Of a stretch of DNA of 64,000 bases, positions 1 through 64,000 are shown piece after piece. Position numbers and translations under genes: made by a program. The notes below the pieces were generated by a model. The model saw only the letters and a list, made by a program, of their open reading frames with translations. It was not told where the DNA came from and searched no databases. The DNA comes from Phlegmacium glaucopus. Taxonomy: Eukaryota > Basidiomycota > Agaricomycetes > Agaricales > Cortinariaceae. The stretch lies in assembly GCA_015039465.1 (NCBI GenBank), contig MU130540.1, positions 328,580 through 392,579 of the forward strand. Direction: 5' to 3'. The stretch's first letter is position 1. Each line of letters starts with the position of its first letter.

Positions 1-11
1 GTGATACTTCT

Positions 12-118
12 CCGGGTTCGGGTTCGGGTTCGGGTTCGGCCACGGGTTCGGGTTCGGCCACGGGTTTGGGTTCGGCCACGGGTTCGGGTTCGGTCACGGG
101 TTCGGGTTCGGTTCGAGA
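12..118. repeat. GGGTTCG tandem repeat
   Basis: Units of GGGTTCG are interrupted by GGCCAC or GGTCAC spacers. Read on the minus strand it would encode alternating Glu-Pro and Val-Ala/Thr, so it could be the repeat part of a gene cut off by the window edge. This cannot be decided from the sequence shown. Confidence 0.8.
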
Positions 119-343
119 GGAGAACGTTGTTGGCGCGGCGGCGGGCGATGTTTGTTGTGGCGACGTGACGAACGGTTCGAGCGTCGCGTCCTTCCATTCA
201 TGTAAAAAATCTATCTTAATAATACATATTATGGTGATCAAGATTAATACTGAAGACAAATAATCGCCTCTAACTGTCTGAGTTCTTTTCGGTCCGGAGT
301 TACCGTTTTCTATGGTTAAAATTTCTTTAACTTACGGGGGTAC

Positions 344-759
344 ACAATGTAAGGCAGTATGCACTGAGACCAGGCTGAGGCTGCCTCAACAAAGACCATC
401 GGGCATGAGGAAAGGTCATGAGAGGGAACAAAGGCCAAGATGAGGTGGATGCAGGCTGAGACTCTGAAAAGGCATAGTAAGGCTGAGAAGGCTGCAGTGA
501 GGTTTGGGTAATGGTGAAGAAGTGGAGATGGTGATAAGAAACAGTAGTAGGAAGGGTGGTAGTCAGTAGTATGGGCGGTACCTAATAAGTGGGTTCTTAC
601 GTCCTGGGAAAGGCCCTCGTCTTGCGTCGTGAATATAAATAGAAAATATAAAACCAACGATAAGAGAATAAATAAATTCATGAGCTTTGAACATACAAAA
701 GGGAATCAAGCTTATAGTTGAATCAAAGGAGAAGAACAAAAAGGAGATTCAGTGACTCC
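344..759. mobile_element. Ty3/gypsy LTR fragment written as complement without reversal
   Basis: Complementing each base in place, without reversing, gives the first ~420 bp of the 569-bp LTR at 48836-49404. ACAATGTAAGG at 344 is the in-place complement of the LTR start TGTTACATTCC, and GTGGGTTCTTACGTCC near 581 is the in-place complement of CACCCAAGAATGCAGG. The match starts exactly at the LTR terminus and stops near 759. It contains no sensible reading frame of its own. An artefact of strand handling is the simplest explanation; see the findings. Confidence 0.85.
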
Positions 760-1487
760 GCCTGCGTCGGGGTGCTGTCCTGAGATGAGGCCGACAGTTG
801 AGTATTGAGGTTTTCGTTGGATGTGCTGAGGGTTGTATTCGCTGAAGTCTTTGCCCGGCCAGTCACGCGAACCATCGTACAAATGTCTAAAGCAGTAGTA
901 AGTGATAGGAAAGACGGATCAATATATATAACAATTTGACTAGGAAGTCGACTCAGCTTTATAAAAAATCTCCCAGAGCCGGCAGCTGCAGCAACAATGT
1001 GTTGACTTGGCGAAGTATTTACCGGTAACTGAAGGCAGGTTCTGACCGGACAGGGACACATCAGACTCTAGACCTGTGTGTACGTATGGTGATTGCTAAC
1101 AGAGGAAAAAAATCAATATAAATTTTTAAAAAGGAGGTCTGGCGGTATATATATTTATGTCTTAATCTGCAGTGAATTGCTTAGGTAGATAGCCTAAGCG
1201 GGTTGCAACATTGGGAGGTTAGCGGCGCCGAGTTGACCAATTGCAAAAACATTAGAAACATACACGTTGTTCTCAAGATTGAATTGACAGATCACTTGAA
1301 ATGCAAAAAAAGAGACAGGTTACCCACTTGTAATTATAATTGTGATTGGTTATGTTCAAATTCGAATTTGATAGTTAGCGTGAGTACAACATCGGAAATT
1401 TCTTTCACCGCGCCGCCGATGTTTAAATTTGCAATTGCAGATACGGCCATATCTTTCTGCTAGTCAATTTTAAGGAAACGACGCATG
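760..1487. other. No supported gene
   Basis: A minus-strand open frame from an ATG at 875 down to about 760 has a Ser/Thr-rich composition. It could be the start of a retroelement Gag or of a lost gene, but it runs into the abnormal block at 759. Nothing else is recognisable here. Confidence 0.4.
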
Positions 1488-1495
1488 TATATAAA
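1488..1495 (+). promoter_or_regulatory. TATA box of the 1552 gene
   Basis: TATATAAA ends 57 bp before the ATG at 1552. That is a plausible core-promoter distance for a fungal gene with a short leader. Confidence 0.45.
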
Positions 1496-1551
1496 CCCAC
1501 GACACACCAGTACGAACTTATTCTGCTAACGTTGCTGACCTTTTGTGAGAT

Positions 1552-2319
1552 ATGGCACCAGCAATCATAATTTCAAGTAGCCCGGGCCCTGTCAGCAGTC
1601 CTCGTGGAAGTTCTGAGGATCTGGAAGCAACGTCAATGTCATCACCTACGAAGTGTCAATGTGAGAATCAGCTCGCGCATTGGGACTGGGATGGAAGGCC
1701 CTATCCGAACTTACCTGAGCCATGTCAGCGGCAGGCTATCAAGAATGATGCTTCAGTGCCTATCCAAATGGCATCCCAAGTTGCTGGAAAAGATGGTAAG
1801 ACAATGGTTTAGAGTTAAAAGCAATAACTGATATACGCACAATTGCAAGGTTCTGTACTTGTAACCACAACATCGGCGGAAGATAGCGATGACCACGAAA
1901 AAGTGACGACCCGGTCAGATATCAATTCTGGATGGAGAGAAGGTGAGAGAAATTGTTTGCAATGTCCATATAGCTGACTCGTGGCAGTTATTACTAGGCG
2001 GGCAAAGTGGGCAAGATCAAACGCTCCTAATGAGAGCGCAGATGAGCAAGATGTTGCAATGAAAGAACATGACTTAGCGGATAATGGAGCTTGTGCACAC
2101 GGTCGTGAACAAGAGCGAGAGGAAAGTTCAGGAGATGCCACCTACAAGAAAAGTAAAGTAAGTAACAATATCGTTCCAAGAAAGCAATAACTGACCTTTT
2201 GTCAGTATACCACTTCGATCCACATCAAAATCAGTAGTGCCAACCGGTCGACATCATCCACGAAGATATCTATAAAGACAGGCAGGAAAAAAGTAATAGT
2301 ACAAAGCGGAAAGGACTGA
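1552..2319 (+). CDS. Hypothetical protein, four exons, 206 aa
   Basis: I do not recognise this protein. The model is join(1552..1795,1850..1942,1988..2157,2206..2319). All three introns are GT-AG (54, 45 and 48 bp; donors GTAAGA, GTGAGA, GTAAGT), and the frame stays open across every junction to the TGA at 2317-2319. The N-terminal part is Ser/Pro-rich with a short Cys/Trp/Tyr-rich patch (residues about 36-60). The middle is acidic and charged, and the C-terminus is basic and Ser/Thr-rich, as in small nuclear or DNA-associated proteins. No signal peptide or membrane segment is visible. It has a TATA box upstream and is the only multi-exon gene in the window with no break, which suggests a live gene or a young insertion. 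Function unknown. Confidence 0.65.
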
Positions 2320-2402
2320 TATGGACGTACTGAATAACATGTGAGGTCGTACAAGAAGTGAATGCATATAATTTCAGAGTAAAAAAAAGGAGTAAACTAC
2401 AA

Positions 2403-4591
2403 TCACATGAACCTAGCTAAATTCATTTGTGTTGGAAAAATGCGGTGAGGAACCTGAGCTGCACGTCCAAAGTGGTTGAAAAATTGTTGGCAATAATATT
2501 TCGTGGCAGCCTGCTCAAGCTCCGTTGCATGACATTCAGAAATTTCGTGATGGGATTTGGTTGCAAGAGCGAAGATTGGAGGTTTGTTCCCCTTCCATGA
2601 CTGCATTACACGAACCAAGGCAAGAACAAATGGAAGGCGTTCGTCAAGGTTAGTCGCAGCCAATCCACAATTGTGGTCCAGAAGATTTATGCGTTTGAAT
2701 GGATCGATGGGGAAACACTGAGAAATCATAGCCTGTCTCTTGATCAGCTGCGAATTGTCCTGCATGTCCAAGTCGATGCAAGCGCGACGGTCCAATGACA
2801 GAAATTCATAAGCAAAATTGAGCTGATAAAGCTCCCAAAGAATTTCTCGAACGATATGTTCAGCAGGTAACTCGCCTGGAAGATATCTTTTGCCTTGCCA
2901 AATGAGTGGTTCCCCTAGGGTGCTTCGAGTCTTTATCTCCAGAAAAAAGTCAGATTTTGGTGTTAACATATTCAAAATTTGTTGGCGACGTTTTGCTGCT
3001 TTGGTGTCTCCTTTTTCTTGAGTGTTGCTGAGGTCGGTTGAAAGAAAGTCACGCCAGTTCTGGCTTGACATGGCTAGAGACGCCTCATTCGCAACATGCA
3101 TTAACCAAGCCTCACGAGCTTGTAGCCATGATTCTACAAACCTGGCCTTTTTCTCATGGTTGGCTGGGGTTACGAAAAGACCGGGATCAGGGAAGACATA
3201 ATGGCCAAAGTGTGTTGATGCTTTAGATATTTCGACAAGATGAGAGGGGGACTGATCAACATCCCGTAACGCAGCACTCCAGGCAGAAATTGGGAATGGG
3301 GAAAGAGAACTGTCTAAAGGTGAAAATTTGTCTCGACCGGCAGATTGAATCGTTTGAGGCTTTGAAGCTTAAAAGATGATAGTAAAAAAATGTGCTGCGA
3401 TGAAGTAGAGATTCAATGGAACTCACAAGATGCTCCTCATGTTGGATTACTTGTGGGCCCCAAATCCTTTGATGCTGGGTCATCTTGAAATGGATCTTTG
3501 AAAACCAGCCATGTTCGTGAGTAGGTGTGGAGAGTGTCGTGTTTCTCGCAAGTGTTCATGAAACCACGAAATATGACTGGGAAAGGGGGTTCGTGTTGAG
3601 AGATACATAAAGAGTCGGCAGGATTAAGAGGAGGAACGACAGCCAATATGTTGTATGGGAAAGGACCTGTCTTCCAGGGCCGGATGACCCAGACAGGCAA
3701 ACCTGCTGTAAAAAAATATTGGGCTACACGCAGCGTGTTTGTAAATGCCCCAATACAGTTTGCAACGGTAGTTGCTGCAGGTTGTAGCCCATCCATACGT
3801 GGTTTATATATCTCAAGGTAGTCAAGCAAGGCACGGATTTTAAGATAATAATGTTGGAATTCTGTAACATTGAATCGCATTTGACCGAAGGCGCTCTTTA
3901 ATGAACCAATACAAATACAAGCACTACTCATTGCTGTTGCAAGCAAGAGAAGTAGGGAATTGGGTGGGTTGGGATGGCACTTCTTGCGGTATTCGAATAT
4001 CCTCTCCTGCATTTCCTTCATCATTCCCTCAAACATCCAGTATTTCGATATGGACAACTGGCCCAGCCCATCCAAAACGCCGTTGTCTAAAGGACGAAAG
4101 TCCTCACGGGTCGGATTCCACCACATGATCGAAAGAGAATCATTTGAGTCTTCAGGCCTTCTTGGAATGGTGCCAAGATGGGGATACTCAAGTAGGTATG
4201 GCTGCGGCCAAAGCGTAGGATCATCGGGGCCATAGCGAAAATCGGAGCGGAGGTAAACATCTCGCCTCTGCATGGGTGGAAGCAAAATTTGATTCTGATT
4301 GGGTGTCGTACAGACAAAGTCTTGAATGGCCGCAGCAACCTTCCCGTCGAATGGCCCAATGGGTACTGAAAAGAATGAGAACAAGCATGGAAGGCAAATA
4401 AATGTAGACATACAATATCAATTTTGTTTTGCAAGGAGGTCAGAATCGGAGATAGTCGACGACATCTGAAAAGCATACAAAGTAGCAAAAAAACATCTTA
4501 ATAGAATTGGATGTCTTACCGGGAGTAAGCTATGATTTTGGTTGAGAAAAACGATGTTGCCTAGAAAGTGAAATTCAGATCCGATATACAT
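2403..4591 (-). pseudogene. Decayed four-exon gene of an unknown agaricomycete family
   Basis: The exons (minus strand) are 4591-4520, 4465-4414, 4365-3451 (or 3427) and 3367-2403. Introns 1 and 2 have clean GTAAGA/GTATGT donors and TTTTCAG acceptors, and the phases agree. The predicted product is about 670 aa, rich in Pro and aromatics, with a region of YGPDDPTLW and MWWNPTRED type in exon 3. I believe it belongs to an expanded agaricomycete family of unknown function. TGA at 4418-4420 breaks exon 2. A second TGA at 3437-3439 lies just before the GTGAGT donor at 3426, unless the weaker GTAATC donor at 3450 is used; both choices keep phase. Both stops fit CGA to TGA change. Confidence 0.6.
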
Positions 4592-5574
4592 GATGAGAAA
4601 AAAAAGAGACTCAACAGAAAACTATAATAGCGACATCGGATAGCAGGACAGATGGATGACGCAAAGTCTAATCCCTAACTTGAGCGACGCAAAGTCTAAC
4701 TCAAGTTGACTGAGAGGAGGAATCACTCACTGCGGTACTGAGCGCTGGATGCTATGGGCACGATATCAAAAGGCAACGATTATAGGCAAAGTTGAAGGTG
4801 AGACGATGGACTTAACTTTGTTGATGCGTTTGTTTAGTTGATCATGTGATGTGTGCCTTTGTTTGTTTCTCATTGGCCAATTTCTCCAAGGCGCTATCTC
4901 TCCTTCTTACCTCTGCTATCGGACTCGCCTTTCACTACTCCGCTGAGCTTTCGACAGCTCCTACACGCCTATAGATGAACCTGGTGAGTTTTTAGTCTGA
5001 CTTCTCCATCACGACCTAGACTTTGCGTCAGTCGTGATTAATTTCTGGACTTAGACTTGGCGTCGGTCCTATGCTGATTGCTCTATATTTCTCAGCTCTT
5101 CACCACGCTGTATATTTTACTAGAAGCTTCAGGGAACCTGGTTACAAGAAGGGGTAATATCGACAGATATTTGGGGTGGAATGGAAGAAGTAAGTATCAC
5201 CGTCTTCGTGTCTGGAACTTCTGATATTGAAAGATATTATCTATCAGCTTGATGCAGAGTTATATTGACTGGCTGGCTTGGGATTTGTGTTATTATTATC
5301 AAGGGGTATGGCGATCTCTATCCTCTGTCACCAAGCAGCTCATAGGTTTATCAGACGCCATCCTGGCAGCGGTATTACCCATATCACTTTGCCCCATTTG
5401 CCATATTTTGAAGAGGTTGATAAAATGAATATTGAATTCAACTCGATCAATCTTTTAGACCTTTTGAACCAGGTATGTTTCAAACTCCCGCATTTCGAAG
5501 TTCTGAGTCACTCATAATTTATGGTTTGTGACAGTCGTTCCAATCAACACCTTCCCTACGTACAACATCAAGAA
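4592..5574. other. Intergenic or transposon-flank sequence with inverted 13-mer motifs
   Basis: TAGACTTTGCGTC occurs in reverse orientation at 4658-4670 and 4686-4698, and in forward orientation at 5017-5029 and (one mismatch) 5052-5064. The same paired motif sits inside both Plavaka copies. An open stretch around 5281-5517 is not recognisable. This may be the lost 5' side of Plavaka copy A. Confidence 0.4.
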
Positions 5575-8500
5575 GAACCTCTCAAAGTCCCCTATCTCAT
5601 CTCCTATCACCTGCGTTGCATAGGCTAGACTTTTGGGACTCCCTCTTCGAGAAAGCCGATGTGAGCGTGCTCTTGGTCAACCTTTAGAGTGGCGACTTTG
5701 GGTTGGCAAATCTCTGCTTTCATCTCAGACGCCTACACCTTGCAGCATCGCGCCTCTAAAGCAAGTTGCCAGATCAGAAGGTTCAGTTTTGATATATACA
5801 TCGACACAATCTCAATTAGATCAACAATCCCCCTACCAATTCCCAACCTCGGCTCTTTCCCTAGCCAACTTAAAGATAAACGCTATCTTTGTTCACTTAA
5901 CCCACATCAACTATTTCTTCAATACATCCCACCATCATGCCTACTCACCTAGTCATGACTTAGACTTTGCGTCAGTCGTGACTGTGGACCTAGACTTTGC
6001 GTCGGTCTAGTTGTTGATCGCTTCGGCCCTCAAAAATCCCCAAAGCTGGTATGGACTCGAGGCATACAATCATTCTACACCTTCGGTATAGCAATTTCTC
6101 CGGGCTAGTGCTATGTCGCACTGGTATTCCGCTCCTCTCCTACCACCTCCATGCTTATTCCTTACACTTGTGGTTGTGGTCTACAAGTGACATACGCCAC
6201 AAAAAACAACCATCTCAATGGCCGCGGAAAGACAGCACTGAGAGCCAGAGTCTTAGTGGAGAACGAATTGTTGAGGACAAGTACTAGACAGCAACAACCA
6301 ACTCTACCGCAGGACTGCCAAAAGAAAAAGCGGTCTCACTCCAGTTCTACTCCGATTGGCAACTGCAAATGGCTCAAAGCGGCTCAACCCGAGGTAGACC
6401 AAGTGCCTGAGATCCCCCTGCAGACCCAGACCCAGAGGAATCATTTTCTGTGCTGGTATCAAATGATGAATTTGAGGATGGTGCAGCCGATGTGTTGCCA
6501 TCTACACGTCAGTCGAGCAGGATTACAGAGAGAACCAGGCGCATAGCAGAACAGCGCTGGGGAAATCCCAGAACTAACTGTGGCAGCAAAGATGAGGAGG
6601 AGGAGGATGCTGGTGTGATCATGACAACCATTCCTGACGACAAAGGCAACGAAGACTATGATGAAGACAGAGATGATGAAGATGATGACAGCCTGTTTGC
6701 TGAGTCTGATGTTGCTGGCGTTTCCACTTGGGATCTGCTTGACGAAAGTTTTGAGCGTGAAGCACCCTCTATAGGTATGTTTCTGGCTTATGGATCATCA
6801 CCCTTGCTAATAATTGTTTAGATGGAAAGTTGTTGGGGGAATCAGATCTCAGTCTACTTCGCATTTATACACTCAAGGTGGAGGACCATCTAACAGAGCA
6901 TACTTTCAACCGACTCTCCAAGGCTTTTCCAAATAGCAGTCACGACACCCTAAAAATGACCAAGAAACGTGTTCGATTCATGTCGGGGTTCCAGCCTACA
7001 CGATACAGCTGTTGTATAAACAGTTGTGTTTGCTTTGTCGGACCGTATGAGGACCTCATCAACTGCCCCAACTGTCAGGCAGCACGGTACAACACCAATG
7101 GAAGGCCACGCAAGTACTTCGACTACCTTCCTCTTATACCTCGGTTACGAGCTATGTCGGCAAACTCTACTCATGCAAAAAAGATGCGCTATTGAGCAGG
7201 ATACGTCCATGAGCCTGGCATTATCAAGGACGTCTTTGATAGTGGTCATTATCAGTCCCTGCTCAACACCATTGTACCCGCAGACATGAATGATCCCTTT
7301 TTTTATTTCTCCGATGAACGTGACATTGCCCTCGGTCTTTCAACAGATGGGTTTTCTCCATTCAAGCGACATGACAAGACATGCTGGCCCATGATACTTT
7401 TCAATTACAACCTCCCTCCCGAAATATGTTTCCAGAAGAAGTACTGCATCCACGTTGGCACAGTTCCTGGTCCAAAAAAACCTTGGGATTGGGACTCATT
7501 CTGTTGGCCACTTGCTCAAGAACTCATCCAGCTGGAGATCGGTGTCAATGCTTTCGATGCTGTCAGCCGAGCGATATTCTTACTTCATGCATATCTCATT
7601 CTTGTATTTGGCGATATTCCTGCCATGGCTCTTATAATGCACATGAAAGGGCAGAACGGTCTCAGCCCATGTCGAACGTGCAACATCAAAGGCATTTCCC
7701 TTGCTCGCACTTACTATGTCCCTCTTCGACGCAATAAGATTCCTGGAGCTAATCCTCAGCAATACAACGCATCCAATCTTCCTATCCGCACTCATGAAGA
7801 GTTTTTGGAACAAGCACATGCCGTTGAAATGGCCCCCAATAATTCCACACATGATCGACTTGCTAAACAATATGGCATCAAAGGCATACCTGTCCTCAGT
7901 AGCATATCTTCACTTTCCTTCCCATTTTCCTTCCCGTTTGACTTCATGCACCTCATTTGGGAGAATTTAATACCCAACCTCATCCTATTCTGGACCGGTG
8001 AATTCAAGGACTTAGATCATCAAGGCAAAAGCTACGTTATTGCGCCTCATATCTGGAATGAAATTGGAGTAACTACAGCAGCCTGTGGTGCAACAATTCC
8101 AGCAGCTTTCGGGGCTTCGGTGCCCAACATTGCAATGAAACGGTCCCAGATGACTGCTGAGATGTATGCGAATTGGACGCTCTATATCGCTCCACTCGTG
8201 TTACGTGGAAGGTTCAAAAAGCCAAGTACTACACGCATTTCATGCAACTTATCAAACTTATCAAGCTATGTCTGGCGTTCGAGATTGATGAGGCAATGTT
8301 GAATCAGATTGATGAGGGCTTCAAGTCGTGGGTTGAGGGATACGAACAGTGAGTATTTATTCTTCCTACTATCGAATATTATACCCATAGTATTGATATA
8401 GGCTATATTATCGAAATGACCCCACACGACTTTCTGCTTGTCCTTTGACCATCCATGCACTTCTTCACATCGCGTGGGGTATCAGGGCAGCCAGTCCTGT

Positions 8501-8712
8501 CTGGACCTATTGGGCATTTCCCATGGAACGTCATTGTAACACATTGCTTCCATCAATCAGAAGCAGACGCCATCCTTATGCGTCAATTAGTTCCTTTGTC
8601 ACTGTGATTGCGCAGCTCAACCAAATACAACTTTTGTATAATCTTGATGAAGCACTATGCCTGGATCCTGACAAGAAGGAAAGTAACAAGCTTATACATA
8701 ACCTATGTATGT
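5575..8712 (+). mobile_element. Plavaka (CACTA) transposon copy A, truncated
   Basis: This region is nearly identical to 11731-14868. Homology begins at GAACCTCTC in both copies and stops in copy A at 8712, where a run of 26 A follows. The copy carries a 5' leader with two TAGACTTTGCGTC motifs (5961, 5991) and then the transposase gene. The CACTA-type termini are not visible. Confidence 0.8.
6151..8712 (+). pseudogene. Plavaka transposase, copy A
   Basis: DNA transposase of the CACTA-like Plavaka group. The start at 6151 opens a Cys-containing N-terminus (TCGCG), followed by an acidic linker, a GT-AG intron near 6775-6821, and the conserved core LGLSTDGFSPFKR, CWPMILFNYNLP, GPKKPWDWDSF and VFGDIPAM (about 7310-7640). 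A later intron at about 8349-8401 precedes a WAFPMERHC block. Breaks: one base lost near 6416 relative to copy B, and TGA at 7193-7195 where copy B has CAA (ancestral CGA likely). The C-terminus is missing. Confidence 0.85.
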
Positions 8713-8738
8713 AAAAAAAAAAAAAAAAAAAAAAAAAA
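8713..8738 (+). repeat. Poly(A) run at the end of Plavaka copy A
   Basis: Twenty-six A residues stand exactly where homology between Plavaka copies A and B stops. It marks a breakpoint of unknown origin. Confidence 0.95.
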
Positions 8739-9247
8739 TGAATGATGGTTTTGGCAGTGAATGATAAGATAAGAGGTAGATGAGTGAGGATAGGGGACTG
8801 AGTGAGATCCAGGAGCGAGGGATGGCAAGATAGATGGCTGAGGGGAAGACTTGTGGGTCCATAGCCACAACAACAATGACAAAGCCTTGTACATAATGGG
8901 AGATGTAGTTGATGCGTCCATAAAGGGGCCGTTCTTGAAATGATGGACCAAGGATACGATCAAACGCGAGCCGATGACCGATGCGAATAGTAGATTGATC
9001 GCTTTGCTGGATCACTAGCCAAGGAACAAATGGATGGTATATGCTTAGGAGCATGTCAATAGTGAAAACAATGGAGAGCATAGTGTGAGACATTGAGAGT
9101 ATGATGAGCGATGGGGATGTTATCGTTGAACGAATGATTTTGTTGACCAGGAACACGATTCAGGGCTGCTTCCAAAATAGGTAAGTGAATTTGAAGTCCG
9201 CTTATTTTCATGATGGCGACTTTTAAGCTTTCTTCTCACGCTACCAA
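8739..9247. other. Unassigned sequence
   Basis: A minus-strand open frame covers about 8692-9156, but it runs into the poly(T) strand and shows no recognisable motif. No repeat relation to the rest of the window was found. Confidence 0.4.
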
Positions 9248-10045
9248 TCAGTATTGGTGCGCGATACCGGTGGCAAATATTCTGTCGCCGTCCTCAAATT
9301 CAGGGTTTGGGCTACTTTCCTCCTCATCCTGCTCATCACAATCTTCTACATGAGCCGGAAGTGGGCCGGTTGAACACTTTTCAATTCGGCGTATTTCCGC
9401 CTTTTGAATTTTTTGTTCTTCTCGGATTTCATTCCTGCATTCCGAACAACAACGGGGTGGACAACGGGACATTTTTACTTCTCCGGTTGCCCAGTCGATC
9501 TCCGGGTTGTGCATCTTAAGCCAGGAATGTCCGAGAATCAAGGTTTGTTTTCCCAATCCAGTGACCGCAAACAAGGATCTCTCAGAATGTCCTTTATACC
9601 TGAGTATCAGATCAACCACTTCCATGTGATCGATCCGGCTTCATTCGGAGTACCGTCAACGTTAAATAACAGAATCGGATTTGACAGGGATTTTGTTGTG
9701 AGCCTGTTAGTTTTGACATAGTCTCTGTCAATAAACCTTCCATCGGCTCCGGAGTCTATTAAGGACAAAAAGGAGTTTACTTCTCCAGTGTCGGTCGTTT
9801 CAATGCTGACTTTGAGTTCCAGTGATTTAGAGTCAGCATTGAGGGAGCCAATAGTGAACTTTTTCAGGAGGGTTCTTTCCCATCGGGGTCGGAACACTCT
9901 GGATTTTTTTTGGAATTTCTGATGTTTGTACGACTTGAATGTTTTCAACCGTCTCATCTATTTCATCAATGCTATCTACATGTAAAACAGAGAACCGGTT
10001 GGTCGTTGACAGCAAGGGCGTGCAGTTCACTCGCTGTTTTGGCAA
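9248..10045 (-). pseudogene. Ty3/gypsy pol fragment: aspartic protease
   Basis: Downstream of Gag and in a different frame, it contains the retropepsin signature LIDSGADGRFID (about 9730-9760) and the family motif LILGHSWLKMHNPEIDW (about 9490-9540). The frame changes twice (near 9905 in a run of T, and near 9615), so it is broken. It ends near 9248 before any reverse transcriptase, so most of pol is lost. Confidence 0.75.
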
Positions 10046-11208
10046 AAATCCTTTAAATCCTCGGTCGGACTTTCGTGTTCAGTGTTCTCCGAAGGTTCCG
10101 TCGGTTCCGGATCAGGCACTTTGTCATATTCGGCTAGCCGGAACTCCAAGAGGGTATGGAGTTCGTCATTGGACATTGTTCGGACATCAAAACGTTTTTC
10201 ACAATGTCTCCCAATGTGTCCGACGCCTCCGCACCGGAAGCATGACAGCGGTACAGAGCCTGCTTTTCGGGCCGCATCAATATCCATGGGTACAGGGTTT
10301 CCCGGAGTTGGCACGAGGTGTGCGTTCCTCTGTGGTGGATTTGACGGACTGAATCGGAGTGTGGTAGTACCGATTGGTCGAGAAGTGGTTGCTGCCGGAC
10401 TTTTGTAAGCTGACTGGAAGGCCTCGTTAGTAGCTCGGTTTTCGTCTATTGTCCGTGCCATTCTGTACCATCCCGTCGGATCTGTATCGGACGGTCTTCC
10501 AGAAGCCATTGTAGCAATGGAGTTCTGAATCTGGGCATTCAGGCCTCTTCGGAATTTTACTACAATAGTTTTTGGATCAGTGTATCCAGAATCCGTGATT
10601 AGGTCTTGGAATTCATCCACATATTCTTCCAAAGACCGTGTTTTCTGGAAATATCCAGTTGACTCTAGTCGGTTGATGGCAACCGAGTCCGCATTTGCGG
10701 GACAGAACTCTTTTTTGAAGTCGTCTCGGAAATCAGACCAATCCAGGAACCGGGTTGACTCAGGGTTTTCCGTTTCCCATCGGAAAACCCTAGCTGCCCA
10801 CTTTGATGCTCTTCCGGATTTCATGTAGGACATGGCCCAGATGATTTTTGTTTGCTCGTCCAAGAATTCGTCGGAACAGAGCCGGATGTACGTTTGGCAG
10901 GAGTGAAGGAATGCTGTTCCTTTGGATCGTTCTCCATCAAACTCCGTTGGGAATGCCGGCCTTGCAGAGCGCGTCCGGGGTATGTTTTCGGTTTGAGGGG
11001 GAACCTCTTGTTGTGGTACAGGTGATTGTACATTCGGAACGAGTCGATGGATTGTCTCCATGATTTGGTCGAATCTGTTTTGGTATTCGATGTCCCGAGC
11101 TCGCAATAGGACGACTTCTCTTTCCAGCTGGGCGGTGCGTTCATCGTCCATGGCTGATAGGAAGGAGCCGCTCGGAGATGCGTGCTGTGAAGACAAGGAG
11201 GGAGCCAC
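10027..11208 (-). CDS. gag: Ty3/gypsy Gag with CCHC zinc knuckle
   Basis: Structural nucleocapsid-capsid protein of an LTR retrotransposon, 393 aa and uninterrupted. It has an N-terminal coiled-coil-like region, then a capsid-like block (about residues 85-260) with FPTEFDGERSKG and WAARVF segments, and a C-terminal zinc knuckle CFRCGGVGHIGRHC. It starts about 110 bp inside the LTR that ends at 11318 (minus-strand order LTR, Gag, Pol). The protease frame follows with a short overlap, as expected for frameshifted Gag-Pol. The element itself is truncated in pol. Confidence 0.85.
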   Translation of the reverse strand: MAPSLSSQHASPSGSFLSAMDDERTAQLEREVVLLRARDIEYQNRFDQIMETIHRLVPNVQSPVPQQEVPPQTENIPRTRSARPAFPTEFDGERSKGTAFLHSCQTYIRLCSDEFLDEQTKIIWAMSYMKSGRASKWAARVFRWETENPESTRFLDWSDFRDDFKKEFCPANADSVAINRLESTGYFQKTRSLEEYVDEFQDLITDSGYTDPKTIVVKFRRGLNAQIQNSIATMASGRPSDTDPTGWYRMARTIDENRATNEAFQSAYKSPAATTSRPIGTTTLRFSPSNPPQRNAHLVPTPGNPVPMDIDAARKAGSVPLSCFRCGGVGHIGRHCEKRFDVRTMSNDELHTLLEFRLAEYDKVPDPEPTEPSENTEHESPTEDLKDFCQNSE

Positions 11209-11317
11209 GGTCTGGGAGTGTACGGAGTCTGATTGGCCCGAATCGGGGGCTGTAAATCGGACTATCGTTCCACTGTGCGGACCGGACTCGGTCCGTTAAA
11301 GGGAGATCCTTTCCTAA

Positions 11318-11730
11318 TGTTAGGGCAACTGCAACGCTGACTTAGTCAAGCTAGCAGGGGATCCAAAGTTAATAATATTTCAGAAAAGATATCTACAAGT
11401 GACTTACCTAGCAGGGGATCCAAAGAGGAAAGGATGGGGATCCCTGCTAGGCTGGGGGTGTTTAAGTACTAATATGGACATAACGGAGATATAAAATAAA
11501 TAAAGGAATGATACGATAATAATTAATTAATTAAATAAGAAGTGGTGCGATATGAAAAATAGAAATAAAAGACGGAGTGAATCGGAGGACCGGAGTCGGA
11601 GCGGAACTACGGGATTCCGGAGTCAACCAGTGACGGAAGCGGAGTTGGACGGAAGGTCGGAGGTCGTCGGAAAGGTGGGGGGTATGATTCTAGAGTTGAG
11701 GTTTGGGTTAAAGTCGGGTGTCCCCTAACA
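11318..11730 (-). mobile_element. 5' LTR of the truncated Ty3/gypsy element
   Basis: 413 bp, bounded by TGTTAGGG at 11318 and CCCTAACA ending at 11730, a perfect 8-bp terminal inversion with TG...CA ends. It abuts the first base of Plavaka copy B homology (11731), so the retroelement entered that transposon. The matching LTR and the target duplication on the far side are gone. Confidence 0.85.
11351..11451. repeat. Direct and inverted repeat inside the LTR
   Basis: CTAGCAGGGGATCCAAAG occurs at 11351-11368 and again from 11408. GGGGATCCCTGCTAGG at 11436-11451 is an inverted partner, able to form a stem of about 10 bp with 11407-11416. Confidence 0.75.
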
Positions 11731-14700
11731 GAACCTCTCAAAGTCCCCTATCTCATCTCCTATCACCTGCGTTGCATAGGCTAGACTTTTGGGACTCCCT
11801 CTTCAAGAAAGCCGATGTGAGCGTGCTCTTGGTCAGCCTTTAGAGTGGCGACTTTGGGTTGGCAAATCTCTGCTTTCATCTCAGACGCCTACACCTTGCA
11901 GCATCGCGCCTCTAAAGCAAGTTGCCAGATCAGAAGGTTCACTTTTGATATATACATCGACACAATCATAATTAGATCAACAATCCCCCTACCGATTCCC
12001 AACCTCGGCTTTTTCCCTAGCCAACTTCAAGATAAACGCTATCTTCGTTCACTTAACCCACATCAACTATTTCTTCAATATATCCCACCATCATGCCTAC
12101 TCACCTAGTCATGACTTAGACTTTGCGTCAGTCGTGACTGTGGACCTAGACTTTGCGTTGGTCTAGTTGTTGATCGCTTTGGCCCTCAAAAATCCCCGAA
12201 GCCGGTACGGACTCGAGGCATACAATCATTCTACACCTTCGGTATAGCAATTTCTCCAGGCTAGTGCTATGTCGCACTGGTATTCCACTCCTCTCCTACC
12301 ACCTCCATGCTTATTCCTTGCACTTGTGGTTGTGGTCTACAAGTGACATACGCCACAAAAAACAACCATCTCAATGGCTGCGGAAAGACAGCACTGAGAG
12401 CCAGAGTCTTAGTGGAGAACAAATTGTTGAGGACAAGTACTAGACAGCAACAACCAACTCTACCGCAGGACTGCCAAAAGGAAAAGCGGTCTCACTCCAG
12501 TTCTACTCTGATTGGCAACTGCAAATGGCTCAAAGCGGCTCAACCCGAGGTAGACCAAGTGCCTGAGATCCCCCGTGCAGACCCAGACCCAGAGGAATCA
12601 TTTTCTGTGCTGGTATCAAATGATGAATTTGAGGATGGTGCAGCCGATGTGTTGCCATCTACACGTCAGTCAAGCAGGATTACAGAGAGAACCAGGCGCA
12701 TAGCAGAACAGCGCTGGGGAAATCCCAGAACTAACTGTGGCAGTGAAGATGAGGAGGAGGAGGATGCTGGTGTGATCATGACAACCATTCCTGACGACAA
12801 AGGCAACGAAGACTATGATGAAGACAGAGATGATGAAGATGATGACAGCCTGTTTGCTGAGTCTGATGTTGCTGGCATTTCCACTTGGGATCTGCTTGAC
12901 GAAAGTTTTGAGCGTGAAGCACCATCTATAGGTATGTTTCTGGCTTATGGATCATCACCCTTGCTAATAATTGTTTAGATGGAAAGTTGTTGGGGGAATC
13001 AGATCTCAGTCTACTTCGCATTTATACACTCAAGGTGGAGGACCATCTAACAGAGCATACTTTCAACTGACTCTCCAAGGCTTTTCCAAATAGCAGTCAC
13101 GACACCCTAAAAATGACCAAGAAACGCGTTCGATTCATGTTGGGGTTCCAGCCTACACGATACAGCTGTTGTATAAACAGTTGTGTTTGCTTTGTTGGAC
13201 CGTATGAGGACCTCATCAACTGCCCCAACTGTCAGGCAGCACGGTACAACACCAATGGAAGGCCACGCAAGTACTTCAACTACCTTCCTCTTATACCTCA
13301 GTTACGAGCTATGTCGGCAAACTCTACTCATGCAAAAAAGATGCGCTATCAAGCAGGATACGTCCATGAGCCTGGCATTATCAAGGACATCTTTGATAGT
13401 GGTCATTATCAGTCCCTGCTCAACACCATTGTACCCGCAGACATGAATGATCCCTTTTTTATTTCTCCAATGAACGTGACATTGCCCTCGGTCTTTCAAC
13501 AGATGGGTTTTCTCCATTCAAGCGACGTGACAAGACATGCTGGCCCATGATACTTTTTAATTACAACCTCCCTCCCAAAATATGTTTCCAGAAGAAGTAC
13601 CGCATCCACGTTGGCACAGTTCCTGGTCCAAAAAAACCTTGGGATTGGGACTCGTTCTGTTGGCCACTTGCTCAAGAACTCATCCAGCTGGAGATCGGTG
13701 TCAACACTTTCGATGCTGTCAGCCGAGCGATATTCTTACTTCATGCATATCTCATTCTTGTATTTGGTGATATTCCTGCCATGGCTCTTATAATGCGCAT
13801 GAAAGGGCAGAATGGTCTCAGCCCATGTTGAACGTGCAACATCAAAGGCATTTCCCTCGCTCGCACTTACTATGTCCCTCTTCGACGCGATAAGATTCCT
13901 GGAGCTAATCCTCAGCAATACAACACATCCGATCTTCCTATCCGCACTCATGAAGAGTTTTTGGAACAAGCACATGCCGTTGAAATGGCCCCCAATAATT
14001 CCACACATGATTGACTTGCTAAACAATATGGCATCAAAGGCATACCTGTCCTCAGTAGCATATCTTCACTTTCCTTCCCATCTTCCTTCCCGTTCAACTT
14101 CATGCACCTCATTTGGGAGAATTTAATTCCCAACCTCATCCTATTCTGGACCGGTGAATTCAAGGACTTAGATCATCAAGGCAAAAGCTACGTTATTGAA
14201 CCTCATATCTGGAATGAAATCGGAGTAACTACAGCAGCCTGTGGTGCGACAATTCCAGCAGCTTTCAGGGCTTTGGTGCCCAACATTGCAATGAAACGGT
14301 CCCAGATGACTGCTGAGATGTATGCAAATTGGACGCTCTATATCGCTCCACTCGTGTTACGTGGAAGGTTCAAAAAGCCAAGTACTACACGCATTTCATG
14401 CAACTTATCAAACTTATCAAGCTATGTCTGGTGTTCGAGATTGATGAGGCAATGTTGAATCAGATTGATGAGGGCTTCAAGTTGTGGGTTGAGGGATACG
14501 AACGGTGAGTATTTATTCTTCCTACTATCAAATATTATACCCATAGTATTGATATAGGCTATATTATCGAAATGACCCCACACGACTTTCTGCTTGTCCT
14601 TTGACTATCCATGCACTTCTTCACATTGCGTGGGGTATCAGGGCAGCCAGTCCTGTCTGGACCTATTGGGCATTTCCCATGGAACATCATTGTAACACAT

Positions 14701-15549
14701 TGCTTCCATCAATCAGAAGCAGACGCCATCCTTATGCGTCAATTAGTTCCTTTGTCACTGCGATTGCGCAGCTCAACCAAATACAACTTTTGTATAATCT
14801 TGATGAAGCACTATGCCTGGATCCTGACAAGAAGGAAAGTAACAAGCTTATACATAACCTATGTATGTGAAATTGACTTCGCCCTTATTTCTGATCACTC
14901 ATCTGAAATTTCAAAACAGATCCACTTTACATGCTTTCTGCTCCCCGACGACATGAAATCTTACCCTCACCAATCCAAAGTAAAGTTTTGGCTTGCTTAG
15001 TGATGCGCTTCAATGTTAAGAAGAACATTGTTCAATCTGTCATCAAGCTGAATCAACCAATTACCCAGTACGGCAGGGTCACTCGTCTTGAAGGAGGTGA
15101 TTGTATGATTGGCCGAGATTTGGTTCAAGGGACCAAGGACAGCCATGACACATCTTTTGTTCGAGTTGAGTCCTGCCTTCTTTTCATATGTGCAATTTCC
15201 TGAGCATTCTTTCATCCAGTATACTCAATTTGTGGATCGATATACTCGCCAAAAGAGAAGAAGACCAGAATTTGAACTTCAAGATTTCTTTGGTCAACTA
15301 AAACATATTCTTATTTTAGAGTTACCATCCACACCGCAACTCAACTTGGCCACGCCGACAACGATCATCCTAGCACTGATCCAGAGCATCAAAGCAACAA
15401 TAAGGAATAATATCTATTATTACAAAGAAATCGGGGTTGATGAAGTTGTTGATCTGACTACAGTGCAGTGCGTTGTTGGAAGAATACAGGATAGGGATGA
15501 GTGGGCTATCATTGATCGGAGCAATAATGTGGCAATCCGGGCGGACTGA
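11731..15549 (+). mobile_element. Plavaka (CACTA) transposon copy B
   Basis: Second copy of the element at 5575, colinear over 3.1 kb and extending further 3' through the end of the transposase. Its 5' side is replaced by the gypsy LTR at 11730. The paired motif TAGACTTTGCGTC is at 12117 and, mutated, at 12147. The 3' terminus is not defined. Confidence 0.85.
12307..15549 (+). pseudogene. Plavaka transposase, copy B
   Basis: Same domain order as copy A, and here the C-terminus is kept: the block ending QCVVGRIQDRDEWAIID (about 15462-15515) is typical of Plavaka proteins. The stops TGA 13068-13070, 13829-13831 and 14012-14014 all stand where copy A has CGA (Arg). One T is missing from the T-run at about 13455 relative to copy A (6 versus 7), shifting the frame. 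Introns of about 50 bp as in copy A. Non-functional. Confidence 0.85.
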
Positions 15550-15859
15550 TGCTTTTAGGTGTGATATAAGTCTTTTTCTAACTCTTTCTCTGTCTAACCA
15601 ATGCATCGTGTTTATTGTTCTCTCCCACTGCTACGTAGATCTTCCTAACGCCCAGAGCTGCTGCTACGCTGTCGGATATGTTTATATACTTGTAGACTGA
15701 ACTTGTTTACCCCTCAAATTAATCAATGTGCTCTTTCCTCAGAAATACATAGCTGCTGGCTCAGGAGAACTCAACATGGCTGATCTCAAAAGACAATATT
15801 CGTTGCTCCAACCCAGCCAAGCTCAAGATGCACGATCTAGTGCTAACTTTGACTCAAAA
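15550..15859. other. 3' flank of Plavaka copy B
   Basis: No gene seen. It may hold the 3' untranslated part of the transposon before the repeat starting at 15860. Confidence 0.4.
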
Positions 15860-16982
15860 TTGCTATAGACGAGGTTGCTGGAATGCGCAGGGGGAGCGAT
15901 ATGCAAGTTTTATTGCAAGCTGGATCAATGAAACCTTGCTCTGACTGCTTGGGTACGTTACCAAGCACCAAAGTGATCCTTTCTGTCATGTATACTCTAT
16001 CATTCACAACCTCTCACAGACTCTGGTTGACGCTGATGATCCTAACGCCCCCTAGTTTTCTCCTGGAACGGTCCCAGTCGTCCACACTTCCATCGCTCGT
16101 TCATTCCCCACAACTCCTTTTGTTTCACAGGAACATCCTCAACTCAATGAAGGCACTGCAAGTATTGCTCTCAACCATCCCAGCAAATAGGTATTTGCTG
16201 GGCTCATTCAGGGCATTGGACTTTCAGTCGCGGCTCAACAGGGAAACCATGCGATCTCAAAAATCTTGTGTTCAGAGGCGGTGTTCATTGTTTAAAGCAA
16301 ATGAGTACAATCCGTGTACTTGCGGTAAGTCAGCCCCAATTACGGCCATCTATTAGTTCTTAATAGCTTTTTTAACAGCATACAGTTAGTCGCAGAGCGT
16401 TAGCAGTTACTATCGCCTTTGTAGTGTTTTTTTATATCTCGAACTGCACTACTTGGCGCCAGTAGTCACGGTGTTCTGCACTTTTCTGGCTGCTACCCGT
16501 TACCTCAAGGCCAAGTTAGCGGCAGCAGATCTATTTCTGGCCATGACTATATAGAACAGCCAACTGTAAGGTATATATATTTCTATTCTTTGAACTATAA
16601 CTAATATATCTTCGTCAGCGACATAAAGTTATCTACCATTTCGCGTTCCTTGCTGCGCTAATGCTCGTCTACTTGCTCAGACGATATTTCACAATGTTTG
16701 CACTACTCGCATGCAGTACTGTCATTTATCTGTGATGTACTTACCCTTAGTTTGTAATTTACCTCGATAGTTCCTACCCTAAAAGTGGTAAACAATTTTC
16801 TTGATATCATAATTCCATCCTTATCTTTTTTGATGTAAATATCTACAATAAGTACTGTAATCAATTACTATGAAAAACATAGCTTATCTCTACTTGTCCA
16901 AAAAACAACCTTAAAAGTAAGAATTTCCCTCTTTTATACATTTTCCGTTGTTATTTACAATGCAACTGGTCTTACAGTGATT
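15860..16982. repeat. 1.12-kb direct repeat, copy 1
   Basis: Nearly identical to 18931-20052, from TTGCTATAGACGAGG to CTTACAGTGATT. Differences are a handful of substitutions, mostly C/T or G/A. No convincing coding frame. It follows Plavaka copy B directly, so it may be the 3' non-coding end of that element or an independent repeat. Confidence 0.9.
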
Positions 16983-17794
16983 AGAGCATCGAATAACGAA
17001 AAATAAGGGACAAATACCCCGGAAATGGAAATGTTGGTGTTGGGTTTAACATATATCACAACTACATCTGCAGTGTCCTCTTTTATCGTCGTTGTTTCAG
17101 CGCTGGCACATAATTTGGCAGGGAGCGAAATCTTAGCAGACTTGATACAGGCGGGTTGAAAAGGGGAGCCATTATAAATGCTACAGGGAGAAGAAGGAAG
17201 TGCAGTACATCAGCAAAAGTCCACCCATCTGGCAGGTCTGGCGTGTCTGGCATGTCTGGCAGGTTTGCTGCCAGAAATCCTCATCATCTCATTTTTCCTC
17301 AGAATTTTTTCATAGCCACAATTATATCATAAATGCTCAGAATATACATTCTGTCAGACATTGGTCAGACAGGCACCATAAATTGCTTCCCTCCAGAAAA
17401 CAGTTCAAGTTCATTCAAACTCCAATACACGTGACTTTGTTGATCGATGTTCAACATTGAATTCTCCGCCTTTGTCTCTTTATCTCTTACCGTCATCACC
17501 TACCTCTGCCCTACCACATCTCACTACCATGATACATGACAACGCGGTGACTAGTTAGAGAGTGATCTAGGACTCGGTACGTCTCTCAGCCCTTACATCA
17601 TATTTGAACTCATCAATCACCACAACTTGAACACTCAGGGTACCATGCCTGTGACGGTCAGGTGACTACCCCTACCACCACCACAGACCACCACCATGAC
17701 GGCAACTGTGATCATGACAAACCACAACAGCGGCAACCAGGACCACAGCAATGTTGTCCCCAACTCATGAGGTAAGCTGTTGCTGCCTCTTCTT
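16983..17794. other. No gene recognised
   Basis: Contains a short CTGGCAGG-type microrepeat near 17230-17272 and a His/Asp-rich open stretch near 17690-17760. Nothing can be assigned. Confidence 0.4.
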
Positions 17795-18477
17795 TAGGGC
17801 TACCAAAGTTCAGTTCAGTTCAGTTCTTCACCTCCTTAACCTGAACTGAGCACTGAACTGATACCCTCTCAGCTGAACTGAACCTGAACTGAACTGAACT
17901 ATTTAGAACCAGTTCTAACCAGTTCAGTTCAGTTCTAAACTGGTTTGAACTGATGAACTGATTGTAAAATCAGAAAATTAAGAATTTATCGAAAAATACC
18001 TGAGAATATACTGCACTTGCTTGATATTTACTTGATTAACTACTTTAACAGCTTCAAAACTTTCATGAGCATCAGTTTCATATGTAACATTGAAAATGTT
18101 GTATATTTTCCCAAATAGGTAGTGCTAATAGATGCTTATATAATGTCATTACTTACCAAGTGTGGCCATTACCTCTTTCCTCAGCCATTATTCTATGCCC
18201 AAAAAGCCTGCCAAATCATTCACAATGTTCATACATTACCAAGAGATCAATTTTCAGAAAATAGCAAGTCAAAAAGTAGGAATGTCCCATCCTCCCAGGG
18301 TAAAATAGTTCAGCAGTTCAGTCCAGTTCAAACCAGTTCAGAAATTTTTAAGAATCCCTGAACTGCGAACCAGAACTGACTGGTGTAAGGCTGAACTGGA
18401 ACTGAACTGAACTTTCAGTTCAGTTCAGTCAGTTCTGGTTCTCTGCATCAGTTCTGAACTGAACTTTGGTAGCCCTA
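17795..18477. mobile_element. hAT-type MITE, 683 bp, GTTCAG-rich
   Basis: The termini TAGGGCTACCAAAGTTCAG and its inverse are flanked by the perfect 8-bp duplication CTCTTCTT (17787-17794 and 18478-18485). TAGNG ends and an 8-bp duplication fit the hAT superfamily. Both subterminal zones carry many GTTCAG/CTGAAC units. No transposase is encoded. Confidence 0.9.
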
Positions 18478-18727
18478 CTCTTCTTTGTTTCCCCACACCC
18501 CACCCTCACATTGCATCCTGTCTAGCATGGCCTCACCTCGAGCGCGATGTACCACCTTCACTGCCACTAACTTCTTCGGTTCATACAGAGTGCAACCGGG
18601 GCATTGACAATGCAGACGACAATGCTGGCATGGGGATGATAAGTCACATCAGGTATGTGGTAAGTAGTGTTGCCACCGGCTCGGCTCAGAGCCGAAAGCC
18701 GTCCAGCCGAGCTGTTGCCAGGGGCGA

Positions 18728-18925
18728 GTCCGATAAAATTCCGGTGGAAGTCCGGCGGAATCTGACCGGACATATAGTCCGGTCATGTTTCTACATCCAC
18801 CGGACTCTGACCGGACTTTGACCGGACTTTGACCGGACTTCCACCAGACTCCGGCGGAATGTTACCGGAGTCCGGTCAAGTCCGGCGGAGTCCGGCCGGA
18901 CAATGTGGGGGACTGTAAAATACAC
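18728..18925 (-). mobile_element. GTCCGG-repeat MITE fragment
   Basis: Its right end, GTGGGGGACTGTAAAATACAC, and its GTCCGG/CCGGAC arrays equal the reverse complement of 29453-29648. The left end is not a clear terminus; palindromic CGGCTCGGCTCAGAGCCG lies just upstream. Confidence 0.8.
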
Positions 18926-18930
18926 CAAAG

Positions 18931-20052
18931 TTGCTATAGACGAGGTTGCCGGAATGCGCAGGGGGAGCGATACGCAAGTTTTATTGCAAGCTGGATCAAT
19001 GAAACCTTGCTCTGACTGCTTGGGTACGTTACCAAGCACCAAAGTGATCCTTTCTGTCATGTATACTCTATCATTCACAACCTCTCACAGACTCTGGTTG
19101 ATGCTGACGATCCTAACACCCCCTAGTTCTCTCCTGGAACGGTCCCAGTCGTCCACACTTCCATCGCTCATTCATTCCCCACAACTCCCTTCGTTTCACA
19201 GGAACATCCTCAACTCAATGAACGCACCGCAAGTATCACTCTCAACCATCCCAGCAAATAGGTATTTGCTGGGCTCGTTCAGGGCATTGGACTTTCAGTC
19301 GCGGCTCAACAGGTCACCATGCGATCTCAAAAATCTTGCGTTCAGAGGTGGTGTTCATTGTTTAAAGCAAATGAGTACAATCCGTGTACTTGCGGTAAGT
19401 CAGCCCCAATTACGGCCATCTATTAGTTCTTAATAGCTTTTTTAACAGCGTACAGTTAGTCGCAGAGCGTTAGCAGTTACTATCGCCTTTGTAGTGTTTT
19501 TTTATATCTCGAACTGCACTACTTGGCGCCAGTAGTCACGGTGTTCTGCACTTTTCTGGCTGCTACCCGTTACCTCAAGGCCAAGTTAGCGGCAGCAGAT
19601 CTATTTCTGGCCATGACTATATAGAACAGCCAACTGTAAGGTATATATATTTCTATTCTTTGAACTATAACTAATATATCTTTGTCAGCGACGTAAAGTT
19701 ATCTACCATTTCGCGTTCCTTGCTGCGCTAATGCTCGTCTACTCGCTCAGACGATATTTCGCAATGTTTGCACTACTCGCATGCAGTACTGTCATTTATC
19801 TGTGATGTACTTACCCTTAGTTTGTAATTTACCCCGATAGTTCCTACCCTAAAAGTGGTAAACAATTTTCTTGATATCATAATTCCATCCTTATCTTTTT
19901 TGATGTAAATATCTACAATAAGTACTGTAATCAATTACTATGAAAAACATAGCTTATCTCTACTTGTCCGAAAAACAACCTTAAAAGTAAGAATTTCCCT
20001 CTTTTATACATTTTCCGTTGTTATTTACAATGCAACTGGTCTTACAGTGATT
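18931..20052. repeat. 1.12-kb direct repeat, copy 2
   Basis: Second copy of 15860-16982. It begins immediately after the terminus of a GTCCGG MITE, which probably cut off whatever preceded it. Confidence 0.9.
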
Positions 20053-20818
20053 CTACCTAGTCTTTGATAGACAATCCTTTTCTATCTTCTTCACTCTCAA
20101 ACTCAACAGCTTCTTGAGACCTTAACAAGTCTCCGTAGCTCTAGAGCTCAGCTTAGACTAAACTCCAACATAGTAACAATTGTCAATGATCAGTGTACCT
20201 GAATCGTTCAAAGTCATAACAAATTGCATGACTACTTGCCATAATAAATTGATACTTTTCACTGAGAAATCCTAAAAATTTCCATGTGATGTGTGAACCA
20301 AGTGTGAACCCAATGTCTGAATGAATGTTAAAAAATTGACTATATCCTTTTAAGACCACAATTTGAAGGAGTAGTTATGAAAATCTCATTCATTAGGTGT
20401 CATTTAGTTTGCATTTATTTTTGAGAACACCAGCTACAAGCTCAGAATACACATGGCTCCCATGGCTTGCAAGTTGAAGTTGCACCTTAGCTCAGGCTCA
20501 TTTGGGATTTTCATGACCAAATAAAATCTGAGAACCAAGCATATATCTATTTTCAAGTTAATTAATATATTTAGAGGTATTTGGATCTACTGAGAGGTCA
20601 AATTAGATGCGACATGATGTTGTAAGAATGTACATCAGCAAAACATCATTTGAGATTCCACTTTCCAGTGGTTTCAGTTGGTTTCTGGTGGTTTCAAGGA
20701 TTCCTGAATCCTTGAAATCTGGAAACCAAGAAACCTGGGCAAATTATTTACATATTATAAAAATATATTATAAAACCTTGCTATGTTAATCATACCACCA
20801 CTAGCAAGTAGTGCTTGG
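20053..20818. other. No gene recognised
   Basis: AT-rich sequence with GGTTTC/GAAACC clusters at about 20655-20740 that recur near 21650-21780. It is probably the arms of an older element around the MITE at 20819. Confidence 0.4.
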
Positions 20819-21371
20819 AAGTTAGGTTAATTAACTGGAAAATAACTGAGACCTAACCAGACCTAACTGCAAAGCTAACCTAACTGCAGTTAGGGTTAGT
20901 CAATTTTGAAAATAAAATAACCAGTCATTTTGCAGTTAAATAACTGGTTATAACCACCCCTATTTTACCCCTTCAAAATGTGCCTAAGAACATCAAAAAT
21001 GCTCAAAATTTGACTGAGTTATTGTCAAATCTCTAAATATTAGTCAAAATAGTAGATCTTTAAGATTATTTTCATAAATATGTCAATTATTCACTGAATT
21101 AAATGTTCTTGGGCTTGTTTTAAGGCTAAAATAAGTGGGAATAATATTACTGAGACATATATGGATGGATTTGCCTGATTTTTGCTGAATTTAAGTTCCC
21201 TGGTCCTAACCGGTTAGTAACTGGTTAGTAACTGCAAATAACTGACTATAACCAGTTATTTGCAGTCTGGTTAGGTTATTTTTGGTTCTGGGACAAAGGA
21301 TAACTGGTCTTGGTCTTGGTTAGAGCCCCTGGGCACTAAATAACCATACCTAACCAGACTTTTAAGCACTA
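20819..21371. mobile_element. hAT-type MITE, 553 bp, in a palindrome
   Basis: Ends TAGTGCTTGGAAGTTAGG and CCAGACTTTTAAGCACTA are flanked by the perfect duplication CTAGCAAG (20811-20818, 21372-21379). Subterminal arrays of CTAACC and AACTGGTTA run inwards. The empty site would be the palindrome CCACCACTAGCA-AG-TGCTAGTGGTGG. Confidence 0.9.
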
Positions 21372-21896
21372 CTAGCAAGTGCTAGTGGTGGGATCAAGTG
21401 TAATGTGGTTGCCTTTATATACATAAATAAATGGCCTCAGGGTCACAGTTGGGACCCAGAATATTCCATAAATTATGTAACTGTTATAGAATATTCTGGG
21501 CTTGAAACAAACCCTGAGGCAATTTACTTATATAAAGATCATCTCTCTTGACCCAATCCCCCACTGGTGTTGGCTAGTTGTAGAGAGTTGTAGTAAATAC
21601 TACTATTTTAGTTAAATATTGTAACATTTAATATTTATAGTGGCCAGTTTCTTAGGTTTCCAAGGTTTCCAAAAATATACCCATACCTTGGTTTCTGCAG
21701 AAATGGAGTTTTGAGGATCCTGGTTTCATTGGGTTTTGATGGTTTCCTGGATTTATAAACCACTGGAACCAAAATTATGTTATCCATGTGGCTCATGAGA
21801 AAGTGGCAATGCCCAGCAAGGGTGGCAGGCAAATAACATTTGTGGTAGACAATATATTGCATTGTTGAGTGGTTGTTCTACACAGCAGCAACTATG
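21372..21896. other. No gene recognised
   Basis: Contains the right half of the palindrome and GGTTTC-rich sequence near 21650-21780. Confidence 0.4.
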
Positions 21897-22449
21897 TGTT
21901 AAGTTTAAAACAAAGGAAGTCACGTCGGAGTTACTCCGGAACAAGTAAGCGGAAAGGACATTGGCCTCAGCATGTGTGCTGTGCCGCCCAGCTCCTATAG
22001 TGTCCTGATTTCGGAATCGGAAGAGAAAGGAATAGAACGGAAGACCTCAGTGACTTAGAGGACAAACAAGAGGAGGAAACTAAATTGATATTCAAACTGA
22101 GGAAAACATACAAATTTCGAGTACTTAAATATACAAGGAATAGCATCCGAAATATAAAATATAAATATAAATACTGCATTCTGCTCCCGGAAAGGTCCTG
22201 CATTCTTGGGGTGAATAATCCATAGCTGGTGTGCTGACTGATAGTGGGAAAGTGATGACAAAGAAATAGTTGTTATGGTGAAGGTGTGGTAATGGGATTG
22301 GAGTATCATTGGAAGAGTCAGAATGATACGGAGAAGTCTTGGGGTTGGACGTAGGAGGAGTAGAACTGGAAATAAGGGAAAGTACTGGAATGGACTACGG
22401 ACTACCGGAAACAACTCCGACGGAGTCAGACTGGAGTAATGTATGACGG
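21897..22449 (-). mobile_element. LTR of the 569-bp Ty3/gypsy family, diverged
   Basis: Starts TGTTAAGTTTAAAACAAAGG, the reverse complement of the end of the LTR at 49404, and runs to CCGGAAACAACTCCGACGG and beyond. Internal regions are not attached, so it is a solo or rearranged LTR. Confidence 0.8.
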
Positions 22450-23358
22450 TGATGTACCTGTGGTGGGATCAGACTGCAAGTAGTAACATAGTTTGGAGCG
22501 GTTAATGTAGCTTTCCTCGATAGAGTTAAAGAGAAGTTCGCGGTATTGAGATACGCAAGGAGAGTAGACCGTGAAGATAGTGAAGTTCGCGAATGATAAC
22601 GCAGTACACGAAGTAGCTTAAAGAATGAGACTTATTGACTTAGAATGTTGCTGCAAAGTTTATGGGATCAAAACTCTGGCTGTCTCTTGTTCACCTTCCC
22701 TCCTACTTGCTACGGATACTTAATACAAGAGTTGTAAACTAACCAGGTGCGGATATGCGAAACAGTAATGTAAAAATTGAGCTAATGCGAAATCACATTG
22801 ACCCAATAGTTCGGTAACGAAGACATAGGAGACGAAGTAAAAATAAATATGATGAGTAAGGAGGTCAGTTGAATGACCTCCTGTTTTGAAGTATATGATA
22901 AAATATATATATGGAAAAATGAAAGAAAGCAAGTGCAAAATAAACACGGACCATAATAAAACCAGTGCAGGGGATACCGGAGAGGTAAAGTATGCTTATG
23001 CGAACCGTGAAAGACCACAACATTAGATAGTGGCTGTGCGGAGGTAATGCTGCGAAAGGGCGAAATGGCTAAGTCCAATATTGTTAGAGAAAGTTGAAAC
23101 TGGTCTGAAGTATGAAGTGCGAAGAGTGATGAGGGTGCTTTTGATAGTTGTAGGGGTTGTAGATAGTTGTGCAATGTATGAGCGAGGAGTAGAAGGTATT
23201 GCCGGACATACAAATGATAGTGCGAGAGTTACTGGTAATTGTGGCCGAGAGTGTGAGTAATAATGGTAACTGTGAGGTATCCGCGAGTGTCTGCGAAGTT
23301 GTTAAACCTCAAAAATAACCTGTTTACGAACCTATAGGCTATATGGATCCCATCAACA
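22450..23358 (-). mobile_element. About 0.9-kb LTR-like repeat, inverted relative to 62116-63028
   Basis: Reverse complement of 62116-63028 over its whole length. Read on the minus strand it begins TGATGGGATC and ends GATCCCACCACA, consistent with TG...CA termini. It carries a perfect 8-bp hairpin GGAGGTCA...TGACCTCC near 22858-22880 and an AT-rich TATATATA segment. No protein is encoded. Confidence 0.75.
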
Positions 23359-23620
23359 GAATGTAACACTATGTAAAATTCTGAATAGACATATTTACAA
23401 TAATTGGAGATAACTATGACCTGACAGTTTTTGGGGGAGGAAAATTCTTGTACACAGGGTAGGAGGAGTAAAATTCTTTAAGAATGGAATCTGCCAGGCA
23501 GATAACTGGCAGATAACAACCCACCTATATAGGAGGTAAACCCAAGCTTTGGCTACTACTACTAAACCAACTCACCAATCTTGCAACCTTATGCAAGTCA
23601 AATCAATGAAACACTGCATG
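23359..23620. other. Unassigned spacer
   Basis: No gene seen; contains a CTGCCAGGCAGATAACTGGCAG inverted motif near 23490. Confidence 0.35.
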
Positions 23621-24146
23621 TGTTAAGTTCGGGAACTCTGTTCTGGAGTTTCGGACAGAGTAACAGAATGGAGTTATGGAAAGGATAGGACTTAGCCTCA
23701 GCTTATGTGCTGTGCTACCCAGAACCTTCGTGTCCTAGATTTCGGGGTAAGACGGAGCAGAGCGGAACCGGAAGTTGCAAAGAACTTAGAGGAAGACCAA
23801 GAGAGGGAAACTAAGTCGATATTTGAACTGAGGAAAACATACAAGTTTTGAGTACTTAAATATAAAAGGAATAGCATCCGAAATATAAAATATAAATATA
23901 AATACTGCGTTCTGCTCCCGGAAAGGTCCTGCATTCTTGGGGTGAATAATCCATAGCTGGTGTGCTGACTGAGTGGGAAAGTGATGACAAAGAAATAGTT
24001 GTCATGGCAAAGGTGTGGTAATGGGTTTGGAGTATCGTCGGAAGAGTCAGAATGATACGGAGAAGTCTCGGAGTTGGACGGAGGAGTAGAACCGGAAACA
24101 AGGGAAAGTACTGGAACAGAGTATGGACTACCGGAAACAACTCTGG
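23621..24146 (-). mobile_element. Truncated LTR of the 569-bp Ty3/gypsy family
   Basis: Begins TGTTAAGTTCGGG and is colinear with the LTR at 21897, then breaks off near 24146 after CCGGAAACAACTCTGG. It interrupts the hAT transposase gene that follows. Confidence 0.8.
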
Positions 24147-24233
24147 AAGGGCATCCTGTCGATTAGGTGAAAAGCCTATTAATGGCTGCTCTAAATTAGT
24201 GTGAATAGAATGGGAATTAACTGTTGAAATTAC

Positions 24234-25358
24234 CTCATCCTCAGAGACAACAAATTCAACAATGTAGTCAAGCAGTCCCTCAGTTGTAAAGGCATGTGGG
24301 TGAGGCTGGCGACTGACGAAACTATCAAGGGTACCCTGCTTTGTTGGCCTGTCAGTAAAATGTCAGCATGTTAGTGTCAAGAAAGATATGTATGGCTTAC
24401 CCAATGCTCTCAAGGCTGTCAGATTTTGCATAAACTCGCTCATTTGTTACTATACCAAGTTTCTTGCACTGCTCAGTGTAAATTTTTACATGTCCTGCGT
24501 TACTAAGGATTAGTTTGAAAGGATTAGAAAAATAGTCAATTGATGAGAAGAGGGATTTTACCGAGCAATATAATTACGGAGGGAGGTTACACTACCCAAG
24601 AAGAAACAACTACGCATTTGGATACCAGCATCCCTGACAAGTGGCATGAGATATGAAGCAAAAATGTTAAGAGAGAAAAGACTGACTGGCAGAGGGTACA
24701 CCAGTGGCCATCTTCAGTCACTCCTGTTTCAGAGTTGACATGCTCCTTATTGCACTTGAAGATGGTCCTAATATTGGCTGTGCGATCTGACTTGGGGCAA
24801 TTTGCAAGGGCCTATGCAGATCAAAAGAATATTAATAGGATATCAGGAGTAAAGTACACAAGAATATAAACATACCTCATGATTGATGTTGCCCATGACC
24901 TTGGTAGCTGTGTATGCCTCTTCAACTGCTTCCAAGTCATCAAGCATCACTCACAAAACCCTCTGTGTTAGCAGCACCATCCCCATCACCATCATCAACA
25001 GAATCTTCATCTTTCTCATCAGAGTCGGACTCAACCACATTCTTTTGGCAGGAAGGACGAGGCCGTTTCAACACATTGGGGCATTCAGAGTTATCTGGGT
25101 CCAGGACACGTTTTGATGGATGCGAGACATGTGTAGAACATTGTGATCCAGCAACCATGGTGACTGGTGGAGGACCACCATGAAAAAACAGATGGATGGT
25201 AGGTGATTTGGGAGGAAAATGTGGAAAAGCTCCTGCTTGCTGGATAGGACCAATAGGTGGAATTGGGGTTGGATTGTCGGGATCATTGAACCATATTATC
25301 TCAGAGGGTTCAAGCATTGTTCCATCAGGCCCAAGTGCACACTGGTCAGAAGTAGCCA
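24234..25358 (-). pseudogene. hAT transposase, 5' part
   Basis: ATG at 25358. Exons run about 25358-24876, 24811-24687, 24633-24562, 24494-24401 and 24348-24234, with GT-AG introns of about 50-70 bp. The product has an acidic Asp/Glu-rich N-terminus, then a zinc-finger-like Cys/His region (CPKSDRTANIRTIFKCN ... HWCTLC) and a TLDSFV ... EGLLDYIVEFVV block seen in basidiomycete hAT transposases. The frame breaks near 24940 and between exons 3 and 4. The gene is cut by the LTR at 24146; the catalytic part is absent. Confidence 0.6.
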
Positions 25359-25470
25359 TTTGATAGTGAGTAGATGGGGTATTGGTAAAAAGTAACACTC
25401 ACCATAAGTCACCTCTTCACCCCTAAGTTATAAAGCTCTCTCTGGTCCATTTTGAGATGGGGTATCCTGC

Positions 25471-25822
25471 TGTGGGGAAGACGAGTTGGCTACACGAGGC
25501 CATAGTTTCTGATATGTTTCTCTTTCTTTCATTCCTTATTTTTTATAATTCTTTCTTTGTTTTACTTAATTACTAAACCCGGACAATGCGTAGGTAGTTG
25601 TAGATTATGGACCAAGCGAGGTGGCCTGCGGCCTCCTTCCCCTTCCATAGCATAGACTTCGTGGCACCATTGTACTAGGTGGGCCACCATGCCACACCTT
25701 CGTAGTATAAAACTCTTAGAAATTACAGACCAATAATCATTTATTATCTTTCACTCGATATATTTCTTCTATCTAAAGTCTAAAAGACCCTATCCCCTTC
25801 GAAACTCGTAACAATCACTACA
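25471..25822 (+). mobile_element. 5' LTR of the second Ty3/gypsy lineage
   Basis: 352 bp from TGTGGGG to CACTACA. It is followed at once by TCTGGAGCCCACC, a likely primer-binding site, and then Gag. AGTATAAAAC near 25702 is a possible LTR TATA element. A diverged in-place complement of the entire LTR lies at 38888-39236. Confidence 0.75.
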
Positions 25823-26120
25823 TCTGGAGCCCACCGCGAGGGGATAGTTGTCCATCAGACAGCTACCTCCTTAGCCCTTATTCCTTCATACCATTGAACT
25901 ACCAACAAATCTTGACACGCTTAGAACCAGACGACGAACATATTCTAAAGAACTGTTGCTGCTATCAAGAATCCCACAGCTAAAAACGAAAAAGAAAAGC
26001 ACAGGACCGAGCCTGTCAACAGCCAAACAGCCAGCAGCCGAAGAAACAATACACAGTAACCTACGAAGAGAATTATTAAGTCAGTTCCAGACAACAAATC
26101 AAGAGGAAACAACAAACGCT

Positions 26121-27854
26121 ATGGCAACAACGACGAAAGGGGTGGCAGGAATGCCCACGCCGGGCAGCGCTCGTGCCCCCGACTTTAACCTGAAATATCT
26201 GACAGAACTCAAAGATTTCTTCCAAGAGTTTGAAGAACACACAGCAGCATGTGGCTTGGACAAGGTAGAGAAGGCGAGGATTGTTGTGAGATACATGGAC
26301 GGAGTTACAAAGAGGTTTTGGAGAAGCCTGGAGGGGTATGAGGAAGACTACGAAGTACTGAAAGAAAAGATACTCAGCTCGTATTTGACAACGCAACTTG
26401 GGGAGAAATATACGACCAACGAGCTAGTCAAATTTGTGACCAAATCAGCAAACGGGGTAATTGATGAGGAGACGGACTTAAATGCTTACTACCGACAGTT
26501 CTGGCCCGTAGCCAGCTACTTGGTCAAGAATAAAAGGATCAACGTTGAAGATTGAGACAGATATTTCTGGCATGGACTACCATCATCAGTACGAAAGACT
26601 ATATGAAGCCGTTTAGAAGCAAGGGATCACACCTTCGAACAGTCGCAAATTCCGACAATTAGTCAAACCATGGAAGCCGGGTGTTTCATATTGACAAGTG
26701 AAGCAGTAGATTTGGAGGATGAAGACCTTATGTTAGGGAAGAACAGGAAGAGGCAGGGGCGAGGAAGGAAAGCAGTCAGAGGAGAGAGCGAGGAAGAAGG
26801 GGATGAGTTGGACGAATCCAGTGACGAATCCAGTGATGAAGACCAAAAAAGGAAGAAGCCTGCGAGACGAGAAGTTAGAACGAAGAAAGTTAGATTCGAG
26901 AGGGGGACTGACCTGAAAGATGAGGTTGAAGAGTTGACGACGAAGCTGCATGGGCTGAACATGCAGGAAGCAGCATATGCATCAACTTACGCTCGCTTGG
27001 TTCTGGTAGCTCCGGTACTCGCTGACAAAATACCACCACCGGCACGATGGACTGCTGGAGCAACGGTGACAGCAGCTATGGGGACTCCAAGCCACACACA
27101 TGCTTACTTGCCGGCAGCACATCATGCACATCATACGCACCGAGTATACAACAAATCTTGTCACTTCTGTAGAGAAGAGAATTGCCGAATCGGAACATGT
27201 CCAACCACGGCCGACTACCTACAGCAGGGGAAAGTAAAACGACATCCAAGAGGGTACTACACCTACCCAGATGGAGGACGTATTGAAGCCCATCCAGGAG
27301 GACTCAAGGGAGTGGTCGACGCAGCAGCAAGGGCAGGGCCGAATGCCCCCTCTTCAAAACCTAGGGATCTACCACCGCACATGACACCAACAACGCTCAG
27401 TTCCTTTGTGTCCAGACAAGAAGTAGAGGAGGAGGAAGAGGAAGGATTTGTGTGGGGTGCCATTGTGGAATTAGAAAAGAGGATGAGCAAGGAGGAAGTT
27501 GTGAAAGGATACATAATGACAAGGGCACAAAAGAAAGGGGAAGCTGAAAAGAAAGATGGGGATCAGAAAACAGAAGACAAAAGGAATGTACAAGCGCCGG
27601 CGTACCGTTTCAAGTCAAAAATTACGGACCCAGAACTCCCTGCCCAGATCTTGCAACGAGTTCTTGATATCCAAGTACCGAATATCAAAGTAAAAGACCT
27701 GCTATCACTCAGTGGTGATCCTCCGCAAAGTCATGGTGGAAAATATACCCACGCAGAAGTCAGCAACCGCCAACATCACCATGGCTGGGGTTCCGGAAAT
27801 CTTGGTAGAATTCACAATGCCGCTCCGAGAGCTGGATGTAGTATTGATGGGTAG
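26121..27854 (+). pseudogene. gag: Ty3/gypsy Gag, second lineage
   Basis: Gag of about 577 codons. It has a capsid-like block (LKDFFQEFEEHTAACGL ... WRSLEGYEEDYEVLK), an acidic/basic linker and a variant zinc knuckle, CHFCREENCRIGTC, in which the usual His is Cys. Two in-frame stops, TGA 26553-26555 and TGA 26604-26606, lie in the capsid region at positions that fit Arg (CGA). Pol follows in the +1 frame near 27720, apparently after a single extra base in GATCCTCCGC. Confidence 0.75.
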
Positions 27855-29446
27855 GAGGGAAGAAGTAGGTTTGCTGGATGAGGGATCGGAGATTGTGGTG
27901 ATGAGAAGAGATTTATGCGAGGAATTGGGGGCGGTTGTGAACAAAAACCGAAGGATGACTATGCAGGTGGCAAACAACGTAAAAGAGGGTTTGGAAGGTT
28001 GTGTGGAATTCCTGGAAATAGATGTGGGAGGTGTTAAAACCTATGCGCACGCGTTTGTGGTGACTTCGGCGCCGTATCGTCTTCTACTTGGCAGGCCATG
28101 GCAGAAAGGGGTTAGGTTGGGAAAGATAGAAAAAGAGAACGGAGAGGTAGATGTGGTCGTGACAGATCCAGTTGATAAAGAGCGGAGGGTGGTGATACTG
28201 ACGAGAGAGAGGACAGAAGAACAACTGAAGAAAGGGTTAGTGGTGATAATCGACAAAGGCAGAGAGGGACCGGAAATACGAGGAAAGGATGATTCACTCA
28301 CCAACGCAATCTTGCAGTCATCGTTCATGTACAACACAGAAGCCCACTGCCTCACATACAAAAAAGCCGCAAACAAGGTCCGACCGATAGCGACATCAAT
28401 GCCTAATGATGTCAAAATCATTCGCTGTTTTCCAGAAGACCCGCTCAAGAGCCTACCTGAGGTACCGCTTCATCCGCTAGCATTCAAGCCAGGACTTCAT
28501 CTTACAACGGAACAAATGGAGCAGCTCGGGTTGTTTTCCAATGGGTTCTTATGGTTGGAAGAACAGAAATTGGTCGCGAAGGTCTTATTGAACAACGAGA
28601 CTGGACTAGCTTGGGAGGAATCAGAAAGAGGACAATTCCGTGACGACTACTTCTCACCTGTGAAGATTCCAGTGGTAGAGCATGTACCTTGGACCAGGAA
28701 AAGTCTTCTGATACCGCCTGGAATTCGAGAGAAGGTGATTGAGTTGATCAGGAGAAAGGTTGAGTCTGGAGTGTATGAGCCATCCTACAGCTCTTATCGC
28801 CATAAATGGTTCACAGTCACAAAAAAGGACGGGAACGTACGAATCATGCATAATCTGACCCCATTAAATGCAGTCACTATTTGGGATTCACAGGAGCCAC
28901 CGTTGGTCCAACTGTATGCAGAACAATGTGCAGCAAAAGGGATATACTCAGGCTTGGACCTATTTGTTGGATATGATCAGCGCACGTTGCATGAAGATTC
29001 CCGGGACCTCACCATGTTCAATACACCAGCTGGTACCCATCAACTAACGGTACTTCCTCAAGGATGGACAGGTTCTGTCGGGATCTTCCATAACGATGTT
29101 GCCTTCCTGTTGCAAAACGAGACATCGGTAGCGCCCAACTTTCTAGATGACATTACGCTGTTAGGACCCAAGACTTGTTACGAAACAGGAGAAGACACTT
29201 ACGAAGTATTGAAAAGCAACCCAAATATTCGCTGTTTCATCTGGAAACATGCGGTTGATCTCAATCGGGCTCTTCATCGACTCAAGCATGCTGGAGCTAC
29301 AATATCGGCAAAGAAACTTCAGTTATGTCAGCCGGAGATCATAGTTGTAGGACGAAGATGCACATACGAGGGACAGGAGCCAGATATGACTATGGTGGGG
29401 AAGGTGTTGAATTGGCCAGAATGCCAGAATGTACCCGAGGTTAGAG
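27720..29446 (+). pseudogene. pol: Ty3/gypsy Pol: protease and reverse transcriptase, truncated
   Basis: Order: a retropepsin-like domain with LLDEGSEIVVM (catalytic D in a DEGS variant) and LLLGRPW; a linker; then the re‑verse-transcriptase fingers and palm with KWFTVTKKDGNVRIMHNLTPLN, YSGLDLFVGYDQ, LPQGWTGSV and the catalytic FLDD in PNFLDDITLLGP. The frame is open until the connection region, EVRGF, where a GTCCGG MITE begins at 29453 and cuts the gene. RNase H and integrase are missing. Confidence 0.8.
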
Positions 29447-29452
29447 GATTCG

Positions 29453-29648
29453 TGTATTTTACAGTCCCCCACATTGTCCGGCCGGACTCCGCCGGACTTG
29501 ACCGGACTCCGGTAAAATTCCGCCGGAGTCTGGTGGAAGTCCGGTCAAAGTCCGGTCAAAGTCCGGTCAGAGTCCGGTGGATGTAGAAACATGACCGGAC
29601 TATATGTCCGGTCAGATTCCGCCGGACTTCCACCGGAATTTTATCGGA
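29453..29648 (+). mobile_element. GTCCGG-repeat MITE end inside pol
   Basis: Starts GTGTATTTTACAGTCCCCCAC and continues with GTCCGG/CCGGAC arrays. It is identical over about 190 bp to the reverse complement of 18728-18925. It opens the large nested cluster to 33427. Confidence 0.8.
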
Positions 29649-30016
29649 CAATATACATTTTAAGCAAGTATTATCATTATTCTGTCTGACTTTATCAATG
29701 TTACATGTACATCCATATTTTTATTTATTTACTTTAATCAATTAAACTCAATTCCTTACTAACTCATATTTTTTAATTTTAACAACATATTAATTTTAAT
29801 TTATACCCCTCCTTGTAAAGGGGGTTGTGGTAGCTAGTAATTACAACAATGTAAGTAATTACAATAATATATATACTTAAAAAAATGGAAGAGGGTCGAA
29901 ACGGACAGTCGGAGGGGGAAACGGGTGTGTGGGGGCGAAACGAGTGTGTGTGTGGGTGGTTGAAACGGACGACGACGAGTGTCGTCGTCGTCGTAGCCTG
30001 TTAAAACAACAAAAAA

Positions 30017-30087
30017 CCCCCCAGTGAGGGGGGTTCAACATCGTAGCCTACTAAAATCAAACAAAACCCCCCCCCAGCAAGGGGGGG
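30017..30087. repeat. C-run/G-run hairpins 1 and 2
   Basis: C6-AGTGA-G6 at 30017-30033 and C9-AGCAA-G7 at 30067-30087, each preceded by an A-run. They belong to the hairpin family described in the findings. Confidence 0.9.
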
Positions 30088-30273
30088 TTGCCATCGTCGT
30101 TTGTTTGTTTGTTTGTTGTCATTTGTTTGTTGTCATCGTTTGTTTGTTGTCATTGTTCATGCGTTGTCGTTGTTCATGCGTCGTTGTCGTTCGTGCGTCG
30201 TTGTCGTTCATGCGTCGTGGGTCGTTGTTTGTGGGTTGTTTGTGGTTGTTTGTGGTTTGTGCGTCGTTTGTGT

Positions 30274-30831
30274 GTCATGGTTTGTGGATATTCGATATCT
30301 AATAAAAAAACCCCCCCTGGTGAAGGGGGGGGGGTGTGATGGTGTTGACCTGATGGTAGTAATTAGTAAAATTAAATTAAAAGAAAAGAAACAAACTAAA
30401 AACCCCCCTCGTGAGGGGGGTAGCCGTCATTGTTGTTGTTTGTTGTTGTTTGTTGTTGTTTGTTGTTTGTTTGTTGTTGTTTGTTTGTTGTTGTTGTCTG
30501 TTGCCCTCTGTCCTCGTCTATCGTGGTGGTGGTTATGGTTGTTGTGTGACGGAGGTGACGGAAGTGACGGGTGTGAGATGACGAGTTGCTGCTTGTTGTT
30601 GTGAGTCACATGTAGTCACGTGACCAACTTGCGGGCTGAACAAAAAACAGGATTCTGGTGGCAACACAGCATTGCCACCATCTAATAATGAATAATATTC
30701 TATGTATTGCTATTGGTAGATTTTTAAATATTAGTAGTAATTGAGTCCGGTCCTTGTCCGGTACTGTCTGCTCGGACTTGTATGCTGTTTCCGGTGACTG
30801 TCCGTTGGACTTTTCCATTGGACATGTCCGC
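30274..30831. repeat. About 0.55-kb direct repeat, copy 1
   Basis: Matches 31361-31906, from GTCATGGTTTGTGGATATTCG to GGACATGTCCGC. It includes hairpins C7-TGGTGAA-G10 (30311-30334) and C6-TCGTGA-G6 (30403-30420). It is followed by a GATCAG array. Confidence 0.9.
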
Positions 30832-31360
30832 TGATCAGATCTGATCAGAACTGCAATACTTATAAGTTAATTCCTACTAACTCATCTTTTTCTAACTTTT
30901 CTAACATATTAATCTAAATTTAAATGGATGATTGCTGGGGATTAGTTACTAATACATTACATTAGAATCATAGAATGTATTCAATTGATATAAGAAAAAT
31001 GAAATAAAGGCAGTAGATGGTCAAAATAGGTGGCTAAGTGTATAAATGGGTGAGTAGAGTGTAGAAATAGGTGTGAATGGGTGGGTGGGTGGTAGAAATG
31101 GTGTGAAATGGGTGTATGGATGGTTGAAATGGGTGTATTGGTGCTCGAAACGGGTCCTTGGTGGTTGAAACGGGTGTACTCGTCGTCGTACACGTATATT
31201 CCTCGTCGTACGGGGGTGTTCGTCGTCATGGGTGTGTAGTTCATGCGTTTTGGTTGTTCATGCGTCGTTGTCGTTCGTGCGTTGTCTGTCGTTCCTGCGT
31301 CGTGGGTGGTTGTTTGTGGGTTGTTTGTGGTTGTTTGTGGTTTGTGGGTTGTTTGTCAGT

Positions 31361-31906
31361 GTCATGGTTTGTGGATATTCGATATCTAATAAAAAAACCC
31401 CCCCTGGTGAAGGGGGGGGGGGGTGATGGTGTTGACCTGATGGTAGTAATTAGTAAAATTAAATTAAAAGAAAAGAAACAAACTAAAAACCCCCCTCGTG
31501 AGGGGGGGTAGCCGTCATCGTCGTTGTTTGTTGTTGTTTGTTGTTTGTTGTTGTTGTTGTTGTTGTTGTCTGTTGCCCTCTGTCCTCGTCTATCGTGGTG
31601 GTGGTTACGGTTGTTGTGTGACGGAGGTGACGGAAGTGACGGGTGTGAGATGACGAGTTGCTGCTTGTTGTTGTTGTGAGTCACATGTAGTCACGTGACC
31701 AACTTGCGGGCTGAACAAAAAACAGGATTCTGGTGGCAACACAGCATTGCCACCATCTAATAATGAATAATATTCTATGTATTGCTATTGGTAGATTTTT
31801 AAATATTAGTAGTAATTGAGTCCGGTCCTTGTCCGGTACTGTCTGCTCGGACTTGTATGCTGTTTCCGGTGACTGTCCGTTGGACTTTTCCATTGGACAT
31901 GTCCGC
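31361..31906. repeat. About 0.55-kb direct repeat, copy 2
   Basis: Second copy, with hairpins at 31398-31423 (C7/G12) and 31490-31508 (C6/G7). Here it continues into the GTCCGG right terminus that ends near 32049. Confidence 0.9.
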
Positions 31907-32858
31907 CGGACTTATTGTCCGACCAGAATTGGCAACGGAAAGTCACCAGACAATTTCCCTCATTTACACCACAAAAAATTACATTAAATTAAAAAAGTGT
32001 CTGGAAGTAGTCCGGCGGAATTCCGACTGGACAATGTGGGGGAGTGTAAAGACCTCAAATAGGTGGGTCAGTGTAGAAATGGGTGAGTAGAGTGTAGAAA
32101 TAGGTATGAATGGGTGGGTGGGTGGTAGAAATAGTGTGAAATGGGTGTATGGATGGTTGAAATGGGTGTATTGGTGCTCGAAACGGGTCCTTGGTGGTTG
32201 AAACGGGTGTACTTGTCGTCGTACACGTATATTCCTCGTCGTACGTGGGTGTTCATTGTCATGGGTGTGTAGTCGTCGTTGTAGGGGGGTATTGGTCGTC
32301 GCCGGCGTGTACTCGCCGTTGTAGGGGGGTATTCGTCGTCGTGGGCGTCTATTCATTGTTGTAGGGGGGTATTCGTCGTCGTGGGCATCTATTCATCGTC
32401 GTGGGCGTGTACTCGTCATCGTAGGTGGTATTCGTCGTCATGGACGTGTACTCGTTGTCGTGGGCATCTATTTGTCATCGTGGGCGTGTACTCATCGTTG
32501 TAGGGGGGTATTTGTTGTTGTGGGCATCTATTCGTCGTCGTAGGGGGTATTTGTCGTTGTGGGTGTGTACTCGTCGTCGTAGGGGTGTATTCGTCGTTGT
32601 GGGCGTCTATTCGTCGTCGTTGGCGTGTACTCGCCGTTGTAGGTGGGTATTAGTTGTTGTACACGTGTACTCATCGACGTACACGTGTATTCGTCGTGGT
32701 ACACGTATATTTGTCGTCGTACGTGTGTACATGTTGTTGTACATGCGTTGCGTCGCTGTACACGGCGTGTGGTCGTTGTACGGGTGTATGGGTCGTTGTA
32801 CATGACCTATTATAGTATGTTAGCAGTGAAGTGGAATAGAATGAAATAAAATAAAAAT

Positions 32859-32878
32859 CCCCCCCTCCTGAGGGGGGG
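32859..32878. repeat. C7-TCCTGA-G7 hairpin
   Basis: Perfect C7/G7 stem with AAAAAT before and TTACC after, as in the other members of the family. Confidence 0.9.
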
Positions 32879-35126
32879 TTACCATTGTCAGTCGTGATTC
32901 TTGTTGTTACGGTGGCTGTCGAAATGGGTGTTCTGGAAACGAGTGTCCTGGTGGTGGTGGTGTGAGAAACAGGGGGACGACATCAACAAACAGTAACGGG
33001 CACATCACATGTGGTCACATGATCACACCCTCGCACTGAATAAAATACACGATCTTGATGGCGATAAGTCATTGCTATCCTAACTGTATATATTGGTGAA
33101 TTAATATATTGCTAGTTTAATTTCTATAATTATATTATTTTTCTAGTAAAGTCAGGTGATTCATTTCCTAAGCTTTCAACTCAATTCTGCTCAGAATCTG
33201 CTCAGAAATAGTCAGATTCTGCTCGGAAATTGGTTGGATTCTGATCGGAAATTGGTCAGACTTGGATCTGATCAGATCTGATCAGAACTGGTCTTTCTGA
33301 GCAGATCTGGTCAGAATCTGGTCAGAAAAATTGGCTCTATTCCTGCCATTTAGGCTGGAAAATATTCTGACTGGATCAGATCAGATCTGACCAATTCTGA
33401 TCAGATCTGGTGGATCACAGCAAAGACCTCGAATAATAAGGCCCAGAAGCTAAGAAGGTCACCTAGACATAAAAATGGTGGAAATAGTTGTAGATGAAGA
33501 AGAAGACTATAATAGGACAAGTCAAACATAATAGAAAGTGCACATTTCCAATGTACATTCACTGTATCTGGAAGCAATATGTTAAAAACTAGATACATTC
33601 TTGATAGTGGTAGAACATACTATGAGAGAGACCTCTAAGCAGTAAACTTTACCACTGTGATCATACATCATACTTCTTCTGGCTCTGGCTCCATCCTTTC
33701 AACAACTGCCAATGCAGATCCTGGGGTTGGGATTCATCTTTTGGAACAACAAGGGGGTAGTGTACTTGCATGAGTGGTGTTGTGGTAGCCTGCCCATCAG
33801 CCATCTTGCTCTTCTTTAGTGGAGGGTCTTCCTGAAGTTCATCCTTCAGGATGGCAATAATTTTGTGGATTTTCTGATAGCCCATAGCAGAGCCTCCATG
33901 CTTTTGTGATGTGGTCACCTGGAGACTGGAGTACCCACAAAATGGCAGATTTCTTTGCATAGTCAAGTTCAATGGTGAAAGCATCAAACAAGGGGAAGTT
34001 TGGGTCCCCAGGAATATAGTACAAGTTGTTCTCCAGACAAGTGGAGAGGTTGTCACTGGACTTGAGCTTGACAATCTTGCACTTGACTTTCATAAATTGT
34101 AATTGTACATTATCTAGAACAGGGGAATCCCCAGTCCAAGGTGAAATGAGGTGGATCTGTGGTGTTGGATTTCATGTTGACAAGTGGCCAGGTGCTATCT
34201 GTGGTGTTTTCTATGTACCAATGAGCTAATGGTTCAAGCAACCATCCTGCCAACCCTCCTGCTTCCAGAATTCTCCAAAAAAAGTTGATATGCTGGCAAA
34301 TTATGAAGTCCTCTGCTTCACCCAGTTCCTGGAACATGTTCCTAGCAATACAGTCAGGCTTGAAGTCCACATTCCAACAAACCCACTTAAGAGGGCCTTG
34401 ATCAACCAGGTGGAGAGTAAGTATTTGATGAGATATAGAGTGGCTGGCACTTTGATTTTTACAGAGGGCAGATACAGCATCTTGCAATTCTGTGTATTTC
34501 AGGTCAAAAGTGTCCTTATGGAGCTGGGTCATTGCTGAATAGTTGAAGACTGCACTGAACACATCATGAGCAGAGTATCCAAAATGGTCAATTGCTGCAT
34601 CCATAAGGTAGTTGAGGGCATCCTCAGGTGACAGTGGCAGAGTGTCCTCTTGACTGTAATGTTCCTCAAGGAGCACACAGGCACTGGGGTAGACATCTAA
34701 TGGATCATTCAGATTTGGAGGGGAGCTTCCATAAACCTTGTGAAGTGCACCCACCAGAGAGTGGTACTCATCCTGATATTGCAACCTGGGTAGAGTGTGC
34801 TCGGACATGGGCAGAAAAGTGTAATCAATATGATGTACCCTTGCACAAGCTTGTTGTGAGTCTATAATGGCAAACTGGTGTGCAGAGGAAGCTGTTCCTT
34901 GTTCCAAGTCTGGTATTGGGAGGGATCAGGTGAAGCTGCCTGCACTGGAAAACACAGATGGTTGACCAAGAAGCTCACTGGCTCTTTCTGCTCACAAATA
35001 TCAAATAACAACCAGATAAAGACATTTGAGGAGGATATAGGATTAGGGAGTGATGCACCTGCACCCCAAGCAGCAAGTGCCTCCATGACATAGACTTTGT
35101 TCAAGCAGAAAAAGTACACCCATATA

Positions 35127-36401
35127 GTGTTGCTGATGGCTTGAGCTGCTTTTTTTCTATCTTGCTAAATAAATTTTGTAAAGTCACCAAAATATTTGAG
35201 TAGCTAGATTACCTCAGGAGCCAGGGGGTCTTTTGCCAACATTAAGCGATAGGAGCCGCATTTCCCACGCTATTTGATCGGCTCTGAAGTGGCTCAATTC
35301 AAGTCTATGTAGTCGAACGTTATGTTAACAAAGGAAGAACTGATCTGGGAGATCAGCGAGAGTGAAGGGAAAGATGTGGGCAGTGGTTTGTATGTTATCG
35401 AAGGAGGAAGAACTGATCCAGGAGATCAGTGAGAGTGTGGGGGAAAATTTGGGCATAGTTTGGGCAAAAACCCGAAGGGTTTTTCGACCGAAACAAGGGT
35501 CCTGATCTATGGAAAAACAAATCTAAGATGAGCTGTGATTCCCATGTATAAGGAGCCCAGTGACGCAGCAAGTGAAGACTTAGATACCCATAATTTAGGA
35601 GATGGGTGGAAAAAAGAAATGACTCAGCTGGGTTAATCAACAGGCATGCATAGGGCAAAAAGAGGACTCTGTGGCATGCATGGGGCAAAAAGAGGGGGCT
35701 CTGTAGCATGCATGGGGCAAAAAGAGGACTCTGTGGCATGCATGGGGCAAAAAGAGGGGGGGCTCTGTAGCATGCATGGGGCAAAAAGAGGGGGCTCTGT
35801 AGCATGCATGGGGCAAAAGAGGACTCTGTGGCATGCATGGGGCAAAAAGAGGGGACTCTGTAGCATGCATGGGGCAAGAGAGATGGAGATGCCCCAAGTA
35901 CTAGGCAAGGGCAAAGCAACAAGTAGGTGCAACAGATAGGAGGTAATGGGCAGGACACTGGCAGAGGGATGAAATTTGTTAAATTTGATGTCAAATGAAA
36001 ACGGGGAGAGAGAAAGTGATTCTTAGCATTGTTTGATTTATTTCTCTGTAAATCCTTCTAAGACTGGGTGTATATGAAAAGAATGAGCTGCTCAGATGAC
36101 GAGCAGGGAAATCCGGTCCAATGTTGAAGGTTGTGGCCATGAACCAGAGAAGCTGGTCACATGTCACAATCCTTATCTCCACATAGACCAAATTCTATGT
36201 TCACGCTCATTCCTCGTGTTTGCTTAGAATAAAACCACTTCAGAGCCGATCAAATAGCGTGGGAAATGCGGCTCCTATCGCTTAATGTTGGCAGAAGACC
36301 CCCTGGCTCCTGAGGTAATCTAGCTACTCAAATATTTTGGTGATTTTACAAAATTTATTTAGCAAGATAGAAAAAAAGCAGCTCAAGCCATCAGCAACAC
36401 T
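35127..36401. mobile_element. Mutator-like non-autonomous element, 1275 bp
   Basis: Long terminal inverted repeats of about 170 bp (35127-35295 against 36233-36401), starting AGTGTTGCTGATGGCTTGAG, are flanked by the perfect 10-bp duplication ACACCCATAT (35117-35126 and 36402-36411). Long inverted ends and a 9-11-bp duplication fit Mutator-like elements. The interior has a tandem array and no transposase. It sits inside the coding region of the Crinkler-RHS-type gene. Confidence 0.9.
35644..35880. repeat. GCATGCATGGGGCAAAAAG tandem array, 8 units
   Basis: Eight units of about 30-33 bp, varying in the length of the G-run and in ACTCTGT/GCTCTGT, inside the Mutator-like element. Open frames over it on both strands are a consequence of the repeat. 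Confidence 0.95.
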
Positions 36402-36517
36402 ACACCCATATGCCATCTGGGGAGAAGAGAACAACTTGTTTCTGCTGTAAAAGCTGAACAAGGAGGTAGTAATTGAACATTAGCTTGAGGGCCATTGCTT
36501 TACATGGCATTTACAAG

Positions 36518-36728
36518 TAGTGCTTGAAAGTCCAGTCTTTGGCATCTTTGGTGAGTTTTGCTGCTAGCACATTGTTGTTAAAATTCCCCAACACAACTGG
36601 GGTGCCCAAAAAGGAAATACCCTGAAAATTTATTTTCCCACACCCCAATTGTGATGGGGAATTTTAATGGCAATGTTCTAGCTCAAAAACAGGGTCAAAA
36701 ACCCCAAAGACTGGAGTTTCAAGCACTA
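36518..36728. mobile_element. hAT-type MITE, 211 bp
   Basis: Ends TAGTGCTTGAAAGTCCAG and its near-inverse are flanked by TTTACAAG duplicated at 36510-36517 and 36729-36736. Internal AAATTCCCCA/TGGGGAATTTT inversion makes it largely palindromic. It lies in the intron region of the Crinkler-RHS-type gene. Confidence 0.9.
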
Positions 36729-37190
36729 TTTACAAGTCCATTCATTTTATTTATCATATATCCCTGATTTCTATCTTATCTCAAAATTTTGCCCTCTTGC
36801 AAACATCAAGGTAAATTACTCATAGTGTCAAGTTTGGTTGGCTTTGAGTGGATTTGCACATGATAGTTAAAAGTCCAAAAAGTGCACTCTTTGAATCTTT
36901 GATGGCCATGGTGAATGGTGAATTCTGTGGAATTTGGCATCTGCTGGAAAGTTGAGCATTACACCAACCAAATTTTTGGCCCATCCAGATCCATAGGGGA
37001 ACAAGTCCTATAAACAGGACTTGTAATGATTCATCTTATGCAATAGCAGATGTAGGAAAGTAACTACACACCAGTGCCAGGCTGACTGGTTATGATAACC
37101 CTGTGTCTACCCTGTGATGCTATTACTTTTGCCCAGACAGTGTCAAACATCATCACATAAGAGTTGCAGACAAAAATTGATGATGATATA

Positions 37191-37410
37191 TAGTGTTTAA
37201 AGGTCTGGTCTTTTGCCTTTTTGGTAATTTTTTGAGCTAGAGCACTGCTGTAAAAATTCCCCACCATTAGAACACAAAATTTCAGGGGTGGTCCAGTCTT
37301 TTTCTGAAAATTTCCTTTTTGGGAACCCTAGTTTCATGGGAGAATTTTAAGGACAATGTGCCAGCTGCAAAATTGCCAAAAAAGGCAAAAGATCAGACCT
37401 TTAAACACTA
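37191..37410. mobile_element. hAT-type MITE, 220 bp
   Basis: Ends TAGTGTTTAAAGGTCTGG and CCTTTAAACACTA are flanked by ATGATATA/ATCATATA (7 of 8 identical). Related to the MITE at 36518 in its termini and its AAAATTCCCC core. It interrupts the second exon of the Crinkler-RHS-type gene. Confidence 0.85.
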
Positions 37411-37764
37411 ATCATATAGAGGAGTAGATGCCAGGGGGCAGGGGTTCAAGAGACAGAGATGGCAACTTGGGATCAATGAGTGAGGCAAATTGGCTCTCCA
37501 TAGCTCCATACCACTCAGCACAGAAATCCCACCAATTATCCTCGGCAGGCTCCCATATGGCTTTAGATTTAGTTTTCCACTCCCAATTATCAGGATCTAC
37601 AAAGATGGGATGTACTTAGGTCAAGATGGACAGTGATCACACACACATTATCAGGCTCACTCACCAGCATTTTCATCAGATAGTGGAAAGCTTCTGGCAA
37701 GTCATTGTATGATATTTGGAGAGTGCTGCATATCAGGATGAAGCAATTGGCAGGAGCAACAATT

Positions 37765-38428
37765 CAGTACTCCTGTTGTAAGAAAACTAGATACAAAGTC
37801 TCAGCATTTGCGTGCCAAACGACCAGCATTGTGTAAATACCTAGATACAAAGTCTAGGTAACTTGTAAGTAAAATGTAGTAAAAGAAATAGGTAGAATAT
37901 ATCTTACCTCAGTGTTTGCGTGCCAAACGACTGAGATAAATTACTGAGACAAGTCCATATTTATACTAGAAATACCGTAGTGTACTCTAAGTAGTTATCA
38001 ACGGTCTGGAATGGAAAGAAACAGATAACAAAAGAATAATAAAATGAACTGGGCAAGTGTGGCCAGGCCACATTTGTCTCAATGCCCATTGTTCCCCAAA
38101 ACAATGGAACTCGGATGCGGTTTGTAATTCTAACACCTGTCTCAACTTTAATTTATGCACCTTTGCTAGTGTTGCCGAAGTCCAGTCCAGAACCGAAGTT
38201 TGAACCTGAACGTCTGAGAACCAGACCGAAGTTCAGTCCAAGGTTCATATATTTTGCTGAACTGAATGCTGGGTTCAACTCAGCGTTCAAGTAGATCACA
38301 CTTCCACTGAACACGTTCAAACTCAGTTTGAACCGGACTCCTACTATAGCCTTCCAACCGTTACCTGGGTGACACATTCACACTCCCATCATTCTCCATT
38401 CCCTGTCATTCATGATTCTTTGGTATAT
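37765..38428. other. Repeat remnants, no gene
   Basis: Contains TTTGCGTGCCAAACGAC twice (about 37808 and 37916) next to ATACAAAGTCTAG motifs, probably LTR debris, and a GTTCA-rich stretch at about 38170-38340. Confidence 0.45.
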
Positions 38429-38817
38429 TGTTAAGCTTTAAAACAAAGGGAGTCATGTCGGAGTTACTCCGGAACGGAACCGGAACAGTAACCTGGAAAG
38501 GACATTGGCCTCAGCGTGTGTGCTGTGCTGCCCAGCTCCTAAGGTGTCCTGATTTCGGAACGGAAGAAGAAAGTAACAAGTCGGAAGCCCTCAGTGACTT
38601 AGAGGGAAAACAAGAGGAGGAAACTAAGTTGATATTCGAACTGAGGGAAAACATACAAGTTTCGAGTACTTAAATAAATAAAAGAATAGCAACCGAAATA
38701 TAAAAGATAAATATAAGTGCTGCGTTCTGCTCCCGGAAAAGGTCCTGCATTCTTGGGTGAATAATCCATGGCGGGTATGCTGACTGATGGTGGGAAGGAT
38801 GATGACAAAGAATAGTG
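38429..38817 (-). mobile_element. 3' two-thirds of a 569-bp-family LTR
   Basis: Begins TGTTAAGCTTTAAAAC and is colinear with the reverse complement of 49404 back to about 49025, where it stops at GACAAAGAATAGTG. It is in normal orientation, in contrast to the block that follows. Confidence 0.85.
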
Positions 38818-38887
38818 TCCGCATCTCCTCCACATTTCCCTTGTACCCTCCTACTGCTCCTGCAGTACTAGTTTTCTTTTCCCCTCT

Positions 38888-39236
38888 ACACCCCTTCTGC
38901 TCAGCCAATGTGTTCCGGTATCAAAGACTATACAAAGAGAAAGAAAGTAAGGAATAAAAAATAGTAAGAAAGAAACAAAAATTAATGATTTGGGCCTGTT
39001 ACGTATCCATCAACATCTAATACCTGGTTCGCTCCACCGGACGCCGGAGGAAGGGGAAGGCATCGTATCTGAAACACCGTGGTAACATGATCCACCCGGT
39101 GGTACGGTGTGGAAGCATCATATTTTGAGAATCTTTAATGTCTGGTTATTAGTAAATAATAGAAAGTGAGCTATATAAAGAAGATAGATTTCAGATTTTC
39201 TGGGATAGGGGAAGCTTTGAGCATTGTTAGTGATGT
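38888..39236. mobile_element. Mirrored LTR of the second gypsy lineage
   Basis: In-place complement of 25471-25822, both termini included (ACACCCC for TGTGGGG; GTGATGT for CACTACA), about 98% matching. Several of the differences are CpG-type transitions, so it looks like a real diverged copy rather than a duplicate of the same DNA. Confidence 0.9.
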
Positions 39237-39457
39237 GACGGAAATTTGATCCAGGTGTAACTCGTTCAAGGAACGGACAGTTTACTTCGTAGTAACCGAC
39301 ACCTGGACACCATCTTCGACGTCAAAAACATAGATCATTAATTGTCTCTTAGCGTGGACAAAGATTGGAGAATGATACCCTTATGTTTACCTCCTCGTGA
39401 CCAACTATTCCCCTTACATGGTTCCCTACCCTTTATATGGTTCCCTACCCTTTATAT

Positions 39458-39644
39458 ACAATGTAAGGTAGTATGCACTGAGGCCAGGCTGAGGCTGCCT
39501 CAACAAAGGCCATCGGGCATGAGGAAAGGTCATGAGAGGGAACAAAGGCCAAGATGAGGTGGATGCAGGCTGAGGCTCTGAAAAGGCATAGTAAGGCTGA
39601 GAAGGCTGCAGTGAGGTTTGGGTAATGGTGAAGAAGTGGTGATG
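39458..39644. mobile_element. Mirrored start of a 569-bp-family LTR
   Basis: In-place complement of about 48836-49022. It is also colinear, in the same written direction, with 344-530. It ends at a run of 25 A (39645-39669). Confidence 0.9.
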
Positions 39645-39669
39645 AAAAAAAAAAAAAAAAAAAAAAAAA
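39645..39669. repeat. Poly(A) run, 25 bases
   Basis: Lies at the broken end of the mirrored LTR. A second such junction is at 8713, and a third, shorter one at 53418. Confidence 0.95.
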
Positions 39670-39973
39670 CCTACTATCGATTTATATTTATAACACACGG
39701 ACGGTTCTGATATAAAAATATAAACAAACGTAAACTCCGGTATACAACTTTACCAACACCTCAGACGGTCTCAGGTGGTCTGTTCAGACCGCCTTATACA
39801 GGTCATTCTGAGGTGGCCTTAGACACCTGAGGCCACTTAAAATGACCTGAGGTGACCTGAAGTCACCTGGCCTGAGCTGTTTAAACCGGGTACAGTGTGA
39901 CTTTTTAGGACCTGACCTCAGGTCACTTCAGGTGACCTAAGGCCACCTCATACACCCCCTCACATGTCAGGAG
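39670..39973. mobile_element. Mirrored MITE terminus
   Basis: Read backwards without complementing from 39973, it begins GAGGACTGTACACTCCCCCAC, the family terminus seen at 57547. CCAGTGGACTCC-type arrays follow in place of GTCCGG arrays. Confidence 0.75.
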
Positions 39974-40154
39974 ACGAATTCGGTATAGAGTGGGACCAGT
40001 AAGTAGGGTTAAAGTCACAGTTTCCGTAGCCTCCTCGCACAGCGTAAACTCGTACGGAACACCCATGTTTCGCTTTCACCTTATATTAAGAACTTTGGCC
40101 TGAAGTCAAGAAACTAGTGTCGTTACCCGTTGAGCGATCAGTGTAACCATTACC
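39974..40154. other. Open frame visible only in the mirrored reading
   Basis: Read backwards without complementing from about 40148 to 39976, it gives an uninterrupted frame of roughly 57 codons, including the segments KSGFKNYIPLSLCTHKAC and SSDAFDTEIGMND. No comparable frame exists in the six normal frames. It resembles a host or transposon exon cut by the MITE. Confidence 0.5.
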
Positions 40155-41083
40155 CTCCAGAAACGACACTAGGTGGTCTAGACTAGTCTAGGCCAGTCTT
40201 ATAAAAGGTCGGGTTTACCGTCATTATCTCGGTTAAAAAGACTGGTCTAAGACTGGTCTAGACGAGTCTTTCTGGTCAAGACTAGTCTAGACTAGTCTAG
40301 GTTCAGACTGGTTAAAGGCTAGTCTTAGGTTGGTTAAAGGCTCGTCTTAGACTGATAAAGACTCGTCTAAGACTCGTCTTAACTCAACGTTCGAATCCTT
40401 TACTTAGTGGACTGAAATGATCTTTTTATTATATTAATATCTTTAATTTGATCGTTATATAATTAAGTGGTTATATATGTCCATCCTATCGTTCCTGAAT
40501 AGCGGTAGTTCTAGTACATAAAACAAGTCACGCTCCCCACACTAGTGCACTGGTGTACACTACACGGGTAATGACAAACAACTACAGCAGGGGGACAAAG
40601 AGTGTGGTGGTGGTGATGGTGGTGGTGGTGGTGTGGGCAAAAGTTCTTGTGGGTAAAACTGTCGGTGGTATTGTTGTTCTTAGTGTTGGCTGTTGCCATT
40701 GGGGGGGAGTCCTTCCCCCCTATAAATAAAATAAAGTAAGATAAGGTGAAGTGACGATTGTATGATATTATCCAGTACATGTTGTAGTTACTGTTGTTAC
40801 ATGTTGTACATGTTGTACATGTTGCTGGGTATGTGGGCATGTTGCTGGTGTGTGCGGCACATGTTGCTGCGTTGCGTACATGTTGTTGTTTGCTGCGCTT
40901 GTTGTTGTGCACGTGTGCATGCTGCTGCTTATATGCACATGGTGCTGCTTATGTGCACATGCAGCTACTCATGTGCACATGTTGCTGATTATGGGTGGAT
41001 GTTGCCGCTCATGTGCGGCTGCTGCTGCTTATCTGCCGGTGTTGCTGCTTATGGGGGGATGCTGCTGCTCATGTACGAAGAAA
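40155..41083. mobile_element. Mirrored end of a large GATCAG-type element
   Basis: Read backwards, it matches about 32560-33427 in order: GTCGTCGT low complexity, a C/G hairpin (written G7-AGTCCTT-C6 at 40701-40720), the AT-rich GTGAATTAATATATTGC part, the GATCAG array and the terminus GGTGGATCACAGCAAAGACCTC. Confidence 0.9.
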
Positions 41084-41754
41084 GGCAACTCTAAGTCTCT
41101 AAATGATACAACTCAAATTTGGACTTAAGTTTGTTTAATATAGCCCTTTCTCAATAAGGAAAGAAGCTATTAATAGATTTTAAATAGATCTAGGGTCCTA
41201 AGAAGATCCTCTATCATTCTATTCAATATTTCCTCTTTGGGAAATTTTTCCCATAGGCCAAATCCCATTTAATGCAGTACTTTTCTGTCCCCCACCAGAT
41301 CTGAGTAGTTCTGACCAATTCTGATCAGATCTGATCAGAATTGCAATACTTATAAGTCAATTCCTACTAACTCATATTTTTTCTAAAATTTCTAACATAT
41401 TAATTTAAATTTAAATTTAAATGGATTAATTTAAATTTAAATTTAAATGGATTAATTATACATTTTGAGGTGGGATTAGTTACTAGTACATTAGAATAAC
41501 AAAATACATTAGTTGATATCAGAGAAATGAAATCAAAATACTAAGTGGTCAAAATGAGTGGGTAGAGTGGGTGTGAAATAAATGGGCAGGTGGTAGAAAG
41601 GGGGGGTGATGGGTGCAAAACGGGGGTGATGGGTGTAAAAAAGGGGTGATGGGTGCAAAACGGGGGTGATGGGCGTAAAACAGGTGTATGTGGGTGGTTG
41701 AAACGGACGACGACGAGGAGGCATCGCCGTCATCGTTCATTGTCCGTCATCATT

Positions 41755-41925
41755 GTCGTTGTCCGTCATCGTTGTCGTTGTCCGTTGCCGTCATTGTTGT
41801 CCGTTGCCGTCATTGTTGTCCATTGCCGTCATTGTTGTCCGTTGCCGTCATTGTTGTCCGTTGCCGTCATTGTTGTCCGTTGCCGTCATTGTTGTCCGTT
41901 GTTGTCATTGTCATCCGTTGTTGTC
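41755..41925. repeat. 19-bp tandem array GTTGTCCGTTGCCGTCATT
   Basis: About seven units inside the large element, degrading at both edges into GTCGTC-like low complexity. Confidence 0.9.
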
Positions 41926-42479
41926 ATTGTCATTGTTGTTTGTCGTCATCATTGTCGTTTGTCGTTGTTGTTGTGGCTTGTGGTTTGTCATCGTTCGAAA
42001 ACTAATTAAAAAAACCCCCCTGGTGAAAGGGGGGGTGGTGATGGTGTGTTGATGTTGAGGCATGGTAGTAGTGGGGATCTGGTGGTAATTAGTAAGGTAG
42101 AATTAAAAATAAAATAAAAACAAACAAAAACCCCCTCGAGGGGGGGGGGTAGCCGTCACCACCATCATCCGTCGTGTTGTACATCGTTGTAAGCCGGTGG
42201 GTGTCGTTTGTCGTCGTCACATTGGTCGTTCGTCGTGATACAGGTCGTGTGTTGTTGTTGTATGTGTGTACGTGTCGTGTGTCGTCGTCGTGCATGTCGT
42301 ACGTCGTACATGGCCTAATACAACATGTTAGTAGTCAATTAACATAAAATGAAGTAAAAAAATACCCCCCCTGGTGAGGGGGGGTTACCGTTGCACGTCG
42401 TCATCGTTGTAGTGTCGTACATTGTTGTGGTGGTGTCGTACGTTGTTGTTGTTGCTCGCTATCGTTGTCGTTGATACAC

Positions 42480-43690
42480 TGTCAGTACGCTAGGTGCTGT
42501 ACTAACTGAGGTGTGATGCGGCTCGGGGCTTCGGTGGCCTAAACACTGAGTCAAGTGTATGCAGAAAGGTTCCAACTAAGGTAGGGCAACAGGATATGAG
42601 ACGAGCGAAATGAGGAGCGATGTAATGACGAAAGGGCGACGAAGTAATGAAGTGGCGACGCAGTGACAAAGGGGAGACGCAGTGATGAGGGGGAGACGCA
42701 GTGACAAAGGGGAGACGCAGTGACAAAGGGGAGACGCAGTGATGAAGGGGAGACGCAGTGACAAAGGGGCGACGCAGTGACAAAGGGGCGACGCAGTGAC
42801 AAAATATAGTCGCTGTATGTGCGACTCGCAGTAAAACACAAATGAAATGAAGGTGAACAACGAGAGAGACGATGACAAGACTTAATTCTATACTCTGGGG
42901 AGAGAGGCGAATACTTTCTTATTGTCCTTTGTAACTAAATTACAGGAGGTTTTTATAGTAGGTAGAGGAGATCACATGGCTAAGTTGCACATGTGTATCT
43001 ATAAAACAAATCAAAACGATGAAACAGGAGTCCAAGAGGGACTAGGCAAAATGGGGAGACAAAACATCAGGGATAGTGGGCAATAAATGAAAGAGGACCG
43101 GTCGTCGCTCCGAGGGCTGGCAGAAGACATGTGGTATAGAGAGGCGATCAAGGAGCGATGATAGATGTATCAAAAATAAAGGAAACAAAGTGCTTGAGGT
43201 AACCGAAGAGAAATAAAAGAATATAAATGATCAGCGACCCAAAATACCCAATGGTGTTAAGGAACTTCTCGATCCGGTGATTGTCGCTGGATAGGGGCGA
43301 CTGGTAGGGTAGCAACGACGATTCGACACAGAACGATTCGGTGTAGCGTAAGGGGACGTCGGTCTGGGCAGTGGACATGCCTACGACTCTTAGACGAGTG
43401 AGCATTACCAAATATGGAAAAAGCATGACTATACACGTGACTGCTGGTGAAAGGGAGTGAAAGGGAGGCAGAACGCCTAATGTCGTCCGGGTACTGCCGG
43501 AAAAGGGGGCGATCGTACGAGCGAAATATAGCCAAGGCATTTAGGAAGCTTCTGGGGCAGTAGAGGAGACGACCGAATAGCCAGAGACTTATCTATGCAA
43601 TAAAACAGCAAATAGTTGGTGTAAGAGGCGACGTAGAGCGACGTCGCTGCCAAAAATGCGAAAAAGGAAGGCAGGGAACCAGCATGTTCA
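42480..43690 (-). mobile_element. Possible LTR inserted in the large element
   Basis: A block of different base composition that lacks the flanking hairpin and low-complexity texture. The minus strand has TATAAAAACC near 42955 and then CAG-rich leader-like sequence. Termini were not located, so this is tentative. Confidence 0.35.
42625..42802. repeat. 20-21-bp tandem array GACAAAGGGGAGACGCAGTG
   Basis: Nine or so units alternating GACAAAGGGG and GATGAAGGGG. Both strands are open across it for that reason only. Confidence 0.95.
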
Positions 43691-44404
43691 TCATCGTATG
43701 TCGTACATGACTATTGTAAGTTGTTAGTAATGAATTAAGATAGAATAAAATAAAAAATACCCCCCCTCACCAGGGGGGGTTACCGTTGTTACATGGCTGT
43801 CGTCGTTGTGCTGCCACTGTTGTTCGTTGCCGTTATTCATTGCCGTTATTCATTGCCGTTATTCATTGCTGTTGTTGTGTAGTGGGTATTAGCATATAAT
43901 GGGGGTCGATAAAATAATCGACTTACCTTTTTATGACCACAGATGATGCTGTGCATCGTCTGTGGTTGTCGTTACTGGCCGTGTGACGGTGTGAGAGACA
44001 GAGAATGAAATCAACATTACTTGTGCAAGTCACATGTGATCACGTGATCACACCCCTCGCACTGAACAAAATACACGATTTTGATGGCAACAAGGTCATT
44101 GCCATCTAATCTCAATATAGTGCTACTTGACATATTACCATAATTATATTATTTTTCTAGTAAACTCAAGTGGTTCATTTGCTGATCTAACTTAATTCTG
44201 CTCGGAAATGGTCAGATTCTGCTCGGAAATTGGTCAGAATTAAATCTGATTAGATCAGATCAGATCTGGTATTTCTGATCAGAAAAATTGGCTCTATTAC
44301 TGCCATTTGGGCTTGTAAAAATTCTGACCGGAATCTGATCAGATCTGACCAATTCTGATCAGATCTGATCTGATCTGGTGGATCACAGCAAAGACCTCCT
44401 GCAA

Positions 44405-44861
44405 TCTTCATCTACCGTGGTCAAAAACCCAAAAAGCACGTGGTGACGACGTTTGGATTCCACAACAGGAAGCCCCATTAGACCCAATCCACACAATACA
44501 CAAGCATTTTATGAAGAACAAACTTAATACCTCCCACCCCATATCTGCTTACCACAACACCCACAATAAGGTTGTTATGCTCACTAGACCACAATTCATT
44601 CAATGTATCAACCAGATATTGCAAACGACTGGCAAAGGCTACCCGCACATCATGGGCCACTGTTTTCATATCAGAGGCACCACCTTTTATCTCGTTTTGG
44701 GTGTTCCTCCCGACATGGTCAAAAAATTTGGCCGCTGGCAATCTCAGGCCTTTCTGGAATACTGGTGTTGTCTGGATTACTTAGGCAAAATCCACTTAGA
44801 TATGCTCCCTCTCAACCCTTCCATTCCACTGAGATCTGCATGTAACCTGCCTAAGGCTTGA
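44405..44861 (+). pseudogene. Tyrosine recombinase, C-terminal fragment
   Basis: Site-specific recombinase of the integrase fold, of the kind found in Crypton-like or DIRS-like fungal elements. The frame is open from about 44405 and contains LPWSKTQKARGDDVWIP, TGKGYPHIMGHCF, GVPPDMVKKFGRWQSQAFLEYW and LDYLGKIHLDMLPL. The box expected to read HxxR is GHCFHIRGTT, so the second catalytic Arg appears to be His (one CpG transition). The N-terminal half is missing: the 3.1-kb element ends at 44398. Confidence 0.6.
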
Positions 44862-45179
44862 CTTCGTCTCCAGGTCAATCTTTGTCTATGACTATGATGT
44901 GCCTTAGTCTTGTTACTACCATTGGTTTTCCATAGTCATTTCCTCAGTTCGACCCCAGTTTGATGAACTAGGAATCTGAGAAACCGCTAATCAGAATCAG
45001 AATTATTGGTTCCAGATTTTTATCTCGTCGCTACCGCTCCCAGAAAAGTTAGTAAGTTATTTAGGTCAGACTGTACTCCTTCAGCATATCAAACTCTTAT
45101 ACGCTAAATAAAATACATAAAATATATTGGGCAATTGGATGGCAAGGAATTCACTATTTCAACCGTTAGCAAAATTGGC

Positions 45180-47416
45180 TTTTTGCAGTCAAGGTGCCGC
45201 GCACAGTTTTCCGTGTTGAGAGCCGAATTGGGCAATCAGTTTCATATCAGACAGTCTACCAAGCTCTGCAACAGATGGCTAAACAGAAGAAAGAAGACCT
45301 CCAGGCTGCAATAGAAGCTGGGCGTCATTTTATTGTGGTCAGTGACAACATTCAAGCTTACGCACGCCAACAAGACCACCGTATTGGAAAATAAAACCAA
45401 ATGATCACCGGACTTGCAGCAATGGCAGTTGAAATGGAAGACTACCACCCAGAGGCCTTTGACATGAATGATATCATCCAGCATCAAAAACAACAGGAGA
45501 GAAAGAAGTTGACAACAGACCTTATTCTGGAGGATATTGAGGCACAACATCTTGAAAATGTAGCTGTTGTTCATTTCCTCCAGCGTCTTCTCAACTTTGT
45601 GCCAGCACTTTTGCCATATTGCCAGAAACTATGTGAATATGTAGCATCATCAGTGTCCAAAAATCAAATTCCTAAAATGAGATGTACAAAAGTCATGCCA
45701 CTTGCAACCAACAGCGCCAACGAGATGCTTATACAGGGGATGAAGGAAGGCATTCTTGATTTTGCATCAACACAGATGGGGATGAAAAACGAGACACTCA
45801 ATAACATGGCTTCAATTTGGTCGGGTGATGGCAAAACTTTCAATATGCTATTGTCCCTTAAGAAAATGTCAGCAATGGAATCTAACAACTTTCATTCATT
45901 CCAGTGGATGATTCCTCTTCTTGAACTTTGGCATACAAAATGGACCAACCTGAGCCGAATAGTCTGGACACACTGGGGGTCATCTGACGAGCCAAACTCC
46001 CTGGCAACCATTGCAAGGCTGGCAGAGTGCCCAATACCATCAGATATGAGAAAGGTAGACTTTTATGATGGTGCGCACCTCATTAATCTCGCCCTTGATT
46101 CACATCTGCTACTCTGCTGGGAGTTGAGTGATTAACAAAACAAGTTGGGTATACTTACTCACCAAATTCAGGTTACATTTTGCGACTACAAATCTGGTTG
46201 AATATTTCGCTGGTCAACATTTGTTGCCTACCTTCAAGGAGCTTCTCAGTATCGCAAGAGTCTTGTCTCAGCGACATGGTACCACACAGGCATATAACTC
46301 AGCATTAAACACCAGTGCACCACCTGAGAACCGGCCACTGAGAGGATCTGAATGGATCAGACCAAGCCAAAGCATGAGTGAGGATGCTTCAATGGAGGAG
46401 AATGAGGGTCAAGATGATGATGAACTTACGCTACCCCTCCCACCTGAGCAACCCAGGGACAAGATTGACACTATGCTTGCAAACTCAATTTTATTCATCT
46501 GAAATGCAATTTGGTGGAGAGAGGTTTGTACAGCTGTGGCAGAGGGTGATAGTGGGCATGTGTGGGAAATAATGAAGGTGAGTTTTGAGAAAGATGTATG
46601 TGGCTGAATACAATAATCATTGTACTCCGTAGGTCTGGCTTGTTACCTTTGCTGGCAGTGGAAACCCATATTACTGTCAGTTTCTGATGGAGTTGTTTTG
46701 CAACTTCAAATAGGAATGGAGCGATCTCCTGATTGATGCCATTCAGAAGAACTGGGTTGTCAACCTAAAAGGTCAGCAAGGACACTTCATCAAAATGGAT
46801 TTGATGCAGGAACACTTCAACTTCTGGCTGGAGGATCTTGCCCAACACAAAGGGAAGCAATTTGATGATGTCTTTTATTGTGAGGTCCTTTCAATGAACG
46901 TCAATAATTTCCTAAATCTTAAAGATGAAATGGAAGAAAATGTTACCTTAAAAAGGCACACCAAAACTCATGGCAAAAGCAGTATTGACAATGAGCTTTG
47001 GGTTGTCATGAATCACCTCCGAGAGGAAGAAGTTGATAGTTTTCGACCAGGTAGAAACATTGCCACCATTGACCGTGATGACCTAACAGAAGGCATGAAG
47101 ACTCTTTGAGGAGGGAAAGTCTGATTTTGTGGCAAAAAGTACAATCACATCAACTATTACCAAAATGCACATGGCTACATCAGACTCATCAGCGATAAAT
47201 GAACTACACCAAGGGTTAGAAGAAGCTGAGGAATCAGAGGAATTGGAGAGGGCAGAGCTACAACAGGACAAAGACTTACCAGATGATGAATTACTCAGCA
47301 ATGATCTAAATCAGCGGCAGCGGCGCATACCACATCAGCAAATGGCTCCAATTGATGGTGAAGTCTATATGATTGAGAGCATTGGTAAGTTTATACTCCA
47401 TGAAATCAGGGCCTAG
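45180..47416 (+). pseudogene. DUF6589 protein, decayed
   Basis: An agaricomycete family of unknown role, often near transposons. Parts recognised: DNIQAYARQQDHRIG (about 45350), MEDYHPEAFDM, PLATNSANEMLIQG (about 45700), WSGDGKTFNMLLSLKK, LLELWHTKWTNLSRI ... HWGSS (about 45900-45990), an acidic linker (46380-46450) and a C-terminal DLMQEHFNFWLEDL ... SMNVNNFL block (46800-46920). An acceptor TTTTGCAG precedes the first exon at about 45189. Breaks: TAA 45392-45394, a frame change near 46130, TGA 46500, and a one-base shift near 47107. It converges on the helicase gene with a short 3' overlap at 47406-47416. Confidence 0.65.
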
Positions 47417-48835
47417 AGCTCACCTTTCTACATTTTGGATCAATGTTCTCAATATTTTCTCTAGATCCAACATCATGAAATCGTTGTTTGGCAAAAAGAT
47501 CTTGATATCCATGTCTGGGAGGTATTGGCTCCCAGACGGATGATAATGTATTTAGTGCTGAGGTTGGCAAGAGGGCCAGGCGAGGTGATGATGGAGAACT
47601 CAACACCGTGATATGAGAATTTGTTGGTGCTGAGATGGCGAGAGGAGCTGGGTGAGCAGGCAGGCGAATGACGAGCCTAGAAATCAATGGTTGTGAAATG
47701 GGCTCAGTTGGGGGCTGCTGAGCATTGGTGGTCTTCAGCCTGTCTTCCTTGTTTTTTGCTCGTGTAAGAGCCGCTTTTTGAGACTTGTTCTTCTTTGACT
47801 GTTGTATGTAGTGGTCAAACCGATGGTTGAGATCTTCTATAAGAGTAAAAAGGGCATCACCATCACTTTGTAAATACTTCCAGGTCAGCAGGATGGTATC
47901 CAGGGATTGATGAGCCTGTAAAAGATGAAAGTGATCAAGGATGAAATCTAAGGATGTGCCAGCCCGCAATACGTCATGTGGCAAATGGCAAGCAGCGACA
48001 TCAGTCTTTTGGGCCCAACGTGTGATGGCAAAATTATTAAGCCACTGGAGTGCATTACTACAGAGAGACTTGGTGAGAACTGGCAGGAGAGCAACAGTGG
48101 GTGTATGATCTTTTGGCAATATTGTAGTGGTAGTAGTGGTGGTTATTGTGAGAGTGAGATTCTTGTCAAACTTGACACAGCTGCTGCATGGATAGGGTTG
48201 GCCAGCTTCGAGACAGCCAACACTTGACATGGGACCAGGGTTACTCAAACATATATTGGTACTCACAACAAGGCACCTAGCTGAGGTGGGACAAGTGAGA
48301 AGCTTCACAAGGTCAGTGTCAAGTCCATCCAGATGTTTTTGGAGCTGAGGGATTGGTGCAGTGTTTGGAATATCCAAAGCTCTGGCAGCATCCAGTATGT
48401 TGGATTCCACAAATGTCCATGCCTGAGCAGCGTTCTCAAGGTCACGTCCCACATGCCCATTTTTCTGAACAAGATTGCACAGGGTGCTAGGAAGGCCAAT
48501 ATTGATGACATCTGTGATGTTTCAAACATTCATACCCATCCCAAATGCAATTGAGGCTACAATGGTTGTTGTTTGCTCGCAATTTGCAAAGAGTTCATGC
48601 GTCCAAGCATTGTATGATGGTGATGTTATTGATGTCCAGAGCCGTACATTGTCAAGTCGTGTGACGCCAGGGGGGTATTGCCTCCATCCATATAATGCAA
48701 CTCGGAAACAAAGGTCGAGGGTGTGACAATAAATGATGGCCTTGACACCACACTTGAAGGCCCATGCAATATCTGGGAATTGGCACCCAGAGAGCTTGTG
48801 TGCGAGTCCTCAAATAATCATGCGAACATTGGGGC

Positions 48836-49404
48836 TGTTACATTCCGTTATATGTTACTCCGGTCCGGCTCCGTCGGAGCTGTTTCCGGTAGTCCATACT
48901 CCGTACAGTGCCTTCCCTTATATCCCGAACTACTCTTCCTATGTTCAACTCCGAGACTTCTCCGTGTCATCCCGGTTCCTCCGTCTATACTCCAAACCCG
49001 TTATCACTTCTTCGCCACTACCACTATTCTTTGTCATCATCTTTCCCATCATCAGTCAGCATACCCGCCATGGATTATTCACCCAAGAATGCAGAACCTT
49101 TCCGGGAGCAGAACGCAGCACTTATATTTATCTTTTATATTTCGGTTGCTATTCCTTTATTTATTTAAGTACTCGAAACTTGTATGTTTTCCCTCAGTTC
49201 GAATATCAACTTTGTTTCCTCCTCTTGTTCGTCCTCTAAGTCACTGAGGTCTTCCGTCTTATTACTTCTTCTTCCGTTCCGAAATCAGGACACCTTAGGA
49301 GCTGGGCGGCACAGCACACACGCTGAGGCCAACGTCCTTTCCGTTACTGTTCCGGTTCCGTTCCGGAGTAACTCCGACGTGACTCCCTTGTTTTAAACTT
49401 AACA
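48836..49404 (+). mobile_element. 5' LTR, 569 bp
   Basis: TGTTACATTCC ... TTAAACTTAACA with TG...CA ends. The Gag ATG follows only 27 bp after it, so the primer-binding site must lie in GTATATTCGAACTGCTC, or priming is unusual. Confidence 0.95.
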
Positions 49405-49431
49405 GTATATTCGAACTGCTCACCCACTCCT

Positions 49432-50547
49432 ATGCAAACTCGTTCTAAAACTTCCAAAACACAATTACCGATACAAGAAATTATGTCCCACGAAAACACT
49501 CCCATTCCCGATGTAGTCGAAGAGGCTAGTCATATTGATGAACCTCGGAGTACTACGGACGAAGTTGAGTCTCCAACTATTCATATCAATCAACTCGTTT
49601 CCGCTTTAAATTCCCTCGGGAAATCTTCAGCCAAGTCCGATTCGGCTGGCAGACTTAGAGAGCCCGAACCCTTCACGGGTAAGGATCCTAAGAAACTAAA
49701 AGCTTTTCTTTTCCAGTGCAAGCTCTATTTCCGGAGCTCTTCCGACACATTCCGAGATGACTCCAAGCGAGTAACTTTTGCTCTGTCCTATCTCCGGGAC
49801 GTTGCTCAGGAATGGTTCGAACCTGGAATTTCCGGTCTCACCGACGAGCCTCCGTCTTGGCTTGAAGATTGGGATCTCTTCGTCAGTGAACTTCAGTCCA
49901 ACTTCGGTCCTTACGACGAGTCCGCCGACATAGAACACGAACTCACCAATCTCCGAATGAAGGACGGCCAACGTATCTCCGATTACTTAGTCCGGTTTAA
50001 CTCCTTGGCAGTCCGCTGTACTTGGGGCGAGCCTGCTCTTAGGTATAGGTTTTACGAAGGTTTACCTTCCCGAATCAAGGATGAAATCAGCAAAGGTGAT
50101 GGCAAGCCCCGGTCTTTAACCGCGATGCGTCAAAAAGCTCAAAACGCCGATGCTCGCTACTGGGAACGTATGCAAGAACGTTCTCGGGAATCCGCTCCGC
50201 AGCAACGCCAGAACCCTCCGAAGGGTCCTACCCCTTCTTCATCCTCCTCCGTACCCTCTTCTTCCAACCCTTCTTCCAGTTCCGGGAAACAGTCTCGGCC
50301 TTCGGATCAAAAATCCGTTAAGCCCACAGACTCCGGTAAGGTTTCATCTTCCACTCCTCCAAAACCTAATCTAGAAGGCAAGCTGGACTCGCGGGGTAGA
50401 CTTACCCAGCAAGAAAGGCAACGCCGGATAGATAATAAACTTTGTCTTTTCTGTGGCAAGCCAGGACATCGCGTTCCTGACTGTAACCTTGCCAAGGCAA
50501 GCTCCGCTAAAGGCCGAGCCTCTACCGTTTCCGATTCCGCTTCCTGA
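49432..50547 (+). CDS. gag: Gag with CCHC zinc knuckle
   Basis: 371 aa, intact. It has a polar N-terminus, a capsid-like domain at about residues 80-240 (REPEPFTGKDPKKLKAFLFQ ... WFEPGI), a Ser/Pro-rich linker, and a zinc knuckle CLFCGKPGHRVPDC with ligands C338, C341, H346 and C351. The ORF ends with TGA just before the N gap, so whether pol is separate or frameshifted cannot be seen. The ATG is the first after the LTR. Confidence 0.9.
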   Translation: MQTRSKTSKTQLPIQEIMSHENTPIPDVVEEASHIDEPRSTTDEVESPTIHINQLVSALNSLGKSSAKSDSAGRLREPEPFTGKDPKKLKAFLFQCKLYFRSSSDTFRDDSKRVTFALSYLRDVAQEWFEPGISGLTDEPPSWLEDWDLFVSELQSNFGPYDESADIEHELTNLRMKDGQRISDYLVRFNSLAVRCTWGEPALRYRFYEGLPSRIKDEISKGDGKPRSLTAMRQKAQNADARYWERMQERSRESAPQQRQNPPKGPTPSSSSSVPSSSNPSSSSGKQSRPSDQKSVKPTDSGKVSSSTPPKPNLEGKLDSRGRLTQQERQRRIDNKLCLFCGKPGHRVPDCNLAKASSAKGRASTVSDSAS

Positions 50548-50548
50548 C

Positions 50549-51526
50549 NNNNNNNNNNNNNNNNNNNNNNNNNNNNNNNNNNNNNNNNNNNNNNNNNNNN
50601 NNNNNNNNNNNNNNNNNNNNNNNNNNNNNNNNNNNNNNNNNNNNNNNNNNNNNNNNNNNNNNNNNNNNNNNNNNNNNNNNNNNNNNNNNNNNNNNNNNNN
50701 NNNNNNNNNNNNNNNNNNNNNNNNNNNNNNNNNNNNNNNNNNNNNNNNNNNNNNNNNNNNNNNNNNNNNNNNNNNNNNNNNNNNNNNNNNNNNNNNNNNN
50801 NNNNNNNNNNNNNNNNNNNNNNNNNNNNNNNNNNNNNNNNNNNNNNNNNNNNNNNNNNNNNNNNNNNNNNNNNNNNNNNNNNNNNNNNNNNNNNNNNNNN
50901 NNNNNNNNNNNNNNNNNNNNNNNNNNNNNNNNNNNNNNNNNNNNNNNNNNNNNNNNNNNNNNNNNNNNNNNNNNNNNNNNNNNNNNNNNNNNNNNNNNNN
51001 NNNNNNNNNNNNNNNNNNNNNNNNNNNNNNNNNNNNNNNNNNNNNNNNNNNNNNNNNNNNNNNNNNNNNNNNNNNNNNNNNNNNNNNNNNNNNNNNNNNN
51101 NNNNNNNNNNNNNNNNNNNNNNNNNNNNNNNNNNNNNNNNNNNNNNNNNNNNNNNNNNNNNNNNNNNNNNNNNNNNNNNNNNNNNNNNNNNNNNNNNNNN
51201 NNNNNNNNNNNNNNNNNNNNNNNNNNNNNNNNNNNNNNNNNNNNNNNNNNNNNNNNNNNNNNNNNNNNNNNNNNNNNNNNNNNNNNNNNNNNNNNNNNNN
51301 NNNNNNNNNNNNNNNNNNNNNNNNNNNNNNNNNNNNNNNNNNNNNNNNNNNNNNNNNNNNNNNNNNNNNNNNNNNNNNNNNNNNNNNNNNNNNNNNNNNN
51401 NNNNNNNNNNNNNNNNNNNNNNNNNNNNNNNNNNNNNNNNNNNNNNNNNNNNNNNNNNNNNNNNNNNNNNNNNNNNNNNNNNNNNNNNNNNNNNNNNNNN
51501 NNNNNNNNNNNNNNNNNNNNNNNNNN
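50549..51526. other. Assembly gap, 978 N
   Basis: The run of N replaces the protease and the N-terminal part of the reverse transcriptase. Frames that read through it are artefacts. Confidence 1.
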
Positions 51527-52740
51527 AATTTTCGGACGTCTTTTCCAAAGGCAAGGCTAACACTCTAGCGGACCATCGAGAGTATGACCTAAAAATCGAA
51601 ATCGATGAGTCTGCTAAGCCCCCTTTGGGTCCGATTTATCCCCTTTCCAAATCCGAGTTAGGAACGCTCCGAGAATTCATCAACAAGCACCTAAACATGG
51701 GTTTCATCCGCCCATCTAAGTCTCCTTTCGGAGCACCTGTCCTGTTTATCAAGAAGAAGGACGGGTCACTCCGGCTTTGCGTCAACTTCCGAAAGCTCAA
51801 TGCCATCACTCGGAAAGACAAGTATCCCTTACCCCTTGTTTCCGACTTACTTGATGCTCCGCGCAAATCCGGAATATTCACTAAAATCAATTTAAAGCAT
51901 GCCTACCATCTTGTCCGGACCGCTGCCGGAGACGAATGGAAGACTGCTTTTCGTACCCACTATGGCTCTTTCGAATGGCTCGTCATGCCGTTCGGACTTA
52001 CCAATGCCCCTGGCGGTTTTCAATGCTTCCTTAACACCATTTTTGCTGACCTTTTAGATGTGTTCGTAATCATCTATCTGGATGACATCCTCATTTTCTC
52101 CATCAACAAAAAAGATCACATCAAACATGTCTCCGAAGTCCTCCGGCGGCTCCGAGATAATAATCTTTTCGCCAATGGTAAGAAATGTGTTTTCCACTCC
52201 GATTCCGTCGAGTACCTGGGTCACATGATCGGTCCTGATGGCCTTTCTATGGATCCGGCGAAAGTCCAAGTCATTCAAGACTGGCCGGAACCTCGGAAAG
52301 TCAAAGATGTCCAATCCTTCCTTGGTTTTGCTAATTTTTACAGACGTTTCATCCACAACTATTCCGATATTGTGGTTCCGTTGACCCGTCTCACCCGGAA
52401 AAATATTCCGTGGGTTTTTGATGACAGTTGTCGCCTTGCTTTTAAGACTCTCAAGGAGGCTTTTATTTCCACTCCGGTGTTAACACACTGGAAGCCTAAC
52501 TGTCCTATCATTGTGGAAACTGACGCATCCGACTACGCTTTAGCAGCTATCCTTTCCATCCGTGATTCCGATGGAGAAATCCATCCCGTCGCGTATCGTT
52601 CTCGTACCTTTTCGGGTGCAGAATTGAATTACGACGTTCACGATAAGGAACTCCTTGCCATTTTCGAAGCTTTCAAAGCTTGGCGTCACTACCTTGAAGG
52701 TGCTAGTTTCCCAATTGATGTGGTTACTTCATATAGATAA
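51527..52740 (+). pseudogene. pol: Pol: reverse transcriptase and start of RNase H
   Basis: Open from the gap edge to TAA 52738-52740. RT motifs in order: RPSKSPFGAPVLFIKKKDG; motif A region FTKINLKHAYHLVR (about 51885-51920); LVMPFGLTNAP; YLDD in IIYLDDILIF (about 52075); and SFLGFANFYRRF. RNase H begins with VETDASDYALAAIL and YDVHDKELLAIFEAF. In motif A the catalytic Asp (normally KIDL) is Asn (AAT), so this copy should be inactive; GAT to AAT here is a CpG transition on the opposite strand. After HYLEGASFPIDVVT the sequence becomes foreign. Confidence 0.9.
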
Positions 52741-53433
52741 AAACCTGTAATAGATAAAAATTTATAGAGTTTACATATTTTATGGAGGGTCCCAAACATT
52801 TATCAGTCTTTTAACCTAAGAAAGACAGGGGGGGGAGTAAACGTTGGATCATGTCGAGTGACAGAATCTGTAACTCGTTCTTGTGAACAGAAACTCATCA
52901 CCTGAACTTTTATTTAGTCAAAGAGTCTCACCAAACTGAACAACGTTATTAACAACTTAACCACATTTTCAACAACAACACAATTTCAGTATCGTCTTCG
53001 TTCTCCCGAAGTTAACACATACGACTTAACACAATTTCAGTATCGTCTTCCGAATCTCAGAAGATCACATACGTTATACACAACTTCAACATTGTTTCAG
53101 AACCTGAACACACATGTGTTTAACATTTAGTTAGTCTTTTCAGAATCCTTAAGAACACTGACTGGGCAACCACGTTCGGTATTTAACGTTTTGGTGAATT
53201 TTTCAAACTAGTAGGAAGTTAACTAGGTTTAATAACAACAATAACACACATGATCAACTTCATTTTAAGTTTTCAGAACCTTTCCAATATGAAAGATCTT
53301 TTGGGTTGAACGTAATAATTCTAACATATTTCATAACTAACTCAATAACAAAACTCATCTCTAAAAATATTAGAACTTTTATGTGGAAAAGAGTTGTTGG
53401 AGACACGTCAATGTAGTAAAAAAAAAAAAAAAA
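52735..53433. other. Foreign AT-rich block inside pol, ending in poly(A)
   Basis: It replaces the RNase H end and the integrase N-terminus. It has a 27-bp direct repeat, ACTTAACACAATTTCAG plus flank, near 52970 and 53027, a run of eight G at about 52831, and 16 A at 53418-53433. No coding frame. Identity unknown; it might be another mirrored block, but no partner in the window proves it. Confidence 0.6.
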
Positions 53434-53503
53434 GCACTTTGCCAGATGGATGCTGATTCTGGCGTCACTTTGGAAGCCTCAGGCCTTCCACAAGTTACTT
53501 TTC

Positions 53504-54517
53504 ACAAAACAATCCATTTTCATCCCCACATACAACACCATCACTTCCGCTCAACTTGCTGAACTATTTGTCATCCACGTGTTTTCCAAGCACGGTGTTC
53601 CGTCCCATGTAACCTCCGATCGCGGTTCCGAGTTTGTATCTCACTTCTTCAGATCCCTCGGAAAAGCCCTCGACATGAAGTTGCACTTCACCTCCGGATA
53701 CCACCCGGAAGGTGACGGACAAACGGAACGCGTCAACCAAACCTTGGAACAATACATCCGCATCTACTGCAACTATCAGCAAGACAACTGGAGTTCACTT
53801 CTCCCCTTAGCGGAATTCTCCTACAACAATACTCCGAGTGCCACTACCGGTGTATCTCCGTTCTTTGCCAACAAAGGCTACGATCCGGCTATCACTATCC
53901 ATCTGGAGTACAATCTCATCTCCTCCCGTGCTCACAAGTATGTTACAGACCTTAACGAACTCCACGAGGAACTCCGAAAAGCTATCCTTACTTCCCAGGA
54001 ACAATACCAACGTTCCGCGGACAAGCGTCGGATTCCTCCTCCGGACTTCAAGGTTGGAGATCGAGCCTTTGTCAGAGCACAATTCTTCCGTACGACCAGA
54101 CCTTCAAAGAAACTCTCCGAGAAGTATCTGGGTCCATATGAGATTATAGCTCAGGCAGGTCCTTTGTCCTGGACCCTCCGTCTTCCCGACAACTTGCGTG
54201 CCGTCCATCCCATCTTCCATGTTTCCATGCTAGAGCCCTCCATTCCAAACACTATTCCGGAACGCATCCAACCTCTGCCTCCTCCGGTCGTCATTGACGG
54301 AGAACAGGAATTCGAGGTCTCCGAAATTTTGGACTCTAAATTGGACAACAGGCGGCGCGTATGCAAACTTCTGTACCTAGTCAAGTGGTCTGGCTATGAA
54401 GGTACCAATGAAGAAACTTCCTGGTTACCAGCTAATGAACTAGGACACGCGTCCGAACTTGTTGCTGATTTCCACCAGAGCTATCCGACTAAACCCGGAC
54501 CTCTTCCGCTCTTTTGA
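53504..54517 (+). pseudogene. int: Integrase core and chromodomain
   Basis: DDE integrase of a chromovirus. The core has VTSDRGSEFVSHFF (second catalytic Asp) and GYHPEGDGQTERVNQTLEQ (catalytic Glu in the usual place), then NNTPSATTGVSPFFANKG. The GPY-like motif is YLGPYEIIAQAG, and the C-terminal chromodomain is KLLYLVKWSGYEGTNEETSW, which in this group targets insertion to marked chromatin. The upstream third, with the zinc-binding domain and first catalytic Asp, is lost to the block ending at 53433. Stop TGA at 54515-54517. Confidence 0.9.
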
Positions 54518-54686
54518 TTCCTTTGCCGTCTCTTTCCTTGCTTTTTCCGTTCCTTTCCATGTCTTTTCTGTTCTACTCCTTTCCGTTATCTTACTCTTCT
54601 GTTTCACAAAACAAAGTTCAAGAAAACAATTTTTATAAACAAAACAAAAAAAAAAAATAACAAGAAAAAAATATATACAATTATTT
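54518..54686. other. 3' non-coding stretch of the retroelement
   Basis: T/C-rich, then A-rich sequence between the sense pol stop and the antisense ORF stop. It may carry convergent 3' ends. Confidence 0.5.
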
Positions 54687-55712
54687 CTACTCTATTGATT
54701 TTTCTACTTCTTCTATCCTCTCTTCCTCCGCTCCTTCCGCCCTCTCCGTCTCCGCTTCCAATCCTCCTTCCACCTCCGACTCATCCTCGTCATCCGACTC
54801 CTCTTTTTCCGTCTCCTCTTGGAACTCCGTTTCCACCCCCTTCTCCGCTTTTGTCGCATCCCTCTGTTTTATCTCCTCTTCTCTCCTTGCTTCATCCCGT
54901 CTATCCTTCTCTATTTCCCATTTCTCCCTTTCTATCTCCCGCCTCATCCGTACTTCCATCGCATACTTGATCCCCTCCTGCGTCTCCACCATCTTCCTCA
55001 ACAACCCTCCGATCATCTCCAACCCCTCTAACAGCAACTCCATCCCATCTACCTCTGGCGCTATCTCCTTCGCTTTTCCCTTGTCCTTTTTTCCGCTCCG
55101 CTCCTCCGTCCGTTCCTTCGTCTTCCGTTTCCCTCCAACCAAGCTGCAGGCGATCTTGCGTTGGTAGCAGCGCCAGCACCCTGGCCCGCTGCTCTTTTCG
55201 TAGCACACCTCGTGTGCGTCGTCACACCGGCTGCACGCCGGGTTCTTCTTTGTTTTGGTCTGATAGACCTCCTATGTGTTTTCTGTTAGTTTTATGCCAT
55301 TTCTACTTTTTGAACCACTTACTTTCTTGTTTGTTTTTCTTTTCTTCGGGGCACTTGGCCCCGGCTCCATTCTGTTTCCTTCTTCTTCTTCTTCATCGTC
55401 GTCGTCGTCAACCGCGATTGCCTCCGCCTTTCTCTTCCTCTGCTCCTCCTCCTGCTGCCTCTGTTGCAACTCTTCATTCTTCCTCTTCTCCACCTCTACT
55501 CTCCATTTCTCCGCCTCTACCCTCTGTCTCTCCGCTTCTACCCTCTGTCTCTCCTCCTCCTCCTCCTCCAGCCTCCAAGCCTCCTCAATCTCGGCTTCTT
55601 CCCGCTTCTCCTCCTGCTCCTGTTCTTTCCGTCAACGTTCCCGTGCTTCTTCAAGCCAAGCTCGTTGCGAAGCAGGAGGCAGGGAGGGGCCAGCTTTGTT
55701 GTTGGAGTTCAT
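54687..55712 (-). pseudogene. Antisense retroelement ORF: Zn(II)2Cys6 zinc cluster plus coiled coil
   Basis: ATG at 55712, exon 1 to 55323, a 51-bp GT-AG intron (GTAAGT ... ACATAG, 55322-55272), exon 2 from 55271 to the stop at 54687; 324 codons before the stop. Exon 1 is a Glu/Arg-rich coiled coil followed by poly-Asp/Glu and a basic KKRK patch. Exon 2 has CX2CX6CX8CX2CX6C (C143, C146, C153, C162, C165, C172), the exact spacing of fungal GAL4-type zinc clusters, then a Met/Leu-rich and charged coiled coil and an acidic tail. This suggests a DNA-binding regulator. TGA at 55632-55634 in exon 1 follows CGT and precedes CGG, so it fits a CGA origin. It is encoded opposite to gag-pol between integrase and 3' LTR. 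Confidence 0.75.
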
Positions 55713-55860
55713 GACATTTTGTTTTAGAGGATGGGGGTTTTGGTAGTTATCCGAAGTGAAGAATCACAATCAGTTTCCGACGGCCTTTATACCACGCCAA
55801 CCTCGCATGGACCATCACGTGGCCTCGAGGGTCTCGGCCTTGACAGGGAGGTACTGTTAC

Positions 55861-56429
55861 TGTTACATTCCGTTATACGTTACTCCGGTCCGGCTCCGTC
55901 GGAGCTGTTTCCGGTAGTCCGTACTCCGTACAGTGCCTTCCCTTATATCCCGAACTACTCTTCCTATGTTCAACTCCGAGACTTCTCCGTGTCATTCCGG
56001 TTCCTCCGTCTATACTCCAAACCCATTATCACTTCTTCGCCACTACCACTATTCTTTGTCATCATCTTTCCCATCATCAGTCAGCATACCCGCCATGGAT
56101 TATTCACCCAAGAATGCAGAACCTTTCCGGGAGCAGAACGCAGCACTTATATTTATCTTTTATATTTCGGTTGCTATTCCTTTTTTATTTAAGTACTCGA
56201 AACTTGTATGTTTTCCCTCAGTTCGAATATCAACTTTGTTTCCTCCTCTTGTTCGTCCTCTAAGTCACTGAGGTCTTCCGTCTTATTACTTCTTCTTCCG
56301 TTCCAAAATCAGGACACCTTAGGAGCTGGGCGGCACAGCACACACGCTGAGGCCAACGTCCTTTCCGCTTACTGTTCCGGTTCCGTTCCGGAGTAGCTCC
56401 GACGTGACTTCCTTGTTTTAAACTTAACA
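55861..56429 (+). mobile_element. 3' LTR, 569 bp
   Basis: Colinear with 48836-49404, about 98% identical. Preceded by GGGAGGTACTGT rather than a clear polypurine tract. Confidence 0.95.
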
Positions 56430-57223
56430 GTGGCATTCAGAGGAGAGGCGGATGCAGTGGTATCAACCAGCTTTAAAGTCAAATTTGTTACAAAGGGATC
56501 TGAAGTCATGCCCTGTGGAGAGGGTGGCAGTGACCAAGACTATTGCCGTATGAGAGGGAAGGCACTTGCGGAGAAGAGGGATTTGGCAGTACGCTTGTCT
56601 GAAATCCTTGCCCCAGGGAACAAGAAGATGCGCCTCGTCAATCCCTAGCAGGACAAGATTCTCCCTAAAAATTTCATTCTGAAGAACCTTGTCAATTTCA
56701 CTGGATACAAGGTGTTCCGCAGAGAGAAGGACTACAGACCACTGACACTCCTGGATCTCAGAAAACAAGTTTTGACCTTGGGAATTAGCTTCCTGTAGAA
56801 TTTCGGCGTTCAACAAGACTGCTTTCAGGCCAAGTTCAACCATCTCTTGTGCCTTTAGTGATGTATTAGCAAAGAAGAGCAGGATAATCCTGGTAGACAA
56901 TGTACATGTGCATTTCCAAGCTCAATCAATGGTGTGACCACCAGAGCGACAGGTTTTGCTGGGGGTTTTGGTAAACCATTTTGTCGAGTATGGTTGAGGT
57001 GCTGAAGAACCATAACAGCACCAAAAAACACTGCAGTTTTCCCCCAACCTGTTGATGCGATTAATAGTGTCGGAATTTGCTCAAGATTGTGTGCCCAACA
57101 CTCAACTTGAGAATCTCAAGGGCCATTGGGCCACTGGGGGATCCGTTGTTGGATAATCTCATGTATCATTGATTTTCCTTTGGAGCTGAGCCATGAAAAT
57201 GGGGCCGAGGTTGAGGTATTCAT

Positions 57224-57513
57224 GAGGATTGGACTTGAGAAGATTAAAACACATTATCATTGATCAACGGCACGCTTGCAATCAGCTCACGTGTTTAGTA
57301 CATGTGATCTAGAATCATAAAGCCGATTGGAATTCTGGCTCCTTTAACACCGAAGGAACCCACCCTGCCAACAGTCGTCAAATTGAACTAGACTACTTTG
57401 ATCCAGTTTAATCCTTGTCATGCACGGTTGAGTCATGACCGCTGACCATGTGAATCGAGTGACCACAGTGTCATTTGTTTCACACACCGCTATCTGAGGA
57501 GCATCACAACGCC
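57224..57513. other. Divergent intergenic region between helicase and Myb/SANT gene
   Basis: 290 bp separate two outward-facing ATGs, so it should hold both promoters. No clear TATA element is seen. Confidence 0.5.
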
Positions 57514-57546
57514 ATGCATGCCATGAATACTCGTAACAGCCCCCCT

Positions 57547-58040
57547 GAGGACTTTACACTCCCCCACATTGTCCGGCCGGAATTCCGCCGGACTCCAGAA
57601 CAGTCCGGTCAGAGTCTGGTCAGAGTCTGGTGGAAGTCCGGTGGAAGTCCGGCGAAAGTCCGGTGGAAGTACAAAACATGCCTATATCCCCTCCTAACCT
57701 AAGAACGCGCTACCGCACGGACAGAAAATATCCCCATCCCTAAATATTAATCCTAAGCCCTAAATCTAAATATAACCCTAAGCCTAACCTCTAAATCTAA
57801 ATATAACCCTAAATTCTATCAAAAGTCTGGTGGATGTCCGGTGGAAGTCCGGCGGACTGTGACCAGACATACAGTCCAGGCATTTTTCTACTTTCACCGG
57901 ACTCTGACCGGACTCTCACCAGACTCTCACCGGACTTTTACCGGAATTTTAGTGGAGTCCGCCAGACTTTTGGCAGTCCGCCAGACTTTTGGCAGTCCGC
58001 CAGACTCCGGCCAGACAACGTGGGGGACTGTAAAGTACAC
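57547..58040. mobile_element. GTCCGG-type MITE with 8-bp target duplication, 494 bp
   Basis: Ends GAGGACTTTACACTCCCCCAC and GTGGGGGACTGTAAAGTACAC are flanked by perfect GCCCCCCT (57539-57546 and 58041-58048). Both arms carry GTCCGG/CCGGAC units; the centre (57738-57822) is CCCTAA-rich. This is the best-defined member of the family and fixes its true ends. Confidence 0.9.
57738..57822. repeat. Degenerate telomere-like CCCTAA stretch inside the MITE
   Basis: Repeats of CCCTAA, CCTAAG and CTAAAT with ATATAACCCTAA occurring twice. It is internal to a transposable element, so not a chromosome end. Confidence 0.8.
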
Positions 58041-59055
58041 GCCCCCCTCAACATCAGGATAGTCTGCCTGTCCCTCTCTCTCTTGAAAATGCTGCCAAGG
58101 CACACTGGGATCTCGCTGATGAGATTGCGCTCATTGATTACATTGCTGACCACAAGTCTGAAGCCGGTGATGGAATGAAATTCAAACAGGCATTCTGGAA
58201 CTCTGCTGCTGCACTAATGAAAGTACACAGTGCAACTGGAGGTCCAAAGACAGCAGCAGGATGCTCAGCCAAGTGGGATCGGGTATGTGTTTATCTTATA
58301 CACAATTAATTAATGATTTGACATGTTGTTGCCAGCTCAAAAAGTCTTACAATGTTGTTGCTGCACTCAAAAGGTTATCAGGTTTCAGCTGGGATGATGA
58401 GAATGGCCTTAATATCAACATCAAACAGATATCTGCTTGGAATGAGTATGTTGTTGTGAGTATTATCATGATGATATAGTACCTTTGCTCCACTGATGGC
58501 TTCTTAGAAAAACAAAGATGCAAAGCCCTTCAAGACAAAAGGGTTTCCACATTTTGATCGCATACAGGCTATAATGCCAAGCACTGTAAGAGGTGTGCAT
58601 GCCTTCTGCCCCTTGCAACAAAGTTTTGGCACAATTGCAAATGCACCCTATAGTGGACCAAGCAATGCTTCAGGTGAAGGGCAAATGCCACCCACTGCCA
58701 CCAGCAAACCCAACAGGCTGACTACTCTATCACCGCTTTTGGTACTTGCTGCTGCAGTACCCAGTGGCAAACCTGATAGCAGCAATGAGGATGTGAATAT
58801 TCCACCCACCACCCCATGCATCCATCTTCTGTATTATCTTCAATATCCTCAAAGTGCAAGTACTCAGCACTCGATGACAGTACTTCCAGCTCTATCAAAA
58901 CAACTTCAAATTTACTACAGACCAACTATTCGTATAACAGCGACCAGTCCTCTCCACCCCTTGTTGCCATGAATGCGAAAGACAGGATTTTTGCGGCACA
59001 AGATATCTGTAGTATTACCAACAGCCGTCATCCACCGTTTCAGGAAGCCATTTGA

Positions 59056-60662
59056 CAAATTCACACCCCCTGCAGGTACACTACGAGGTCATCTCTCCCG
59101 AGGATGGCAGATATACAGGATGGCAGATATACAAAAGATTCCGAGTTCATGCCTATGCTTTCTATGGATCTGCCTGTCACTTGCCCAGGTGTTGACTTGA
59201 ACCTGTTACACAAGGAATGGGGAATCAAATCTATTGCGGTAAGTGAACAAAACAATGACAAGGATTGCTCATTGCTGAAATTCTCTCTCCAGTTCATTGT
59301 AGATAACATCTTCCGACCCATTTTCAAACCTGCAGATAATCGCATTCTGTCTCCTACAGCCGCATACAATCTATCTAAGCACTTCACGACACCCGTCAGG
59401 GTTTTCGGTAAGTGTTACTCTCGCATTAACTTCGACCTGCTTGCTAAATTTATTGATGCCTTTCCGGAACTGATAAACAAATGTGTCTTGAGGTACGTGT
59501 AGTGTTAACCAATATCACAGGAAATTGCTAAGAATCACATTTGAAGCATTGTGGAGATCCCTACATGGGTCCAAGTAAGCAATTCATACAAAAAAAAAAC
59601 CATCAAAGTCACTCAAAGTTGCACTGTTATATCCCACATGCGCTACATTTCAGAATGCTGTGGCCAGTCTAATGAATGGTCCACTGTCAAATGCCCTGGC
59701 TCCAGATCCCCTTTGAAAAGGCATACCATAGTCTAGACATTTCTGAGAACTCTTGCAAGACCGTCGCCAAGTTAATTTATTCCAAGGCCTTGTTCTCAAA
59801 TAGTGTGACTGTTAATAGGTGGTCCATTTACTATATTGGTGTAAGTTTCCACCGTTGTATCAAACCTGTGAGTTTACTAGTGCTGCTCTAGATTTACTAC
59901 GAGATACTGTCGCTGTATATGAGTGTCCAAAACAAGCTTATGAGGAGACTATACAAGGCAGCGGATGATTTGGTCCCCAAGGTACTACCCATGATGCTTC
60001 CTGTGCTGTGTACAGCCTACAGTGATCAAATAGGCCTTACCTTATCCATCCCTTCCAACCATCCAAAATTTAAGCAAGGTCCTCAAGATTTACAGAAGGC
60101 ACATGTTCAATAAGTCGTATGGATTTCCTTACGACGGTGAACAGACTAAGCCTTGCGATGCTTCTAAGACTGAGAACTTATGCATCAACACTTTGCTTGA
60201 TATTTTAAATGCCAATCCCAAGATAGCTTGCTTGTTTGCAACAGAGGATCTACGGAATTTACAACCAGGGACACTGTCAGGTTTGCTCCTTCCATTGTTA
60301 GGAGGCTGAGCATTGCGAGCTTATGGGCATATGACAATGATGAGGCGGTAGTAATTCAACTTGTGGCTGATGAGCTGAGTTCTCAATTATCAACCACTTG
60401 AGCCAAACTAATTGTGGCGCACTCTACATCCTTTACAGCAACCCAAGTGGCCGATCAGAGAGTCTGTAACTGTGTAACTGGCAACTTCCCCATTCTTCTT
60501 GAAAAATCAAAGGCACCATTGCCTTGTTCAAGTTCAAAAAATGGAGCAGTTGGCTATGTTTGGTCGAAGCAATGTATGTCCCCTAATCAATGAAGATAAT
60601 TTTTTACTGATATCTATTTCCAGATGTCCATTGTTGTCGTTCCAGAATTGAATTGTTAATTC
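59056..60662 (+). other. Broken exons of an unrecognised plus-strand gene
   Basis: Open stretches at 59104-59502, about 59640-59735, 59919-60113 and 60103-60309 have protein-like composition (for example LLKFSLQFIVDNIFRPIF and PYDGEQTKPCDAS) and are separated by possible short introns. I could not join them into one model or name the family. It may be the second gene of a transposon with the Myb/SANT protein. Confidence 0.3.
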
Positions 60663-60945
60663 TTCATACATATGCAGTCGCCATTGCGGCTCAGCTAGCT
60701 GTTTCACTACCACCCCTGACTCAGACATTACGGTGTGGGCCACCATCCACCTCGCTGATGTGAGTCACCACATATCTGGTACTTGCCTTGTGCATATCAT
60801 TAATCCTTCATACATATGCAGTCACTGTTGCAGCTCAGCTAGCTGTTTCACTACCACCCCTGACATTATGGTGTGGGCCACCATCCACCTTGCTGATGTG
60901 AGTCAGCACATATCTCATACTTGCCTTGTCCATCTACTGACTGCC
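60663..60945. repeat. 144-bp tandem duplication
   Basis: TTCATACATATGCAGTC at 60663 and again at 60807. The two units share CACTACCACCCCTGAC and GTGTGGGCCACCATCCACC; unit 2 lacks about 6 bp. Confidence 0.9.
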
Positions 60946-62115
60946 CCTATCAGTCTTCATCACTGGATATGGTCTGTCAGCTGGGTGAATGGACAAGTTG
61001 ATCACAAAGCTTCTCTCATATTTGCATCTCATGTAGTAGCTACCTGCCTACTAGCACTGTTTACACAGTACTTGAATACAATTGATTCTAGTGCATCTAC
61101 AGTACAATAAGCCTGACCAAAGACTTGAAAAATATGACATGCAACACCAGAGATGATCTTCATGAAGCTCTCTGCTGATCTCTGAAAGATTCTCAGCAGT
61201 CTCTCAAAGATGACCCTGTCTCTTGAAGAATTTGTACCTGTCTCCTGAAAGACACACCATCTCAACATCTTTGAGGTCTTTAGATCTTTCCAAAGATCCC
61301 AAAGGCGCCCAAAGACGACCCCCATGTTTTGCTGATGTTATGTTCTAGGGGGCACTACAAACGATGAGTTTGACTTTCAATAGGCGGGGCTTTGCTAATA
61401 AATGTCCTGTCAGTACTTTCGATATCATTGAAGAGCTCGTATTTGTTTTGGTTTGACTATGGTCTACATGGTTAAAGTCGTGTTGAATTGTCGGTCCTAG
61501 TAGTAAAGGGAGAGAAATTTGACACGTAGCACAACCGGGGGGATGGTAATTGGAGAGGAGAATGATAAAATTGATAAGGAGCACCACCGGCTGCATGAAC
61601 TCTTTTTTCATATTGGTTCTTTAAAATACTGGATGGAGTGCCAAATGGATGCAAAATGGATGAACATTACTGTGTTTGTTTGTTCAACTTGTTTGCAAAT
61701 AAGGGCAGAGAACCAGACTGGATTGGACTTTGGCATCACACTCCAGCCGTCATTCCTGGCTCAATGAGTGGCCTTGGGTACTATGGTGGGTTTGGAGAGA
61801 TATACTAAAAGTGGACTTGAAAAATTCATAGAAAATTATGACTGCAGACTCGAGTATAATTACTAACATACCATGTGTAGATTAATCTTGAAAATCATGT
61901 ATAATCTGTGAAAGAAGTCAGTTAACACTGGTTCTGGTCCTTTCAAGATGCAATTGCCTGCTCAATTGAGCCCAAAAACGCTTCAAGTTTGCGTGTAATG
62001 GGGTTGGTTTTAGACTTAGTGATGCTGCGGTCTGGGTCAGTCAGGTTCTTGCAGGATTTTTGAGAACCGAGACCTGAACCTTGGGTTTGGTCCAGGAAAT
62101 TTGCTGAACCTTGAA
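60946..62115. other. Decayed repeat sequence
   Basis: Contains CTCTCAAAGATGACC-type AAAGA-rich sequence at 61140-61320 (possibly a MITE). On the minus strand near 61345-61611 is a weak aspartic-protease-like stretch (ISLPLLLGPTIQHDF) that may be a gypsy remnant. A GTTCA-rich part lies at 62030-62110. Confidence 0.3.
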
Positions 62116-63028
62116 CCAGTGATAGGATCCATATAGCCTCTAGGTTCATAAACAGGTTATTTTTGCGGTTTAACAACTTTGCAGACATGTGCGGATATCT
62201 CGCGGTAACCATTATCACATGCACTCTCGCCTACGGTTGTCGGTAACCTTCGCACTATCATTTGCATGTCCTATGATATCACCTACTCCTCACACATGTC
62301 TCGCACATCACTTATACAACCCTCATAACTATCCAAAGCACCCTCAGTCCTCTTCGCACTTCATATTTCAACATATCTACAACTCTCACTAGCCACAGTG
62401 GACTTAGCCATATTCACTCCTTCACAACTGCACCTTCACACAGCCACTATCTAATCTCACGGTCTTTCGCAGTTAGCATACGCATTCCTTGCCTCTCCAT
62501 GTATCCCTTGTGCTGGTTTTATTATGGTCCGTGTTATTTTGCACTTGCTCTCTTTCATTTTTCCATATATATATATTTTATCATATACTTCAAAACAGGA
62601 GGTCATTCAACTGACCTCCTTACTCATCATATTTATTTTTACTTTGTCTCCTATGCCTTCGTTACCAAACTATTGGGTCAATGTGATTTCGCATTAGCTC
62701 AATTTTTACATTACTGTTTCGCATATCCACACCTGGTTAGTTTACAACTCTTGTATTAAGTATCCGTAGCAAGTAGGAGGCAAGGTGAACAAGAGACGGC
62801 CAGAGTTTTGATCCCATAAACTTTGCAGAAACGTTCTAAGTCAATAGTCTCATTCTTTAAGCTACTTCACATACTTTGTTATCGTTCACGAACTTCGCTA
62901 TCTTTGCGGTCTACTCTTCTTGCATATTTCAATACCGTGAACTTCTCTTTAACTCTATCAAGGAAATCTACATTAACCCCTCCAAACTATATTACTACTT
63001 GCGGTCTGATCCCACTGCAGGTACATCA
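62116..63028 (+). mobile_element. About 0.9-kb LTR-like repeat, partner of 22450-23358
   Basis: Begins TGATAGGATCC, ends CTGATCCCACTGCA near 63017, and shares a further GGTACATCACC with its partner. It has the AT-rich TATATATATTTTATC segment and the perfect hairpin GGAGGTCA/TGACCTCC near 62600-62622. It is probably a solo LTR. Confidence 0.75.
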
Positions 63029-63037
63029 CCAGACCAT

Positions 63038-63795
63038 ATGTTCAGGTTCAGCAGGTTTGGTTCAGGTTCAAGCAGGTAAGGAACTTGAACCGAACCTATA
63101 AATTTTCGAAAAATAGCTACAAAAATCAACTACTTAATCAAGCATGTCCATATCTGATGCATGACCCTTTCCTTTCCACTCAGGGCCAGCCAGCACATCG
63201 TCATCTGATTCAGTGAGGCCTATGAGAGAAAGTAAATGATTGTGAGCTTCTTTGTCAACTGCAAGATGCCCATTACGATAAGCGCTCTTGAGTAATTGAA
63301 GTGCTTCAAATGCCTTGGGTGTGAGGTGGTTGCACTTGGCAGTGCCTGGAAAATTGGGGAGAATGCTGATAAATTGGAAAAGAATTGAGTTCAGGCATAC
63401 TGACTCTGTGTGAGGTACATTTTTTGGCTTTTTCAGACACAGAAGCAACTAAATATATGTATAACCGAAGCTATTCTACTAAAGGCTTACAGTGTGCTGG
63501 CCATCGTGGATACAGTACACACGAAGGCACTGTTTTTGACCTTTGGGATTGAAGGAGGCCGACATTCTATCATTTTAAATGAAACTCTAACTCCACAACT
63601 GCCCGCCTTGCCCGCCCAAAAAGTTCAGTTCAAACCAGGTTCAGACAGGTTCAGCCCCATCTCCCATTCTCTGAACCTTGACCCGGACCTTGGGTTCAGT
63701 TCAACAATTTCTTTGAACTCTGACCCAAACCTGGGTCTGGTTCTGGTAGGTTCAGGTTTGAACCGCAGTTCAGAACCAAACATTGGCATCACTAT
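63038..63795. mobile_element. GGTTCAG-rich element with a hAT-like fragment
   Basis: GGTTCAG/CTGAACC units cluster at 63038-63105 and 63620-63780. Between them lies the minus-strand fragment 63134-63448. Exact ends and duplications were not found. Confidence 0.4.
63134..63448 (-). pseudogene. Possible hAT transposase C-terminal fragment
   Basis: The segment LTPKAFEALQLLKSAYRNGH followed by an acidic tail resembles the C-terminus of basidiomycete hAT transposases. It could be the tail of the family whose head is at 24234-25358. Recognition is weak. Confidence 0.35.
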
Positions 63796-64000
63796 TTAGA
63801 CTGTCATCGAATTGTGTTAACAGCTGAAACTTTCAAGAAGCTATGAGGCGACATGTGCTGTAGAGAGGACTCACGTGACACATTCAGCATCCGCAACCAT
63901 CCTTTTTCTGCTGCATAGCTCAACTGGTCGCCCCCATCCAGTCACCCATCTGAGAGGCAATCACAGCACTTTTTTTTGCCCATTCTAGCAAGATCTCCGG
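63796..64000. other. No gene recognised
   Basis: Short unassigned sequence running off the window. Confidence 0.4.

What the first reader, a model, noticed from the sequence alone, without database searches (positions are those of the whole stretch)
38888..41083. A 2.2-kb block that is the complement, not the reverse complement, of known repeats
Complementing 39121-39180 in place gives exactly the 60 bases starting near 25702, in the same left-to-right order. Read backwards without complementing, 40155-41083 follows 32560-33427 in order through its low-complexity, hairpin, AT-rich, GATCAG and terminal parts. Two LTRs and a MITE end in the block obey the same rule. DNA copying, inversion or recombination cannot produce this, because strands are antiparallel. 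The copies are slightly diverged, with CpG-type changes, so they are real repeats shown in a wrong polarity. A software error that complemented a contig without reversing it is the likeliest cause. If reads confirm it, parallel-strand copying would be a wholly new process.
Basis: seen in the sequence. Interest (0 to 1): 0.95.

Follow-up and report, generated by a model that had tools for sequence, protein, structure and literature searches.

The report
Genome gap fillings written backwards by software
The strange block is real in the file but is very probably not biology: it is two pieces of gap-filling sequence that assembly software wrote letter-reversed without complementing, on either side of a 25-letter gap marker stored as A's, and the same error recurs elsewhere in this genome.

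Summary
The block matches ordinary repeats only after complementing without reversing (E down to 0). With the window's three wrong-polarity stretches masked, the 272 kb held gives 0 complement-only matches of 100 bits or more, against 393 ordinary ones.

It is not one block. It is two pieces, about 38818-39644 and 39670-41077, each string-reversed in place on either side of exactly 25 A's (39645-39669). Reversing each piece makes both outer edges continuous with normal copies.

The A-run is an encoded gap placeholder. Genome-wide, runs of exactly 24, 25 and 26 A's number 0/1, 157/1 and 72/1 (forward/reverse strand).

Further wrong-polarity stretches lie at window 1-759, beside an N gap, and at about 52729-53499. 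One LTR family gave 60 wrong-polarity and 1151 normal first-look candidates (queries of unequal length). At C5, a 228-residue ankyrin array is read only after reversal.

Best explanation: long-read flank extension into scaffold gaps, as in PBJelly, with some extensions written reversed or complemented but not both. The class of error is close to certain; the program is inferred. Parallel-strand copying is not needed, and the placeholder speaks against it.

The parts
38424..38817 (+). Normal-polarity first part of an LTR; end of the original left contig
   Evidence: 94.7% ordinary (reverse-complement) match to 49022-49409
38818..39644 (.). Left gap extension, string-reversed in place (left edge uncertain by one base). 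Contains the rest of the LTR (39644 down to 39455) and the 25471-25822 repeat, both in wrong polarity
   Evidence: Test query 38600-38818 followed by the first 250 letters of reversed 38819-39644 matches a normal LTR copy at C184:321600-322200, 395 of 406 (97%), across the join; one surplus base there puts the edge at 38817/38818. Repeat matches
39645..39669 (+). Run of exactly 25 A: gap placeholder stored as A
   Evidence: Exact A-run counts forward/reverse genome-wide: A24 0/1, A25 157/1, A26 72/1
39670..41077 (.). Right gap extension, string-reversed in place
   Evidence: Test query reversed 39670-41083 followed by 41084-42500 matches C184:230228-230775 at 88% across the join (query 1107-1609, join at 1414); the reference letters ...CTATCATCCAAGAAAGGC, read against the window, put the edge at 41077/41078
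41078..41278 (+). Start of the original right contig, normal polarity
   Evidence: 97.5% ordinary match to C184:230575-230775, the copy that continues the reversed right extension
1..759 (.). Second wrong-polarity extension, directly right of an N run (C184:326865-328579); holds a truncated LTR at 341-759
   Evidence: Complement-only LTR matches up to 689 bits; reversed 1-340 followed by 760-1100 matches C206:281626-282267 at 89% over query 3-681 of 681
52729..53499 (.). Third wrong-polarity stretch, inside a Ty3-type retroelement between its RNase H and integrase frames; contains a 16-A run at 53418-53433
   Evidence: Ordinary match to C184:325411-325183 stops at 52728 and that to 324424-324224 starts at 53500; reversed letters match elsewhere with E down to 6e-41; negative 6-mer polarity score. 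No restored junction was shown for this one
8713..8738 (+). Another 25-A placeholder (reads as 26 with a flanking A); matching sequence on both sides has normal polarity
50549..51526 (.). Unfilled assembly gap (978 N) inside the same retroelement

Best explanation
The block is an assembly artefact at a scaffold gap. Long reads anchored on the two contigs flanking the gap were used to extend each contig inward, by 827 and 1408 bases. The two extensions did not meet, so the program left a minimum gap of 25 between them. That gap was later stored as 25 A's. Each extension was inserted with one of the two operations of reverse-complementing missing, so its letters run backwards in place. Other extensions in the same genome have normal polarity, as expected if only extensions of one orientation pass through the faulty step. 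Shown: the reversal, the edges, the placeholder and the recurrence. Inferred: read-based flank extension, the orientation-dependent step, and that the program was PBJelly or like it (my own estimate for PBJelly is about 0.7).
For: Both outer edges become continuous with normal copies after plain reversal of each piece, and so does the right edge of the 1-759 stretch. Runs of exactly 25 A's: 157 forward against 1 reverse, with 0/1 for 24 and 72/1 for 26. At 29 placeholders not picked through the wrong-polarity LTR list (58 flanks, the finding's own two included), a match to the held 272 kb within 60 bases of the run was normal in 14, reversed in 5, absent in 39 and mixed in 0; without the finding's own flanks the reversed ones are 3. 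Ten stretches were fetched around wrong-polarity LTR hits (3, 7): 9 of 10 hold an N run, an A-run of 25 or more, or a contig end, and in 6 of these (C171, C147, C92, C206, C240, C243) reversed matching reaches that mark directly; in C92 it reaches both sides of an N gap and ordinary matching resumes at the next base after the piece. At C5 the reversed piece carries, near the A25 run, 96 bases 99% identical to the start of the contig that it should touch. The C5 piece encodes a 228-residue ankyrin array (Pfam Ank, E 6.8e-48) only when reversed; its longest as-is frame (226 residues) has no Pfam match at E 0.001. A homology-free 6-mer polarity score has its lowest value of the 272 kb at window 39422-40821. 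The PBJelly paper describes 25-N gaps, flank extension and overfilled gaps (PMC3504050, passages only).
Against: Wrong-polarity LTR copies are not clearly nearer to A25/A26 runs than normal ones: 3 of 31 against 2 of 30 within 1 kb, 5 against 4 within 5 kb, 8 against 6 within 10 kb (longer A-runs, N gaps and contigs above C184 were not counted). C164 shows neither an N run nor a long A-run in the 3.3 kb held. The stretch at 52729 holds 16 A's, not 25. The 6-mer score is noisy: of 11 intervals below its cut-off, 3 overlap the window's three stretches and 8 lie elsewhere, and 38819-39644 scores near zero. Of nine pieces taken as reversed, the longest frame is longer reversed in 6, shorter in 2 (one of them 157 against 70 residues) and under 60 both ways in 1. 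At C5 the 96-base identity could be a near-identical ankyrin repeat, not an untrimmed overlap; other repeats there align at 77%. The PBJelly passages seen do not say that overfilled gaps get 25 N (recalled), nor mention reversed output. Why N became A is unexplained. No reads were available.
Confidence: 0.97

Rival explanations
1. A different file-handling step (scaffolding or polishing, format conversion through a two-bit code, or database export) reversed whole small contigs, not read-based gap extensions.
For: N stored as A suggests a two-bit code somewhere (inference); the letters alone do not name the program.
Against: Polarity differs between the two flanks of single placeholders, at C13 and C15:121617. 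At C5 the reversed piece carries 96 bases 99% identical to the contig it would extend (a near-identical repeat is possible). Pieces also sit beside N runs and at a scaffold end, C147, where extensions are placed.
Confidence: 0.2
2. Real biology: a polymerase or repair process copied strands in parallel orientation, leaving complement-only copies.
For: Only that complement-only copies exist.
Against: The two pieces meet at a software-like placeholder; reversal in place restores ordinary continuity at the same site, so no extra copy has to be explained; antiparallel pairing of template and copy is established knowledge.
Confidence: 0.002
3. Ordinary inversion or inverted repeat, or chance matching of low-complexity sequence.
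For: Parts of 40155-41083 look low in complexity, and short complement hits there are probably of that kind.
Against: An inversion gives reverse-complement matches and would not need plain reversal; the LTR (689 bits) and the 25471 repeat (589 bits) match with the low-complexity filter on; the masked control gives 0 hits of 100 bits or more.
Confidence: 0.001

Closest known systems
PBJelly-type flank extension with 'overfilled' gaps (English et al. 2012, PMC3504050; passages seen)
   Same: Gaps defined as 25 or more N; reads extend both contigs inward and are incorporated when they cannot bridge; 'overfilled' gaps have extensions without identifiable overlap
   Different: The passages seen describe no reversed insertions, no storage of N as A, and do not state what is written into an overfilled gap
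Ordinary misassembly inversion (recalled)
   Same: A segment in the wrong orientation between contig edges
   Different: A misassembly inversion is a reverse complement; here the letters are only reversed

Membership tests
Gap-fill artefact by long-read flank extension (PBJelly type) | A placeholder of fixed length between two extensions | tested here: met
   A25 at 39645-39669; exact length and strand bias genome-wide
Gap-fill artefact by long-read flank extension (PBJelly type) | Inserted pieces continue the neighbouring contig once correctly oriented | tested here: met
   Left and right edges; 759/760 edge. Not shown for the 52729-53499 stretch
Gap-fill artefact by long-read flank extension (PBJelly type) | Similar pieces beside N gaps and at scaffold ends | tested here: met
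   N run left of window 1; C92 and C243 directly beside N, C162 within 0.5 kb of N; C147 up to the contig end
Gap-fill artefact by long-read flank extension (PBJelly type) | Every wrong-polarity stretch lies by a gap mark | tested here: inconclusive
   9 of 10 fetched stretches hold a mark, C164 does not in 3.3 kb; proximity test against A25/A26 weak
Gap-fill artefact by long-read flank extension (PBJelly type) | Program and version known to write reversed extensions | not testable with these tools
   No code or assembly record at hand; paper searches failed
Inverted repeat or inversion | Reverse-complement relation to the other copies | tested here: not met
   The matches in question appear only with complement or reversal alone
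Parallel-strand copying | An additional wrong-polarity copy in otherwise continuous DNA | tested here: not met
   The flanks continue into normal copies only after the pieces are reversed in place
Parallel-strand copying | Support of the deposited letters by reads | not testable with these tools
   No reads at hand

The most novel reading that the evidence does not exclude
A little-recognised class of error, gap extensions reversed without complementing and marked by forward-strand A25 runs, is present in other public assemblies made by the same pipeline, and creates false genes, broken transposons and false species-specific sequence there. Not tested here.
Probability: 0.5. Interest if true: 0.35.

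Novelty: not a real feature. Interest (0 to 1): 0.12.

Why it matters
As biology it does not matter. As data quality it does. In the 272 kb examined, about 3.8 kb of roughly 258 kb of known letters are backwards (my sum of the stretches in the parts list and of the N runs; one repeat-rich region, only what homology showed, not an estimate for the genome). One LTR family gave 60 wrong-polarity against 1151 normal first-look candidates genome-wide; the queries differed in length (419 and 610 bases) and 40 of each were scored. Ordinary homology searches do not match such stretches, so they can pass as lineage-specific DNA or broken genes. The A25 strand-bias test and a complement-only self-search are cheap detectors.

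Tried and rejected
A single reversed block from 38888 to 41083 was rejected. Whole-block reversal would not restore the left edge, because the LTR remainder lies directly left of the A-run; two separate reversals restore both edges.

Clustering of wrong-polarity LTR copies near A25/A26 runs was tested and was weak: 3 of 31 against 2 of 30 within 1 kb. Rows dropped before that count: of the 43 rows, the 12 on contigs above C184 (the A25 listing stops at C184); of the 42 rows, 10 for the same reason and two partial rows on C2. A-runs of 27 or more, which later proved to lie beside some of these LTRs (C206, C145, C240 with 27, C62 with 29), were not in the lists.

Protein-coding evidence within the window's own pieces gave nothing usable. 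Frames of 52741-53449 are short in both readings. Longest frames as-is and reversed are 129 and 159 residues for 1-759, 72 and 92 for 38819-39644, 145 and 175 for 39670-41077, 72 and under 60 for 52729-53417. One minus-strand frame runs 172 residues across the 759/760 edge after reversal, against 114 as deposited; I give this little weight.

The 6-mer polarity score is weak per locus: 11% of 500-bp windows are negative. I used it only as support.

The organism was not identified.

Full report
Observation. Aligning 38000-42500 to the window in three forms (as is, complemented, reversed) confirms the claim. Complement-only matches include 40155-41074 to 33430-32566 (87%, E reported as 0) and 38888-39236 to 25471-25822 (97%, E 1e-169), and the 60 bases 39121-39180, complemented, occur exactly at 25707. 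A self-comparison of the whole window shows the same relation for an LTR family and reveals a further wrong-polarity LTR at 341-759. In the 272 kb of scaffold held (C184:120001-392579), after masking the three wrong-polarity stretches of the window, complement-only hits of 100 bits or more number 0 (2 weaker hits, one pair), against 393 ordinary hits. So this is not chance.

Anatomy. The LTR is split. Its first part, 38424-38817, is normal; its remainder lies further right, running backwards from 39644 to 39455. A test sequence of 38600-38818 followed by reversed 38819-39644 follows a normal LTR copy across the join at 97% (395 of 406); a single surplus base there places the edge at 38817/38818. 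On the other side, reversed 39670-41083 followed by 41084 onward matches C184:230228-230775 at 88% across the join, and reading the reference letters places the edge at 41077/41078. Between the two pieces lies a run of exactly 25 A's. The block is thus two pieces, each reversed in place.

The placeholder. Runs of exactly 25 A's occur 157 times on the forward strand of the scaffolds and once on the reverse. Runs of 24 occur 0 and 1 times, and runs of 26 occur 72 and 1 times, which fits 25 plus a chance flanking A. A biological poly-A should have no preferred strand of a scaffold and no fixed length (inference). The passages seen of the PBJelly paper define a gap as 25 or more N, describe extension of flanking contigs into gaps, and describe overfilled gaps whose extensions have no identifiable overlap (PMC3504050, passages only). 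That the program leaves 25 N in that case is recalled, and why N became A is not known.

Recurrence. The LTR in normal polarity gave 1151 first-look candidates in the genome and the wrong-polarity form gave 60; 40 of each were scored, and the queries were 610 and 419 bases long. Reversed 1-340 joined to 760-1100 matches one continuous copy at C206:281626-282267 (89%, query 3-681 of 681), so the 1-759 stretch, which starts directly after an N run, is also a piece reversed in place. A third stretch, about 52729-53499, lies inside a Ty3-type element; its wrong polarity rests on reversed matches and the 6-mer score, not on a restored junction. Ten stretches were fetched around wrong-polarity LTR hits (3, 7). 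Nine hold an N run, an A-run of 25 or more, or a contig end; C164 holds none. In six (C171, C147, C92, C206, C240, C243) reversed matching reaches the mark directly. At C92 it reaches both sides of an N gap, and ordinary matching resumes at the base after the piece.

Flank by flank. At 29 placeholders not picked through the wrong-polarity LTR list (58 flanks; they include the finding's own and C5:283889, whose surroundings I had met), a match to the held 272 kb within 60 bases of the run was ordinary in 14, reversed in 5, absent in 39, and never both. Two of the five reversed flanks are the finding itself. At five placeholders near wrong-polarity LTRs (10 flanks), 4 were reversed and 6 had no match. 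Polarity can differ between the two sides of one placeholder (C13, C15:121617). This fits a fault that depends on the orientation of the extension.

Absolute polarity. At C5, right of an A25 run, the reversed letters encode a 228-residue ankyrin-repeat array (Pfam Ank, E 6.8e-48), while the longest as-is frame in the stretch, 226 residues, has no Pfam match at E 0.001. A 126-residue ankyrin frame that is visible as deposited (E 1e-23) lies at the far end of that stretch, in what I take to be the neighbouring normal contig; the reversed array lies beside the A25 run. So in-place reversal would bring the two ankyrin parts together. Near the A25 run the piece, when reversed, is 99% identical over 96 bases to the start of that contig. 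I read this as the anchor of the extension, now at the wrong end; a near-identical ankyrin repeat is the alternative, though other repeats there align at only 77%.

Against. Wrong-polarity LTR copies are not clearly nearer to A25 and A26 runs than normal ones, perhaps because N gaps, longer A-runs and contig ends also carry extensions. Of 11 intervals below the cut-off of the 6-mer score, 8 lie outside the three stretches. Of nine pieces taken as reversed, two have a longer frame as deposited, one of them 157 against 70 residues. The 16-A run at 53418 does not fit a fixed 25. No reads or assembly record were available, and the organism is not identified.

Verdict. An assembly artefact, with the class of error close to certain and the program inferred. 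It is of low interest as biology and of some use as a warning and a detection recipe.

Noticed in passing
48835-56431: A Ty3-type retroelement with gag, reverse transcriptase, integrase and chromodomain frames and LTRs 98.4% identical, interrupted by a 978-N gap and by the third wrong-polarity stretch, so its apparent frame breaks may be assembly errors.
   Followed up: partly
5574-8716 and 11730-14872: A 3.1-kb direct repeat, 97.6% identical, whose first copy carries a tnp2-type transposase frame and ends at a 25-A placeholder; a further 1.1-kb pair (15855-16982, 18926-20052) has the same identity. Could be a real duplication or an assembly duplicate.
   Followed up: no
53418-53433: A 16-A run inside the third wrong-polarity stretch; perhaps a shorter placeholder, perhaps natural.
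   Followed up: no
L025/L003 (C5:282400-289000): An ankyrin-repeat frame that seems cut by a reversed gap extension, with 96 bases of the neighbouring contig apparently duplicated in it.
   Followed up: partly
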